Assembly (NCBI GenBank): GCA_021234155.1
Contig: JAJEKV010000002.1
Span: 38,677,841-38,741,840 of the forward strand
Source of the DNA: Isoetes taiwanensis
Taxonomy: Eukaryota; Streptophyta; Lycopodiopsida; Isoetales; Isoetaceae
Reading direction: 5' to 3'
DNA length: 64,000 bases
In this document: piece after piece, positions 1 to 64,000 of the stretch
Position numbering within the stretch: position 1 is the stretch's first letter
Layout of the letters: every line of letters begins with the position of its first letter
Made by a program: the position numbers and the translations under genes
The notes under the pieces: model-generated
What the model was told of the DNA's origin: nothing
Database searches by the model: none
What the model saw: the letters and a program-made list of their open reading frames with translations, nothing else

Positions 1-375
1 ATCTGCTAGCATCCTGTGGGAATAGTATAACTGCCTATACCTGTCAAATTGAGCATCTGTCAGCTCATGATGATGCTTACACAAAAAGTAGTGCATATGT
101 AGCATCTGAATGCATTCCCTTGTAAAAATTCGCCCACGAGCCTTTGTGTTACGATACAATGCGGTCTTTGCTAGTTTCTCTTGATAAGTCTTTTGCCCAA
201 GGAAACACTCCATGGCAAGGTGATCATGGTTCATGTCTTTTTGTAGAGTTCCTTTTGGTCGAGGGTAGTTTTGGTCAACATTTTTGCCTTCCCATATACT
301 TTTTGCCTCGAAATGCATGTCTGAGTGTAAATTTCCACGAGGAAGAGGTTCTTCATTAATTAAAACATTGTCCCA
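1..375 (-). CDS. Partial ORF of unknown function, cut by window start
   Basis: Read on the minus strand, 125 codons run without a stop from just after a TAA (376-378) to base 1, where the window cuts it. There is no ATG at its beginning, so the open stretch may be an exon or the 3' part of a longer reading frame. The protein is hydrophilic with a His/Tyr-rich end (for example CKHHHELTDAQ and RYRQLYYSHRML). I do not recognise the family. The length of the open frame and ordinary codon usage argue for real or recently real coding sequence; a transposon-encoded protein is possible in this repeat-rich setting. Confidence 0.4.
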
Positions 376-378
376 TTA

Positions 379-2260
379 CGCATCTGTATGCATTTCTTGC
401 ACAAAAAGTCCGTTACACCATAAGGAATAGGTACTCTTGTATTTGGATCAAGCTCGGGGAAGCACTCCTAAATTGCTCGGATCAGCTTTTGTTACATTGT
501 CCCGGATAGGTGTATGGTAAGAAAAAGGAGCCATGATCGGGCAAGGGAGGTCGAGTTTTACGAGCACGGAGAGGAGGAGCAAATTAGGGTTCGAGCTCGA
601 TGGTTTGAATTTTTGGTGTGAAGGTTTGAATTTTTAGTTTGAAATACATTCGATGGTTGTATGAGCCAAATTTCTTGAATAGTAGAAGTTTAGTTAAATA
701 GGGTAGAGATTTGCTATGCTTTAACAATTTTGAGTGTTGTCATTTCAGGTCCATTTGCTCATTACTCTTATTTGTCTTAAGTTGGCCTCTTTCCATCTAG
801 CCCTTGCTTCCATATGAAATTTTTGAGTGCTAATCCTACATTGTTACTCATCCCTTTATTTGGCACTCATGCTAATTTGATTATCATTGTCATATGCGGG
901 TTCATCCACTTCTTCTCCATATTCACTGTCTTGAGTTGTCCTACCCTCCATTTGATCTTATTTTCTTATCACTCTCTCCATTACCTTATACTGCCTCTCA
1001 TATTTCCCACCACTGCGAGTAATTCTATTCCCTCCACCACTTGTTGATATTTTGAAGATCTTAGGTTAGCATTTTTTTCCTTTGAGGCTGAGGGGACCAG
1101 CCTCATTCTTTTTTTTTGAGGAGATGTTGCCCCTTTTTTGGGCAACATAGACCATCATAATACCTAGAGTTTCAAGATTGGAAGATACTTGTCAAAGTTT
1201 GGAAGACTTGTGGTTTCTTTTGAGGTTTCATCTTAAGTTACTTTCTCATCACTCATATGGTAAGAATTAGTGCTATTTTGATCCTGCTAGAGTTTGGAAG
1301 AAATTGGTTCAAGTTTGGAAGACCCTTGGGATCTTGGTTGTATAGCCTAATTCTTTCCTTTGAGGAAGTTTTCTAGTTACATTCTTATTTCTTGAAGACC
1401 AGGCAAAGAATATTGCAAGCTATACAATGAGTCATTACCATGTTGCTCATATTCACTCATATGAAACTAAATGGAGTTGCACCCATGATTTGGAAGTCAC
1501 ACATATGAAGATGCACTTAGAAGTGGAATTGCTCTTTTATTTTGGCCTTGAAGATTGGAAGACCTTTTTAGAAGTTTGGAAGACCCTAGGGCCTTGAGCA
1601 AAGTTATGTTCATCATAAGGTATGATTTGAGCTTTTGAGATATGATCATGTGCTACAGGGGTTCCAGCCTTCATCCATTTCATCCATCCTACATCCACCT
1701 TCCTTTCATTTTTTTATATACCTCATTTTCACCCTGTCATGCCTTCTTTCATTACCTCACTATCTATATTTTATTGGCCTCACCTCCACTTGTGAATTGC
1801 TCTCAAGAGATCATGAAAAACCTCAAGAGCAAAGAAGCTTGAATTTTACCTTCATTCTATCACCCTAAATCCTACCATAGCCTTTTTTTTCCTATTTTTC
1901 CACCCTTTTCCTATGATTTTTTTCACCATTTCCAAGGTTGAAAATTCATTGACCATGGTCAAAATGGCCAAAATTTCAAGTATCTCAATTTGACCTGAAA
2001 ACACTCTAGATTTGAAGCTTGGCAAAAAATAGCTAGGTTGGCCTTTTCAAAATTCAAAAAAGACATGGGAAACCCCTCAAATATCATTTCTTGGGATGCG
2101 TGCCAAAAAAATAAAAAACCTATTCTAGCCTATCTACCCTATCTAATTTTGCATAGTTCCAGGTCACCCCCCATTTTTTCCACGTGGCGGTAGGCGTGGG
2201 GGCGGACACCACGATTTGGGTGTCCCCTCTGCGTGTACATAAATTTAATAGCTGCTCTGC
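379..2260. other. Gene-free stretch with recurring TTTGGAAGA motif
   Basis: No supportable gene. T-rich sequence with short chance ORFs. Between about 1170 and 1590 the word (GA/GT)TTGGAAGAC recurs at least six times at irregular spacing, which looks like an old degenerate repeat or the remains of a purine-rich coding repeat. Confidence 0.4.
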
Positions 2261-2265
2261 ATTAT

Positions 2266-2820
2266 TCCTTATATACCTTAGCCGCCAGACTCGTTTGTGC
2301 CTGTGGGATATATCGCCCTTGAGAATTTTTGATAAACCCTAAGAAATAGAGGAACCTGCTAAATCCGGCCAATTCGTGCCTAAACCTGATTGAATCCCGC
2401 CAATTTCCGCCCGAAATTAGTTCCTAAACCTTTTCGAAACCCCCGGAACCCTTTGTGGCACTTGATTGATAGAAACTTGCTCGGATTAGGCCGGAAATCA
2501 TTGAACCGAGCTGGTTTTGGGAAGGGCGGTTTTAAATGGGAATACGGATTTTTTTTTACCCCCTCGGAGATATACCTCGTGATGCAGGCGATTTCTATAT
2601 TCACGATATTCTCTTGATCTGTTTCTACCTCAAATTCGCTAATCCTTTCGAGATTGAAGATTATTTGTATATTTTGATTGAAGACCGACTCTGTTGTGAC
2701 TTATTTGACATCAAAACTCCTACTGCTACTCAAATTATCTTATTATTTTCTCTTTCTGATAATTTTTGGGTTTTCAGAAGTTGACAATGCCTTGGGATCT
2801 GTTCTCAAGCATTATCCAGG
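2266..2820 (+). promoter_or_regulatory. Possible promoter and first exon
   Basis: A TATA-like word (TTATATACC, about 2269) is followed by GC-richer leader-like sequence. A short ATG-started reading frame at about 2787 (MPWDLFSSIIQ) ends at a consensus-like donor, CAG|GTATTA. This could be the start of a plant gene whose later exons are gone or lie downstream. I cannot tie it to the ABCC fragment at 5.4 kb. Weak support. Confidence 0.2.
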
Positions 2821-3840
2821 TATTACTATTCGAGAATTCTAAACTCTGTGATATCTTATGATTTGAATGCATATTCATTGCACTGGACAAATAGTGTTTC
2901 CATCTTCTTTTGTTTCAAGTTGTTCTGCCTGTCTAAACTAATAGAAACCAGATATTTAAAGTAGAATCCAAATTAATAGTCGTGTCCCATTCTTTAAAAG
3001 GTTTGAGTATTGCTTATATGTAAAGAAAACAAAGAAAAAATAGTTTTTTCCATAACTGTCATAAACTGTGACAGAAATCGAGACTTTGGCCCATCTCAGT
3101 AAATATCATAGTGTTTGCTTGTCAAGAAAACCTTATGCACATGATCTAGAGTTTATTTTGAAGCTGTTTATACAAATTCCAACTCAAGATTCATCACCAA
3201 ACTATATTTGCAAATTTTGGCTCTCTGTTTTGGCATTGACCAATTTTTGACTGAACTTTGACATTGATTTTCTTGGTCTTCCCCTATCCAAATCGAGACA
3301 GACTTTCACCAGTAGTTCCCTCTACTTGTCTATAACTCATACCAAAAACCAAAACTCAAAAATCTTAAAGGGTGTGACTGCAAGATTGATTTTTGCTCTG
3401 ACAGTTTTTTCTGCTTCAGGGACTGTAGTGATTTTGACAAAACCAGCATTTGAAATTGAGTTCTTTTGCTTTATATGATTAAGGATTGATCACCCTAAGT
3501 GATCTGGAGGTCCTGACCAGTTTGTTTACACTTCCTTTGAGGTTAGGCTAAAATTCCAGGTTTTAGGCTAACACTCCCAAGCTAGCCCTCCATGGTATAT
3601 AACTTGGTTCTTTGTTGGCATCGTTTGTTCCCCCCCATGGCCCCCACAAGGGAGAAGCTTAAAATTCGCATAGTGGTTCCATGGGTGCCTTGGGCCTTGT
3701 AGTGTTACTCCCCCCCTCCCAAATCATATTCTCCCCCTCCTTAAACATCTGGTGTCGTGCGATTATCTGATCGCTGCAATCTCCATCGTTCAATCAGCAT
3801 CTTGGCATGGGAGGTTATTTCTGATAATTCATCGCTCCTG
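2821..3840. other. No recognisable gene
   Basis: AT-rich sequence with only short unsupported ORFs. I see no RNA gene, repeat structure or protein similarity here. Confidence 0.4.
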
Positions 3841-3898
3841 AGTGATTATCAACTCCACGGTTGAGATTGAGGAAGTTATCATATCTATGGCCTCCACC

Positions 3899-4022
3899 AG
3901 ATGTTTAAGGGAGGCCAACCCTCCCCTCTCGATGATTATGGCAGATAACCCTCGAGGCCTGCCGGCCTCGAGGGTTATCTGCCATAATCATCTCAAGAGG
4001 AGGGTTATCCTCCTCTTAAGGT
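3899..4022. repeat. Foldback repeat with perfect 29-bp palindrome arms
   Basis: Positions 3931-3959 and 3964-3992 are exact reverse complements (29 of 29) around a four-base loop TGCC. The pairing continues imperfectly outwards to roughly 3899 and 4022 (GGAGGxxxACCCTC against its complement). The core word GATAACCCTCGAGG would form a very stable hairpin. It could be a foldback MITE or a small-RNA precursor. No target-site duplication was identified. Confidence 0.75.
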
Positions 4023-4135
4023 TGTTGGCCGAGAATGGTAGGATTGAGCTAGCCCTTATCTAAGCTTGGTGAGCTTAAAGCGCCCTAATTTTGGTGGGTC
4101 CCCACATCCCAAAGGAAGTCCCTTCCGGGTCCTTT

Positions 4136-4207
4136 TTGTCTTTCTTTCTTCTTTTCTTCTTCTTTTCTTCTTCTTTCTTCTTCTTTCTTCTTGTCTTTTC
4201 TTCTTGA
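4136..4207 (+). repeat. Polypyrimidine CTTCTT microsatellite
   Basis: An almost uninterrupted run of T and C built from TTCTTC/TTTCTT units on the plus strand, followed by GC-richer unassigned DNA. Simple-sequence repeat. Confidence 0.8.
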
Positions 4208-5419
4208 TGTTTGCTTGGGGCAGGGATTCTTCTTTGTTCGGGCTGTAGGGATATTGGGGTGTTGGGGGGTTGGGGTTCACGGGCTTCTTGTGCATTCATC
4301 TTGTGCTCTCTTCCTCCCCCCTCTCTCTCCCTCCCTCATGGTGGTGACTCTTGGATCCGTCTCTTTTTTCAGTGGGGGAAGGTCCCACTTCCTCTGGCCC
4401 CCCTGGCCTCAGGTGGGAATCTATGGGACCATTAGGGTTCGGTGTGGCAAGGGATATGATTAGAAACACACCCATCTTGCCCCTGAGAAGTCTAGTCCTG
4501 GTTGTCTCGCGCTTCATGTATTCCCATTGGCCCAGGTCTAGAGCATGCATTAGCAGTGATAGATGTAACCCTCCCCAGAGTGTTGCCTCTCTCCCCTTCT
4601 TGCATTCCTCAGGTTCTAGATCCCTAGTCCTAGTAGTTCTCGCTTGACTTGGATGGTTGTTTAGGTGTTATAGAGAGCATTCGTACACCCTGCAGGCTTC
4701 TAGTAGGTTGCAGAACCGCCTGTCCTTAGTATGTTTGTGCTCATGTTCGTTTGTATTGGTTAGCTAGAGGTCTGAGTAGAGCATTCAGCGTCAGTCCGGC
4801 TTCTCAGGGCCAAGCTAGTCCTTTGGGTTCATTTATGACTCCACTTACCACATCAAGTTGTTTGCTTCAAGGTAAACATTGCCTATATTTGTAACACGCC
4901 TGGTACGGACCTATTTCCTTATTTATGTTTCCTTATGGGTTTTTTTGGGTTGCCCATAGGGGGCAACCCTCTTGTTGGAGGGTGGAGTGACGTTTTGAAG
5001 GCCTCGATTTGTTCTGAGAATAATATGCCATAGAATATTCTATGTAAGCGGTTGCAATCGGTTAGGATTTTTTAGGGTTTTTGTGATGTCAGTGACAGTT
5101 AGACGGCAACGATTCGTCTGGGATGTGCCTGACGGTAGGGATTGTTTGGGCCTATGGTAGTGGTGAATGAGCGCCTTTCTTTCGTTCTGGCTGATCCATG
5201 GCAGCGGAAGCAGAAGGGGAAGTACTGATTTTTCTTTTATTGCGCTTTTATTGGTAGAACATGTGTTATGATCAAGCATTCTGATGTCGCTATTCTGGCA
5301 ACTCGATCACAGCTTGGAGTGATTATCCGAACGGATAGTTTTAATCGGGAGTACTACTATTTTTCTGGTCTTGATGATCTCATTCTGTTTCTACAAGTCA
5401 AGGATGGATTCATGGAGGG
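4208..5419. other. Mostly unassigned; short hairpin at 4947-4969
   Basis: No gene is supported. GGGTTGCCC (4947-4955) and GGGCAACCC (4961-4969) form a 9-bp perfect hairpin. A similar word, GGGTTGCCCCTAGGG, occurs near 40.16 kb, so both may be relics of one repeat family. Confidence 0.35.
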
Positions 5420-6998
5420 CCAAGGGCTCTCTATTGAAAATGGGATACCTGTTCAAGATATCGATGGTGGGAGCTGCACTTCCTTGTGTTGGGTATGTTG
5501 TGCTTGCATTCTCTCCTCCGTGGACAACCTTAATCAATCATCAAACCATTAGTAGAGAATCTCTTCATCGTTGGCCAGGCCATAAAATGGTTTTCTTTTT
5601 TCCTATGCTCTTATATGAAAGAATAAGCTCGCTTTCGTACTATGTACCTGACATGGGATTGTCTTCTATCATGCCTCCAGTTTTCCTCTACAGTTGTCCG
5701 ACTTGTCTCGGGGGATGCCAGGCCCGATCATCATACACATGTTGTTGATATCTTCTCCCTTGCCACATTTCCACTGGCAATTTTCTTCCTTCTTGTAGCT
5801 TTAGGAGGGAAAATTAGTATCTCAAAAGTCGAAGGTTCTGAGCCTCTAGAAGATCCATTAATCGCAACTTCATTGGCCAGCAATGCATATGTTGAAGTTT
5901 TGACAACCGAATATTCTAAAGCAGGATTTGTAAGTAGAGCACTTTGTCTATGGATGAGACCTTTGCTCAACAAAGGTTACAAGAATGCTCTTCAGTTGAG
6001 CGATATGCCGTTTCTTGCATCTGATGATAGAGCTGAGGCAATGTTTTACTTCTGGGATAAGTTAGCATTTACTGGTTTTCTAGCTTTCACTAAGCTGTGT
6101 GTAATGTTCGTAGGGCCAATACTTATAAAGAGATTTGTGAACTATACTTCAGGGCAAAGGAGTTCAGTTTATGAGGGATATTACCTTGTGTTAGTGCTTT
6201 TAGTTGCAAAGGTCATTGAAGTTCTATACGTGCATCAATTCAATTTCATGAGTCAAAAACTGGGTATGTTGGTTAGGTCTTCCATTATTACTGCAGTCTA
6301 TCACAAAGGCCTTAGATTGTCCATCTCTTCTAGACAATCCTATGGGGTTGGGCAAATTGTAAATTATATGTCAGTAGATGCTCAACAGCATGTCATACTA
6401 CAAATTCACAACCTCTGGTTATTGCCAGCCCAAGTTTGTGTAGCATTAACCATACTGTATCAAACAATTGGACTTCCCATGCTTGCAGGTTTAGCCATGC
6501 TGATTGCTGTTATGCTCCTCATAGTGTGTATGATGGGAAGGCAACGTAAGTATCAGGTTAATGAAAGCCAGAGATGAAAGAATGAGGGCAACCAATGAGG
6601 TCCTGAACTTCATGAAAATTATTAAGGTCTAGGCATGGGAAGATGATTTTCAAAACCGTGTCAAGGAGCTTCGTGTGGTAGAATGTGGTTGGCTTTCAGG
6701 TTTCATGTCTGCATTCTTTACAGGCATAGGTTTTCTCAATATTTGTCCATCTTTGGTCTCTACTGCTTTGTTTGGGGCATGTGTGCTTTTGAAGACAGGG
6801 CTGACAGCAGCAAAAGTATTCACTGCAACTGCAACTTTTCGGATATTGCAAGATCCTGTACGCTGGTTCCCACAAACACTGATCACAGTATCTCAAGCTG
6901 TTGTTTCCCTTGATAGACTAAACATACTCTACAATGCACATGCTAAATGGTGCAGGCTGAGGTTAGTCTTCATTGAAGAACTAATTGTGATATGTTGA
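5420..6998 (+). pseudogene. Decayed ABCC (MRP-type) transporter, TMD0-TMD1 only
   Basis: Plus-strand frames give the N-terminal half of a plant ABC transporter of subfamily C. First come hydrophobic TMD0 pieces (5430-5750: ISMVGAALPCVGYVVLAF, then LLSCLQFSSTVVRLVSGD). Next is a long frame (5642-6577) holding the linker and most of the first transmembrane domain (GYYLVLVLLVAKVIEVLY, SYGVGQIVNYMSVDAQQH). TMD1 ends with ATATFRILQDPVRWFPQTL and VSQAVVSLDRL (to about 6930). Damage: a frame change near 5510-5540, stops upstream of 5642, a one-base insertion near 6559, and a TAG where the family has Gln (KV*AWE, about 6630). Both nucleotide-binding domains are missing, so no ATPase could be made. 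ABCC proteins pump conjugates into the vacuole; this copy cannot. Confidence 0.85.
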
Positions 6999-7050
6999 TT
7001 GTATCTTCAACATTATCCTAGTTATAGTCCCTTCTTCTTCTTCTTTATAG

Positions 7051-7441
7051 AGAGATAAAGTGTCAGCAGCAACAAAAAATGGTTTAGCTCTGTCGAAAAA
7101 GGACATGAACAATGTTGGCATGTCTCCATCAGTACAGGTAATGCCATCTTAGAAGCCAGAAAATATCTCATGCATAGATCTAATCTTATTCATTTCGAGC
7201 TACAGATGGGACAAGCAAACATATATAACCCACAGCCCTCCTACTTATCATCTCAGGTACTATTATATAGCTAATAGTGTATTTAGAGCTTTTCTTCAGG
7301 CTTCCTGCTTAGCATATGTTGCATATGTTTAGGCTAGAATGTCTCAGTTTTCAAACAAACTTAACAAATTATGTATCTTCATGCCCTCCATTTTCATTAA
7401 TATACTATTTTCTTGTCTTCTACAGGCTTTGAGTTGATGTA
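7051..7441 (+). pseudogene. Possible 3' exons of an unidentified gene
   Basis: Two short open segments have splice-like borders: 7051-7138 (after TTCTTTATAG, before CAG|GTAATG; contains LALSKKDMNNVGMSPSVQ) and 7207-7256 (after GAGCTACAG, before CAG|GTACTA; contains MGQANIYNPQPSYLSSQ). A third acceptor near 7425 leads to ALS and a stop. The intron phases let these join into one tail. I do not recognise the protein, and it is not the missing part of the ABCC transporter. Either the 3' end of another captured gene or coincidence. Confidence 0.25.
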
Positions 7442-10400
7442 AGCTTGGAGATGTATAACTGACGACTGCCTTTTCTAAGAAATGCAAATGGCTCTAAGCT
7501 TAACTGTAAGCGAGTGCTTTGCTTGTCCAACCCAGTTGGCCAGTCTTTGTACAGTAAGATGTTGTTTAAACTAACAGAAACAGTGTGACACTTACTAAAT
7601 ATTCTGTTACCTTATCAAAATCATTATGTATAATAAAATAATCTGAATTTAAGCAATTCTTCTGTTGCAAAGGGACAGAGTGAGGTGAGGGTAGGAATCA
7701 CTCTAGATGGCTGTTTGTAAAAAGATTATTCTTCAGTTTTTATAGCATGTCGACAGAACAAAATCATAAGGGTGAAATAAATATCTTATTTACTTGATAA
7801 TCACATTCCTGAAGGGCATTGGTCTCCTCGTTTCCAGTACTTCATGCCAATAATCATGCTGAAGGTAACTACTGAAACATTAGAGCTCATTTTGCATCTC
7901 ATATTGACATGAATGATTGGCAAAGTTTCCTAAATAGGCAAGCGACCATATCTTGAGTTTTATAGCCTTTCCAATGTTGTTGAACAATTTTCGAAAATCA
8001 AAATTAGTCAATCTGTATTCTTCTCATAGATAACATATATGAACTTGGAACCTCCCTTTCAAGTTCATAAGGATGTACTCACCGGTTTCAACATCCTCAT
8101 ACAAGTAGTTTCTATTTCAATTGTACTTGACATACTTTGTCACTCTTTCTCAGAAATTTCGCTTTGAGTTGGCTATTGAGTTTAGTACACTTGACTATGT
8201 GGTGCCAATATAATCTTTTGAAAAATAGAAACATAAGAAGCTTGTGGATCAAGCACTTGTGTTGGTTCTTCCACTTTTTGCACCAGCAGTATCAGGCATA
8301 TGGTATATGATGTTCGCCTCGTGCTATGATATGGATGCTTTGTGTAGTGATGTCAGTTTCCCAAAGAAATAAGGTTCTCTCAACAAACTCTATTGAAAAG
8401 CCGAATGCAATCATGAACCTAAACACTCCATTCGAACCCTAATGCTTCTAAAATGTCCAAAGTAATTGCGCATGCATCAATGGCTCCTCTAAGGGCAACC
8501 CATTGATGCGTCAGCATCTTGGTCCTAACATTGGTTGTGAGCCGCTGATGAGCAGTATATTCGTGGCATTCTTCCAGATCCATGGGTATTAACATTTTGC
8601 CAGAAAAATGGCATGACAAATCCTATAGTCTCAATTACAATACCAAGGTATGCAACTCATGCACGACTGCTCTGTTCTTCCCCGCCTTTCTAGAAATCAC
8701 GCTTAAATGGAATAACTTAGCTCTGTCAAAAGGGTTTTGAGGCTTATCGACAACATCAATACATTTGAAAATCGGGATTTTCCATTGAAATCTGAGTTCG
8801 AATCAAGAAATTTTCCACAAAAATGGCAGGAAGGGAGAACCTTCGAGTAAGGAAAAACTGGATATACCTGCCGTGCCAATGCCAATGGCAAGCACCAATT
8901 TGAACCCACCTATTTGAAGAAGAATGTTTCAACCTACCGATTCTTAGATAGCCTAAACAGAATCAAACCGGTCTATCCTGGATTCTTAATCAGCAGATTA
9001 TCAAACAAACCTGTGCTGCACCTGAATCGCCAACCCTGCATCTCTGTGAAAATGGCCAGGAAAAAGAGCTGAAGGAATCGAACCTCCTTGCCAGAAATAC
9101 CGCCCGCAAATACCAAACAAAAATATTGCAAGTTTAATAACATATACTAACGTTTAACAAGTCATGTTGTCAACCATGACATGTATATATACCTCATTTA
9201 TATCATAATAGTTTTTATCTCAGTTGCTCATCCCTACTAAAGTGCCATATTGTTCCTCTGACATGGAACCCATCACACACTCTAGGTATGGCTCCTCTCT
9301 GCTTGGTGAATTATAGCTAAATGGTTTGTCTCTTTGGTCTTGTGTCACGATATTTTCGGATGAATGACAAATATGATATTATGTTCATCGTGCATGCCTG
9401 CAAAGATAGCATTCTAAAGATTGGTATTAATGTAACAGTAGTATGCTTCTAGTTTAGTGGTCTAGTGATCCTTATTCGACTTCCAAGACAAGACTGTATG
9501 TGGTCTCATTGTCATCATTAGAGGCTTGGACATGGGATTGAATACTATCTTGATTTGTCCTAGTCCTGACCTGAAACGATAGGAGCATGTCTGTTGACTG
9601 CTGGCGAGGCCAAGAGGGTACATAACCTTTTTTTCTATAGGCATAACTTCCAGAGTTGGCTTAAGAAAACAAACCAAGAATTAATATCGGCATGTTTGTG
9701 TGTGGCTCTCAATCTTGAATATATTGGCAGCTCTCGAAATGATGAAAGGCATTTGTATTAAAAAATTTAATTACATTGCATCTACCATACTCTATTATTT
9801 TAAATTACAATATTCCTGCATATTTACCAGATGGTAATATGAAATTCCAAATTCTCATATCTAGAATCTTTGTTCTTGTCAATTAAAATTACAGGCTTCT
9901 ACTGGTTTTGCAAGGGTTTATCAGGTTTAGCATGTCTTATAGAGCTGTATGCTGCCAAACAACCAAAATTTGACATGCCTCTTTGTGATTTACCCAAGCT
10001 TATGGTATGTTGGGCCTCTTTGCGAATGAAATGATCATCTAGCAGTCAATTCGCATTGCCCATTTGACACTTGGCTTTTATTTGCATAAGTAAAATGATT
10101 GAATTGATGCCTGATGTATTCCATACTGATTACAATTATCATTTTCTTGGTTAGAGCTAAAATTGGAAGGTCAACCTATCAATTTACTATAGGGTACATA
10201 AGCCTATGAAATATTAACTGCTACCAATGGAAGTGGGTGACCCTCCCTGCAAAATTGGCATTCAAAGTTTAGGGAGGATGGTGCATGTAATTGATGCAAG
10301 AGAGGAGATGGAATAATTTAATCTTGTTTTCAGCTAAAGGAGCTTTAGGTTTGCAGATTTGTAGTTTAGGATTTCTTTGAATCAATGGATTGAAGGTACA

Positions 10401-12941
10401 GTGTGATTCAATGAATTAGGAATTTTCCATCACAAACAAATGAAGTTGACACCACGTTTTGTTCTATATTTGTTGCTCTATGCTTATTCATAAGGTTCAA
10501 AAGTTGTGGAAGGCATATTTTATAACTTAAGATTTTATAAAGTTTAATGTGTGTATTTGTATGATTATACGTATGAATCTGATAGTGGACGGTGGAGTGC
10601 GAGTTTTGTGGGAGGAGGGTTTCACGAATTGTATGTTGAAGTGATAATCGATTGCTGAGGAATGATTTTGTACTCCGTCTCCAGATGTCGCTGCGGGGGC
10701 ACCACGCAGGCGCTCCGGCAAGGGGGTCGGCATGTCAGATTTGAAGCTCGGTTCCGGTTTGCCATTAAGAGCCCTTCTTGGGCCGAATATAGCTTCACGA
10801 AATTCATTGTTGCTCTAAATGACTCTGCCAGGGTCTTCACAGGGAACCCTTCTTGGCCGATGCACCTAATTAGAGCAACATTGATGCATCTGTTATTCAA
10901 GCGGTAGGATATTTAATGACAAATAACTTCGATTTAGCAGATACACTATTTTACATGTGCACAGGTAAGCATTCGTTTGCTTTGAAATTTTTCTAGAACA
11001 ACACACAAGAGCTACGAATTTGTAATGGCTTTGTTGCCCGTTTACCTGTACAACATAACTGAAACATGTTTGCTTGTTCATCTTTGTTTTTTTATTTGCA
11101 TTCAAAGTTGATGCATGCTTACAAAGTTACAGGCTGGTTAGGTCTGCTGCTAGTTAATAGGTGTAGTTTTCCATAGCTTTTGAACCTTATAGCCATTTGA
11201 GGATTAAATTCCATGGATCTTATATTTTGTGGTTGGGAACTAGTGATGCATTTTAGCAAGAGAACTGCGAACAGGATAATTGACACAATGATGTTTATTG
11301 TGAATGTACAGATTGTCAAAGTTCAGGGAGATTGACAAAGAAGGTGTGGCCATGATGCTTTGTTAATCAGCCCTTTTTAATTTGGAATTCTTCCGATTTG
11401 GTGGAAAAAGTTTTTGGATTTTTTTTTGGATGATTTCCTAAGATTGTTGGGGTTTTCGGTGGCTGGGAAATATTTCAGTGCTTCCAAAAATTGCGACCAT
11501 TTTCCTTTTTATTATTTCAAACATGATCTTCTTATTAGATTTTATCGGATTGCAGCTGTCCACAGGCATAGGATCTTCTTATCGGATTGCAGCTGTCCAC
11601 CGGCATGCATGTGTTTTACTGCAGCTTGCAAAGCATCTTGCCATAAGATCGTTGCTAAAACCTGGGGCTTCTGATTTGAGCTCTCATTGATGGCATCTCG
11701 AAAGCCAAAGGTTTACCAATAAGCATGAGATTGATGTTGGAACGGATTAGCTCATGCCGATTTTTGCTTCATTTATTTTTAGTCCGGGTGCTCTTTAGGT
11801 AATCATATGGGCGGTTGGTTTCTTCAGCTTGAATAAGACACATGGGGTTAGATGCAAGATGCAGAGAAGTTGCCATGGCGTTTCACAGATTTATGCATTT
11901 AGTCGACCATGCCCTTGCAAAACTTTGCTATCAAAATTGTTTCAAGCCCCATTTTCACTCCAATCGAAACTGAATTTATGCTGTATTATTTATCTCTAAG
12001 ATAAAGGTTTGAAGTTTTTCCTTTCGGCTATAGAAGGATGCAGCATCTGCATGCCATGATTCCGAGATTGCTTAAGTTCTATTCTCTTCCTACAAATCCA
12101 GGTAGAGATTCATGAAAGCAACACTATTTGTATTTGTTACATGATCTTAACTAGCATAGGACATTATTCTTCTGCTTTGCTTTGGGCTCAATCTTCTTTT
12201 TTATTTTGGTAAGGTGTTGGGTTCCGTGCCAAAGGGAACGCCGCATCTTACGCCGCATGCGGCGTTCCCTTCCCTTTGCGTCCCCCCTGCGGGATTTTGG
12301 TTGCCAGAATTGAATGCTCTCGACGAAATCCCCCCCTTGCCACTCTACGAAATTCCTATTCCTCTGCTACGAAATTCCCTCCGTCTGATTTTGGCGCCTC
12401 AGCTTTGGAAGCTTTGAAGCTTTGGAAAGGTGAGTCTGATATTTGCAATGATCAGATAGGGTGATTCTTAAACTAATCTTCTTTTTTCTTTCAGGATTTA
12501 GACGGTTTGGAGTTCATTGTCTTTCTTCTGGAGCCGATCTTCCAAGGTATGATCCAAGATTCGCTCTTCTTGGAATGGTTTGCATGCCGAAATGATTTGC
12601 TAGAAATGGATGTCGGCACTGTCTGTTGCAGCCGAATCTAAGATCCCTGTTGCAGATTTTCAGAGTGAGAGGGCTGAGGCAACAAGGATTGCAGATTTTC
12701 AGAGTAGATTTTTAGAGTGAAGCAACTCAGGATTTTCAGAGCTGAGAGGGTTGAGGCGGCTATGCCATTGCTGTGAAGCAGCATGAATGGTATAAAATGA
12801 AGGAAGCAGCAACAGGCCGAACCTTTTACCTGCTTCTCAAGAGCCCATCTTCCACAATTTCGTTGCCATTAATCAGCTTCCAAACTTGGCAGAAAGGCAG
12901 GAGCTGCATATAGAGAAAGAGGAGAAGTTGATTTGGAGAAA
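7442..12941. other. Long gene-poor stretch; hairpin at 12232-12271; short duplication at 11.55 kb
   Basis: No gene is supportable in 5.5 kb. Minus-strand open pieces at 8419-8619 and 8703-8909 have intron-like borders but no recognisable product. At 11543-11603 the phrase ATCGGATTGCAGCTGTCCAC is repeated in tandem. At about 12232-12271 a 15-bp perfect inverted repeat (AAGGGAACGCCGCAT and its complement, 10-base loop) forms a GC-rich hairpin in otherwise AT-rich DNA. The rest looks like decayed intergenic or intronic sequence. Confidence 0.4.
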
Positions 12942-13715
12942 TCAAGGGCAGAAAGGGCAGGGTTGAGCACGCCACCCTTCTCCTTCCTTCAAGGGTGCAT
13001 CAGAAGCAGATTGGTTTGTAGCCTGATTAGCATTCTCTACTTTTGATTCTTCTTTTAATGCCGTCTCTGAACTGTCACCTTTTGATCCTGAATCCCCTAA
13101 GTGAGCTTTAACGACTTTTACGAATTCTGTAGACACAACCATATCCTTAAGCTTCACTGCATAAGTCGTTAGGCTAGGCTTCTCAGTGGCTGCACTATTT
13201 ATGCATGCAAAACTAACGCTTTTGTTATCCATTTTGTTCACCAGCATGTCAGGATAGAGATTTGCATTGAGAAGCAATCTCAAATAGACTCACGGACTGC
13301 ATCACAAGCCTTGACCTTTGAGCACCTTCTTTAGTATTTCCCCTTTGCCCCGTTCTTTCCAAGCCTTTTCAACAAATTCATATAGAGTAGCATCCCCTGC
13401 AAATACTGTTGTCTCTTTCTCCTCACCTGTTTCAACCTGCACCTCCTGAAGCACAACAGCTGGGGGAAAAGGCTGAGTGCTAGATGTTGTACCTCCAACT
13501 GTAGAAGCAGCACCCATTGAGCCATTATTGCCTACGCCAAAAATAGATGAGAAGCCAGAACTGTAACCAGCCAAGGTAAACAGACCAAATTGAGATGCAA
13601 GCATATACATCATTATTGCAGCATTAAGCAAGTGGCCCATTCTGTCCTTTGTTTTCTTACCACCTGGCACACCAAGTTCCACAATAATCGGTCTGCAAAT
13701 GTGCTGCCTTACCAC
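12942..13715 (-). pseudogene. NUP50-like Ran-binding-domain pseudogene
   Basis: Two minus-strand frames together give the C-terminal part of a plant NUP50-type nuclear-pore protein. The first (13715-13302) has a Gly/Ser/Phe-rich stretch then the start of a RanBP1 domain (TLYEFVEKAWKERGKGEI). The second (13283-12942) has the rest (RLLLNANLYPDMLVNKMDNK, SFACINSA, LTTYAVKLKDM) and a short charged tail. A frame change plus stop between 13302 and 13283 separates halves that should be continuous, and no intron signals explain it, so this is probably a processed, disabled copy. In the intact family the domain binds Ran-GTP in nuclear transport. The upstream Met-rich 40 residues are not recognisable. 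Confidence 0.75.
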
Positions 13716-14158
13716 GCAAATGTGCTGTCTGATAGGTTATTTCACTAAATTGTGAATATGTTTTTCCAGATTTCATTGCCCGGTCTCAGCATCAAACATT
13801 GCTCCACTGCAGCAGCGTATTTCTGATAGGTAAGATTGTATTTCTGATAGGATTTAGATGTATGTATATGAGGCATACATGCCAAGCAAGCTGCTTTCCA
13901 ACTTACTACTTCCTATTTGCAGGCAGAGCTTGAGCCTGAATTACGAATCAACAAAGTAAATCTTGAGATTTTCAGCATGATCATTAAGATTTTTCTTTTC
14001 CATTTGTGATGCGGTTGATTTATTTTTAGCAGTAGAATAAACAGTGTGCAACTTAGTTCAGTTGATTAGAATGGCATTTCCCATGTTCAGTTACTGTAAA
14101 ATGCTAAACAAGGCTGGTATAGCCATTAACTGTATGCTCACTGGTAACCATTGTGCAG

Positions 14159-15332
14159 GCTTCAGAAACTATACCAGCTTATCCAGATATTTATTTTGTT
14201 GTCGACGATTATGAAGAGACTTTTGAAGCTGTGGTGAGCCAACTTTTGAACATGTGACAAGTTTGACTGAATTGCATCAAAGTTCTGACATGAGAAAGTA
14301 AAATATTAGGTTATGTTAGCGGTGTACGGAATCAACCTGGTCATGACATTAGTAATTTCTGCCATAACACATTGAGATAAGTCATGTTAAGTCCAGTCCT
14401 ATGCCTTTTAGGATAAATAAAGTCTGGGCCATAGATTCACTGGGATGACATAGACCTCTTTATATATTTTTGTGCCTGCTTCTTTATAGTGGCTAATGCA
14501 ATGGTCACAGGTTCTTACAGACGCAGATCATTGTTATTGCGTTTTGCTAAATGCATCTGGAGGAGCAGCCTTTGCCTCTGGAGAGATGGAGGATAATGGC
14601 CCAGAATCAAAGTCCAATTCATTTGTTCTTTCTGATAAACAGGGATCTGGCATTGCCAAGGTAAGTCATATGATTCAATCTGATTCCTGTGATCGTAAGT
14701 CATATGATTCTATCTGATTCCTGTGATCTTTGGGACTATGTATTTTGCCTACGTTGTTTGCAACCCAATATGGCCTTAAACAGAGTTTATTATAGGTGAC
14801 ACTCTTTTCTGGATTTGTCAATTATGACATGGTCCATGCTGCATTCGCAGGTTTGCTTTAATTTCCTTTGTGCTTATCTCCTAGAAATTCTACCTCTGCT
14901 CTACTTGGACCTTAGTTTTGTTGCAACGCTTGCAGCTGGCAAATCTGGGTTAAGCAGTTTGCTACATTTGCCACCTTCTTCTGACAGATCTGAACGGATG
15001 CGTGGACCTGGGGGTCGAGGAGAAGTTGATGTTATCGTATCTGGAGTACCAGGTAATGTGGGTCCACTGTTGAAGCTAAGAAAATTATTTATTGGCCTAT
15101 CTTGCGGGTGAAGCTGATGATAAACCTGAACCTCCATCACCTATTTTGCCATCCAAGGGAGGAGTGAAGTTTGCTGTAGGGACAATAATGTGGAGAGCAG
15201 GTGACAGTGGCTAAGCATGCCTATCTGGCTGCATCAACATCTAATGAACCTCAGGAAATACTTCCTCTTCGGTGCTCATTGCTATCTCTTTCTTTGCCTT
15301 GGGAAGTTTTAGCATATGACCTATCGTTTAAG
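14159..15332 (+). pseudogene. Broken multi-exon conserved plant protein gene
   Basis: Plus-strand exons have good borders and compatible phases: 14159-14233 (ASETIPAYPDIYFVVDDYEE), 14511-14660 (DADHCYCVLLNASGGAAFAS), 14796-14850 (VTLFSGFVNYDMVHAAFA), 14936-15052 (AGKSGLSSLLHLPP, ERMRGPGGRGEVDVIVSGVP) and about 15108-15332 (LPLRCSLLSLSLPWEVLAYD). I recall this order from a conserved plant protein without a secure name, so none is given. The last exon looks disabled: its acceptor reads GG instead of AG (about 15106-15107), and a frameshift sits near 15200 between TIMWRAG and AKHAYLAASTSNEPQE. Further exon-like pieces follow to about 15.66 kb (DLNAFELHPTPELLYA) but contain stops. No 5' exons were found. 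Probably a truncated or captured fragment. Confidence 0.65.
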
Positions 15333-17420
15333 GTGCTTCCTAACTTTGTTTTCGTAAAGATCAGATGCTGAATTCTCAAATGCTCAGTTGGGTTACATTT
15401 GTTTTTGTGCAGGGATCAAAGAATTGACTCATTGGAAAAATACATTGTATAATTTCTGCTGTTATAATCTCAGGTGCAATCTAGAGATTAAAACCCAACT
15501 ATATTATTAGGTGAAAGTTATTTGACATTCTGGCAGACATAGATTTTTGATTGGCCACTTAATTGTCTGTAAATTATTATTAATCTTAATGATCTTTCTT
15601 TCTTTCAGCAGATCTTAATGCATTTGAGCTACACCCCACCCCGGAACTTCTTTATGCATAAGTTTAGGAAGATGTTTGTACATGCAATTCTCTTCATTGA
15701 ACCAGGTAAATGTTGAAAAGAAGAGAGTCTAGACAGTGAGATTTCATGCTTTAAACTCCAGTTGGTGATAATATCTATAAGTAGACTTTGGGCATTATGT
15801 CAGCTTTTGTTCCAATGGTAACCTTTTTCTTTTAAACTCCTGAAAATCCACTTTTTGATCACTAGAATTTGTTTTCGAAATAATGTGATTTCATAAGCAA
15901 AGCAAAAAATACATTCGTTATGAATATCTGACCATATTACTTAGCCAATATTGGAGCACATATTATCGAGCTATGGAATCTAAAGTGTGTTTCATTTTTG
16001 TCTTCTGTATATCTTTTCAAATACCTTTACATTAGCTCTTAAACAGTGAAATTGAGAGAAATTCTATCTTCTTAAATGCCTAGCTAGGACTGGTTAATTT
16101 TGTAAACGCCAAACGATGTCACATACATTATTATGCACTATAGCACTTTATTCTCAATGTGCATGCCAGCACCACACTCAACTTGCAAATATCAATTTAC
16201 ACAATCGAAAGCCCTCAGTTGTCTTAGATACATAAACTTGCATATCATGAGCTATATCTTGGACGTATACTCTTCTTTGAGTTGCAATGTTAGAGTTTTG
16301 CATGCTGTGCTCAGCAATGCCCACATGCGGCAAATCATCTAAGAAGTTTCTTTTGAAGGAATGCAAGGTTCCACAAAATTTGTTGCATAAATTTTACTTC
16401 AAACAACACTTTCAGACCAAAACATTGTAGAGATGCAAACACTATTAATACTTAAAGAACAAGTATACGAACATGTAGTGAATAGGTATGTGGTATAAAA
16501 TTAAGCGAACAAGAGATGTGGCATTTGACTTTCATACGTGTGATGACACTTCATATGTGTAATGATTGCATTGTACAAATCTCTTCCTTTTTCTTAAGAT
16601 GTATTTGAGCACGAAAAGAAACGCTAATGACGAACATAAACTCTCATATCATATATGTAATGGTTGTAGTGCACAAATCTCTCTCTTTCTTAAGATGTAT
16701 TTGAGCACGAAAAGAAAAGTTAATGGAGAACCGGTTGCTATAAAATTGTATAGGCCCACGCACATCAATACAAACAACTCTAGAAACAATTTGCATGAAA
16801 GTCTACACCCAATTCTACTTATTTCTTTCAATGAGACATCTATGGTGGACAATCATGTTTTTGAGGATGTGGACATGGACTAAATATATACCTAATGCTC
16901 AACTTTGACAAGCACCCTTTTTCTGTGGACGATTAATAAATATTGGTTTAGAGGTAGGGTTTATAGGATTATCATATCATCAATCAATGGAAGAGTTGCC
17001 GCTAGGGTTTATGACTTTGAGTTTAAGGTTCATGGGGCTATGCTTTTAGGATTTAGGGCTTATAGATTATGTTTTGAATGCTGAACAAGCGAGAGGTGTA
17101 GCATTCAGCTCATGAATGGTGCATGCAATAATATAGGTGAGCAATGTCATCACATCACAGATATTTTATTGCTTATATTTGGTTGTTAAAATTGGACCCA
17201 CTATGTTTTGGCAAAATATGCACATACAAGTGCTTAGACATGGGAATGGACAAAACATAGGTGGCATGAATATGTGCCAAGTAAATTTATCGCTTTCACA
17301 GAAGGAGACAATTGAGTAGCCAGTTTTATATTTATCAAGTACAATTTCTTTAAGGATGGATAATAGTAGGAAACTTCCACCTATAAAATACATTACACAT
17401 GTATATTCCACACATCTACG
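15333..17420. other. AT-rich stretch without a supportable gene
   Basis: Exon-like scraps continue to about 15.7 kb, then AT-rich DNA. Two 60-base phrases around 16.57-16.72 kb are near copies (TTTCTTAAGATGTATTTGAG followed by CACGAAAAGAAA), giving a short direct repeat about 110 bases apart. Confidence 0.35.
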
Positions 17421-17426
17421 ACTAAT

Positions 17427-17455
17427 GCCCGGCATCGCCGGGCACACGTTTCTAG
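17427..17455 (+). mobile_element. Helitron-like 3' terminus
   Basis: GCCCGGC-ATC-GCCGGGC (17427-17443) is a perfect 7-bp hairpin followed, eight bases later, by CTAG (17452-17455) and a host T. A GC hairpin just before CTRR, inserted next to T, is the classic Helitron 3' end. A close relative lies at 34.67-34.70 kb. No matching 5' end (TC at an A/T site) could be placed by eye, so the element's extent is unknown. The gene fragments upstream would be plausible cargo. Confidence 0.6.
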
Positions 17456-17510
17456 TCTAATTAGATAACGGAGTATATTCCCCTATTTTTTCTCAGGTCC
17501 AGCATTAGTT

Positions 17511-17588
17511 TACAGTGATTGAAGCAGATAGTGGTAAGATCAAGTTCTTCTGCTCATCGACAAGCGATGGCTACATTCATATCAGGTA
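17511..17588 (+). pseudogene. Exon-like fragment, possibly WD40-type
   Basis: An open plus-strand segment reads VIEADSGKIKFFCSSTSDG then YIHIR and ends at CAG|GTAATA. The pattern 'SSTSDGYIHI' resembles a WD40 repeat edge. An apparent final exon of a lysine-rich protein lies at 32.9 kb, beyond the gypsy element; both could come from one gene split by that insertion, but nothing proves it. Confidence 0.3.
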
Positions 17589-20020
17589 ATATCTCATGTT
17601 TTGCGCTTCCCTACATCTGACCATTCGCAAACTATTCCGGCATGGATCCGTAGGCTATCCTAGCAAGGAGATATATTTCCTCTGTTGTTTTTCATATTTG
17701 GCTAAGCTTGTTTGGCTGGGCAGGCAATTATTTTTTCTCTGTGTCTGGTAGGTGCAGAGAACAATGATGGATCAAGTATTTTCACCTGTTGTAGCTCGTG
17801 TTTGCGAAATTCAAGGTTGTAGATTATGGAGATCCAGAGCCCTTCAATTGTAGATCTTCAATATAACAATGGCCTTGGTAGCGTGATAATATAAGGCATC
17901 AAACTTTATTTTATATCTTTCTTAGGCCTCCATTCCTGATATACATCAGCTATCTGGCATAGCAACACTATGAGAGTTTTACATGAGAGAGCTTTTCTCA
18001 CAGGGTAGATGGCTATTACTTCATAATGTAGAATTTGCAAGAAATGATTGTTGACGCATATTCAGGCTCCTCTGGGATAGTCTGATCCAACCTTTGGGTA
18101 CATACATTTTAAATATCCTTATCTTTACATTGAGATCTGGCATAGCTTTTTATATATAGCCTTTCCCTGCACGCACTAAAGTTAAGAAGTCCAAGACTTA
18201 GCAATTCCTCTTGCATTCTATCTGTGTGGATTTCCATTTCAAGTTCTTGAGGCTCATTTTTGTGTACTTTTCTTGGTTTTTGCAGATCTAAAATGCAAAA
18301 ATAAAATAGCATTCCTTAAATTAATGTGAAAGCTTTTAGAAATTTTCGAACAAGAAATTCAAAGTCTTCAGCAATTGACCGCATTAGAAGTATTTAACTG
18401 TTTCTTGAATCAAATAATAGGTAACTTAATTTCTTTGAGTCATTTTATACATTCATTGTCACTAGATTTCTGCATTTATCTTTTCTATTTCAAGCTTCTC
18501 TATGCAGTTCAATGAATCGCATCGATCCGAGACATCGGATCGCCATTCTAGAATGGGACGAGCATGCATGTCATGCATGCATGCGGGCGGCGCATGCCCG
18601 TTTTGGGTTGGGAGTTCGCTATTTCAAGCGCGTTTCTGCATCCACGTCTCATTGGCGCTTCCTCTTCTCTCAGCAGTACCTTATTCTCTTTGAACCCACC
18701 CTCCCCCCCTTCTTTGTTTATTATATTTTGTACAAGTTCTGTTTATCATGTTTTTCCACCCGCTGGGTGATGCTTTTTTTCCACCCGCTGGGTGATGCTA
18801 TTCTCTGGTATGTTTTCTCGTTTGTTGTGTTGGTGATGTGCAGGTACAGGTTGGCGAGCGGCATCTGTTTCGACTTCTCCATGCGGGGGTTTTTTGGGAG
18901 CGATTCTATGCCTTACGTTTGTCTAAGCCCCTTGCCGAAGGCTTATCACTAGGGTTTTTCCTCGAAAACCCGAAAGGGGGGGTTTTTTAATCCCGGCGAT
19001 AAGCTTTCGGCAGGTACATCAGCCACTCATCTATTAGTATTGTATTTTTTTTGGGGTCCAAATGATATAATTGGATTTTCCCTTTATTTTTCGTGGGTAG
19101 TTCGCATGTGTGCGGCTACCCACTGTCCACCATTGTAGAAAATCTACTGAGATGAATGAGAAGCCTATCTATCGGGCGCTTTGTTGGTTTCTTGCGAGTC
19201 CCATTCTAGAATTCTATTTCTTGATAATGTAATGGACCATAATAGTCAGAAGTAATAGGGTACATCAAATAAACTAAGGTATGCGTTCATTCTATGCACT
19301 TAATGACCATTATTGCTTGCATTAATCCCCTTGGAAATTATGCTTCTCAAGTTGTATATGACTCTAAACTAATATATAGTGATAGAGGTTCCATCATTCT
19401 TTTTCTCAAATCATGGAGTTTTGCAATGGTTCTTGCTTTTTTTGCCTGCCAACATCTTTGTCGTTTTTTAATGGTGCTTGCTTTTTCTTGTCCACCAGCA
19501 TCTTTGTCACCAATCTGTTTGACATCTTCATGCATTTCATATGTAAAGAATTTTTTGGTATGAAAGGCATGCCAAGGGCTTTCACATTGCCATGTAGTTA
19601 AACTCATTGCATTAAGAGAAATTGACCAATGTACCTATGGCATTTCACATTCGTTAACCTACATTCACATCCAAAATATGGCGACTGTTTTGAAAGGACC
19701 AAACCCACATTCTTGCATGCATAATGGAAAATCAAACAGGTAGGGCTTCCTCAAAACATCTAATATTCATCTGGAAAGCTCTCTGTTTTAACAAATTTGG
19801 TTGATTCAAAACAAGCGTACTTGCTTCTGAGGCAGTGTGTATGATTGTTCAAGTAAAAAGTTGTACTGGCAAGGGGCGTGTATTGTTTGGTCTCAACGTC
19901 TGCTGATTATATGCACAACTGCAAAGGTTGCTACAAGAAAGTAGACATCTAGATTCTGCATGATTGTCCATAAGGTAAGATTACTTTGATTTGTGATGTG
20001 TCTATCCTATGTTTAGGCTA
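17589..20020. other. Unassigned DNA with a small foldback and a tandem duplication
   Basis: No gene is supported. Around 18750-18800 the phrase TTTTTCCACCCGCTGGGTGA is duplicated in tandem. At 18941-19014 a foldback has arms TTGCCGAAGGCTTATCAC and its near-complement GATAAGCTTTCGGCAG, with smaller nested complementarity (GGGTTTTTC/GAAAACCC) between them. Confidence 0.4.
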
Positions 20021-21596
20021 TGTGACGCTCCGTGAACGTATACGACACTCGGGCGTATACATACGGGGACTTCCCCCTCCCATGGCAACCAACTCGCCAT
20101 GAGTAGGGCCCTCCGTCTAACTCGGACCATCTATGGAAAGATGCTCGAGTGAAGGACACAGAGGTGTCATTCGGCCCACGCCTTCAATGGGGCTCCTATG
20201 TCGCGGAAGCGTGCATACAAGGTTAGCATACATCATAATCGTATCATAAATATCCACCACGAAGGGTGGCACATCCATCCAACTGATAATAACAGAGAAG
20301 ATGCATTTAGCACTAGAGAAAACACCCCATAACCCATGGTTCTACCCTAACTCAGACTCCAGTGAGGATCGACTGACGGCTAGGTCTCAAGAGATCAGCA
20401 GACCGAATCTTGGCATGGCGTTGGCTGGCATAGAACATCGGCTAGGGTTGTTCACTCCATCCGCCCCTCCTGTGCACACTTTGCAGATGAGTCGAATCAT
20501 GCTATGGCATCACTATAGCCTTTAGGAGAGACTTGACTCAAGGTATCACCCTTCGAAGTCTACTCTGTGTTACATCTCCCGGTCCGATGAGGCGGTCGGG
20601 AAGTGTCCCCTTCCAGGATAGCAGCGGTTCCATGGGTGAGCTAGAGAATACGTGCCGCATCAGCGACCCCCGCATACGTACCCGACCTACTCCCCTAACT
20701 TTATCATCAAAGTACAGGATGCCCCATACGGGTCACATCTACGCACCCGTGGAGTGTCGGACCCATACCGCCCTCTACATTGACCGGCCATCGAGGCCTA
20801 GCCCATCCCAGGAGTCTCGGGAGCCTTTTATGTTCGTGCAAGACCCCACCCCCACTTCACCTGCGTCCCTTTTGGCAGTGCCGAAAGCAAGTCCATAGCA
20901 TCCACGGCTCGGTGGTCTCTTGTGCCCAGCCTTGGTTACTAGGTACTAGGGGACTACTAGGAGCATACTAAGAACATAAAGACACAGAGGTCTCTACCCC
21001 CCCCTAATCCCTGCTTTTTGGAGGACTAACAAAGATACTACCATAGATTCATCCATCCATTCATAACAAAGCATAATCCATAATTGAAACATAATCCTAA
21101 GTATCAGAGAAGGGTTAATCCTAGACAAAGACAACCAATGAAGACTGACTGAGGCGCTAGCCCTAGAGATATCAAGCTATTCTATCCACTAACCCGAAAA
21201 TCTGCTAGATCCATTATCATGTGGCATCTCCATCTTCAAGCAACTTGGGCGCTCAGCAGCTCCTCCTCTTGGTTCGATTTGGGGATCCAAATGGGATAGG
21301 GATCCAATTTGATGCCCCAAGTTAGCATTCTCCTACTGGCCAATCGAATTTGGCCAGGTGGCACCTTCCTAATTAATCAATTATCCTAACTTAATTAACT
21401 TAATTGAGTTAATTAGATAATGCTTCCTTAATTATAGGTAATTAACCTTTAATGACCCCTTTACTAATTTAGCATAGCTAAATTAATCCCTTTTAGGTCA
21501 ACCCCCTAGGTTAAAATACCCCATGATGGCGTATCTTTACTGCGTGACGTGATAGTATATTTATACGTATACCATATAACTACGTGGAATGTCACA
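20021..21596 (-). repeat. Left LTR (3' LTR) of the gypsy element
   Basis: 1576 bases, starting TGTGACGCTCCGTGAACG and ending GGAATGTCACA. It matches 31227-32785 over essentially its whole length, with scattered substitutions and small indels, for example around 20540, 20700-20900 and 21190-21260. Visible divergence means the insertion is not very recent. ATG-started frames inside it are not genes. Confidence 0.95.
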
Positions 21597-21612
21597 TTCT
21601 CCCCCCCTTAGA
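21597..21612 (-). other. Polypurine tract of the gypsy element
   Basis: On the minus strand the sequence directly before the LTR start reads AAGGGGGGGAGAA, the expected RNase-H-resistant primer for plus-strand DNA synthesis. Confidence 0.85.
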
Positions 21613-22117
21613 AATAATGCTGTCCTCAGCATTGGGGTTAACTAAACAAGTGGTGCACACTCGAAGAAACTGAAATATAAGAAATTATACATAAGAAAGG
21701 AAGGTAATTCCTTATTTCCGAAGGTAATATCATTAAAGTTTAAAGCATATAAGAGTTTAAGCACCAAGGTGCATTTGACATGACTATAGCAAGAAAGAGG
21801 TTCAAGGACCGAAGTCCAATATGAAACATCACAGTTACAAAAAGGTAACACATGTAGACAATAGAAAACTGGAGAAGTTGGGCCATCATCAACCCTCTAT
21901 ACATGGGCAGGTCACGTACCACTCACTGGCCTGCACATGTCAATACATCAGTATCCATAGATATTATAAGTAGGTTGTGGTTGAAGGGACCACCCCCTAT
22001 AAGAAAGAAAAAAAAACCTATCTACAAGGGAACCTATCATGCCTATGGTTCGCAATTCATTGCGGCATAAGGAATGGCCAAGTGCCCATTATAGCCGAGA
22101 TGAACGCGGCCTATCAA
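21613..22117 (-). other. 3' untranslated part of the gypsy element
   Basis: About 500 bases between the end of the chromodomain frame and the polypurine tract. No coding content seen. Confidence 0.6.
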
Positions 22118-22633
22118 CTACATGCTTTCCCAGCAATTCGCGGTCATGCCAGCATTGACAATACACCACGTCCTAGAGAACACGAAGGTGATCTCATCAT
22201 CGGTAACTATTGTTAAGCACGATGCATCTACCCCTCTACTGTATGATTCTCGGCGAATCAAGCCTTCAAGCTTACCGCGGGGTGCGGGGTTGATAGCATC
22301 GTTGATGGTGCGGTCCTTAGATTCTCGCATGAAGTCCGGATAGTGCTTCTCAAGGTCTATCTTCATCACGCACGTAGCATCCTCAATTGGTAAGTGCTTC
22401 CACTTAACCAAGTATTGCAGCATTTGAGTCCTTCTGGTCTGCTTATAAGCTCGATCAAGAAGAGCTTCAGGCACTATATCTAAATGCTCTTCTGTCATTT
22501 CAAGGAGGGTGGGTGTATCCAAGATCTCCTCCGATTTGGGGTATGTTGCTTCCAGAAGACTCACGTGAAAGACCTTGTGGATCTTCGAAATTGGGTGGCA
22601 AATCCAAGCGATATGCCCGTTTCTCCAACACGC
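22118..22633 (-). pseudogene. Chromodomain region, C-terminus of gypsy integrase
   Basis: The minus-strand frame 22564-22118 contains PEALLDRAYKQTRRTQ, then YLVKWKHLPIEDAT, the hallmark of the retroelement chromodomain that follows integrase in chromoviruses. Family chromodomains bind methylated H3 tails and steer integration to heterochromatin. The usual Trp after 'DAT' is Cys here, so one aromatic-cage or packing residue appears altered. It sits in a different frame from the integrase core (which stops near 22634), so a frameshift separates the two in this copy. The ~80 residues after the domain are not recognisable. Confidence 0.75.
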
Positions 22634-23745
22634 TCAATGATGTTGAACAGTATTATCCGGGTGCCGGCTTCTTGCGTTACCAATCTTAAGCTTGGCTTGT
22701 TTAACCTTAATCTTGAGCCAAACCGATTCGCCCACGGAAGAAGACTTGGGGTCCTCGCGGCTTATCCGCCAACACTCTTTTGACGATCGTGATGCACCAA
22801 TAAGTAGCCAACGAACTTCTTCAACCAAAGCTTGCATTTCCAAGAGGAGTTGTTGAGAAACCTCCACCTTAGAAACGGGATTATGCCATGTGTCCGGAGT
22901 AAGGCATTGATAACCATAATTTATCATGAAGGAAGACATTCTAGAAGACTCTTGTTTCATGCTATTATAGGCAAACTCGACCAAATAAATATAGTCAGCC
23001 CATTGTGATTGCTTACTCCACACATAACTGCGTAGCATATCCTCTATAATGCGATTGGTACGCTCTGTCTGATCATCCGTCTGAGGATGATATGCCGTAC
23101 TCATAGCAAGCTTGGTTTGGATGGTGGCAAAGAAATCTTTCCAGAATGCACTTACGAATTTGGGATCCCTGTCGGATACGATAACTCGTGGCATTCCATG
23201 CAATCTGAAGATCTCCTTTGTAAACAACAAAGCAGTATCGAAGGCTGTGTCCGTGGTACGACATGGCAAGAAATGAGCCATTTTCGACAATTTGTCGACC
23301 ACTACCATCAATGCATCATATCCACGGAGAGTACGTGGAAGGACCACAATGAAATCCATGGTTATCACTTCCCATTTGGCATTGGGCACATCTAGAGGTT
23401 GTAATTCTCCTGGAATCCTTAATTGCTCAGCCTTGGTTTGCTAACACACCTGACACTGCTTAATATACCTGGCAATGTCCTTCATACACGGCCAAAAATA
23501 ACTGGAACGGATCTTAAAGTAGGTCTTCATAAAGCCTGCATGCCCAGCTATAGGGCTGTTGTGTGTATCATGGAGAATTAGCTTACGGACTCCTGAAGTC
23601 TCAGGTACACAGAACTTATCTTTGTAATATAATAAATTGCCGTGTTTCTTATACGAACGGAAAGCTTCACGTTCTTTATCTGTGCGTTAGCCAAACTAAC
23701 CCATATTTCACGGAACTCTAGATCCGTGGCCAAGGTCTGCTCTAT
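22634..23745 (-). pseudogene. Gypsy integrase (HHCC zinc finger and DDE core)
   Basis: The N-terminal zinc finger is readable upstream of the main ORF: HDTHNSPIAGHAGF, YFWPCMKDIARY and CQVC. A TAG (23441-23443) directly after CQVC stands where QQTK is usual. The core (23389-22634) holds the three catalytic acids: ITMDFIVVLP (first Asp), VIVSDRDPKF (second Asp) and QTDDQTERTNRIIEDML (Glu). A frame change near 23690 separates it from RNase H. In intact elements this enzyme inserts the cDNA into the host genome. Confidence 0.85.
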
Positions 23746-25176
23746 CTATTTTCCGAACTCACTGGTGAGTGTGGAAATTGCGTTACAATGGGTTCGGGTT
23801 ACCAAGGGATGGCGTGACAACGCATCCGCAACCACATTGTGTTTCCCAGGCTTATACATAATCTCAAAATCGTACTCCTCTAAAAATTCCATCCATCTCC
23901 TTTGACGGAAGTTAAGATTCGGCTGGGTTGATAGATAACGGAGACTCTGATGATCCGTATCAAGCTGAAATCTTCTACCAAGAAGGTAGTGTCTCCATAT
24001 TCGCAGAGCGCGGACAACAGCCAACAACTCCTGATCATGGGTAAGGTATCGCTGTTCAGTTTCATTCATTTTCTTGGAATCATAAGCAATAACCCTCCCC
24101 TCCTGCATTAGGACTCCACCGGTAGCAATCTTACTGGCATCCGTTGCTACCAGTTTATCCTTTTCCGGGTTTGGCAATGTGAGGACTGGTGCTGACGTCA
24201 AAGCATCCTTAAGCTTCTGAAAACTTCCCTGGACCTTTGCTTTCCAATGCTCAATCCAATCCTTCACTTTCTCATGCTTTGTAAGATCGGTAAGAGGTGC
24301 TGCAATCTTTGCAAAATCCTTAACAAATTTCCGGTAATACCATGCCAATCCTAAAAAACTTCGGACCTCTGAAACATTACCTGGAATGGGCCAATCCTTG
24401 ACTGCCTCTATTTTTGTTGGATCTGTAGCAATTCCCTCAGCTGAAATGACATGGCCTAAATAATCCACCTTGGGAGTGGCAAACTTGCACTTAGAGAGCT
24501 TAGCAAAGAGCTGATGACGTCTTAGCTTCTGTAGGGCTAGCCGAAGATGCTTCTCATGCTCCTCTAGGGTCTTACTATAGATGAGAATGTCGTCAAAGAA
24601 AATGACAACAAAATCATCCAAGTATTCTCGGAAGACATCATTCATTAACCGCATAAAAGTCGCGGGGGCATTAGTTAACCCAAAAGGCATAACTGTAAAC
24701 TCATAATGCCCATATCTAGTGCGAAAAGCAGACTTATGGATGTCCTCCTCTTTAATTCTTATTTGGTGATACCCGGAGCGTAAGTCAATCTTTGAGAAGT
24801 ACTTGGCCCCTTGCAACTGGTCCATAAGATCATCTGCCCTAGGCAAAGCATAGCGATTCTTGATCGTATGCTTGTTGAGCTGTCGATAGTCAATACACAT
24901 CCTCAAGGAGCCATCTTTCTTCTTAACAAAAAGGATAGGAGCGCCAAAAGGCGAAACACTAGGCCGAATGAAGCCTAGGTTTAGTAACTCCTGAAGTTGC
25001 TTCTTAAGCTCTGCCAACTCAGGGGGACTCATACGGTACGGGGCCTTACTGGTAGGCTTAGTACCTGGTTCCAAAGCTATCTCACATTCTACCCCTCTGA
25101 ATGGAGGAAGTTTCTGGATCTCGTCTGGAAAGAGATCGCTAAATTCCCTGAGAAGATTAGCAATGCTCTCTGGCAA
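23746..25176 (-). pseudogene. Gypsy reverse transcriptase and RNase H
   Basis: An uninterrupted minus-strand frame of 476 codons. RT motifs in order: [52 protein letters not shown], and [11 protein letters not shown] as the catalytic box (FFDD, a variant of YxDD). The tether [17 protein letters not shown] and RNase H follow ([25 protein letters not shown]). Length and order are normal for Ty3/gypsy. It stays in the same frame as protease upstream. Within this interval the enzyme looks intact, so decay is confined to its neighbours. Confidence 0.93.
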
Positions 25177-25785
25177 CGCAGCAACTACTTGCTTCTGTTT
25201 AGCATATGATTCAATGGATGCAAGTCTGATGACGCAAAGTAGCTTATCCTTGCGTATAGCCTTATTTAACTACCTGATGGACATAGGCTGCATAATGGGG
25301 TTTAATGGATCACCTTTTATAGTTACGCGGGCTCCATTAGCTGCGTTGAAGGTAACCTCCCGTTTTTCGCAGTCTATATTGGCTTTTGCAGATGCCAAGA
25401 ATTCCATGCCAACAATCTGATCATATTTGCCAATATCCATTAACTCGGCACCCAATGCCACTGGTGCACCTGGCAGCTGCATTTTGAGGTTAATGCGACG
25501 GCCATTAGTATGTCTGATCTTACCACTGGCTAAAGTCACAGGTTTCGGTCGGGATCTCAAAGTCTCAAGTTGCAACACCTGGGCCATTCTAGGAGAAGCA
25601 AAATTATGTGTACTTCCCGTATCCATAAGAATTATGAAAGGCTTACTGTCTACTTGACCTATAGTGGAAATAACGGCAGGCTGACTTTCAGCATTGCCGG
25701 TTTCAATTGCTGCAAAGATATGGGACGCACCGTGAATGTACTCGGGAGGCTCCTCGTCGACAGGTGGTGTAGACTCGAGATCATC
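25177..25785 (-). pseudogene. Gypsy protease and linker
   Basis: The frame after the gag stop (TAA at 25786-25788) continues unchanged through DDLESTPPVDEEPPEY to a retropepsin-like domain, ILMDTGSTHNFASP with the catalytic DTGS, then a family-typical stretch (VGMEFLASAKANIDC). A TAG at 25270-25272 (SIR*LNK) interrupts the link to RT; the same frame runs on directly, and Gln (CAG) is the obvious ancestral codon. The enzyme would release Gag and Pol products. Only the stops spoil it. Confidence 0.85.
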
Positions 25786-26990
25786 TTAATCGAGGTCGGC
25801 CATGGCCAGCTGGGTAGTCTGTGTGACATAAAGGCAATTCTGCATGAAGTGCCCAGGCCGCATACACCTGTAACATGCCTTCTCTTTGCGGAGCTGCTCT
25901 CGGGCCTCTTTAGGAATAGACTGTAAGAGGTTCCGAGATGACATACCTACATTATTCAGTTTGTCGGGCATGTTGAAGGTGACTTTCTTTTCCTGGCGGC
26001 TGTAAGAGTTCTGCTGAGAGGGCTCAGGACTTGGTGAACGGGGCTTGTAGGGTGTGTACGGGCACGGCTGGGAATAAGAGGTGGGGCGTTGGTACTGGTT
26101 TCTTGGCGTGTCCTCCTCAAGGCTCAATGCCTTAGCCTCAGCCTCTGCAACTGACTTCGGGTCTATGGCTTTAACCATTCGTTTAATCGAGGGGGCCAAT
26201 CCTTCAATATAGCCCTCCACCGCCCGCTTCTCATTCATACCTGGCACATACAGCCTCAAGCGCATGAATTCATCCGTATAGGCTTGAACCGACATGCCCT
26301 TCTGTTCCAACCTGTAAAAAATATCTGTTGGCATTTGTGCGCACGGGGCACATAATGCAACTTAAAAGCCTTGGCAAACTTTTTAAACTTGCATCTGCTC
26401 CTGTCTAGATGTTTGGCCCTAGCATAGCCTTTCCACCAAATCCTAGCTGCACCTGTAAGGTTGGTGGTGGCGACCTTTCCAGTATCCTTCTCGGTCATAC
26501 CATAGGATTTGCCGAATTCCTTCATCTCGTCTAACCAGGATTCCGCGTTAAGACCTCCCTTGGACTTACCATCAAACTGTGCTAATTTCCTGTTCTTCCA
26601 TATACTGGTAATGGCGATGTCCACAGTCTTATGGTACTCCTTATCTTTCCTAGCATGGTGACCTGACGACACGGATGACTGTGAAGACTCCGAGGTGTTG
26701 GTCTGTGAAGATGTGGCACTCTCACTAGAAGAACTTCTTCGTCACTTAGCATGGTGTCTCCTTTGTACAGGCACGGGTGCTGGTGCCGGTGGGGGTGGCT
26801 GCTCGGTTGGTGGACTTGGCGGTGGTGGCGGTAACTCCGGTCCATACTGCGGAGGATTGGTGTTCAGCACATATGTCTGCAGCTCTACCAACTGTCTCTT
26901 TATCAATAAGAGCTCCTGCTCGGGTGTCAATCTGCCAGCATCTGAGGGGGTGTGCCAAGAAGCATTACGTACACCGTCTATATGGACCAT
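25786..26990 (-). pseudogene. Gypsy gag with CCHC zinc knuckle
   Basis: It starts at an ATG (26990) in MVHIDGVRNASWHTP, followed by a Pro-rich stretch, a TGA (26742-26744, after RRHHAK), a Ser-rich linker and the capsid region (FDGKSKGGLNAESWLDEM; AARIWWKGYA). A one-base frame change near 26300-26335 moves to the next frame, with YRLEQKGMSVQAYTDEFMRL and the nucleocapsid knuckle CYRCMRPGHFMQNC (CX2CX4HX4C). It ends MADLD and TAA. Gag would build the virus-like particle and bind RNA. One stop and one frameshift disable this copy. Confidence 0.88.
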
Positions 26991-27243
26991 AAGACGGTAT
27001 AAGCGGAAGTAATATTACACAAAGTGTCACAGTGAAGATCATTTTGAACAGTACCATAAAATAACAATAAGGACAATGAAAGAGAATTAAGGAAAGTAGA
27101 TTTATTATGAAGCCAAAGTGACAGTTACATTGAAGGGGTGTTTTAACAAAATTGAAGATTGTATAATACAAAGCTAACGATTATACCTTGGGCAATTTTA
27201 ACGAACACACACTTAGCCATGAAAAAGGCTGAAGAGATCAGGC
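26991..27243 (-). other. AT-rich spacer before gag
   Basis: About 250 bases of AT-rich DNA between ORF D and gag. On the minus strand it ends GGTCCATATAG|ACGG, which could act as a splice acceptor. No coding content. Confidence 0.4.
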
Positions 27244-27732
27244 CTAGGGCTGCGCGAAAGGGTACATGATGGAGTAAGGGATGCTCTCCCGTACTACCCT
27301 GACTACCTTGTAACGAGCCCATGCCTGGACGATAAGATACTGGTAATCTAACGTAGGACTAATGATGAGCAAATTAAAAAGGTCTCTCAGTGCGTAGAAG
27401 ATCTGCCATAGATGATCAGTTGCATCGGCAAAAGCTTCGTGCTTCGTCATCTCCCAGTAATTCCAGGTACGATGGAGGGTTTGTTCCAGATGCTCGAAGG
27501 TGCGCTCACGGAGAATATTGACAATTTCAAAGCCCTTAATTGGATCGTAGGGCTCTCCTTCATCCATGGGTTCCTCTGCCACATAATCGACATCCCCTGT
27601 CTGACACTCTGCATACTCTTGACCATAGTCTTGCTCTGGAGGTATCTGATCTTCCCCTCGTAGTTCCTTGGGTATTCTGTCTTCGGTTTCTTCCAGCTCA
27701 TCGTCAGTAAGACGGCAAGAATGAATATACAA
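27244..27732 (-). CDS. Accessory ORF D of the gypsy element, unknown
   Basis: A 162-codon minus-strand ORF from ATG (MYIHSCRLTDDELEET) to TAG. The first 60 residues are strongly acidic (DDELEETEDR, MDEGEPYDP). The rest is amphipathic and aromatic (ALRDLFNLLIIS; LIVQAWARYKVVRVVRES), possibly helical. I do not recognise a family. It lies in the sense of gag-pol, 250 bases upstream of gag, and an AT-rich, intron-like spacer with a TTTTCTTTTAG acceptor-like end precedes it. It could be an exon of a larger accessory protein with ORFs B and C. Confidence 0.5.
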   Translation of the reverse strand: MYIHSCRLTDDELEETEDRIPKELRGEDQIPPEQDYGQEYAECQTGDVDYVAEEPMDEGEPYDPIKGFEIVNILRERTFEHLEQTLHRTWNYWEMTKHEAFADATDHLWQIFYALRDLFNLLIISPTLDYQYLIVQAWARYKVVRVVRESIPYSIMYPFAQP

Positions 27733-27935
27733 TATTGAACGATTTCCTATACTTCAAACTCTAAAAGAAAAGACAAGTATCGTAGGAAAAAGACAATGTA
27801 ATTGTACTCAACGATACAATAATAAAACATAAGAAAATAACACACATATATATATTATTTGATGGCTTATTGGAAAATGCCAATCAACGATTACATTTAT
27901 ACGCAATGCAAAAATTCATAACTGTAAAAAGATAT
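27733..27935 (-). other. AT-rich, intron-like spacer between ORF C and ORF D
   Basis: Very AT-rich (includes TATATATAT), sharply different from the GC-richer ORFs on both sides. On the minus strand it contains TTTTCTTTTAG before ORF D, a plausible 3' splice site. No donor was fixed. Confidence 0.35.
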
Positions 27936-28420
27936 CTAAGAAGTAGGTTCCTCGTGTTCCTCCATAGGCTGAGGAGGCGGCTGGTAGCGCATTAAGGTGG
28001 TGCTGGGGCTAGCAGAGAGGGCGGCTCGAGCTGCTGCCTCCGGTGGTAAGCAAGTGGCCAAGGGTGCTGCGACAAGGAGTCGCATACTAGCGCAACCCGC
28101 CACGTCTCCCAATGCCACTATAGCCAGATCTCATCGGACCAAAGTGATAGTGGTGGCATGATAGTCAATCTTCTTATGGCCCGCCAAGGTGGATAACGCA
28201 CAGAGCGCCCACTGGAGGTCTCTGCTTCCTTTTCCAAGTTGACAGGGATATTCTCCTCCTCTGCTTCCTCTTTGTCATCCCGAAGACGCATCTTTGTATC
28301 TGATAGATCCTCCTCACTCATGTCTACTTCAGCCATGGTGATATGTAGTGGTTGAGTTGTTGGAGGAGGTCGCCTATGAGCTGCAAACTGCTCCTCCGGA
28401 GGTTGGGAATCATCGGTCAT
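27936..28420 (-). CDS. Accessory ORF C of the gypsy element, possibly frameshifted
   Basis: Two minus-strand ORFs overlap by one base. The upstream one (28420-28118, 100 codons, MTDDSQPPEEQFAAHRRPPP) is acidic in the middle (MSEEDLSDTK; DDKEEAEEEN) and ends SLWSDEIWL. The second (28118-27936) is Ala/Leu-rich (MRLLVAAPLATCLPPEAAAR), ends PMEEHEEPTS and has no ATG at its start. A single frameshift would make one protein of about 160 residues with an acidic N-half and a hydrophobic C-half. No recognisable domain. I compared it by eye with histones H2A, H2B and H4 and saw no convincing match. Confidence 0.4.
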
Positions 28421-28426
28421 TAGAAA

Positions 28427-29215
28427 CTACCGGAGAGACAAAAGGGTCTCAACGGGCTCTAGCTCTTCTGGCCGAAATACTAACAAGTTCTGGACTTGTG
28501 GCGGATGCACAACAGGTGTTGTAAAGTCGAGGACGTCATCCTGGCAGTACTCCGCAAGGTCATAGAGGACCTCTATCTTTCGGCGGCCCCGCATATCAGC
28601 AATGACGCGGTAAGCCCACATAACGTCCTCGAGAATAAGATACTCTTGGTTATTCAAGAGTATGATAGGGAGGAGGTTTAGCCATTCGAGCTTGAGGGCT
28701 TTATCTCGACCTGCTGGTGCTTCGGTGGCTAGCTCCTTCCACCGTGCAAAATCCTGCTCGTCGACGACTTCATCGTCCTCCGGGTCAGGGTGTACTGGTG
28801 TAGAAGACTACTCTGCGGCTATCTGCTCATCCTCTATGTACTGGTCCATGATGATGGCCAGCGCAAATCGAGCCTCAAAACAGAGTTCCCGATCTATAGT
28901 GATGATAGGGAGGTCGGTCCCTCTCCTCCTAATGCCCTTAATGACATTCCGGGCATGGTCATCGCCTCCCAACATCTCGAGCAAGGTGTGGAAGTCAAGG
29001 TAGAGCTGTGAGTCATCTTCATTGAAGACACAAGCAGGCACAATCTCCTCACAGTAGAACTGAAGAAAAGCAGCGTAGTCGGGGTGCGCCTGCATGTTAT
29101 GGATGAGATCCACTTGCTGGAGCAGATGAGGATGAAGAAGATCAAAGGGGACCGCGGGGTCCCAGTGCTCACCATCTAGGCACCACTGGGAGGAGGAGGA
29201 AAACGCTAAAAGCAA
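28427..29215 (-). pseudogene. Accessory ORF B of the gypsy element, one internal TAG
   Basis: A 263-codon minus-strand frame broken only by a TAG at 28808-28810 (after DEQIAAE); the frame reads on without change as SSTPVHPDPEDDEVVDEQDF. The first half has HPDYAAFLQFYCEEIVPACV and FEARFALAIIMDQYIEDEQI. The second half has WLNLLPIILLNNQEYLILED and RRKIEVLYDLAEYCQDDVLD. It is acidic and rich in aromatic/Leu helices, with no known motif. Upstream on the same strand are TATAAAGCC and AGGGTTTCATTTTCG, then TCCTCCTCCTCCCAG, like a plant promoter/leader and splice acceptor. It may thus have its own transcript. No ATG lies at the upstream limit; the true start is unknown. Confidence 0.45.
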
Positions 29216-29432
29216 GAACGAAAATGAAACCCTAATGGGCCAAAAAGTGGCTTTATACTTTTCGGCACGTTTTCCTAGGTCATAAAAAAATTATTATTTA
29301 CTTAATAATTTACATTTAAATATACACCAAGTGGCGAAAAGACACGATTTTGAATTTATAGCTTCGAAAAAATATTTTACATAGATATAGGTCACAAAAT
29401 TTTTACAATAGAAACAAAGAAACTTCTAACAG
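29216..29432 (-). promoter_or_regulatory. AT-rich spacer with TATA-like box upstream of ORF B
   Basis: On the minus strand this spacer runs from AT-rich sequence (TAAATAATAATTTTTTTATG) into AAGTATAAAGCCACTTTTTG and TTAGGGTTTCATTTTCG. TATAAA followed about 25 bases later by an AGGGTTT-type leader is common at plant promoters. Sequence resemblance only. Confidence 0.3.
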
Positions 29433-30506
29433 TCAGCGGAATTCCCCTCGGATCCTTCTTGCAAGCTGGATATCCTTGGGCATTATGGTAACTCTTTTAG
29501 CAAGAATTGCACAGAGGTTAGCATCACTCAAAATTTCCACAAGGTATGCCTCAGCGACTTCCTGAGGTGCGAGTATAGCGAATGCTTGGAACCTCAGGTC
29601 GGTCTTGAATTCTTGGGCAATTTCACGAACCAGACGCTGGAAGGGTAGCCGACGTATCAATGGCTCAGTAGTCTTCTGATACTTACGTATCTCGCGAAGA
29701 GCTACTGTGCCCGGTCGGAACCTATGGGGCTTTCTCGGCTTAACAGTTGCCTTAAGCAATGGCAAGGACTTCTCGCCGGTCGAGGGGTGTTTCGCCCTTT
29801 GCACTATCTGCTCCCGACGCTGTGCCGACGTTTTCTTGCCAATTGCAGCATCCCTCTGCAGTCGGGTCTTGTAACCGACACCTACCCTTGTGGGTTTCGT
29901 AAGCTTCCTCTTCCTATTACCCCATCTTTCCTCTGTATTTTGCACAACATGTTGATCTCCCTCCTGATCAACATTTTGATCCGCGTCCTGCTGTGTTTGG
30001 GCAACCTCCTCTGCTCTACGAATCCGCTCTGTCTCAGCATCCCGGGCCTCCCAGTCCTGGCGCACTTGTGTTTGCCTTGCAATCTCCGTATGGTACCGGT
30101 CCGGGTGAGCTCGCATGTCGGCTTGCACGAGGTCCATGCGGTCTATTTGCTGGAGGTCCTCTATCCTAGCAAGGTGCAAAATCCGTTGGGCCTCAGTTCG
30201 GATAAGCTCTACGGGGTCCTCCTCTGGGCTCGGCAACGGGTAAAACTTAACAATGGCCCAAGCTTGATCAGAACGCTCCACAAGGGTGTAAGGTTGGTCT
30301 GCAGCATTCAGCTTCATAAGGAAGCGTTCGTTGAAATGGAAGATAGGGTATGGGATTTGGCGATTCTCGGTAAAGTGGGTCACAAGCAGGTCTAGAACAG
30401 AGTCGACCATGGAGCTATCATCTGAGAGATGGTCTACTAGCGCGCTATACAGCTGGAAGACATTCATCTTCTTTAGGTCTATTGTAAGCTTGAAGCGCGG
30501 CATCAT
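29433..30506 (-). CDS. Histone H3 domain protein encoded by the gypsy element
   Basis: An uninterrupted 357-codon ORF from ATG 30506 ([20 protein letters not shown]) to TGA. Residues 1-110 form an unrecognised globular region; 110-190 look coiled-coil ([15 protein letters not shown]); 200-240 are basic ([14 protein letters not shown]). The last ~120 residues (29795-29436) are histone H3: a shortened tail (HPSTGEK), then [38 protein letters not shown] and [19 protein letters not shown]. By eye about 80 of the last 98 residues match plant H3. Loop 1 has canonical length, so it is not CENH3-like. Changes include H3-number L60P, L92P, G102E, F104L and H113L. It lies in gag-pol sense between leader and gag. 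Function unknown; chromatin incorporation or particle packaging are possibilities. Confidence 0.92.
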
Positions 30507-31213
30507 GGCAACTAGCGCATACAAGTGGCAAGGAAGTGGGCGCTTAGTGTAGGGTAGGTGGCGCTAGGGTCAGAAGGGAGACGCTAGGCGGTTAGGGTAG
30601 CAGCAGGATAACATGCAGATCGGCTATGGCGGCAAGAATGCGCAACTCCGGCGGCTATGGCGGCAAGAAGGCGTCCCAACTAGCACACTTTTCAAAAAAG
30701 TAACACAAATTTGAATCTAACTTTTAATTAATTTTTTTTTTTTTTGAAAAGTTTCTAAATTTTTTTTTTCTTAAAACAAAACGGACGCGTATTTTTATAC
30801 GCGGAACCGTATGGGGCGCTGCTAGCGTTATACGCTAATATTTTTTCGAGAAAAACACTCTATCCGACAGCAGCGCCCCTTTTGCTTTTTCGCCTTACTG
30901 TCGCCATTTCGCCCTCGGGTAACGTGCCCCCTAGGGTATTTGGGAGGTGCCCGATCCATTGGAACCATTTTCGCCTTCATCCGAGCTACTTACAAAAAGT
31001 TATGACCTTTCTAAACTTGGGTCCTCCAGTCGTCCATGTTTTCCTCCATAATCGCCCTAAACCTCTTAAAACTCACAATTTATTACATCAACCTAGCACA
31101 GAACCAAACATCGAAAGGTTAAGCAGTCCAACTAACTTAAACTCCCACCTAACTACCGAACTAACGAGTTAGAGGTTTGGTCAGTGCTATGATTTCGGAC
31201 AACCAAAATCACG
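30507..31213 (-). other. 5' leader of the gypsy element
   Basis: About 700 bases between primer site and H3 ORF, with homopolymer A/T runs (30729-30775). At 30786-30802 is the palindrome-like GCGTATTTTTATACGC, followed by ATGGGGCGCTGCTAGCG and TATACGC (30811-30835). A closely similar block recurs in both LTRs of the unrelated copia element (54.87 and 58.38 kb). Confidence 0.55.
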
Positions 31214-31225
31214 GCTCTGATACCA
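31214..31225 (-). other. Primer binding site (initiator tRNA-Met)
   Basis: On the minus strand TGGTATCAGAGC follows the LTR end after one base. It is the standard plant retrotransposon site complementary to the 3' end of initiator methionyl tRNA. This fixes the element's orientation. Confidence 0.92.
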
Positions 31226-31226
31226 C

Positions 31227-32785
31227 TGTGACGCTCCCTGAACATATACGACACTCGGGCGTATATATACGGGGACTTCCCCCTCCCATGGCAACCAACT
31301 CGCCATGAGCAGGGCCCTCCGTCTAACTCGGACCATCTATGGAAAGATGCTCGAGTGAAGGACACAGAGGTGTCATTCGGCCCACGCCTTCAATGGGGCT
31401 CCTATGTCATGGAAGCGTGCATACAAGGTTAGCATACAGCATAATCGTATCATAAATATCCACCACGAAGGGTGGCACATCCATCCAACTGATAATAACA
31501 GAGAAGATGCATTTAGCACTAGAGAAAACACCCCATAACCCATGGTTCTACCCTGACTCAGACTCCAGTGAGGATCGACTGACGGCTAGGTCTCAAGAGA
31601 TCAGCAGACCGAATCTTGGCATGGCGTTGGCTGGCATAGAACATCGGCTAGGGTTGTCCACTCCATCCGCCCCTCCTGTGCACACTTTGCAGATGAGTCG
31701 AATCATGCTATGGCATCACTATAGCCTTCCGGAGACGCAGACTCAAGGTATCATCCTTCGAGTCTACTCCAGGTTACATCTCCCTGGTCCGATGAGGCAG
31801 GTCGGGGAAGTGTCCCCTTCCAGGATAGCAGCGGTTCCATGGGTGAGCTAGAGAATACGTGCCGCATCAGCGACCCCCGCATCCGTACCTGACCTACTCC
31901 CCTAACTTTATCATCAAAGTACAGGATGCCCCATACGGGTCACATCTCTGCACCCAGGGAGTGTCAGACCCATACCCGGCCCTCTACGTGACCGGCTATC
32001 AGGCCTAGCCCACTGTAGGAGTCTCAGGAGCCTTTTATTTTCGTGCAAGACCCCACCCCCACTTCACCTCTGCGTTCCTTCGCTGGTGCTGAGCAATTCC
32101 ATAGCATCCACGACTCGGTGGTCTCTTGTGCCCAGGCCGCAATTAGTAGGTACTAGGGGGACTACTAGGAGCATACTAAGAACATAAGGCACAGAGGTCT
32201 CTACCATCCCCCAATCCCCCGCTTCGGAGGACTAACAAAGATACTACCATAGATTCATCCATCCATTCATAACAAAGCATAATCCATAATTGAAACATAA
32301 TCCTAAGTATCAGAGAAGGGTTAATCCTAGACAAAGACAACCAAAGAAGACTGACTGAGGCGCTAGCCCTAGAGATATCAAGTTATTCTATCCACTAACC
32401 CTAATTTCTGCTAGATCCATTATCATGTGGCATCTCCATCTTCAAGCAACTTAATTTCAAAGCTCCTCCTCCTCTTGGTTCGATTTGGGGATCCAAATGG
32501 GATAGGGATCCAATTTGATGCCCCAAGTTAGCATTCTCCTACTGGCCAATCGAATTTGGCCAGGTGGCACCTTCCTAATTAATCAATTATCCTAACTTAA
32601 TTAACTTAATTGAGTTAATTAGATAATGCTTCCTTAATTATAGGTAATTAACCTTTAATGACCCCTTTATTAATTTAGCATAGCTAAATTAATCCCTTTT
32701 AGGTCAACCCCATGATGGCGTATCTTTACTGCGTGACGTGATAGTATATTTATACGTATACCGTATAAATATGTGGAACGCCACA
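31227..32785 (-). repeat. Right LTR (5' LTR) of the gypsy element
   Basis: 1559 bases, TGTGACGCTCCCTGAACA to GTGGAACGCCACA, paired with 20021-21596. As the 5' LTR it should hold the promoter. A TATA-like ATTTATACGTAT on the strand near 32750 is present in both copies. Confidence 0.94.
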
Positions 32786-32885
32786 TGCTAGTTATATTTC
32801 CTCATTTCGAACTGGAAATGCTTTTCATGGGTTGTTCATTGGCTTTTATAGATTATTTATCTTTGTTGATTCACATCTTTGAAAC

Positions 32886-33000
32886 ACTGAACTTATAGGT
32901 CTTGCATGATGGCCTGGGATGCAAAATTGATAAGGTAGTGATATCTAGCGGTGGAAAGGCATCTTTGGCAAACAGAAAGCGTAAGAGAGGAAGAGGATTT
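32886..33000 (+). pseudogene. Apparent last exon of a lysine-rich protein
   Basis: After a possible acceptor (TTATAG, about 32899) an open plus-strand segment reads VLHDGLGCKIDKVVISSGG then KASLANRKRKRGRGF and TGA. The basic KRKRGRGF end resembles nuclear or nucleolar protein tails. It lies about 100 bases right of the gypsy element; a WD40-like exon lies left of it at 17.5 kb. Family not established. Confidence 0.3.
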
Positions 33001-34672
33001 TGAGGCTCTTTTAGACAAGATATGTTTTCTAGGTTGCGGCACAACATTGGTAAGTCGAATTGACTCAGCTTTGTGATCAATCTTTAATGTTGTTTACTTG
33101 CTCCGGACCATCTTTGTCAATTTACTTGAGCACTTAGTTGCCCCTTCTACATTCCACTAAGGAATATATCAGGGGAGGATCATTTTGAGATGGCATGTAA
33201 AGTCAATAGTATTTACAATGCTAATTCCTCGAAGTTTTGTTTGACATTTTGTTTGATATCTGCAAAGTTTACTCATCACATTGTTCATAGTGTAGGTGTA
33301 GAGAATTAATTCCTGATTTCGTCCACATGTAGAAACATGTAAAGAAACACTTACAATTGTAATTTCCCAAAGTTTTGTTTGACATGTGGGAAGTTTACTC
33401 ATGATAACATTGTACGTGATGTAGATGTAGAGAACAAATGCATGATGTTGTCTCAAGTGTAAAGATGCATATATAAGTGCAGATTTCATTGTTTCCATTA
33501 AGTGTTGGTGTAAATTGCAAAATGCAGGCTCATGGGTTCAATGATCAATAAGAACAAGGGTCATTTAAGTCCTTGCACATGGAGTGCACTATTATTATTT
33601 CAATTCTCAGATGATTTATTAGCCCACTTTCATCACACCAGTTGAACTGAATAAGAAGCCATTGATAATTGCATCTTTCCATCATCTGTTCATATATACC
33701 AGGAGTTTGAAAAAATATTAAATTTATATTCTTAAGATGCACTTTTCGCCATTGTATATTTATATGATGTAGATTTATTATCCTGGTGGACGTAAAAAAC
33801 CTCTTACTTTATTTTACCAAATTAGCAACTATAGTTAATTTGCAATATGCATTTCCATCGCGAAGCTATTAATGCATATGAAATGTGGATTGCACGTGCC
33901 AAGCAACTTTCAGTTTTACATATGTAAATTGCCACATGCTCCAACATGATGCAAAAATGCAAAATTCTCGGGATTCTACCAAATTCAAACTAAGTTGAAT
34001 GTCTAGATTTTATAAATGCAAAAACAATAGAAACAAGGGAAAATTTCAATTATACCCCTCAAATTTGCAAAAATTCCAAAAATACCCTCCAAAAGAAGAG
34101 CATTTTTGGAAAAATGGTAATAGATTTTTTGTTGCTCCTCAAATTCAAAAGTTGTCTCACAAACATTATAGATTAGGATAAGATCTTCTGACCAACGTCA
34201 AATTCATCGAAATTGAAGTTGAAATGCTCATTTACATCGTTTTTTATAGCACTTACTTAAAACACTATAACTTGAGTATTCCAACTCCGTTTTAGACGAT
34301 TCTATTGCTATTGGATAGTCCTCACTTTTATCTACAAGTTTCATGAAGGGCACTTTTTTAGTTGATTGATCACAAGAAAGTTATTGCCATTTAGGCTAAA
34401 TACCGTATTTCTAGGGGTATATTTGGAATCTAGAAACAATCAGTTTATCCCAAAGTTAAAGCATCTATCTCCTTTCATTTGTAAGACTAGATAAGATCAT
34501 TTTATATATTAAATATATTTTATTATCCACTCCAATGTCAAAGTAACTCAAATTGAGAAATTCATAAGAGACCAAAAAGAAGAAATAAATGCAAATTCAA
34601 CGAATTATTGAAAAACAACATCAACTACAAATGAAAGGAATCAAGTTCCATTCTCGGAACAGAAACGTATTT
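33001..34672. other. AT-rich stretch without a supportable gene
   Basis: Near-repeated phrases occur around 33220-33440 (AAGTTTTGTTTGACAT; GTAGATGTAGAGAA), suggesting short degenerate direct repeats. No coding sequence. It may be the body of the Helitron-like element that ends at 34702. Confidence 0.35.
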
Positions 34673-34674
34673 AT

Positions 34675-34702
34675 GCCCGGCAACGCCGGCACCCGTTACT
34701 AG
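34675..34702 (+). mobile_element. Second Helitron-like 3' terminus
   Basis: TGCCCGGCAACGCCGGCAC contains a CCGGC/GCCGG hairpin (34677-34681, 34685-34689), followed by CTAG (34699-34702) and T. It matches the 17.43-17.46 kb terminus at most positions, so both belong to one family. The 5' end could not be placed. Confidence 0.6.
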
Positions 34703-34872
34703 TACAAGTTACATCTGAAATATTTGAGCAACTTGCTTTGTGGTTTTGGCAGGCACATATAAAAGAACATGGCCATTATTTAATACACGTATGGATTGCT
34801 GGCTGAAGTTCTACAGGTTCGCAAATAAGGTTGTTTGAAGGGGAACCATGACTTCTGTTGAATGTTTGATTT

Positions 34873-35540
34873 CTAGGTGTAGAGGGTGTGTGCCTACTTG
34901 CAGGTCTTATGGCTCTACCGAGTCTGGCAGGGGGTTCAAATCCCCGTAATTGCATGTCTTTTATATGAGACGAGTTAATGTTGACTTGCATATTGACTTG
35001 TTGCAATGGTTAAGTAATCTTATGCTGAGGTGGAAATGGGTATTTGACCCCATTGCGGATTTGGTGGATGGAGTAGAATATACGAGAAGGAATATATTAG
35101 GGAATATAAGGGAAATCAATGACTGAAAATAAGCGATAAGAGAAAATAAGCGATACTGAATTTAGTTTATCTTCTGTGATGAAAGGTAATGCGTACGTTG
35201 AACGTGTCTAGAGATTGTGTGCATGCTTGCAGGTCTTATGGCTCTGCCTAGTCTGACAGGGGGGTCAGATCCCCATAATTGCATGTCTTTTATATGAGAT
35301 GAGTTAATGTTGACTTGCATATTGACTTGTTGCAATGGTTAAGTAATCTTATGCTGAGGCGGAAATGGGTATTTGACCCCATTGCGGATTTGGTGGACGG
35401 TGTAAAATGCACGAGAAGGAATATGTTAGGGAATATAAGGGAAATCAATGACTGAAAATAAGCGATAAGAGAAAATATGTGATACTGAATTTAGTTTGTC
35501 TTCTGTGATGAAAGGTAATGCATATAATGAAGGTCTCGAA
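34873..35540 (+). repeat. Tandem duplication of a ~334-bp unit with tRNA-like box
   Basis: Two head-to-tail units, about 34873-35206 and 35207-35540, more than 90% alike by eye. Each starts TCTAG, contains CTTGCAGGTCTTATGGCTCT and, in unit 1, GGGGGTTCAAATCCCC, which fits a tRNA T-arm / pol III B box (GGTTCAAATCC). In unit 2 the box is mutated (GGGGTCAGATCCCC). A tRNA-derived SINE-like origin is possible; no clear A box or terminal tail was found. Confidence 0.65.
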
Positions 35541-36142
35541 ACCTTGGAGTTTCAAAAACCATTGCACTGGAGATATTTTTGCGACAAGGAACACATTTAG
35601 TCAATAATGTGTTTGTCTCCAACTTCTTATTTGGGCAAAAAACTATTTACATGAAGATCTTCAAGTGTTACATTTCCAAAATTATTTTGGGAATACTATA
35701 GAGTGTTACATTTCCAGACTTTTATGATTCAAAATTTTAGGTCTCGCTAAATTCTTTATTTTAAAGTTGCCTTTTGTTTGATTTGCACCTTAGAGATGTG
35801 TTTTCTTAGCTAATTGTCATACATAATGTTCTATTATGACATGATGTAATGCGAAACGTCAAAAGTTATTACGTCGGATAGAGTTTTTTTGAACTCAAAA
35901 CTTAAATTAAAAACAGAAAGATATTACAAAAAAATACTAAGGAGGATGGAAATAACCCCAAATCTCATCCTTAACATCAAGATGCAACTTCAAAGTCAAA
36001 CATTTGATCATAAACATGCATCAGGGCCATCCTCCTTAACAACCTGTCTCGAGATTTTTATTTTAGGAATGAATCTGAGATGTTGTTATGAAAACCACCA
36101 TAAAACCACCTTAAAACTCTCGAGCCCAGGTTGTTAAGGCAA
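35541..36142. other. No recognisable gene
   Basis: AT-rich sequence with short unsupported ORFs only. Confidence 0.35.
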
Positions 36143-36245
36143 ATAACACCCTAGAACTCTGGTGTTATGCCCTACTATAACAAACTCGGGTCTCTGACCC
36201 TCGTTTGTTATAATAGGGCATAACACCCTCGTTCTAGGTTGTTAT
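36143..36245. repeat. Long hairpin 1
   Basis: Arms 36143-36192 and 36196-36245 are near-perfect reverse complements: only three mismatches in the inner 32 bases (core GGTGTTATGCCCTA), with a three-base centre. Strong foldback. Confidence 0.8.
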
Positions 36246-36330
36246 CCCTCTCATAACATATTTGTTATCACTATAACAGTGTTGTTGCCGGAATAAAAAT
36301 CTCTGGCCAGGCTGTTAAGGTTGATAACAA

Positions 36331-36396
36331 CCTCTACACATGTCGTTATGGGCTAGGAAACGGCCGAGGCCTGGCCCATAACGGCCTGTGTAGAGG
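36331..36396. repeat. Long hairpin 2
   Basis: Arms 36331-36353 and 36374-36396 (CCTCTACACA...GTTATGGGC and its complement) pair over 23 bases with few mismatches around a GC-rich 20-base loop containing GGCCGAGGCC. Confidence 0.75.
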
Positions 36397-36518
36397 CTTT
36401 TATCCAGCCCATAACAAGCTAGATATTTATGGTGATTTGGCATAACAGACTAGTTGTTTATGGGCCCTTGCTAACGGCGATTAACATCACTATGTCCAAG
36501 ATTAAACGTATGGCTTCA

Positions 36519-36621
36519 AGGCACTTGGGGTGCCATTCCGGCATGGACTGGTGGGGTCCTGCGACCGGCGTTAGCTGGGAGCGGGTCACTAGTCATGCCG
36601 GAATGACAGACCAAGTTACTT
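36519..36621. repeat. Long hairpin 3
   Basis: Arms 36519-36549 and 36591-36621 pair imperfectly, with a strong core GCCATTCCGGCATG against CATGCCGGAATGAC. It abuts the terminal-inverted-repeat element starting at 36625. Confidence 0.7.
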
Positions 36622-36624
36622 AAA

Positions 36625-37365
36625 GCCACAATATGGTAGTTGGGGAACAAATTTCACCTTACTTCGTGGGCTATGACGCTGAAGTTCGGCTATGGCTGGG
36701 CTAATTGTTTGCTCTGTTTGCTTTAGAAACCCTCAAAGATCTTCAAACTCTGAAAAAACGAAGCCAAATCAGAAGCCCTAACTCCGGTAGCAAGTCCATT
36801 GCTGTTGAAGATCTTCAAGTCTTGAAAAAGCAGAGCCAGATCAAAAGCTCCAAACTCCGGCAGCAAACCTTGTTTCCTTCACCAAGCATCTATTCGCTAA
36901 GCCATGTTCCCTCGCCAAGCATATGTTCGCTAAGCCTTTGCTTTATGAGCAAATGCAAACTTGGCTTGGCTAAGCCCTGTTCCTAAACAAAGCCTTCGCT
37001 TTTGTCTGTGTGCCAAGACTGACTATGTGCTATGCAAAAAAAAAAGTCGACAGATAATATCCTATGCAGACAAAAACCGCAGGTAATATCCTCTTCCTTC
37101 AGATCCTTGATGTACATAAACCAAGCCCTGTTCGAAGCCAAGCTTCGCCATCGCTGTTGCCAAGCATCCAATAAGGAAATAGAGCAAGCTTTGTTCGTCC
37201 TGGGCAAGTATCAAATAGGAAAACAGAGCAAGCATTGAACAAGAAAACATAGATTTCTTTGCTATTAACCATTCAAATTACCATTCAGCAATGGAATGTT
37301 GCGACATGTGGCAACACTAAATTAACCAAACGCCAAAATTTGAGACCCAACTACCATATTGTGGC
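36625..37365. mobile_element. Non-autonomous DNA element with 20-bp perfect TIRs
   Basis: GCCACAATATGGTAGTTGGG at 36625-36644 is exactly reverse-complemented at 37346-37365, and weaker pairing extends inwards (AACAAATTT against AAATTTGAG). The 741-bp interior has no transposase; it contains tandem-like phrases (TTCGCTAAGCC; GATCTTCAAxxTCT) and a poly-A run. No certain target-site duplication could be read, so the superfamily is open. Confidence 0.65.
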
Positions 37366-37950
37366 CTATAAAACTCGAGGGCAAGTGGGTAAGGGCGGGG
37401 TCACATGAAGCTATCAACGTCTTCCATTAGACGTCAAAAACGGAAAACAGAGGGGTCACATGGAGTTTTTTGACATGAATCCTTTCATGTTGACATCAAT
37501 CCATCCCACCGGCTCTCTCCTCGGTTGGACGGATTCATGTCAACATGAATCTCTTGGATATCAGCACGTGGCAGATCTCAAGGTACTTGGCAGCAATCCA
37601 GAAATCAGTGGGCAGCACAAGAACGGCAAGAACGGATGGTGCTTTTGGATCTTCATATGACCCTGCTTCTATCGCTGCGTTCATGTTGACAGGGAAGAGT
37701 CCCTGTTGACATCTTCATGTGACCATACCCTAAGCCCTTGATGCGTGAATTTTGAACTCTTCTTTTGTGGAAATATGGCAAGGTTTGAATTTATACGTAG
37801 AAGCATAAATTTCTAGAAACAGATTTTGGGTCCAATTAGACGACCTACTTTGACGTGACACGTCGGCACAAAATCCACAATACTCTGTTACCATGAATAT
37901 GCCTCACGAGAATTCTACTCTAATCTTCTCTTCTGAGACCTTCTTTTCCT
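37366..37950. other. Upstream region of the 38.0 kb gene
   Basis: Imperfect repeats of TGTTGACATxAATC/CATGTTGACAT occur between 37460 and 37720, as direct and inverted copies. No gene. Confidence 0.35.
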
Positions 37951-37953
37951 TCG

Positions 37954-37961
37954 CTATATAT
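37954..37961 (+). promoter_or_regulatory. TATA box of the 38.0 kb gene
   Basis: CTATATATTC lies 55-60 bases before the ATG in a pyrimidine-rich context (TTCTTTTCCTTCG before, TTTTTTTCCTC after), typical of plant core promoters. Confidence 0.5.
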
Positions 37962-38016
37962 TCATTTTTTTCCTCTAATCACTCACATCATAACTTAGCA
38001 GCAAGCGATCTGCGTA

Positions 38017-38613
38017 ATGGCTTGCTTGCAGGGCATTCAATCTGACAGTGAATTTGATCTTAGCATGAGATGGCTCTGCTGTAGCGCTGAATTGTGTATT
38101 TCAGACTCCACCTTCATCGAAGGAGATTCAGGCATAGATTTTGAATTTGCAGCTCCAGCACCAAGCCTATGGGATGATGCATTAACCGGATTAATGAAAG
38201 CAGCAGAAGACCTGATACAAGATGGCAAGATTTGCCCAGTTTCTCAAAGCACACCCGACAACAGAGCAGGGAAAAATGAATATGAGGTCGGCAACAAGGG
38301 AATCAAGATTGCAGAGTATTTAAGAATGAATCAAATAGCACGACATGAAGATTTGCATCAGAAATTGGTTAGTCCTCCGCCTAAGAAGAAAAAGAGCTTG
38401 AAGGAGATTCTGGGATTTAAAAAGCCCAAATTTCTTAGATCCAAGTCAGTGAGCAGAGCAGAGAAGCCAACTTCTGAAGCTCGCGATCCATGGTTAGGAA
38501 GAGCAGGATCTGAATCGAAAATTACATCTGGGTCTCCAAAAAAGGATGATTCCGGAGCAAAACAATCTGAAATTTCAATTTCAAAAGGCGGATTTGAAGG
38601 AAACGGAGCTTGA
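38017..38613 (+). CDS. MAKR-like small plant protein, apparently intact
   Basis: A 198-codon single-exon ORF starting MACLQGIQSDSEFDLSMRWL, with an upstream TATA box. Residues 45-80 contain DFEFAAPAPS and AAEDLIQDGKICPV. The pair 'FEF ... A(D/E)(D/E)L...G(K/Q)I.P' is shared by plant membrane-associated kinase regulator (MAKR) and similar DUF1645-type proteins, hydrophilic regulators of receptor kinases at the plasma membrane. A Lys-rich stretch follows (PPPKKKKSLKEILGFKKPKF), fitting membrane or nuclear targeting, then a Ser/Lys-rich disordered tail to GGFEGNGA. No stops or frameshifts. It is the only ORF here that looks like a functional host gene. The family call rests on short motifs; an unrelated disordered protein cannot be excluded. 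Confidence 0.6.
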   Translation: MACLQGIQSDSEFDLSMRWLCCSAELCISDSTFIEGDSGIDFEFAAPAPSLWDDALTGLMKAAEDLIQDGKICPVSQSTPDNRAGKNEYEVGNKGIKIAEYLRMNQIARHEDLHQKLVSPPPKKKKSLKEILGFKKPKFLRSKSVSRAEKPTSEARDPWLGRAGSESKITSGSPKKDDSGAKQSEISISKGGFEGNGA

Positions 38614-40407
38614 GCAAAACTGAGGAGTACACAATACCGTCGCCAGAGCTCTGTTTCTACCACAAGTCCGGCAGGATTGAAGGTGAAGAAATTGGGGTGG
38701 AGATCGGGCAGAAACGAGAAATATTTGGAGAAGCCAAATGCGGATCAGCTTGGCTCTTCTCTTTTCCCGATGAACAAATGTTCCCCATACAAAAAAAACT
38801 TTTTGTCAATTCATGTAAATATACGGACACAAATATAACTTCCTATTCAAGATTTCATAGGGGTGAGAAACATACCTTGATAGTTTAACCTGGATTTTGT
38901 CCTCTAGTGTTCCCCTCAATAGAGTTGGACCTTTCGGATTTCCAGTCGAAAAATTGTAAAAGTCTTTTATAAAGACAATAAATTTATCGTGGAGGCAAAC
39001 ATTTTTTTTCTCCAACTCCATATTTGATGGAATGAGTTAGTAAAGAGGAATATTCTTGGGACGAACGCTTCCCTCTACTTATCCATCTGCTAATAATGAA
39101 TGCGTGTCAATCTAGGAACATGCTACCCTATGCTAGTGTCTTGTATTCTGGTGTCTATAGGATAGAGATATGTTGTTCATAACAACTATGGATTCCCACT
39201 ATTAAGTTTGTTTTTCCTTTGAGACTTCAAACCCTCGGCTTTTTCTATTGACACCCCACCCAATGGTAGCAACTGGGTTTTAGGCTGGATGGATCTACAA
39301 TCACCTGACCCTTAATAGGCCACCCATTTTTTATTTCTCCTTTCTCTATTTACACCACCCAACGATTGCTAGTTGGACGTCTCTGAGATCACCTTACTCG
39401 TTCTAGTTCTATTAAGTTTATAAGGTTCCATGTGAAGTTGAGTTGGGTCTAAAAATCAGGGATGCAAAGGAAAATAGCTTTGGAAATGATAACTCCTCTC
39501 AAGTTGCATCAAAATTTATCTAGGTTAGTTGGATCAGAATATAGGCGAGAAGGGGAAACTTTCAAGCAAAACCTCCCAATGCACATTGTTAGATGGAGTG
39601 CAAGCGTGTTTGTTTGAGAAAGGTGGATATGGCATGAAACAGATAGAGCTTCTTATCATCTTATTTGGGAACGATGCTCCAGCGGCTTCAGATCAACTTC
39701 AATAGCTAACTAGAGAGCATGAAATCCCTATAAGGTTTCTAGCCCCATCAATCTGCATTCGGTTGTTGGTTGATTTGTCATAGCCCTTTGCACTGCCATT
39801 TAGCAGCTAAAAAGAACTGAGCGGATCTTTGGTTCTAGCTTCCGACTTTTGCATGCCCTATCTCATCCCTTCTCCTGCCATTTTTTTTTAACTTGCGAGT
39901 AGTTTTGGAACCAGATTGGCATCTACATCTGCTGCACCTAGGTATGAATCTCTTTTCTTCTTAATTGCCAATAGAGAATTGCAGTGATGGATATGGAGGA
40001 TGTAGCACATTCTAGAAGCAGGAGATGAGAGCCATGCCAAAGAGGTCCCAAAGGTATGTACTAAATTTCAAATTTCAAGCATGGGGGGAGAAAAAAAGTA
40101 GGGTACACTAATATATTAAAAACTTTTTTTTTTCTTAAAAAGGGAGGATTCATTTTTGGGTTGCCCCTAGGGGGGGCAAGCGTCCATGTGGGTTTATGGC
40201 ATATTCCAGGTATATGCCAGTATATGCCAGGAATATGCCAATGCCTGCTCCAAACTTACTATCGGGTGTAAACTGGCGGTGGCCGCTGTTGCTGGGCAGC
40301 CATTTGGAAACCGGCTAACCGGTGCTTGGTCCTCCTAAGCAGTGATGAAAGAAACCTGCAAAGGAAAGCATTCGAAGCTACTTAAGTGATGAGGAAATGC
40401 ATGGTCC
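38614..40407. other. No recognisable gene
   Basis: 3' flank of the 38.0 kb gene then unassigned DNA. Near 40.15-40.25 kb is GGGTTGCCCCTAGGG followed by three copies of ATATGCCAG(GA), a short degenerate repeat. Confidence 0.35.
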
Positions 40408-40716
40408 ATGTTTTTCCCAAATGCTTCGTTTCGTTTTGTTTCGACAGCCCCTTTGTGCAGTGCGGAACGTACTTCTCTTTCTCTGGAGCAGACGAAGAAT
40501 GTCTGGCTGGATGGAGTAACTCCTAGAAAAGCATCGAGAGCTCTAGCACTTACTTTCTCTTGGGGCACATTTAGTTGCTTTCTGCTCTTGTATGCGATTA
40601 CAAGATTGTTGGGCATTAAGCTTTCATATCATAGAAACCTTTCACATAAAAGCTTCAAACTTCCGAAATGGTTGGAGTACACATTTGTCTATTGCGGAGC
40701 TTAAGCAATGCAAGTG
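40408..40716 (+). pseudogene. 5' fragment of an acyl delta-9 desaturase
   Basis: The plus-strand frame contains LLGIKLSYHRNLSHKSFKLP and KWLEYTFVYCGA. The first His box (HRNLSH, HX4H) with flanking GI.LSYHRN and KLPKWLEY identifies plant ADS/FAD5-type delta-9 acyl desaturases, di-iron membrane enzymes that put the first double bond into saturated acyl chains. The ~60 upstream residues (Ser/Arg-rich, MFFPNASFRFVSTAPLC) could be a transit-like N-terminus. After YCGA the frame reads TAA, but with one T restored the family's next residues (LAMQ) would follow and end at a donor-like AA|GTGCTT, so a one-base deletion is likely. No second or third His box is found downstream, so it is a truncated remnant. 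Confidence 0.75.
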
Positions 40717-41379
40717 CTTTCATAAACTAGATTGCGATTCTTTTTGTTAGTGCTATCAGTTACTTGTTATTCCAAACTAGTAACTGAAATGAGCATGCCA
40801 AACTTTAAAAAGTTTCATAATTTTTAAGATCCAAGTGCTTAGGGTATATATTTCCTCTTCATCAGCGTTATGTTTGGCCTTTGTTTTAATTTGCTAGAAT
40901 TTGTTCCTAAGGAAAATTGCTTGTTGGTTTACATTTTGTAGGAAATCTTTTAATAAATAGAGAAAGGATGTCTGAATCATACTATAAGGGCAACGTAACA
41001 GGATGCTAATTGCAATTCAGTTTGCCCTTTATGATGTGCTTTTTTCTTTGCTTTTTATGTATATGAAATTTACATGTAGAAATATCTCTAGCCATGTTAT
41101 AAGACTAATTACAATTCAACGTGCTCTTTATAATCTGTCGTGTTTCTGTTTTTAAATAGTGTGTTTCTTATAAACTGTTGTGTTTATGTTTTTAAATCCT
41201 GGTTAATTCTTGGGGACGCTTTTATGCAGCAGTATTATTCTTGCTCCTTTTGCTATTATTTCTAGCCATCTGCTAGTGAGAAGGAGGATTTCTTGTTGTT
41301 ATCTTACTACAACCAGAAAGATCCAGACCAAATAAATAATGTGGTGTCATACAAGATTTATTTAACTGGAACAGGTATT

Positions 41380-44360
41380 CTCTCTCGACAAGAGTCTGTG
41401 TCTATGGCTTAGAATACAAGACATCAATGGAACAGATGAGATAGCAAAGATAAAAGGGATACTGAGAAAACAAGATAATAGAGCAATGGAACAAATGAAG
41501 CAAAAGGACAAGTAAAGCGTGCCAGAATACCGGCGGAGATGGTTCAATGAAAGCAAAAAGCAATCAAGGCAACCAGAGTAAATGGAAGAAATAGGAAACC
41601 AAGAAATGGAGGCAAAAGGGAAAGGAGAAGATAGAGACAATGGAGCAATGAAGAAGTAGAATGGACAAGTAAAGCTAAAATTCAAACAATGGGATGCATA
41701 AAAATGAAGGACAAAAAGGAACAATGGAATGAGAGATGGAAAAAACATGAAAGCCACAATGGAACAATGCGCAGTAAAAGATGGGGAAAGGAATTTATGA
41801 GATAACAGCAGACAAAGCCATGAACATGACGACATCGACAAAGTAAAGATATCAAATGACCAATAAAAAACTACATTAACAAGGACAAAAATTGAACTAA
41901 CCTAACTAGCAGAAGGAAAGGAATAAGAAGACAAAGAAGCCAAAGAGGAATGATGCAACTAAAGGAGTAAAAACGTCAACAAAGATAAATGAAACAACAA
42001 GTCAAAGGAACTTAACAAAGGAACTAACGTAAACATAATGAAATAGAGAGATGATATCAAATAGAGCTACTGAGATTGTACAGAGCGCATAGCAATTGGA
42101 GCATAACAAACCCACAAAGGAGCAAAGAAGTGAAGTGGATAAATGGGCCCATCAACACAAGTAAAAAATGGCTAATTGATATTGAAGGGACAACTGAGAT
42201 AACCGTAATAGAAGGAGGAAGATGAAACAAAAGCCAATGGCATGAAATTGAATAATGCAAATGACATAGGTTGATAACAAATGGACAAAATGATAAAACA
42301 TAGGCATCATGCCGAAATAAAGATAATGATGAATAGAACAAACGGAAAAACATATAAATATCAATAGGGACCAAAAAGTCAGTGGAGGGAATTTATGCAT
42401 CATGTACACTTTAAACAATGAGAATCTATTAACCGAATCCAATGCATATCAATCTTGTACTGAGAACATTGACTATGTATCAGCCATAATGAACCTACAT
42501 TTTATCCTAGAATGTGAGAGACATCTAAAATAACAAAAGCACCATGGTGAAACCGAACCACCTTGTGAAAAAACAGGAGTGGACTAATGTGATAAACATC
42601 AGAACATAGAAACTGGAGTAGAAAGGGGCAAAGAGTACACTCAAGAAGCTTGTAAATTGAACATAAGAGTCTAGCCACAATAAAAAACCACAAAATTTGA
42701 TGAAATGGAACAAAGGAACAAAGGCAACATATCTTGGGACAACAGAATGTGTGAATGATGCTATAACACAAACCAGGAAATGACAAACAAGGGATTAAAA
42801 ATGCAACAACCTAGAGCAAAATGACAACTACAAAGGACTGATCGTAGGAAAAGGATGCAAAAGACGCCGAGTGCAACAACGAAAAACAAGGGCACAAACT
42901 AGGGAGACCAACATGGGGCAAAAAGGAAAGGTACCAAGGTACAAGGTATCCATATAAGATTAAATGAATGACTAGAGGCAACGTATAAATGAGACAAATG
43001 AACTTATGGAACTTGTGGAGCAAAAATAAGTAATAAAGTCATTGGGACAACTGGCGTAATGAAGTCAGTGGGCAAGAAAGGAATGGACCAAGATGGAATA
43101 TATATGTGACTAGACGAATCGCAAGGGCGTCCAAGTTAGGAACCATCATAAAGGAATATCCAAAAACAGAAGAGCAAAAATAATAACTGGGATTAGATAT
43201 CAAACAGTATCACGAAAGATGTTCAATAGAAGCGAAAAGTTCACAAGAAGTGGACATGAAGGTGTATGATGAATGACAATTTCCAAAAACAACATAAGCA
43301 AGATCACAGAAGTGGATCAACTATTCAAATGAAACAAAGGATGTATCAAAGAGGACAACACTACAAATGGATGCAATGCGCATATATATCTGAAGAAAGA
43401 AGAATAGGCTTAAAAAGGAACCATGTAAAAAGCCAAAGGCAAAACATAAACCATGTAATATTACCAGACGTATATGACCAAATATGCATCAAACACACTG
43501 TGCAGAATGTCAAAGATCAAATAAAACCGTTCACATGAAACTATAAAAAGCGAAAGATGAAGCAGTTTAATGTGAGCATCAAGGCCAACTATATGGTCTA
43601 GAGAATGACAATCAACAAACAACCTAGAAGCTTGAAAATTACACAATGAACAATGATCCATTCTTCAAGCCAGAGAGTGCAAGCATGACAAATGTGCACA
43701 TCAAAGCTTTCGTAACAGCGATGATTCGAGTTACAGAGCAATCATCTAAATCCCAACAAAACGGGCTCAGGAGAACATACCTCTAAATTGTAGCTAAGGA
43801 GCACTAAACCGTGAACATTCCTGAAGCTAAAAGTTGTCAAAGAGGAGAGAATATTGTTACCATACACAAATTGGACTAGGGGAAATGAACTAGGGAGTAC
43901 ACGATAACAAGAAGGGGAATGAGTCCTAATAATAGTGCAAAAATCATTAGAAAGAATCCATGTTTCATGCTCAAGTCCCAGAAATAACAAGCAAAGATTC
44001 AGAGAGACGAAATTAAAATAGACATAGCTAAAAGGGCAATTAGAAGAATGCATGGAAAGCAAGGGAACATAATCACAGGCAAAAATTTAGAGAAGAAATT
44101 GATAAAATAGAAATTCTATAAACTTCCATAAATAAATAAGCATTACCTTTGTAAGTTTTGAACACAAGCCGACTCCTACAGTATGAATTTGAGAGACCAC
44201 ATGCTACGAAATGGATAAATACAGTTTTGAGAACAATAACCAAATGTGTAGGTTGCGAGACCATAAGCCATGAAATGGATAAACATAATTTATCAAACCG
44301 ATAAAACCTCCTTTGCAAGTTTCGAGACATTTCATGTATGCAGTGCATAGAAAAAACTAA
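41380..44360. repeat. 3-kb purine-rich degenerate repeat tract
   Basis: The plus strand is strikingly A/G-rich and T-poor for 3 kb, with recurring words such as ACAATGGAACAATG, GGACAAGTAAAGC (41510 and 41672, about 160 apart) and AAATGGAACAAAGG. All long ORFs are on the minus strand and read as Phe/Leu/Cys/Ser-rich low-complexity protein, as expected from composition rather than coding. Probably an old tandem repeat array worn to a compositional bias. Confidence 0.55.
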
Positions 44361-44665
<305 letters not shown>

Positions 44666-44924
44666 TATTTTTACGTCATGCCACATTGGCAGCGTCCATG
44701 AGGACATATGACGGACCCCCAGAGACTTGAACACAAGAAACAAGAAAACAAGAAACAAGAAAACACGTACGCAAAGCAAATGCCTAAAAATAAATCCGAG
44801 AAAAAAACAAAGAAAAGTTAAAAATAAGAGAAATCGTAGTTTAATTCTACAATAAAGAGCTAGCCGACAACTAGTAACACAATTAACAAGGCTAAAGTCA
44901 ATAAAAAAGACGAATTTTTGTCCA

Positions 44925-45175
44925 CTTTTTCACAAAAAAAATGCCTAAAACCCATTCCAAAATACACTTTTGCTCTTATAAAATAGCAAAAGTGTATTCT
45001 GACATTTATTATCCTGAAATAGCAAATTGTATTCTGGAATAGAGTTTGCCATTCCCGAATTGCAAAAGTGTCACATTATAGCAAAACTATATTTCGAAAT
45101 ACACATTTGCGATTCTGGAATAGCAAAAGTGTATTTCAAAATATACTTTTGCTATTCCGGGGTAGCAAACTTATA
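44925..45175. repeat. AATAGCAAAAGTGTATT palindromic repeat array
   Basis: Repeated forward and inverted copies of a phrase like GCAAAAGTGTATTCTGGAAT (44950, 45000, 45060, 45120, 45150) fold on one another. Related phrases (ATTCTGGAATA) occur at 45370-45470 and again at 62810-63140, near a second copy of this element's 3' end. Probably subterminal repeats of a DNA transposon. Confidence 0.55.
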
Positions 45176-45538
45176 AATCGACCTAAAATCAAGTCGTACT
45201 ACGTATTACAATGTCTTGCGTGTCAATGCTGTCCCATATAGAATAAGTGCAGGCAGTTTTCAAAGGTGATCGAAGGCACTGGACTGGCGACTAAAGCACG
45301 TCAAACCGGAATACAAGAGTGAGGCGCACGAATTCACCTTTTTAAGGTATCGAATTTGTTCATGGAACATTCTATGTATTCTGGAATACAGTTCGTGTTC
45401 AACTTTCTCGTATTGTATTCTGGAATAGGACTAAGGCAAGGAATTTCTTCCAAATGTTTCTGGAATAGAACCATCTTTTGCTTTCTCAAATCTTGTTGAA
45501 CATACGCACTTTAACTTGGCTTTTATGTTTAATAGTAT

Positions 45539-48480
45539 TTGAAGATAGTGTCTAGTCCTTGCAGTTCGAGTTTAACTCCTGAAGAAAATGTTCGTCCTCC
45601 TGCATTTGTAAGTTCCCCTACTCCAGTATCTACAAGATCTTCAATTCTTTTTTATATAATGCCTAGTCTAGAATTAAACATATTGCCTACACATCTTACC
45701 TACACCTTTTGCGCCACTCCCTCTTCACATAACATACTACCCCCGCCCTTCCTTCCATCTCCCCAAACAACTCAGCCTCCTGTTCATGGGATGTCCAGTG
45801 TGGGCAGACCACCTCCACTGGTGCCAAAATGTCACAGCTATAAATTTTCTTTAAAATTTAAATAACAAGGGAAAGGATGCTTAAGACCTTATGAACCTCA
45901 TCAGAATTTTTCTGAACATGACTTTAGCTCCTTCACACCATTTAATGAAATTTCACCCTCATCACCACTTCAAACATGTATTGTCACAGATAATTATAGC
46001 AAATTTCAATCTGCTATTAGAAATATGTTTGAAGATTCTTATAATCACATAGATGCTACCACAATCTCTTACAATCCCTCCCCAATCTTCAATACTTTGC
46101 CTCTTCCTTATCCAAAAACGGCTTCACGGGCATAAGCATGCTATAACTTTTGGAACCTGCCAAAGTACCTACACTGGTACTTTAAAAATAGGTACTGTTT
46201 TCTTGTTCTTTCTATCAAGACTAATTCAAAATTTCAGAATAAAAGTCAAAAGCATATTAATGTTCAAGGTCAAGATAAAGACATGACTATTGGAGGAGGT
46301 GAAAATGAATGAACCCAATTTAACACTTATTAGTTATCGAGGCATCATATAAGTACCCAGTACCTACTGCTGGGTACTTTATTAGGTAGTTTTATGACCC
46401 CTAAATAATACTTTTTGAAGTACAGTGTAGCATGCTTATGCCCTCATGGGGTCTCTTTTCTTCTCTAAGTTTTCCACTGAGGACATAGGAGGTTACTCCT
46501 AGGGTGGAGGTTACTCCTACAGTGGATTTATCCTCGGGGAATGACGGTGACAACAAAATTGATTATATGTTCTTCAGCCAATCTTCCAAGAAATTCAAGG
46601 TTGACACTAGCTTGAGAGCATGTTCTTCTATAAGGAGGAGGAGGAGCAGAAGATGAGGAAAATTCTAAGATCTACATGTTGTTCATTGGGTTGCATTGCC
46701 AGATTTAACATGGCTAAGCTACGTGCAGTTAGAGATAACTATAACTCTATGACATTGGCTGACCAGAATGCCTACTTGGCTTATCATGTAAGACCAGACC
46801 ATCAGACCTTCTTACATTACATCAACCATGAACAAGTTTGCCCAAAATTCTTCATGGTTGTCCACCATTTGGGGGCACTAAAATGTCTCGAATATATAAA
46901 GATTGGATAAAAATCCCGCAATAGATGATCATGTGGGCGTAGAAGAGTTATAACAATGCATGTTGTACCTTGGAGGGAGAATTACTTTAGCGAGACGTGT
47001 GAAAAGTTGCCCAACAATAACATATATCATTTAATAGACAACATCACAAAGAAAGATATCTTTTAGGAATACAAGGAGATGTGCATTGGGTTTCAGCATG
47101 TCTCCTACTCACACTTCACTGGACTTTGGAAAAGTGAATTTGGTCTAGTGAAAATTCCTCGTAAACATAAGATATATGTGTGCTCAAGGTGTGCAGAATT
47201 AAAGAGTGAAAAAGAAACTGCAAAGACCGAGATTGAAAAAAGTAAGTCTAAGCTTTTATTTCTCATACTCTACTAAGATAATTACTAGGAATAAGGTTAT
47301 TTAACATGTATTGTTCAACAAAACCTTGCTAGACACCGTGACCAACAAGCAGCCGAGAGAAGAAAGCTTGCTAAGCACAGAAAAAAAGCTCTTGAACATC
47401 TACTACAGTACATGTCTGTTTTGATTGATGGTATGGACTAGAAAAAGACAACTCTACCTCATTTTCTTAATATTCCTGAAAATGTACTAGAGGATGTTTT
47501 GGAAGGTCCACCTCGTGATGGCAATGGTCTTCAAAGAAAGTTCTAAAGTGCAAAGTCTTTCTAACATATCCTAACTTGCATGGTGATCCAAACCTCACAA
47601 TTATCCCTGCGCATTGTCTATTAAATTGATCGTTCAACAAAATATGATCCGGTGCTTTGGCAGGGAAATTCAGATTTAACAGAGCTACTTTTTGTCTCCA
47701 AAATGTTATTTCTTATGTCGTATAAAATTCCTAGATGAAAACTTGTTTTACTACGCATGGGATTTAAATTTATTAATTTCCTTGAATGCGGGTATTGAAA
47801 TTCAATCTATTGAGATCTACACTTTTGAGAAAGCTCTTTGGAACGATTTTTGAGTATTGTCTCAACTGTATCCCCCATTCTAAATAATTCTCCCCCAATT
47901 GAGACTCTTTAATCGACAGTACTTCCTTCACAAGTGTTGTATGAGTAAGAACAATTACCACCATTGCTCTACCTGCAGCTTGACAACACTACCAGGGAGA
48001 ACAAAAATCAAACGCTCTTTGCTTATGCTCGTGGAGCTTGGAATCTTCAGGAAAGTGAAGATTGGATTTCTGCTTGTGCAGTTTTTCTGTGCGTCTTCGA
48101 AGGAAGAAGGCTTCTTGCCTTCCAAGTTTAGTTCAAATCATTGAAGACTCTTACACTTCCACACCAATAGTTAACATGAGTTTGTTTTCTCCTGACGCAT
48201 TGCTCAAGAACAAGCTGTGAACAGGTTGAAACACCACAACTAAAGATTGGAGTCCACCAGAGGTATTGCGCTTTATCAAATCCGTTCCAGATACTAGCTT
48301 TGTAGAACACGCAGAACAGCTTCCTCTAAAGCATCCAAAACAGTCAAAGGACAAGAAAAGTACCCCAATGAAATCCTTGCAAGCCATTGAATATGGAATT
48401 TCCTTGGGCTTTAAGTATTCATTGAAAAAGATCAAATGTGGTGGACAAGTTTCTTTCTAGAACAAAAGGTTGTGAACGAA
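45539..48480 (+). pseudogene. Decayed transposase-like gene (DUF7869-type)
   Basis: Plus-strand frames give, in order: SLGCIARFNMAKLRAVRDNY and VCPKFFMVVHHLGALK (46.65-46.9 kb), a zinc-ribbon-like CSRCAELKSEKE after KIPRKHKIYV (47.16 kb), SVLIDGMD*KKTTLPHF (47.42 kb), YLQLDNTTRENKN (47.98 kb), LVELGIFRKVKIGFLLV (48.03 kb) and PPEVLRFIKSVPDT (48.25 kb). Order and motifs (DGMD, LDNxxRENKN, then GxxxVxFLxVGH in the family) fit a DDE/RNase-H-fold transposase-like family annotated DUF7869 in plants and animals. Many frame changes and a TAG for Gln after GMD disable it; the GHTHEDID-type motif is missing. The N-terminal piece at 45.54-45.86 kb is Pro/Ser-rich. Confidence 0.65.
46128..46443. mobile_element. 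316-bp MITE inside the transposase relic
   Basis: GGGCATAAGCATGCTA (46128-46143) and its exact reverse complement (46428-46443) are 16-bp perfect TIRs. The inside has further inverted words (AAAGTACC.../GGTACTTT). No coding capacity. It interrupts the transposase-like frame, so it arrived later. Target-site duplication not certain. Confidence 0.65.
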
Positions 48481-48984
48481 AACCCGCGTCTAAGGCAGCT
48501 GCAGGAGCCTTTTCAGTAGCCTCAGATGTTTCAACAACCCCAGAATCAAGCAGGACCAAGCAATGCCATAATAGCACCTTCAGTAGAGGAAGAGGAGAAC
48601 CAGATCATGTACCTCGGACCAAAACACATGAATGAGACTCCATGTAATATCACAAAAATTGCAAAAGGTATGCTCATTGATGAAAAAGAGTGAAGGAAAG
48701 TGGAAAAAGGCCAAAAAAATGGGTTGTAGGAATGAGTTAAACCTAAAAGAAGTTCGTATACTACGTTATGACTTCAAACTAAAATCTGACACTCGTCTAT
48801 GCCAGAGGACGATCAACTTGCTTAAGAAGGCTTGTAATTATGAGGTGGAAGAAGAGAGCGATGATGACAATGCTTCATCTCTGTTGATAGTGATGAGGAA
48901 AATAACTCAAGCACTTCCTCATGTGACAGTGAAAGAAGTGAAGGTGATGAAAAAGGTATAAATGAATATGATGATGTGCTTGAT
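48481..48984 (+). other. Acidic/basic coding remnant downstream of the transposase relic
   Basis: Plus-strand frames at 48438-48635 and 48632-48961 are Lys- and Glu-rich (CNYEVEEESDDDNASS) and may be the transposase tail. Not recognisable. Confidence 0.3.
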
Positions 48985-49250
48985 CCCTCTCTCATCACTC
49001 CTCACACTTTTGCACATAACTGAGGATTAGGGAAAGACTGTAAATTTTGCATTTGAATATGAGGATTTCATCCTCAAATTTTGTAACTACTACTACTTCA
49101 ATTTCTACTTCACTTCTATTTTATATTAAAAGCTATGTTCAATAAAAGCATGAGTTCTCTCTAAAAATGCATTTCAAGTAAATCTTAATCGTGTGAAAAA
49201 GTGTCACTTTTGTGTAGCCAATTCTCACTTTGTGCAAAAAAGGTACTAGT
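48985..49250 (+). repeat. 3' end repeat, copy 1 (paired with 63311-63560)
   Basis: About 260 bases from TCTCATCACTCCTCACACTT to AAAGTGTCACTTTTGTGTAG align with 63311-63560 at roughly three of four positions by eye. It is probably the terminal region of the 45-49 kb element. A CACTTTTTCACA word near 44.93 kb is the inverted counterpart of GTGAAAAAGTGTCAC here and may belong to its TIR. Confidence 0.6.
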
Positions 49251-49253
49251 TTG

Positions 49254-51440
49254 TTGTTGTTGTTGTTGTTTTTTTTTTGGGAAGGAAGGAAGGAAGATTC
49301 TTTTATCGTCCGCGGAGGCCAATCGGCCTATGGGATCCAAATTACACGGGTGCAGCAAGCCCGTTGCTACCCGGATTAAAAAACCCCCTTACGAGGGAAA
49401 AACCGTCGCAGCAACAAGCCTGCTGGCAGCTGTACAAATATACATATACACATGAATTCCCGGCACCTCAGGTAGGTGCGTGGGGACAGAGGTGAGTCCG
49501 CAGATCCAAAACCTCATGGAGGTAGGAGCCAAGGGATCGAACTGACGGCGTACTGAGTAGCTCGTGCAGTGGCAGACCAGATCGCACCAAGAGGGCGTAG
49601 CGAGCCCGAATCTGACTATAGGCTGGACAGCTCTGGAAGGCATGGCTTTCATCCTCAACAACCCCCAGCGGGCAACACTGACAAAGCCTGTCCTGGCGCG
49701 GCTCTCCAATCCACCGACCCGTCTCAAGCCGAAGATGGTGGGCCCCTGTTCGAATGGACGCGATGATCTTGCCCTTCTTCATGGGCAACTGAGAATGCAG
49801 GTAGAGCTGTGGGCCTCGAACCAGGGTTTATGTGCTGTTTGTAGTGTGCCATCTTTACCTGTTCCAGAGCATTGTGGTCCCAGAGCTTCCCCAGGAAACA
49901 AGAGTCCAAGTACCCCCTCAGCCTATCCCGGCCGGCGTCTGTGTGCACCTGGACGCACCTATGTGCCTCTACGTTCCAGCGCGCCAGCCATTGGGCTCTC
50001 TTGTCCTTCCAACAAGCCCTGAGTCGTTGCGGGCTCAGTGCCACAGCGTAAGTGCAGGAGCCGAGTGTCGCCCATGCTGGCTACCTTCTGGAAATAAACA
50101 ATGTGTCTATCGAGGGCCGCATGCTGCAGGGGCATGAATCCTGTCTCCTGCAACAAGATCTGATATGGAACTGAGGGCTTGACCCCAAGTGCCCGCGTCA
50201 AAAATGCCTTCTGGACCTGCTCCAAGTCGTCCCAAGTCGCCAAAGACACCACTGGGCCCCACACCTCGACCCCATATAGAAGAACTGGCTCCACCAGTGC
50301 CCGGAACAAATGTGACTGGTGGCCCCAGTCATACAGCTCTGCCTTGTGACTATTGCTTTGCATTGCGTACATCGTCTTCCAACCTGCGGTCACCCGAAGG
50401 CGAATAGATGCATCCCAATAAATTGAGGACGGAAATTCCACCTTCAGGTACTTGTAGCTGGGTGTGACCTCTACCATCTGCCCCTGATAAGTGAGCGCCG
50501 GAGGTGCTGGATGACGTGAGGAGGATATGAGGACCACCTTAGTCTTGGCCAGGTTGACACGCATATCCGTCACTTGGCAAAATGTGTCTAGGGCATCTAG
50601 GTGTGCCTGCATGCCCTCTGGTGTATGGGCCAAGAGGTCCACATCATCCGCATAGATGAGCTGCCGGATGACCTGGTGCAAGGGCTGTATACCATCCCCC
50701 CCATTGGCAGCAAGCCAGGCTTCCAACTGGTCAATGTAAAGTCCAAAGAGTGTGGGTGAGAGAGGACAACCTTGCCTAACTCCAATGTTGTTGGCAAATG
50801 ACTGTCCTTCCGGTTGCATGCGGCCTGTGCAGCTCTCGTACAGTCTGTACACTGCGTTCTGCAGATCCACAGGGAGCCCCAGATGGTGCAATCTCGCCCA
50901 CAACTTTTCCCGGGGTACCATGTTGAAAGCTTTTGCAAAGTCCACAAAACAGCAGTACAGGTCCTCCCGACGGTTCCTGCTGTCCTCGACCAGGGTCCTG
51001 AGTGTGAAGATGTGATAAATGGTCGAATGTCGGGGTCGGAAGCCTGCCTGGGTAAGTGCCCTGATTTCCGTTGCCTCTGCCCAGCTGGTTACCTGCTATT
51101 CGAGAATGCCCGCCAACAGCTTGGCAAACACTGAGCTGACCATGATGGTTCGGTAATTGGCTGGACAGTGTGGGTCCCCTGCCTTGTAGATCGGAACAAC
51201 CCTGCCTGTGGTCCATGACCGGGGAAAACCCTCTTGCAGCGCCCTGTTGAACAGTGCAGCAAGGACGGGCACCATGGGCTGTCCTGCCCACTTGAGCAAC
51301 TCCGCTTGCAGGCCGTCTAAGTCTGCTGCAAGACAGTCCCCACGGGTTGGGATAGCCCTCCTGTAAATTCTCAGCTCCCTGCTTCTGTCTGGGACCATTG
51401 GTGCAAAGCTCTTGATCCGGCTCTTGTCCGTGAATTCAGG
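49254..51440 (-). mobile_element. 5'-truncated LINE (RT and C-terminal zinc finger)
   Basis: Minus-strand non-LTR retrotransposon. RT frame from about 51440 (LDGLQAELLKWAGQPMVP, NYRTIMVSSVFAKLLAG), one TAG at 51096-51098, then YCCFVDFAKAFNMVPREKLW, GVRQGCPLSPTLFGLYID and the catalytic LIYADDVDLLAHT, then LVEPVLLYGVEVWGP, to 49959. Frameshifts follow before the C-terminal finger CQCCPLGVVEDESHAFQSC (about 49.66 kb). The minus strand ends in an A-tail (AAAAAAAAAACAACAACAAC, 49253-49279). The endonuclease is missing, as in typical 5'-truncated insertions. Closely related in sequence to the LINE at 60.1-62.4 kb. Confidence 0.88.
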
Positions 51441-51449
51441 GAGCAGGCT

Positions 51450-52168
51450 CAGCAGCCCACGCCCACGGGCATGGTCCCCTCTCCCTATGCTTCCCTGGGT
51501 GTCCCTCCACGCCCCAGGTTCCTCACCTCTGATTGGCGTCTCCCCTTTTGGACCAAGGTCATGGATGGCCATGCTGGATGGACTCCGCCTCAGATCTCGA
51601 CGGATCTCCGGTGGGATCCCCGTTTTGTACGCCGCTCCAATTGGGAGGATGGTGCCACCCTTGATAACACTACTAATTGGATCTATATTCCCAATGAGCG
51701 TGGTTGGCAACGCCCTGATGATGCTCTTCATGGTCTTGACACCTTCTTGCAGAATGCCGCCACCTCACCAGATCCTTCAGTACACCGTCAAGCAGGTTTC
51801 TGTGCTGCTCTCAAATGCATCCTGGTCAGCTCTTTAAATCGGCAGCGTCCCATCTTTTACTGCAATCCGAATGCCAGCGTCAGTGCCTTTGGTCTCCAGA
51901 CCTGCCTTCTCATGGAGTGCCAGTTTGTTTCTTCTGAAGCCCATGCTGCCCTTGAAGACATGGTGCGCTCTCATTTTCTCATTGACGCCGATCCTGCCCT
52001 TGGGCTCAACACTCCTCCTGCTCTTCAAATACGCCAGGATCTCATTGGCACTTACCATAATGGTGCCCGTCCTCACTCCCGTGAGGATCACTTTCAGACT
52101 GATGGCTTCCCGCCCTCAGAGACACTCCCTCCTTTTCTTCACCCGGAGTGTCGTTTGGTGGGGGGGAG
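51450..52168 (+). CDS. 3'-terminal ORF of an LTR retrotransposon, unknown product
   Basis: A plus-strand frame of 304 codons (51471-52385; MVPSPYASLGVPPRPRFLTS) reads through this interval and past the LTR start. Readable parts: NWEDGATLDNTTNWIYIPNE, HRQAGFCAALKCILVSSL and ALEDMVRSHFLIDADPAL. It is not RT, integrase or RNase H, and I do not recognise it. It lies directly before a polypurine tract (GGTGGGGGGGAG, 52157-52168) and an LTR, the position of a 3' extra ORF. The 5' remainder is missing: LINE sequence on the other strand begins at about 51.44 kb. The last part (52169-52385) is LTR read-through and probably not coding. Confidence 0.4.
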
Positions 52169-52680
52169 TGTTAGTCCTGTGCCTCCTGGTACAGGACTAT
52201 TCATGCATACGACGGACCAAGTCAAGTCCAAGGATCCACAGAGGCACGGGTCATTGGTCGTCCAAGGCCAGCCAGAAGACCAAGCAGCGGACCACGCGGT
52301 CAAAGCCTGGAGTACGCTACCAAGAGGCGCAGCGACAAGTGATGACCCCAATCACACGCTGCGTCGGCTGTCGGCGTGGTTCTAGGCACTTCAAGAGGCA
52401 CCGCCAACATTCCTGCAAATCAGGCCTCCTTCCAGGAGTCGGCACCGAGATCAGTCAGAGTGTCTATATTGGGCCCAAGGCCATTGTACTATATATATGA
52501 GTAGAGCTAGCACATGAGTTTTAGATGAGTTTTGAGTCTTGTCTCATTTGGTCTTCTCTCGACATATAGAGCTCATGTATGTTCATCATTGATATCAAGG
52601 AAGCTTATCATTTTCCCCTCATTGTTCTCTTTTGTTCTGTTTTCTTCTTCTTGTTCTCTTCTTGCAAATCTCGCGTGACA
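52169..52680 (+). repeat. 3' LTR of the truncated plus-strand retrotransposon
   Basis: Begins TGTTAGTCCTGTGCCTCC right after the polypurine tract, has a TATA-like CTATATATATGAG (52489) and a T/C-rich downstream part, and probably ends near GCGTGACA (52680). The end is approximate, since no second LTR is in the window for comparison. Confidence 0.6.
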
Positions 52681-53428
52681 TAGTCCCCCGGATTCTCCTG
52701 TTAGATCCACGGGTCCTCACAGAGGGCTGTCTTGCAGGAGTTCCCGAACCCAGACCCCAAACAATTTGTACTTCATTCCGACCTGCATGCATAAAGATTA
52801 AGAAAGAAAGCAACAAAAAAACAAGAAAACAATGCATTACCTAAATCTGAAGTCGCATTCCTGCCAGATAATGTTTCAAGTGCATTCCGACCTGCATGCA
52901 CAAAAAAATTAGAAAAAAAAAGAAACAAAGAACAAAAAAACAATGAATACTTATACTTGGAGTCGCCTTGTGGCTGGAAGATCCATGAATAACTTCCATT
53001 CTACCTGGAAAGTTAAAAACAAACATAAACATTAGATAAAGATTCAATAAACTTGAAAAAAAATCACTGATTAACTGCACTAGAACCTCCAAATCCGATC
53101 AAAGACGGCTGGCCGCCTTGAAAACTAACTACTGAAGCATCAAAACAAGAAATGAAGCACCAAAACAACAAAGGTAAGAACTTCCCGGTACCGCTCTTTC
53201 TGAATTTTGTTCTCTGAGAACCAACTCATTTTCTAGTTTCGTTATTTGCAATTGATAGGTAAACAGGGATGCTTGAGTAGAGATAGTTTTCCGTTCCTAG
53301 CATATGGTGCTATAATGCAATCATTGGCTCATTATATGTGCATAGTTTTGACTAAATATCCCAAGTTATATATCCTGTCTATCTTAAGTTATTTTGAGAA
53401 TAGAATAGAATAAAATATTATTTATCGT
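52681..53428. other. Unassigned DNA with a duplicated exon-like phrase
   Basis: CATTCCGACCTGCATGCA followed by an A-rich run occurs twice (52776 and 52883). On the minus strand this reads T-rich tract, TGCATGCAG|GTCGGAATG, like a duplicated splice acceptor, and one copy is followed by CACTTGAAACATTATCTGGC and a stop. No protein family is recognised. Confidence 0.35.
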
Positions 53429-53757
53429 CCATAGTTCAATGTTTAGAAAATTACACAAGGAAATTCATTGTCATAAGGAATAGACCAGCCACCAAAGTTA
53501 TTTAATTATCATAAGGAATAATCATTCATTTCATTATCACAAGGAATAATCACAAGGAATTTTGGTTGAGAATCATTATCACATGGAATAGACCAGCTAG
53601 CAAAATATTTTGTTGCCATTCTTTCAACATCATGTGGATCTATATCCTCAACAATTGCACATGTGAGGTTACAAGGTGTGTAGTTTTCTCCAAAGAAGTC
53701 CTGCACTTCTCTTCTCCTAATTCCTTGGAAATCATCAGGATATCCAATGACAGGTCA
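53429..53757 (-). pseudogene. M16 zinc-peptidase fragment, copy A
   Basis: The minus strand reads GYPDDFQGIRRREVQDFFGE, then YTPCNLTCAIVEDIDPHDVE and RMATKYFASW, then a tail and stop. The pattern 'v.dFf...YtP.Nlt.aiVGDidp..ve.la.kYF..w' is the middle of the M16 (pitrilysin/insulinase-type) metallopeptidase domain, which cleaves peptides in organelles. VGD has become VED. The HXXEH active site is not present. It follows the FolD fragment on the same strand, so the copy is a chimera of two unrelated genes. A twin lies at 58927-59265. Confidence 0.55.
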
Positions 53758-54327
53758 TTTTCCAAACGGATCATATATCATCCCACAAAGGGTGCTGCAA
53801 GTGTTGAATCTGTTGTTTCTGATTGTAGCTTTGCCAAGTCCACAACATTTTGGAGCAGCATAGTGATAGCAATGGTCATGGGCCCCAACACCACCAGGAA
53901 CAGGTGTTATCTATCCTGCCACATCTTTTACTTCATTAAAATCTACGTCACCAACTTTTCTATATCCCAACTTCTTGCTTGGATCAGTCACTATATTTGT
54001 CCCCACATCAATTACTGCTGCATCTGGTTAATCCAGTCTTGTTTTATCTGAAAGTCAGAATATCAAAAGTTACAATCTTTGGCATCACAAGTTCCTCCAA
54101 AAACTTTTATTACCATTTGTGCTTGACCAGCAACAGCTATTACAATATTTGCATTTTTCACAATACTCTGTGGTTCAACAGTTCGAGAATGCACAATAGT
54201 GACAGTTGCATCTAGCTTATTTAAAAGCATTGCCACTGGGAGACCGACAATGTTGCTTCTTCCAACCAGTACTGCATGCTTTCTAGAAATTTTGATCCCA
54301 CTTCTTTCCAGAAGCTCTATGCATCCC
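53758..54327 (-). pseudogene. FolD (methylene-THF dehydrogenase/cyclohydrolase) fragment, copy A
   Basis: Minus-strand exon-like pieces: about 54327-54108 (GCIELLERSGIKIS, then HAVLVGRSNIVGLPVAMLL and ATVTIVHSRT, the NADP-binding core of FolD) and about 54047-53778 (PDAAVIDVGTNIVTDP, VGDVDF, then ITPVPGGVG). Between them TTCTGACTTTCAG looks like a splice acceptor. Defects: a base missing before PDAAVIDVG, a TAG just before ITPVPGG, and an extra base after GGVG (GGGGCCCAT) shifting the frame. The 5' exons and catalytic Lys region are absent. Intact enzymes interconvert one-carbon folates. Twin at 59266-59820. Confidence 0.8.
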
Positions 54328-54521
54328 TATAATAATTAACCTAAAACAAGAACAATATAAGATGTCCATGATAACAAATATATAGCTTCAGAAAATGGGG
54401 CGTGTAATTTGTTCCAGCTCATACAGATCGCACTATAAATCCCTTACAAGGATTTCATTAATGCTTTCATTGAAGCTCCAAATTTTTGCTAGACATTGCA
54501 ACCTGAAAGCTCTGATACCAA
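54328..54521 (-). other. Junction of copy A with copia leader sequence
   Basis: Up to about 54472 the DNA matches the region right of FolD copy B (to 59962). From about 54476 to 54521 it instead matches the copia 5' leader next to the right LTR (GAAGCTCCAAAT, GCTAGACATTG, CCTGAAAGCTCTGATACCA). It thus places primer-site sequence outside the left LTR. Confidence 0.7.
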
Positions 54522-55195
54522 TGATGTAATTATAGCCCAAATCTAGAAGAATTAACAATCTAAGAAGTAATTATGACTTATTCAATCACACTTCTTACAA
54601 CTTAGATACAACTAAACTTTAGATCAAAAATACGAGAGCCCGGACATTCATCCTTTGATGAATCCGCATCCGATCATCTGAGTGTACTTCAAACAATCAT
54701 TGCTGCTCCTTTATATTAGCTTAAGCGGCACCGACTCACAAGGAAGCGGCTCCATATTTCCAGTCGTCGGTCATAGACATACTATTCTCAATTTTCCCAA
54801 ATATCCCATAGGCGTAAAATAAACCTCTGAACCATTGAAACCTAACTAGGTTTCCTTGCGTATAATTTTCACCGCTTTTTTTATACGTCGAAAATATACA
54901 TGGGCGCTGTTAGCGGAATACGCCTTTTAAATTTGATTCTGAGCATCACAAATGCAAGCAGCGGCCATTTTCTATTTTCGTGCTTTTTACTTGCATTCAC
55001 TGCCACTGCTTCTCATGAATGCTCATATGACTCATAACCTATTGCCACTGCTTCTCATAGGCTAGAGCTTGCTCACATTTCAAGACTTATATGCTGAAAA
55101 CTCATATAGAGGATCAACTGATAATGTCAGAGCAAACTCAGTTATTGCATGAATCAATTGAGAAATACTATTATAATATGAACAAAACCCCTTCA
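54522..55195 (-). repeat. Left LTR (3' LTR) of the copia element
   Basis: About 674 bp, from TGATGTAATTATAGCCC to AACAAAACCCCTTCA, near-identical to 58035-58704. It contains the block TATACGTCG...ATGGGCGCTGTTAGCG. Confidence 0.93.
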
Positions 55196-55833
55196 CTCTC
55201 CCTTCATATTATAATTAGTGCAGCTTATCAAGCTTTTCATATTGCAGAATTTACTGTCTGACAATGATTTTGTTAACAAATCTGCCAACTGCATATTTGT
55301 GTGAACATACTGAACTTGTATTACATTCTTCTGCACCAAATCTCGAATAAAATGCATTTCTAATTCTATGTGCTTTGTCCTTTCATGCATGGTAGGATTC
55401 CTTGTCATAGCAATACAGCTAGTACTATCTGACTTTAGAACAAGAGGATCTTCTTGTTTCATTCCAAGTTCCTCTAGAAGCCTTCTGATCCAACCAAGTT
55501 CTTTAGCAGCCAGTGTAGTTGCTGCATACTCAGCCTCTGCAGAGGATAAAGCAATGGATTTCTGTTTCTTACACTTCCAGGATATGGGACCTCCTCCTAA
55601 CATAAAAATAAATCCAGATGTAGATTTCCTCTCATCCATGTCTCCTGCCTAGTCCAAGTCACTATAAGATTGAAGGTTGAGATTATCACTGTCAAACTCA
55701 ATTCCAAAATAAATGGTGCCCTTGAGATATCTTAAAACTCTTTTTGCTGATTGCCAATGGGCTGAGCTTGGTTCATTGCAATATCTTCTCAATATATTAA
55801 CTGAAAAAGCAATATCTGGCCTGGTATTGTTAG
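55193..55833 (-). pseudogene. Copia RNase H and end of RT
   Basis: The minus strand reads MYLANNTRPDIAFSVNILRR, LRYLKGTIYFGIEF and YSDLD, then a TAG where the family has Trp (SD.DWAGD). The same frame continues MDERKSTSGFIFMLGGGPIS, WKCKKQKSIALSSAEAEYAA (RNase H) and ADLLTKSLS. The stop codon TGA (55195-55193) is the first three bases of the LTR itself, so pol runs through the polypurine tract to the LTR edge. One in-frame stop disables it. Confidence 0.88.
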
Positions 55834-56424
55834 CTAAGTACAATAGACAGCCATTAATTCTCTATATGGTACATTTTTCATTTCATTCCTTTCCTTTTCA
55901 GTTTGAGAAGACATTCTACTTGAAAGCTTACTGCCAGGTATCATTGGAGTTTTCACAGCCTTGGAATCTTCCATATTGAATCTTTTCAAAACTCCCTTTA
56001 TGTTCTGCCCTTGAGATAGACATAATATTTTGTTTGCCCTGTCTCGATATACCTCTATTCCTAAAAACTTTTTTAACTCTCCCAAATCAGACATCTTGAA
56101 CCTCTCACTTAGAATATTCTTGCACTTTTGCAGAATTTCATTATTGCTACTAACCATAATATTGTGATCAACATATAAAGCAATGTAGCAAAATTCTTCA
56201 CCCTGTTTAAACAGATAGATATTTCCATCATTATTTAGTTTGACAAACCCTTGTTCCTGCAAATATGAATCCATGCATAGGTACCATTGCCTTGGAGATT
56301 GTTTCAATCTATAAACTGCTCTTTTTAATTTCCACACTTTATCTCTCCCTTGCTCAAAGCCAGGAGGTTGCTTCATGTAAATATCCTCTTCTAATTTCGC
56401 ATTCAAAACAGGCTGTAGTAACAT
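55834..56424 (-). pseudogene. Copia reverse transcriptase, C-terminal half
   Basis: The frame has EDIYMKQPPGFEQGRDKVWK, LKQSPRQWY and ALYVDHNIMVSSN. The catalytic box is YVDH instead of YVDD, so the second catalytic Asp appears lost, in addition to frameshifts at both ends (about 56400 and 55850). Confidence 0.87.
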
Positions 56425-57640
56425 CCATATGATGTATCTCTAGATCCTTAGCATTAGCCAAAGCCAACAACATTCTAATGCTTGCCATTTTAACTATTGG
56501 TGAAAAAGTGTCCTCATAATCTACTCCATACTTTTGTGTAAATCCTTGCGCCACTAACCTTGCTTTATGCTTGATAGATTTATTGTCACTTCCTTGCTTG
56601 ATTTTGAAGATCCACTTGCAGCCAATTATGTTCTTCCCTTTTGGTGGATCAATTACATCATAAGTATCTGTACTTTTAAAGGCATTTAGCTCATCTTCCA
56701 TTGCCCTTTTCCACTTACATTTATCTGCACTATTGAATGCTTCTTCAACAGTTTTTGGTGCTTCTGTATCTAGCAAAGCTAGTATTTCTACTAAGTTTAA
56801 CTCATCATGTCTAAGTCTTTTGCTTTTTTCTGATGTATCTCTACCAAATAATTCAGTGTTTACCTTGGCCTCTTCTTGTAGAATCTGAGTTTGAGTCCTC
56901 CTTTGTCTTTTTTGAACCTCTACTGCTTCTGTTTTATCTGCATCATTATCTTCTGCTGCCACATGATCACCATCATTATTAATCTCTGGTTCCAGGTCTC
57001 TATGTACCTGCATGTTCACAGGGTCAGCATTAATTTCAATATTATCATCATCACTTGTATATCCGCTATCTGCATGCTTTAGTTCTTGCACCGGCTCTTT
57101 TGTTTTGTCCATATCATACTTAAGTCTTCTGTCCTTATAATATTGTTGTTCATCAAATGTAATGTCCCTGCTTATCACAATTTTCCTTTTCTCTGGATCA
57201 TACATTCTATAAGCTTTCGATTGACTGCCATAACCTACCAAATAGGTAATTCTAGCTCTGTCATCAAGTTTCAATCTTTTTTCCTTTGGAATATGCACAT
57301 AACCTAGACAGCCATAAATCTTAAATTTGTCATAACTTGGTGTTGTACCAGAGCATAGCAATTCAGGTATTAAACCATTAATGCTTGTTGAAGGCAGATT
57401 ATTTTGTATTTCTACTGCTATTTTCGATGCTTCATCCCAAAGGAAATTTGGCAGTCCTGCATGCTTAATCATAGCTCTAACATCATTTAATATAGTCCTA
57501 TTCTTCCTCTCTGCAACTCCATTTTGCTGAGGAGAATGGCTACAAATCAATTGTCTCTGAATTCCTTTCTCTTTGCAATATCTCTTGAACTCATTGGATA
57601 AATATTCTCCTCCTCTGTCTGAGCGTATTTTCTTTATTTT
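56354..57640 (-). pseudogene. Copia integrase C-terminal part and RT N-terminal half
   Basis: From about 57640: IRSDRGGEYLSNEF (catalytic Asp of the integrase core), CSHSPQQNGVAERKNRTILN (catalytic Glu), FKIYGCLGYVHIPKEKR, an acidic linker (TSDDDNIEIN), then RT start VIDPPKGKNIIGCKWIFKIK, HKARLVAQGFTQKYGVDYED and TFSPIVKMASIRMLLALAN. Length and spacing are normal for copia. The N-terminal zinc finger and first catalytic Asp are deleted. Confidence 0.9.
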
Positions 57641-58022
57641 TCTTTATAATGCTGAAGTAAATACCTCCATATTTGGCCTGATGATTTACCTCTGATTTTC
57701 AGCAAAATAGAAACTTTGCTAGTTAAAATAGCATATGCCTCCTTGACCTTAGCTGGACTTATTGACACTCCTTCAGCTGCTGCCTTGTCAGAAGAGCTGC
57801 TTTCTCTTCTCTTAACATCGCTCTTGTAGAAGAAAAATCGCCTCCTCGCCCGCAATAATACTAGTAGAATCAGTAGATCATGAAACCAACTCCCATAAGT
57901 CCTCATTCTCTAAAACATTTTTGATATGTTCTTTCCAGATTTGAAAACCTGGACCTCCTTCATAAATTTTTATTCCATTGAGTAAAGAAGCTCCAAATCT
58001 GCTAGACATTGTAACCTGAAAG
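57641..58022 (-). other. Deletion scar and 5' leader of the copia element
   Basis: A 90-codon minus-strand ORF (57906-57634; RRESSSSDKAAAEGVSISPA) may contain a gag scrap; it is not recognisable. The leader near 57.98-58.02 kb (GAAGCTCCAAATCTGCTAGAC) is repeated at 54.48 kb. Confidence 0.4.
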
Positions 58023-58034
58023 CTCTGATACCAA
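58023..58034 (-). other. Primer binding site of the copia element
   Basis: The minus strand reads TGGTATCAGAGC one base from the LTR end, complementary to initiator tRNA-Met. Confidence 0.88.
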
Positions 58035-58704
58035 TGATGTAATTATAGCCCAAGAATCTAGCAGAATTAACAATCTAAGAAGTAATTATGACTTATTCAA
58101 TCACTTACAACTTAGATACAACTAAACTTTAGATCAAAAATCCGAGAGCCCGGGCATTCATCCTTTGATGAATCCGCATCCGATCATCTGAGTGTACTTC
58201 AAACAATCATTGCTGCTCCTTTATATTAGCTTAAGCGGCACCGACTCACAAGGAAGCGGCTCCATATTTCCAGTCGTCGGTCATAGACATACTATTCTCA
58301 ATTTTCCCAAATATCCCACAGGCGTAAAATAAACCTCTGAACCATTGAAACCTAACTAGGTTTCCTCGCGTATATTTTTCACCGCATTTTTTATACGGCA
58401 GAAATATACATGGGCGCTGTTAGCGGAATACGCCTTTTTAATTTGATTCTGAGCATCACAAACGCAAGCAGTGCCCATTTTCTATTTTCGTGCTTTTTAC
58501 TTGCATTCACTGCCACTGCTTCTCATGAATGCTCATATGACTCATAACTACTGCCACTGCTTCTCATAGGCTAGAGCTTGCTCACATTTCAAGACTTATA
58601 TGCTGAAAAGTCATATAGAGGATCAACTGATAATGTCAGAGCAAACTCAGTTATTGCATGAATCAATTGAGAAATACTATTATAATATGAACAAAACCCC
58701 TTCA
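58035..58704 (-). repeat. Right LTR (5' LTR) of the copia element
   Basis: About 670 bp, matching 54522-55195 with few differences (for example AAATCTAGAAG versus AAGAATCTAGCAG). Confidence 0.93.
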
Positions 58705-58926
58705 GAACTATATACCCATGGTGATATGCATTATTGAAGAAAACTTGGTATGTGCAACATTTACTAAAGACATGTGGCAAATTTGTACCTTGTATTAAGA
58801 TGTAAACTGTAAAAAGAAGGAAAGGAGAAAAAGTAAATCAGAACATACTGATATTTTGTCAAAATTGCATTCCCTTCAGGGTTGTACATTGAGTTTTAGT
58901 TTTGCGTACTCATTTGCCCTCTGAAA
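58705..58926. other. Flank between copia and FolD/M16 copy B
   Basis: 222 bases with no counterpart beside copy A. No gene. Confidence 0.5.
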
Positions 58927-59265
58927 CCTAGTTCAATGTTTAGAAAATTACACAAGGAAATTCATTGTCACAAGGAATAGACCAGCCACCAAAATTATTT
59001 AATTATCATAAGGAATAATCATTCATTTCATTATCACAAGGAATAATCACAAGGAATTTTGGTTGAGAATCATTATCACATGGAATAGACCAGCTAGCAA
59101 AATATTTTGTTGCCATTCTTTCAACATCATGTGGATCTATATCCTCAACAATTGCACATGTGAGGTTACAAGATGTGTAGTTTTCTCCAAAGAAGTCATG
59201 CACTTCTCTTCTCCTAATTCCTTGGAAATCATCAGGATATCTAATGACATGTCATTTTCCAGATG
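58927..59265 (-). pseudogene. M16 zinc-peptidase fragment, copy B
   Basis: Same segment as copy A: VHDFFGENYTSCNLTCAIVE, DIDPHDVERMATKYFASW. It differs by a few substitutions. Same missing active site and same adjacency to FolD. Confidence 0.55.
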
Positions 59266-59820
59266 GATCATATATCATCCCACAAAGGGTGCTGCAAGTG
59301 TTGAATCTGTTGCTTCTGATTGTAGCTTTGCCAAGTCCACAACATTTTGGAGCAGCATAGCAATGGTCATGGGCCCAACACCACCAGGAACAGGTGTTAT
59401 CTATCCTGCCACATCTTTTACTTCGTCAAAATCTACGTCACCAACTGTTCTATATTCCAACTTCTTGCTTGGATCAGTCACTATATTTGTCCCCACATCG
59501 ATTACTGCTGCATCTGGTTAATACAGTCTTGTTTTATCTGAAAGTCAGAATATCAAAAGTTACAATCTTTGGCATCACAAGTTCCTCCAAAAAACTTTTA
59601 TTACCATTTGTGCTTGACCAGCAGCAGCTATTACAATATCTGCATTTTTCACAATACTCTGTGGTTCAACAGTTCGAGAATGCACAATAGTGACAGTTGC
59701 ATCTAGCTTATTTAAAAGCATTGCCACTGGGAGACCGACAATGTTGCTTCTTCCAACCACTACTGCATGCTTTCCAGAAATTTTGATCCCACTTCTTTCC
59801 AGAAGCTCTATGCATCCCTA
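59266..59820 (-). pseudogene. FolD fragment, copy B
   Basis: Same exon pieces as copy A, including VGRSNIVGLPVAMLLNKLDA, HSRTVEPQSIVKNADIVIAA and GQAQMVIK, then the later exon with VGDVDFDEVKDVAG. It shares the TAG before ITPVPGG and the missing base before DAAVIDVG, so both defects predate the duplication. Unlike copy A, it keeps the normal GGVGPMTIAMLLQNVVDLAK frame, so the extra bases in A arose later. Confidence 0.8.
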
Positions 59821-60126
59821 TAATAATTAACCTAAAACAAGAACAATATAAGATGTCCATGATAACAAATATATAGCTTCAGAAAATGGGGCGTGTAATT
59901 TGTTCCAGCTCATACAGATCGCACTATAAATCCCTTACAAGGATTTCATTGATGCTTTCTGACTATAGTGCCAGCCACATGCTTCAGAACTAGTGATTGC
60001 AAAGTGCATGTATTAGTAGATAAAAGTATTTGGATTCTCCAGCATATCTTTGCTCTAATTAAAGAAATAGAAAATCCAAGTCACTACCTATGATGGCACA
60101 ATTGGGTGCTGCAAGGTTTGTAGCTA
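59821..60126. other. End of the duplicated segment and LINE junction
   Basis: The match to copy A stops at about 59962. Up to the LINE there is no recognised sequence. Confidence 0.45.
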
Positions 60127-62418
60127 TTAATCAATCAATATACATCCTTGTGCCAATAACAGAGCCCGGGGAGGAAGATGTTGTGCATCCATTCTGTCAA
60201 CCTTATGGAAATACGCAAGGTGCCTGCGCATAGCAGAATGCTGAAGGGGCCAAAAGCCAGTCTCATACAGCAAAATCGGATAAGGCACCGTGTCCTTGAT
60301 GCCTAGGCTGTATGTCAGGAAAGCCTTCTGTACCCTCTCTAGCTTATCCCAAGTGCCCTTGCTAATCGCTGGCCCCCAGACCTCTACCCCATACAGCAAT
60401 ACTGGTTCAACGAGTGCTAGGAACAGGTGTGCTTTGCGTGCCCAATCGCAGAGATCTATTCTGTAACAGCTATTCTGCATTGCATACAGGGCTTTCCATC
60501 CCGTGCTGACCCTTCTTTCTACACAGTCATCCCATAGCATGCTAGCAGAGAAATCGATTCCCAGATACTTAAAGGTTCTTACAACTTCCATACTTTGTCC
60601 TTTGTAATAGAAGTCTGGGATATCATGCTGCGCAGATAGGTTTGGCAGCAGCTTGGTTTTCTGCTGGTTGACGGTCATTCCTGCTATGTCGCAGAATTGA
60701 CTGAGAGCATCCAAATGTTCCTGCATACTCCTAGCTGTATGGGACAATAAGCCCAGATCGTCTACATAGAGCAACTGTTTCACTGTATATGCCTCTGGCA
60801 ACTGCGGGCCACCACCTCCATGTTCTTGCATCTAGGTCTCCAACTTGTCAATATCGAGTCCAAAAATGGACATCCCTGTTTAACACCTATGGTGCTGTTC
60901 ACCTGGTGATCTGACGCAGGCAAAGTGGTATATATTCCGTCATAGAGCCAGTAGATGGCATTCTGCAAATCCTGTGGGACATGTAGCTCCTGCAAGCGTT
61001 GCCACAACAGGTCCCGAGGGACCGTATCATATGCCGTCTTAAAATCCACGAAACAGCAATACAAGTCACATCGTGCATTGCGGCTAGCTTCCATAAGAAT
61101 TCTGAGAGTAAAAATATGACCACTCGTGGAGTGGGCAGGGCGAGAACCTGCTTGGCCAACTGCATGTACTCCAGCTTCCTCAGCCCATTGCGTTAACTTC
61201 TTCTCCAGCACACCTGCTAGAAGTTTTGCGAGTAACGGGCTCACCATGATCATACGGTAGTTGGTGGAGTCATCCCTACTTCCCGTCTTATGAATAGGAG
61301 TGACATTGCTAACCATCCATTCCTGTGGGAGGCCCTCTCTGATGGCCTGATTGATTATCCCTGTCAAAGGCCCGAGCAAAGCTAGCCCACCCCATTTCAA
61401 CAGCTCGGCCTGAAGTCCCTGCAAGTCCTTTGCTTTACCATTAGCAAGATGCCTAAGACCCTGGTGGATGTCCTCCTCTGAAAGCTGTAGTGTTTCTCCT
61501 AGCTGACCTGGTACCTCAGCGATCGCTCCACAGATCAAACATGCGTTGCTGATTTTCTGCAATGTAGCGATGCTTTTTGGATTTCAAGAATGCCTTATAG
61601 TCCCTAATGGCCTGTTGTCGGAGCTGTGGATCTAAGATGGTGCATAGCTGACTCTTTAGAGCCTTACATTTGGCGTCAAACCAGGGGTTCTAAGGGAATT
61701 GCGCGGTGTCCCTTCGCGGGGGCTTTCTTGCTGCAAAGCATTCACTGGCTGCTGCGAGTAAGGCCTTCACCAACCATTCACACTTATCATGCACTGTATA
61801 GAGGGCATCAATCCCCTGTAGCTCACATTCAAGTGCCACCTCATATCCTGTTTGCTTCCGATAGTTCGGGGTGTATCCCAAACCCAAGGGCGCCTGTCCT
61901 GTGGCCACGCCACTGAGTGCCTCCAATCCAAAGTGACATAAAATGGATAGTGGTCTGACAAAGTCTCTTCATCTCTTGTTCCTGTGCCTGTCGCGAAATC
62001 TCTAATGATATGAAGTTCTGGCACTGGAGCTAGGAGATAATCCACCATGCTGGCTCTACCATCGCCCCCGTTGCTTCTGCAAGTGAAGCCCCCTGATCGC
62101 GGCCATCTGAGCATACCATTGCAGATCACCATGTCAAAAATCTGGCATAGCTGCACCAACTCTCTTCCAAAGGCTTCGGAGACTGTATCCTGGGACCGTC
62201 TTGCATGCTGGGATGCCTCTATTTCTAGCCAAAGTGGGTTGGAGTCAGCATTTCCCTGAAAGGTGATCGACTGCCACTGTGCTATACGTGCATTGAAATC
62301 TCCCAATAAAAACACATGACCCTCCTGGCGATACTGCTCTATGTCATCATACAGTTCCCTATAGGGCATATGCACATCTATATCTGCCTGATGAACCCTG
62401 TAGAACTTAGTGAGATAT
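60127..62418 (-). mobile_element. LINE with endonuclease and RT, frameshifted
   Basis: Minus-strand non-LTR retrotransposon. Endonuclease of the exonuclease-endonuclease-phosphatase fold: HVFLLGDFNARIAQWQ, GGDGRASMVDYLLAP, TLSDHYPFYVTLD (62375-61767). Then RT: GLQAELLKWGGLALLGPLTG, NYRMIMVSPLLAKLLAGVLE, YCCFVDFKTAYDTVPRDLLW, GVKQGCP (61562-60850), with a frame change, then QLLYVDDLGLLSHTARSM as the catalytic box and LVEPVLLYGVEVWGPAIS (60831-60127). Frames break near 61.7 and 60.83 kb. The 5' end and the C-terminal finger are missing. Same family as the 49-51 kb LINE. Confidence 0.9.
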
Positions 62419-63310
62419 GTCCTCTGACAAATTCACGTCTATGGATTTTATGCCAACATCAGAACACGCCTTCCTTTTCATCATTATGAGATTTTGAAGA
62501 ACAGCATAGCCAATATACTCAAATGCTATAGCCACCATATTTTACATGCCATAGCCAGCATATGATGGTCGGAACACCATAGCCAACACCATATATACAT
62601 CGAGTCTTTCCTAACCGTCCCTGCCCTAAATTTAAAATCTTGATCTTGAACTATTCCAGGCAACCAACGCAACATATCAGAGCCACCATCAGCAGTCAGG
62701 GCTTCAAAATACCAATCTGGAGCCGAAGTCAAACACCCAGCATGATTATCGCTGGATCAAACTAGAGGAGGCAGAAAAATAAATTCGCCCCCTCTCTCGT
62801 TGTAATCAAAAACCTATTCTGGAATACAAAGTGTATTCCATAATATATTTTCCGTATTATTTTTGAACCATGATCCAGTATCCTGATTCCCACAACACAA
62901 ACAAAGGAAATTTCTATTATTTGGAATCATGTTCCTGTATCCCCACCAAAAAAAAAAAAAAAAAAAACAAATAAAATCGCAAGGTCATTCAAATAAATTG
63001 AAACAAAAAAGAGCGCAAGGTCTTTGGAAATGCTGAAAAGCTTAGTTAATGTTACTTTGTTGTTCCTTTTACTATTTCAGAATACAAAAAGGGTTTGATA
63101 GTCTTTTCCATTTCGCTATTCTGGAATAGTAAGTGTATTCAGAATACAAAAAGGGTTTCACGTTTCGAATACAGTATCCTTTTTTCCCTACTATCTCCAC
63201 TATTTGAACAAGAGAAGTTTGCTAATGTCTAAGATACATGGAAAATCGGATATTTATTGATCCTTTTAGATCGAAAAACTCTAATCATTGTCTTTTGTGC
63301 TCGATATTTC
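62419..63310. repeat. Repeat-rich flank with GGAATA palindromes and poly-A
   Basis: Contains CTATTCTGGAATACAAAGTG and CTATTCTGGAATAGTAAGTG (62812, 63115), relatives of the 45-kb array, and a 20-base poly-A run (about 62950). Around 62.48-62.6 kb ATAGCCA(A/C)xAT recurs about five times. No gene. Confidence 0.5.
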
Positions 63311-63560
63311 TCTCATCACTCCTCACACTTTGCATATAACTGAGTATTTTAAAAATACTGTAAATTTTGCATGTGAATATCAAGATTTTATCTTCAATTA
63401 TTGAATATACTACAATTACAATTACTACTTCTTCTATTTTCGCTTAAAAGTTATGTTCTCTTAAAACAGGAGTTCTCTCTAAAAACACACTTGGGGAAAA
63501 TTTTAATTGGTTGAAAAAGTGTCACTTTCACACAATCAATTCTCTATTCGCCCCCAAAAA
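63311..63560 (+). repeat. 3' end repeat, copy 2 (paired with 48985-49250)
   Basis: TCTCATCACTCCTCACACTT to AAAAGTGTCACTTTCACACA aligns with copy 1. The element body is absent, so this may be a non-autonomous or deleted relative. Confidence 0.6.
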
Positions 63561-63569
63561 AAGGGCTAT

Positions 63570-64000
63570 TGTGACGTCCCCTATTCGTATACGGTGCCCC
63601 GACCATATAAAACTGGAGTTCATCCCTCCCATCAGCATATTCCACTAACACGAGGCCATCCACCTAACATCGGGCCCTTGGCCAGGAGACCCGACGGGGA
63701 AGAATGGACGTGTCATTCATCCCGTCTCCCTCTGGATCATCCTAGCTGTGGAAGCGTAAACAAACATGAGTACATAACATCAATAATCATACATATAACT
63801 ACCTCCAGGGGTGGTCCACCATAACAAAGTACCTGCAACAGCACATCAGTGACAACAACATGGGAAAATCCTACCCAAGGCTCAGACTCAAGGGAATTGA
63901 CTGACGTGGGCCTCCGAGTTCATAATAGTGGACTTGGCTGGCATAGAACATGGTCACTGGGTAGTCCACTCCATCCGCCCCTCCTGTGCATACTTTGCAG
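63570..64000 (-). repeat. Partial LTR related to the 20-33 kb gypsy family
   Basis: From TGTGACGTCCCC to the window end the sequence follows the gypsy LTR layout: CCTCCCATxAGCA, GTGTCATTC, then TCCACTCCATCCGCCCCTCC and TGTGCATACTTTGCAG. It is clearly more divergent than the two LTRs of the 20-33 kb element are from each other, so it is a different, related element whose body lies outside the window. The strand is assumed from the shared TGTGACG end. Confidence 0.75.

Follow-up and report, generated by a model that had tools for sequence, protein, structure and literature searches.

A Ty3/gypsy retrotransposon of Isoetes taiwanensis with an open reading frame fused to a histone H3 core

Why would an LTR retrotransposon code for a histone H3, given that hosts silence retrotransposons partly by histone H3 modification? 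The question is raised by a locus of Isoetes taiwanensis (assembly GCA_021234155.1, contig JAJEKV010000002.1, positions 38,677,841 to 38,741,840). The whole stretch of 64,000 nucleotides was analysed and is called the window below, with coordinates counted from its first letter. A first-pass annotation, made from the letters, had claimed here a Ty3/gypsy element with an open reading frame (ORF) of histone H3 fold between primer site and gag. We examined the anatomy of this element, the identity and divergence of the H3 part, the age of the copy and the roles that an element-encoded H3 could have.

Anatomy of the element

The LTR element has a total length of 12,765 bp and lies on the minus strand, as do all of its features given below, with gag, protease, reverse transcriptase (RT), RNase H, integrase and chromodomain in this order. 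The 5' LTR (31227-32785, 1559 bp) aligns with the 3' LTR (20021-21596, 1576 bp), both running from TG to CA. The primer binding site TGGTATCAGAGCC (31213-31225), which we take to be of the initiator-Met tRNA type, starts 1 nt after the end of the 5' LTR, and a polypurine tract, AAGGGGGGGAGAA (21597-21609), adjoins the 3' LTR. The flanking five bases, TAGCC at the 3' end and TAGCA at the 5' end, match at 4/5 and may be a degenerate target-site duplication. The gag stretch, with capsid and CCHC knuckle (25786-26990, candidate ATG at 26990), scored just under the Pfam cut-offs. It is followed by an aspartic protease domain (25336-25707; RVP_2, 1.3e-13), reverse transcriptase and RNase H (23872-24927; RVT_1 1.6e-39, RT_RNaseH 7.2e-32), an integrase with a zinc-binding part (H2C2, 9e-16) and a core (rve, 1.3e-8) separated by an in-frame stop (23084-23686), and a chromodomain (22325-22474; Pfam Chromo 1.2e-5, 25.6 bits against a cut-off of 25.1). 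The paired TG...CA LTRs, the primer binding site, the polypurine tract and the order of protease, RT, RNase H and integrase are those of a Ty3/gypsy element and, because the chromodomain is present, the element is a chromovirus by domain content. Scans of the RT with short exact patterns against prokaryote and viral contigs gave no confirmed relative, a result that says little about plants, and Rfam gave no match over the window.

A leader (30507-31212) separates the primer binding site from the first long ORF, ORF1. From the LTR end to ORF1 there are ten ATGs, each with a short ORF of no more than 50 codons, and two A-runs lie shortly before ORF1 (30732-30769). The CpG observed/expected ratio of the leader (30507-31226) is 1.07, compared with 0.43-0.82 in nine other element parts; ORF1 is not clearly set apart from other parts in its CpG content. 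Downstream of ORF1, the ORF2 stretch (28118-29290) keeps one frame with two in-frame stops (28808-28810 and 28427-28429) and has no Pfam match, and ORF3 (27244-27753), 169 codons from stop to stop, has none above the cut-off, a Lipocalin_10 hit (0.097) being taken as chance. When the N-terminal part of ORF1 (ORF1N), ORF2a, ORF2b, ORF2c and ORF3 were compared pairwise (300 shuffles per pair), 8 of the 10 pairs scored as shuffled, and a weak likeness was seen for ORF2b with ORF3 (7/300 shuffles as high) and for ORF2c with ORF3 (1/300; short acidic parts).

Other repeats share the window. The end of a related, diverged LTR lies at 63570-64000 on the minus strand; 67 nt of it are 88-90% alike to LTR positions 1094-1159, the likeness beyond these is patchy by eye, and it ends ...GACGTCACA with no primer site after it. 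Beyond the window edge near 64000 there may be a further element, of a related family. At 53432-59889, a Ty1/copia-type ORF (56357-57643; RVT_2, 8.2e-28) stands between direct repeats about 5.5 kb apart, with a second repeat set 3.5 kb apart inside. Likely remains of non-LTR retrotransposons were found on the minus strand at 49962-51095 (RVT_1, 4.5e-24) and at 61770-62432 (endonuclease-type domain, 1.4e-6), and 34877-35505 is a tandem duplication of a unit of about 329 nt, its two copies being 93% alike over the 300 nt compared.

ORF1 and its histone H3 core

ORF1 (29433-30506, 357 codons plus TGA) is intact, runs in the same sense as gag-pol and precedes all other long ORFs downstream of the primer site, in agreement with the uninterrupted 357-codon frame of the first-pass annotation. 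From stop to stop it spans 376 codons (29433-30563). When the sequence from primer binding site to gag was shuffled 500 times with an order-1 Markov model, the longest ORF of a shuffle had 109 codons on average and 198 at most. The N-terminal part has the base composition by codon position of a coding sequence (T 0.11 at position 1, A 0.38 at position 2). The comparison with Pfam histone profiles that the annotation had suggested gave a match of the C-terminal part to Histone (PF00125) at 1.6e-40. A PDB search with ORF1 returned 177 distinct sequences up to 1e-3; among the best 60 of these 177, which were listed, H3.3 stood first at 3.2e-47. A model predicted from the single sequence, of low confidence, was compared with known structures by Foldseek; the top match, and the sole one up to 0.001, was a 99-residue chain of a nucleosome entry (E 2.8e-5), which is 80% identical and is therefore H3. 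The structure models are of low confidence, with mean pLDDT of 49.2 and 53.2. Together with the LTRs, the primer binding site and the domain order, the Pfam and PDB matches bear out the claim of a Ty3/gypsy element with an H3-fold ORF between primer site and gag. The H3 identity of the end of ORF1 held as well, and its proposed length of about 120 residues has to be shortened, recognisable H3 covering about 98-107 residues with a core at 29442-29735. A FANCI_HD2 match in ORF1 (Pfam 0.0073; 16 bits, the cut-off being 25) and two further weak Pfam matches (0.07-0.08) were taken as chance; NCBIfam gave no match, and a short exact pattern scan of the H3 part against viral contigs gave no confirmed relative, which says little about plants.

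We considered that the H3 stretch might have been added to this copy alone, by a later nested transposon or by misassembly. The length of the stretch between primer binding site and gag (about 4.2 kb) and the patchy LTR differences described below would suit such an event, but the stretch has no long bounding repeats, the best inverted pair being 19 nt at 84% and the longest direct repeat 27 nt at 74%, and ORF1 is a single reading frame in the gag-pol sense. An artefact or nested insertion is in our opinion highly improbable. A plain insertion of a processed H3 mRNA was rejected, no A-run of nine or more following the H3 end. The reading that we prefer is that a host H3 was captured by the element, and the two parts of ORF1 are described with this in mind.

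The N-terminal 257 residues (29736-30506) have no known relative and no recognisable H3 tail. Models of low confidence predict a helical or mixed domain, long helices (about residues 98-198) and a basic linker. A PDB search with 250 of these residues gave no match up to E 5, and short exact patterns gave no confirmed relative among viral and prokaryote contigs, which says little about plants. ORF1 contains neither ARTK nor ARKS, and the usual tail with its K4 and K9 sites cannot be recognised in it. When the last 120 residues were compared with the PDB, the best alignment began at chain position 33. Stretches of 20 to 60 residues ahead of the core resembled the H3 tail no more than their shuffles did (458-1370 of 2000 as high, over four lengths); a shortened H3 tail ahead of the core is not supported by this shuffle test. 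In the PDB search that had H3.3 as its best match, the alignment reached chain position 28 with low confidence, one alignment set a K-S pair against K27-S28, also with low confidence, and the Pfam Histone match begins 20 residues before the core. An H3 tail remnant altered past recognition may be present upstream of the core. The basic linker is lysine-rich and could be modified in unforeseeable ways, which, like the K-S pair, speaks against the role that we prefer below.

The core of 98 residues (29442-29735) was aligned with H3 36-133, with PDB chains of H3.1 and H3.3 as references. It is identical to canonical H3 at 81/98 residues, with 17 differences from H3.1 and 17 from H3.3. The replacements relative to H3.1 are K36R, S57T, L60P, K64R, D77E, S86A, S87F, V89I, A90L, L92P, A95V, G102E, L103I, F104L, E105S, T107A and H113L; L90 of the ORF1 core matches the H3.3 chain and F41 the H3.1 chain. 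Alpha-2 holds 12 of the 17 replacements against H3.1 and 11 of 17 against H3.3, counts that were reached in 0 and about 3 of 2000 simulations, respectively, and the last 19 residues compared (115-133) hold no difference (P 0.019 and 0.011, 2000 simulations), both regions having been picked after the data were seen. This uneven placing is suggestive, the regions being post hoc. Loop 1 is unchanged (0/7), and the conservativeness of the replacements did not clearly differ from neutral simulation (P 0.19 and 0.067).

Three of the replacements, L60P, L92P and H113L, could disturb the folding of H3 or its H3-H3' contact, to which H113 belongs, and such possibly harmful changes speak for decay or for a non-nucleosomal role. 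The altered H3 (H113L, L92P, L60P, tail lost) might interfere with the host by binding H4 or H3 chaperones without making proper nucleosomes, as a decoy that lowers host H3 deposition on the cDNA or the new copies of the element. The C-terminal part without differences and the gathering of changes in alpha-2, with an alteration at the H3-H3' contact residue H113, would agree with a decoy; however, the same changes fit decay, and we find a decoy improbable. The H3 DNA-contact residues are largely retained. With the basic linker and the chromodomain on the same element, this would be consistent with an H3 part that binds cDNA in the virus-like particle, or that holds the pre-integration complex to chromatin, where it would work together with the chromodomain integrase. 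ORF1 is nevertheless fused to neither gag nor integrase, and we place packaging or tethering below the decoy in probability. Both would compete with our preferred reading, in which the captured H3 acts on the chromatin of new copies.

Age of the copy and of the H3 part

The gag-pol region is disrupted by a stop in gag (26741-26743), by frame changes between 26361 and 26256 and between 23746 and 23686, and by in-frame stops at which the frame closes (25786, 25270, 23441 and 22634); at least one of the stops may be a natural gag-pol boundary. Since gag and pol are broken, this copy is dead. The LTR pair differs at 86/1552 aligned sites (51 transitions, 35 transversions) with 13 gap openings, giving a K2P distance of 0.058. 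Along the two LTRs (20021-21596 against 31227-32785), the differences form dense patches between long identical runs, as if from conversion, template switching or consensus errors.

The 17 H3 replacements correspond to at least 21 nucleotide changes. With half of the LTR divergence, 6.0 missense changes are expected in the H3 core since insertion (P(>=21) 1.5e-6) and, when the whole LTR divergence is charged to the H3 stretch as the most cautious reading, 12.0 are expected (P 0.012). The H3 core has thus diverged beyond the age of the copy, which argues that the H3 was probably on the element before this copy landed, given an ordinary H3 as donor; the test assumes such a donor, and a divergent one would weaken the argument. 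This divergence does not show selection. At this age, ORF1 would be free of stops by chance with P 0.32, so that an open ORF1 is in itself no proof of selection; when the H3 part was simulated under neutrality, 39-42% of the runs had no stop either.

The H3 part could also be a functionless passenger, a fragment gained by template switching and present in one or few copies only. No second copy of ORF1, RT or integrase was seen within the 64-kb window, and the absence of stops from ORF1 is not significant. In addition, host genes are picked up by LTR elements of plants, as a rule in the gag-pol sense, and additional ORFs explained in this way occur in one or few copies, according to the sections of a review considered here (PMC7264820). 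On the other hand, the H3 is fused in frame to a coding part of 257 residues, its divergence, given an ordinary H3 as donor, predates the insertion, and its replacements are unevenly placed. We consider a mere passenger unlikely, though deserving more weight than a decoy, and think it probable that the capture preceded this insertion and that the H3 was carried by a family.

Proposed role and comparison with known systems

We propose that a chromovirus took up a host H3 core, probably via its mRNA, that this core became fused in frame behind the N-terminal protein part, and that the fusion would have passed through cycles of retrotransposition that preceded the insertion of this copy. The ORF1 protein would enter the nucleus by its basic linker, the retained histone fold would pair with H4, and the protein would be laid into or beside nucleosomes, its bulky foreign N-terminus taking the place of the H3 tail and of K4 and K9 in it. 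Chromatin with this protein would not bear the usual H3K9 methylation on that subunit, and the likeliest benefit to the element would be a weaker silencing of its new copies. The explanation as a whole, with a host H3 captured, carried before insertion and acting on the chromatin of new copies, is offered tentatively. Its mechanistic part (H4 pairing, a nucleosome with a foreign tail, weaker silencing) is doubtful when taken by itself, and we are a shade more reserved about a whole chromovirus lineage that would encode a chimeric H3, with a foreign tail unable to bear the usual K9 mark, setting the chromatin of its own cDNA or new insertions. From the one damaged copy examined, we infer that a family may have kept the H3 fusion as a chromatin-acting accessory protein. 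The roles named by the first-pass annotation, marking or opening chromatin, packaging cDNA and guiding integration, are conceivable for such a protein. We rank weaker silencing of new copies first, followed by a passenger, a decoy and, last, packaging or tethering. If the proposal is true, the element would answer host silencing directly in the nucleosome, by supplying an H3 that lacks the usual tail, and new H3 variants could naturally arise from it.

Replaced N-terminal tails and changes in alpha-2 are known from CENH3. ORF1 shares with CENH3 and other H3 variants the H3 fold with a replaced tail and alpha-2 changes, but differs from them in its unchanged loop 1 (0/7), in its 81/98 identity to canonical H3 and in being encoded by a retroelement. 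With plant chromoviruses, the element has in common the LTRs, the tRNA primer site and the order of gag, protease, RT, RNase H, integrase and chromodomain, whereas here the interval from primer binding site to gag measures about 4.2 kb and contains three additional ORF stretches, of which one is joined to H3. Among the matches listed from the open-licence literature, none is a histone-encoding LTR element, which is no proof of novelty.

Additional ORFs in the internal region are a feature that the element shares with other plant LTR elements, in which, in the sections of the sources considered here, the position between pol and the 3' LTR is the most frequent (PMC7264820) and most such ORFs have no known domains (PMC9289625). 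In contrast, ORF1 lies upstream of gag, in sense, and has a known fold. Histones are not mentioned in the sections considered of the review of plant additional ORFs (PMC7264820) or of a study of such ORFs in elements of bdelloids (PMC5408684). In 121 angiosperm genomes that were screened, 15 unusual domains were reported, and the section of that study considered here does not name a histone (PMC9289625). The same study gives a precedent for gypsy elements that capture a host regulator: Ty3/gypsy elements of orchids carry a captured AlkB-type m6A demethylase, kept over several replication rounds (PMC9289625). These orchid elements, as described there (PMC9289625), and the element reported here have in common a host regulatory domain placed as an additional ORF in a gypsy-type element, the cargo being an enzyme in the orchids and a core histone in Isoetes taiwanensis.
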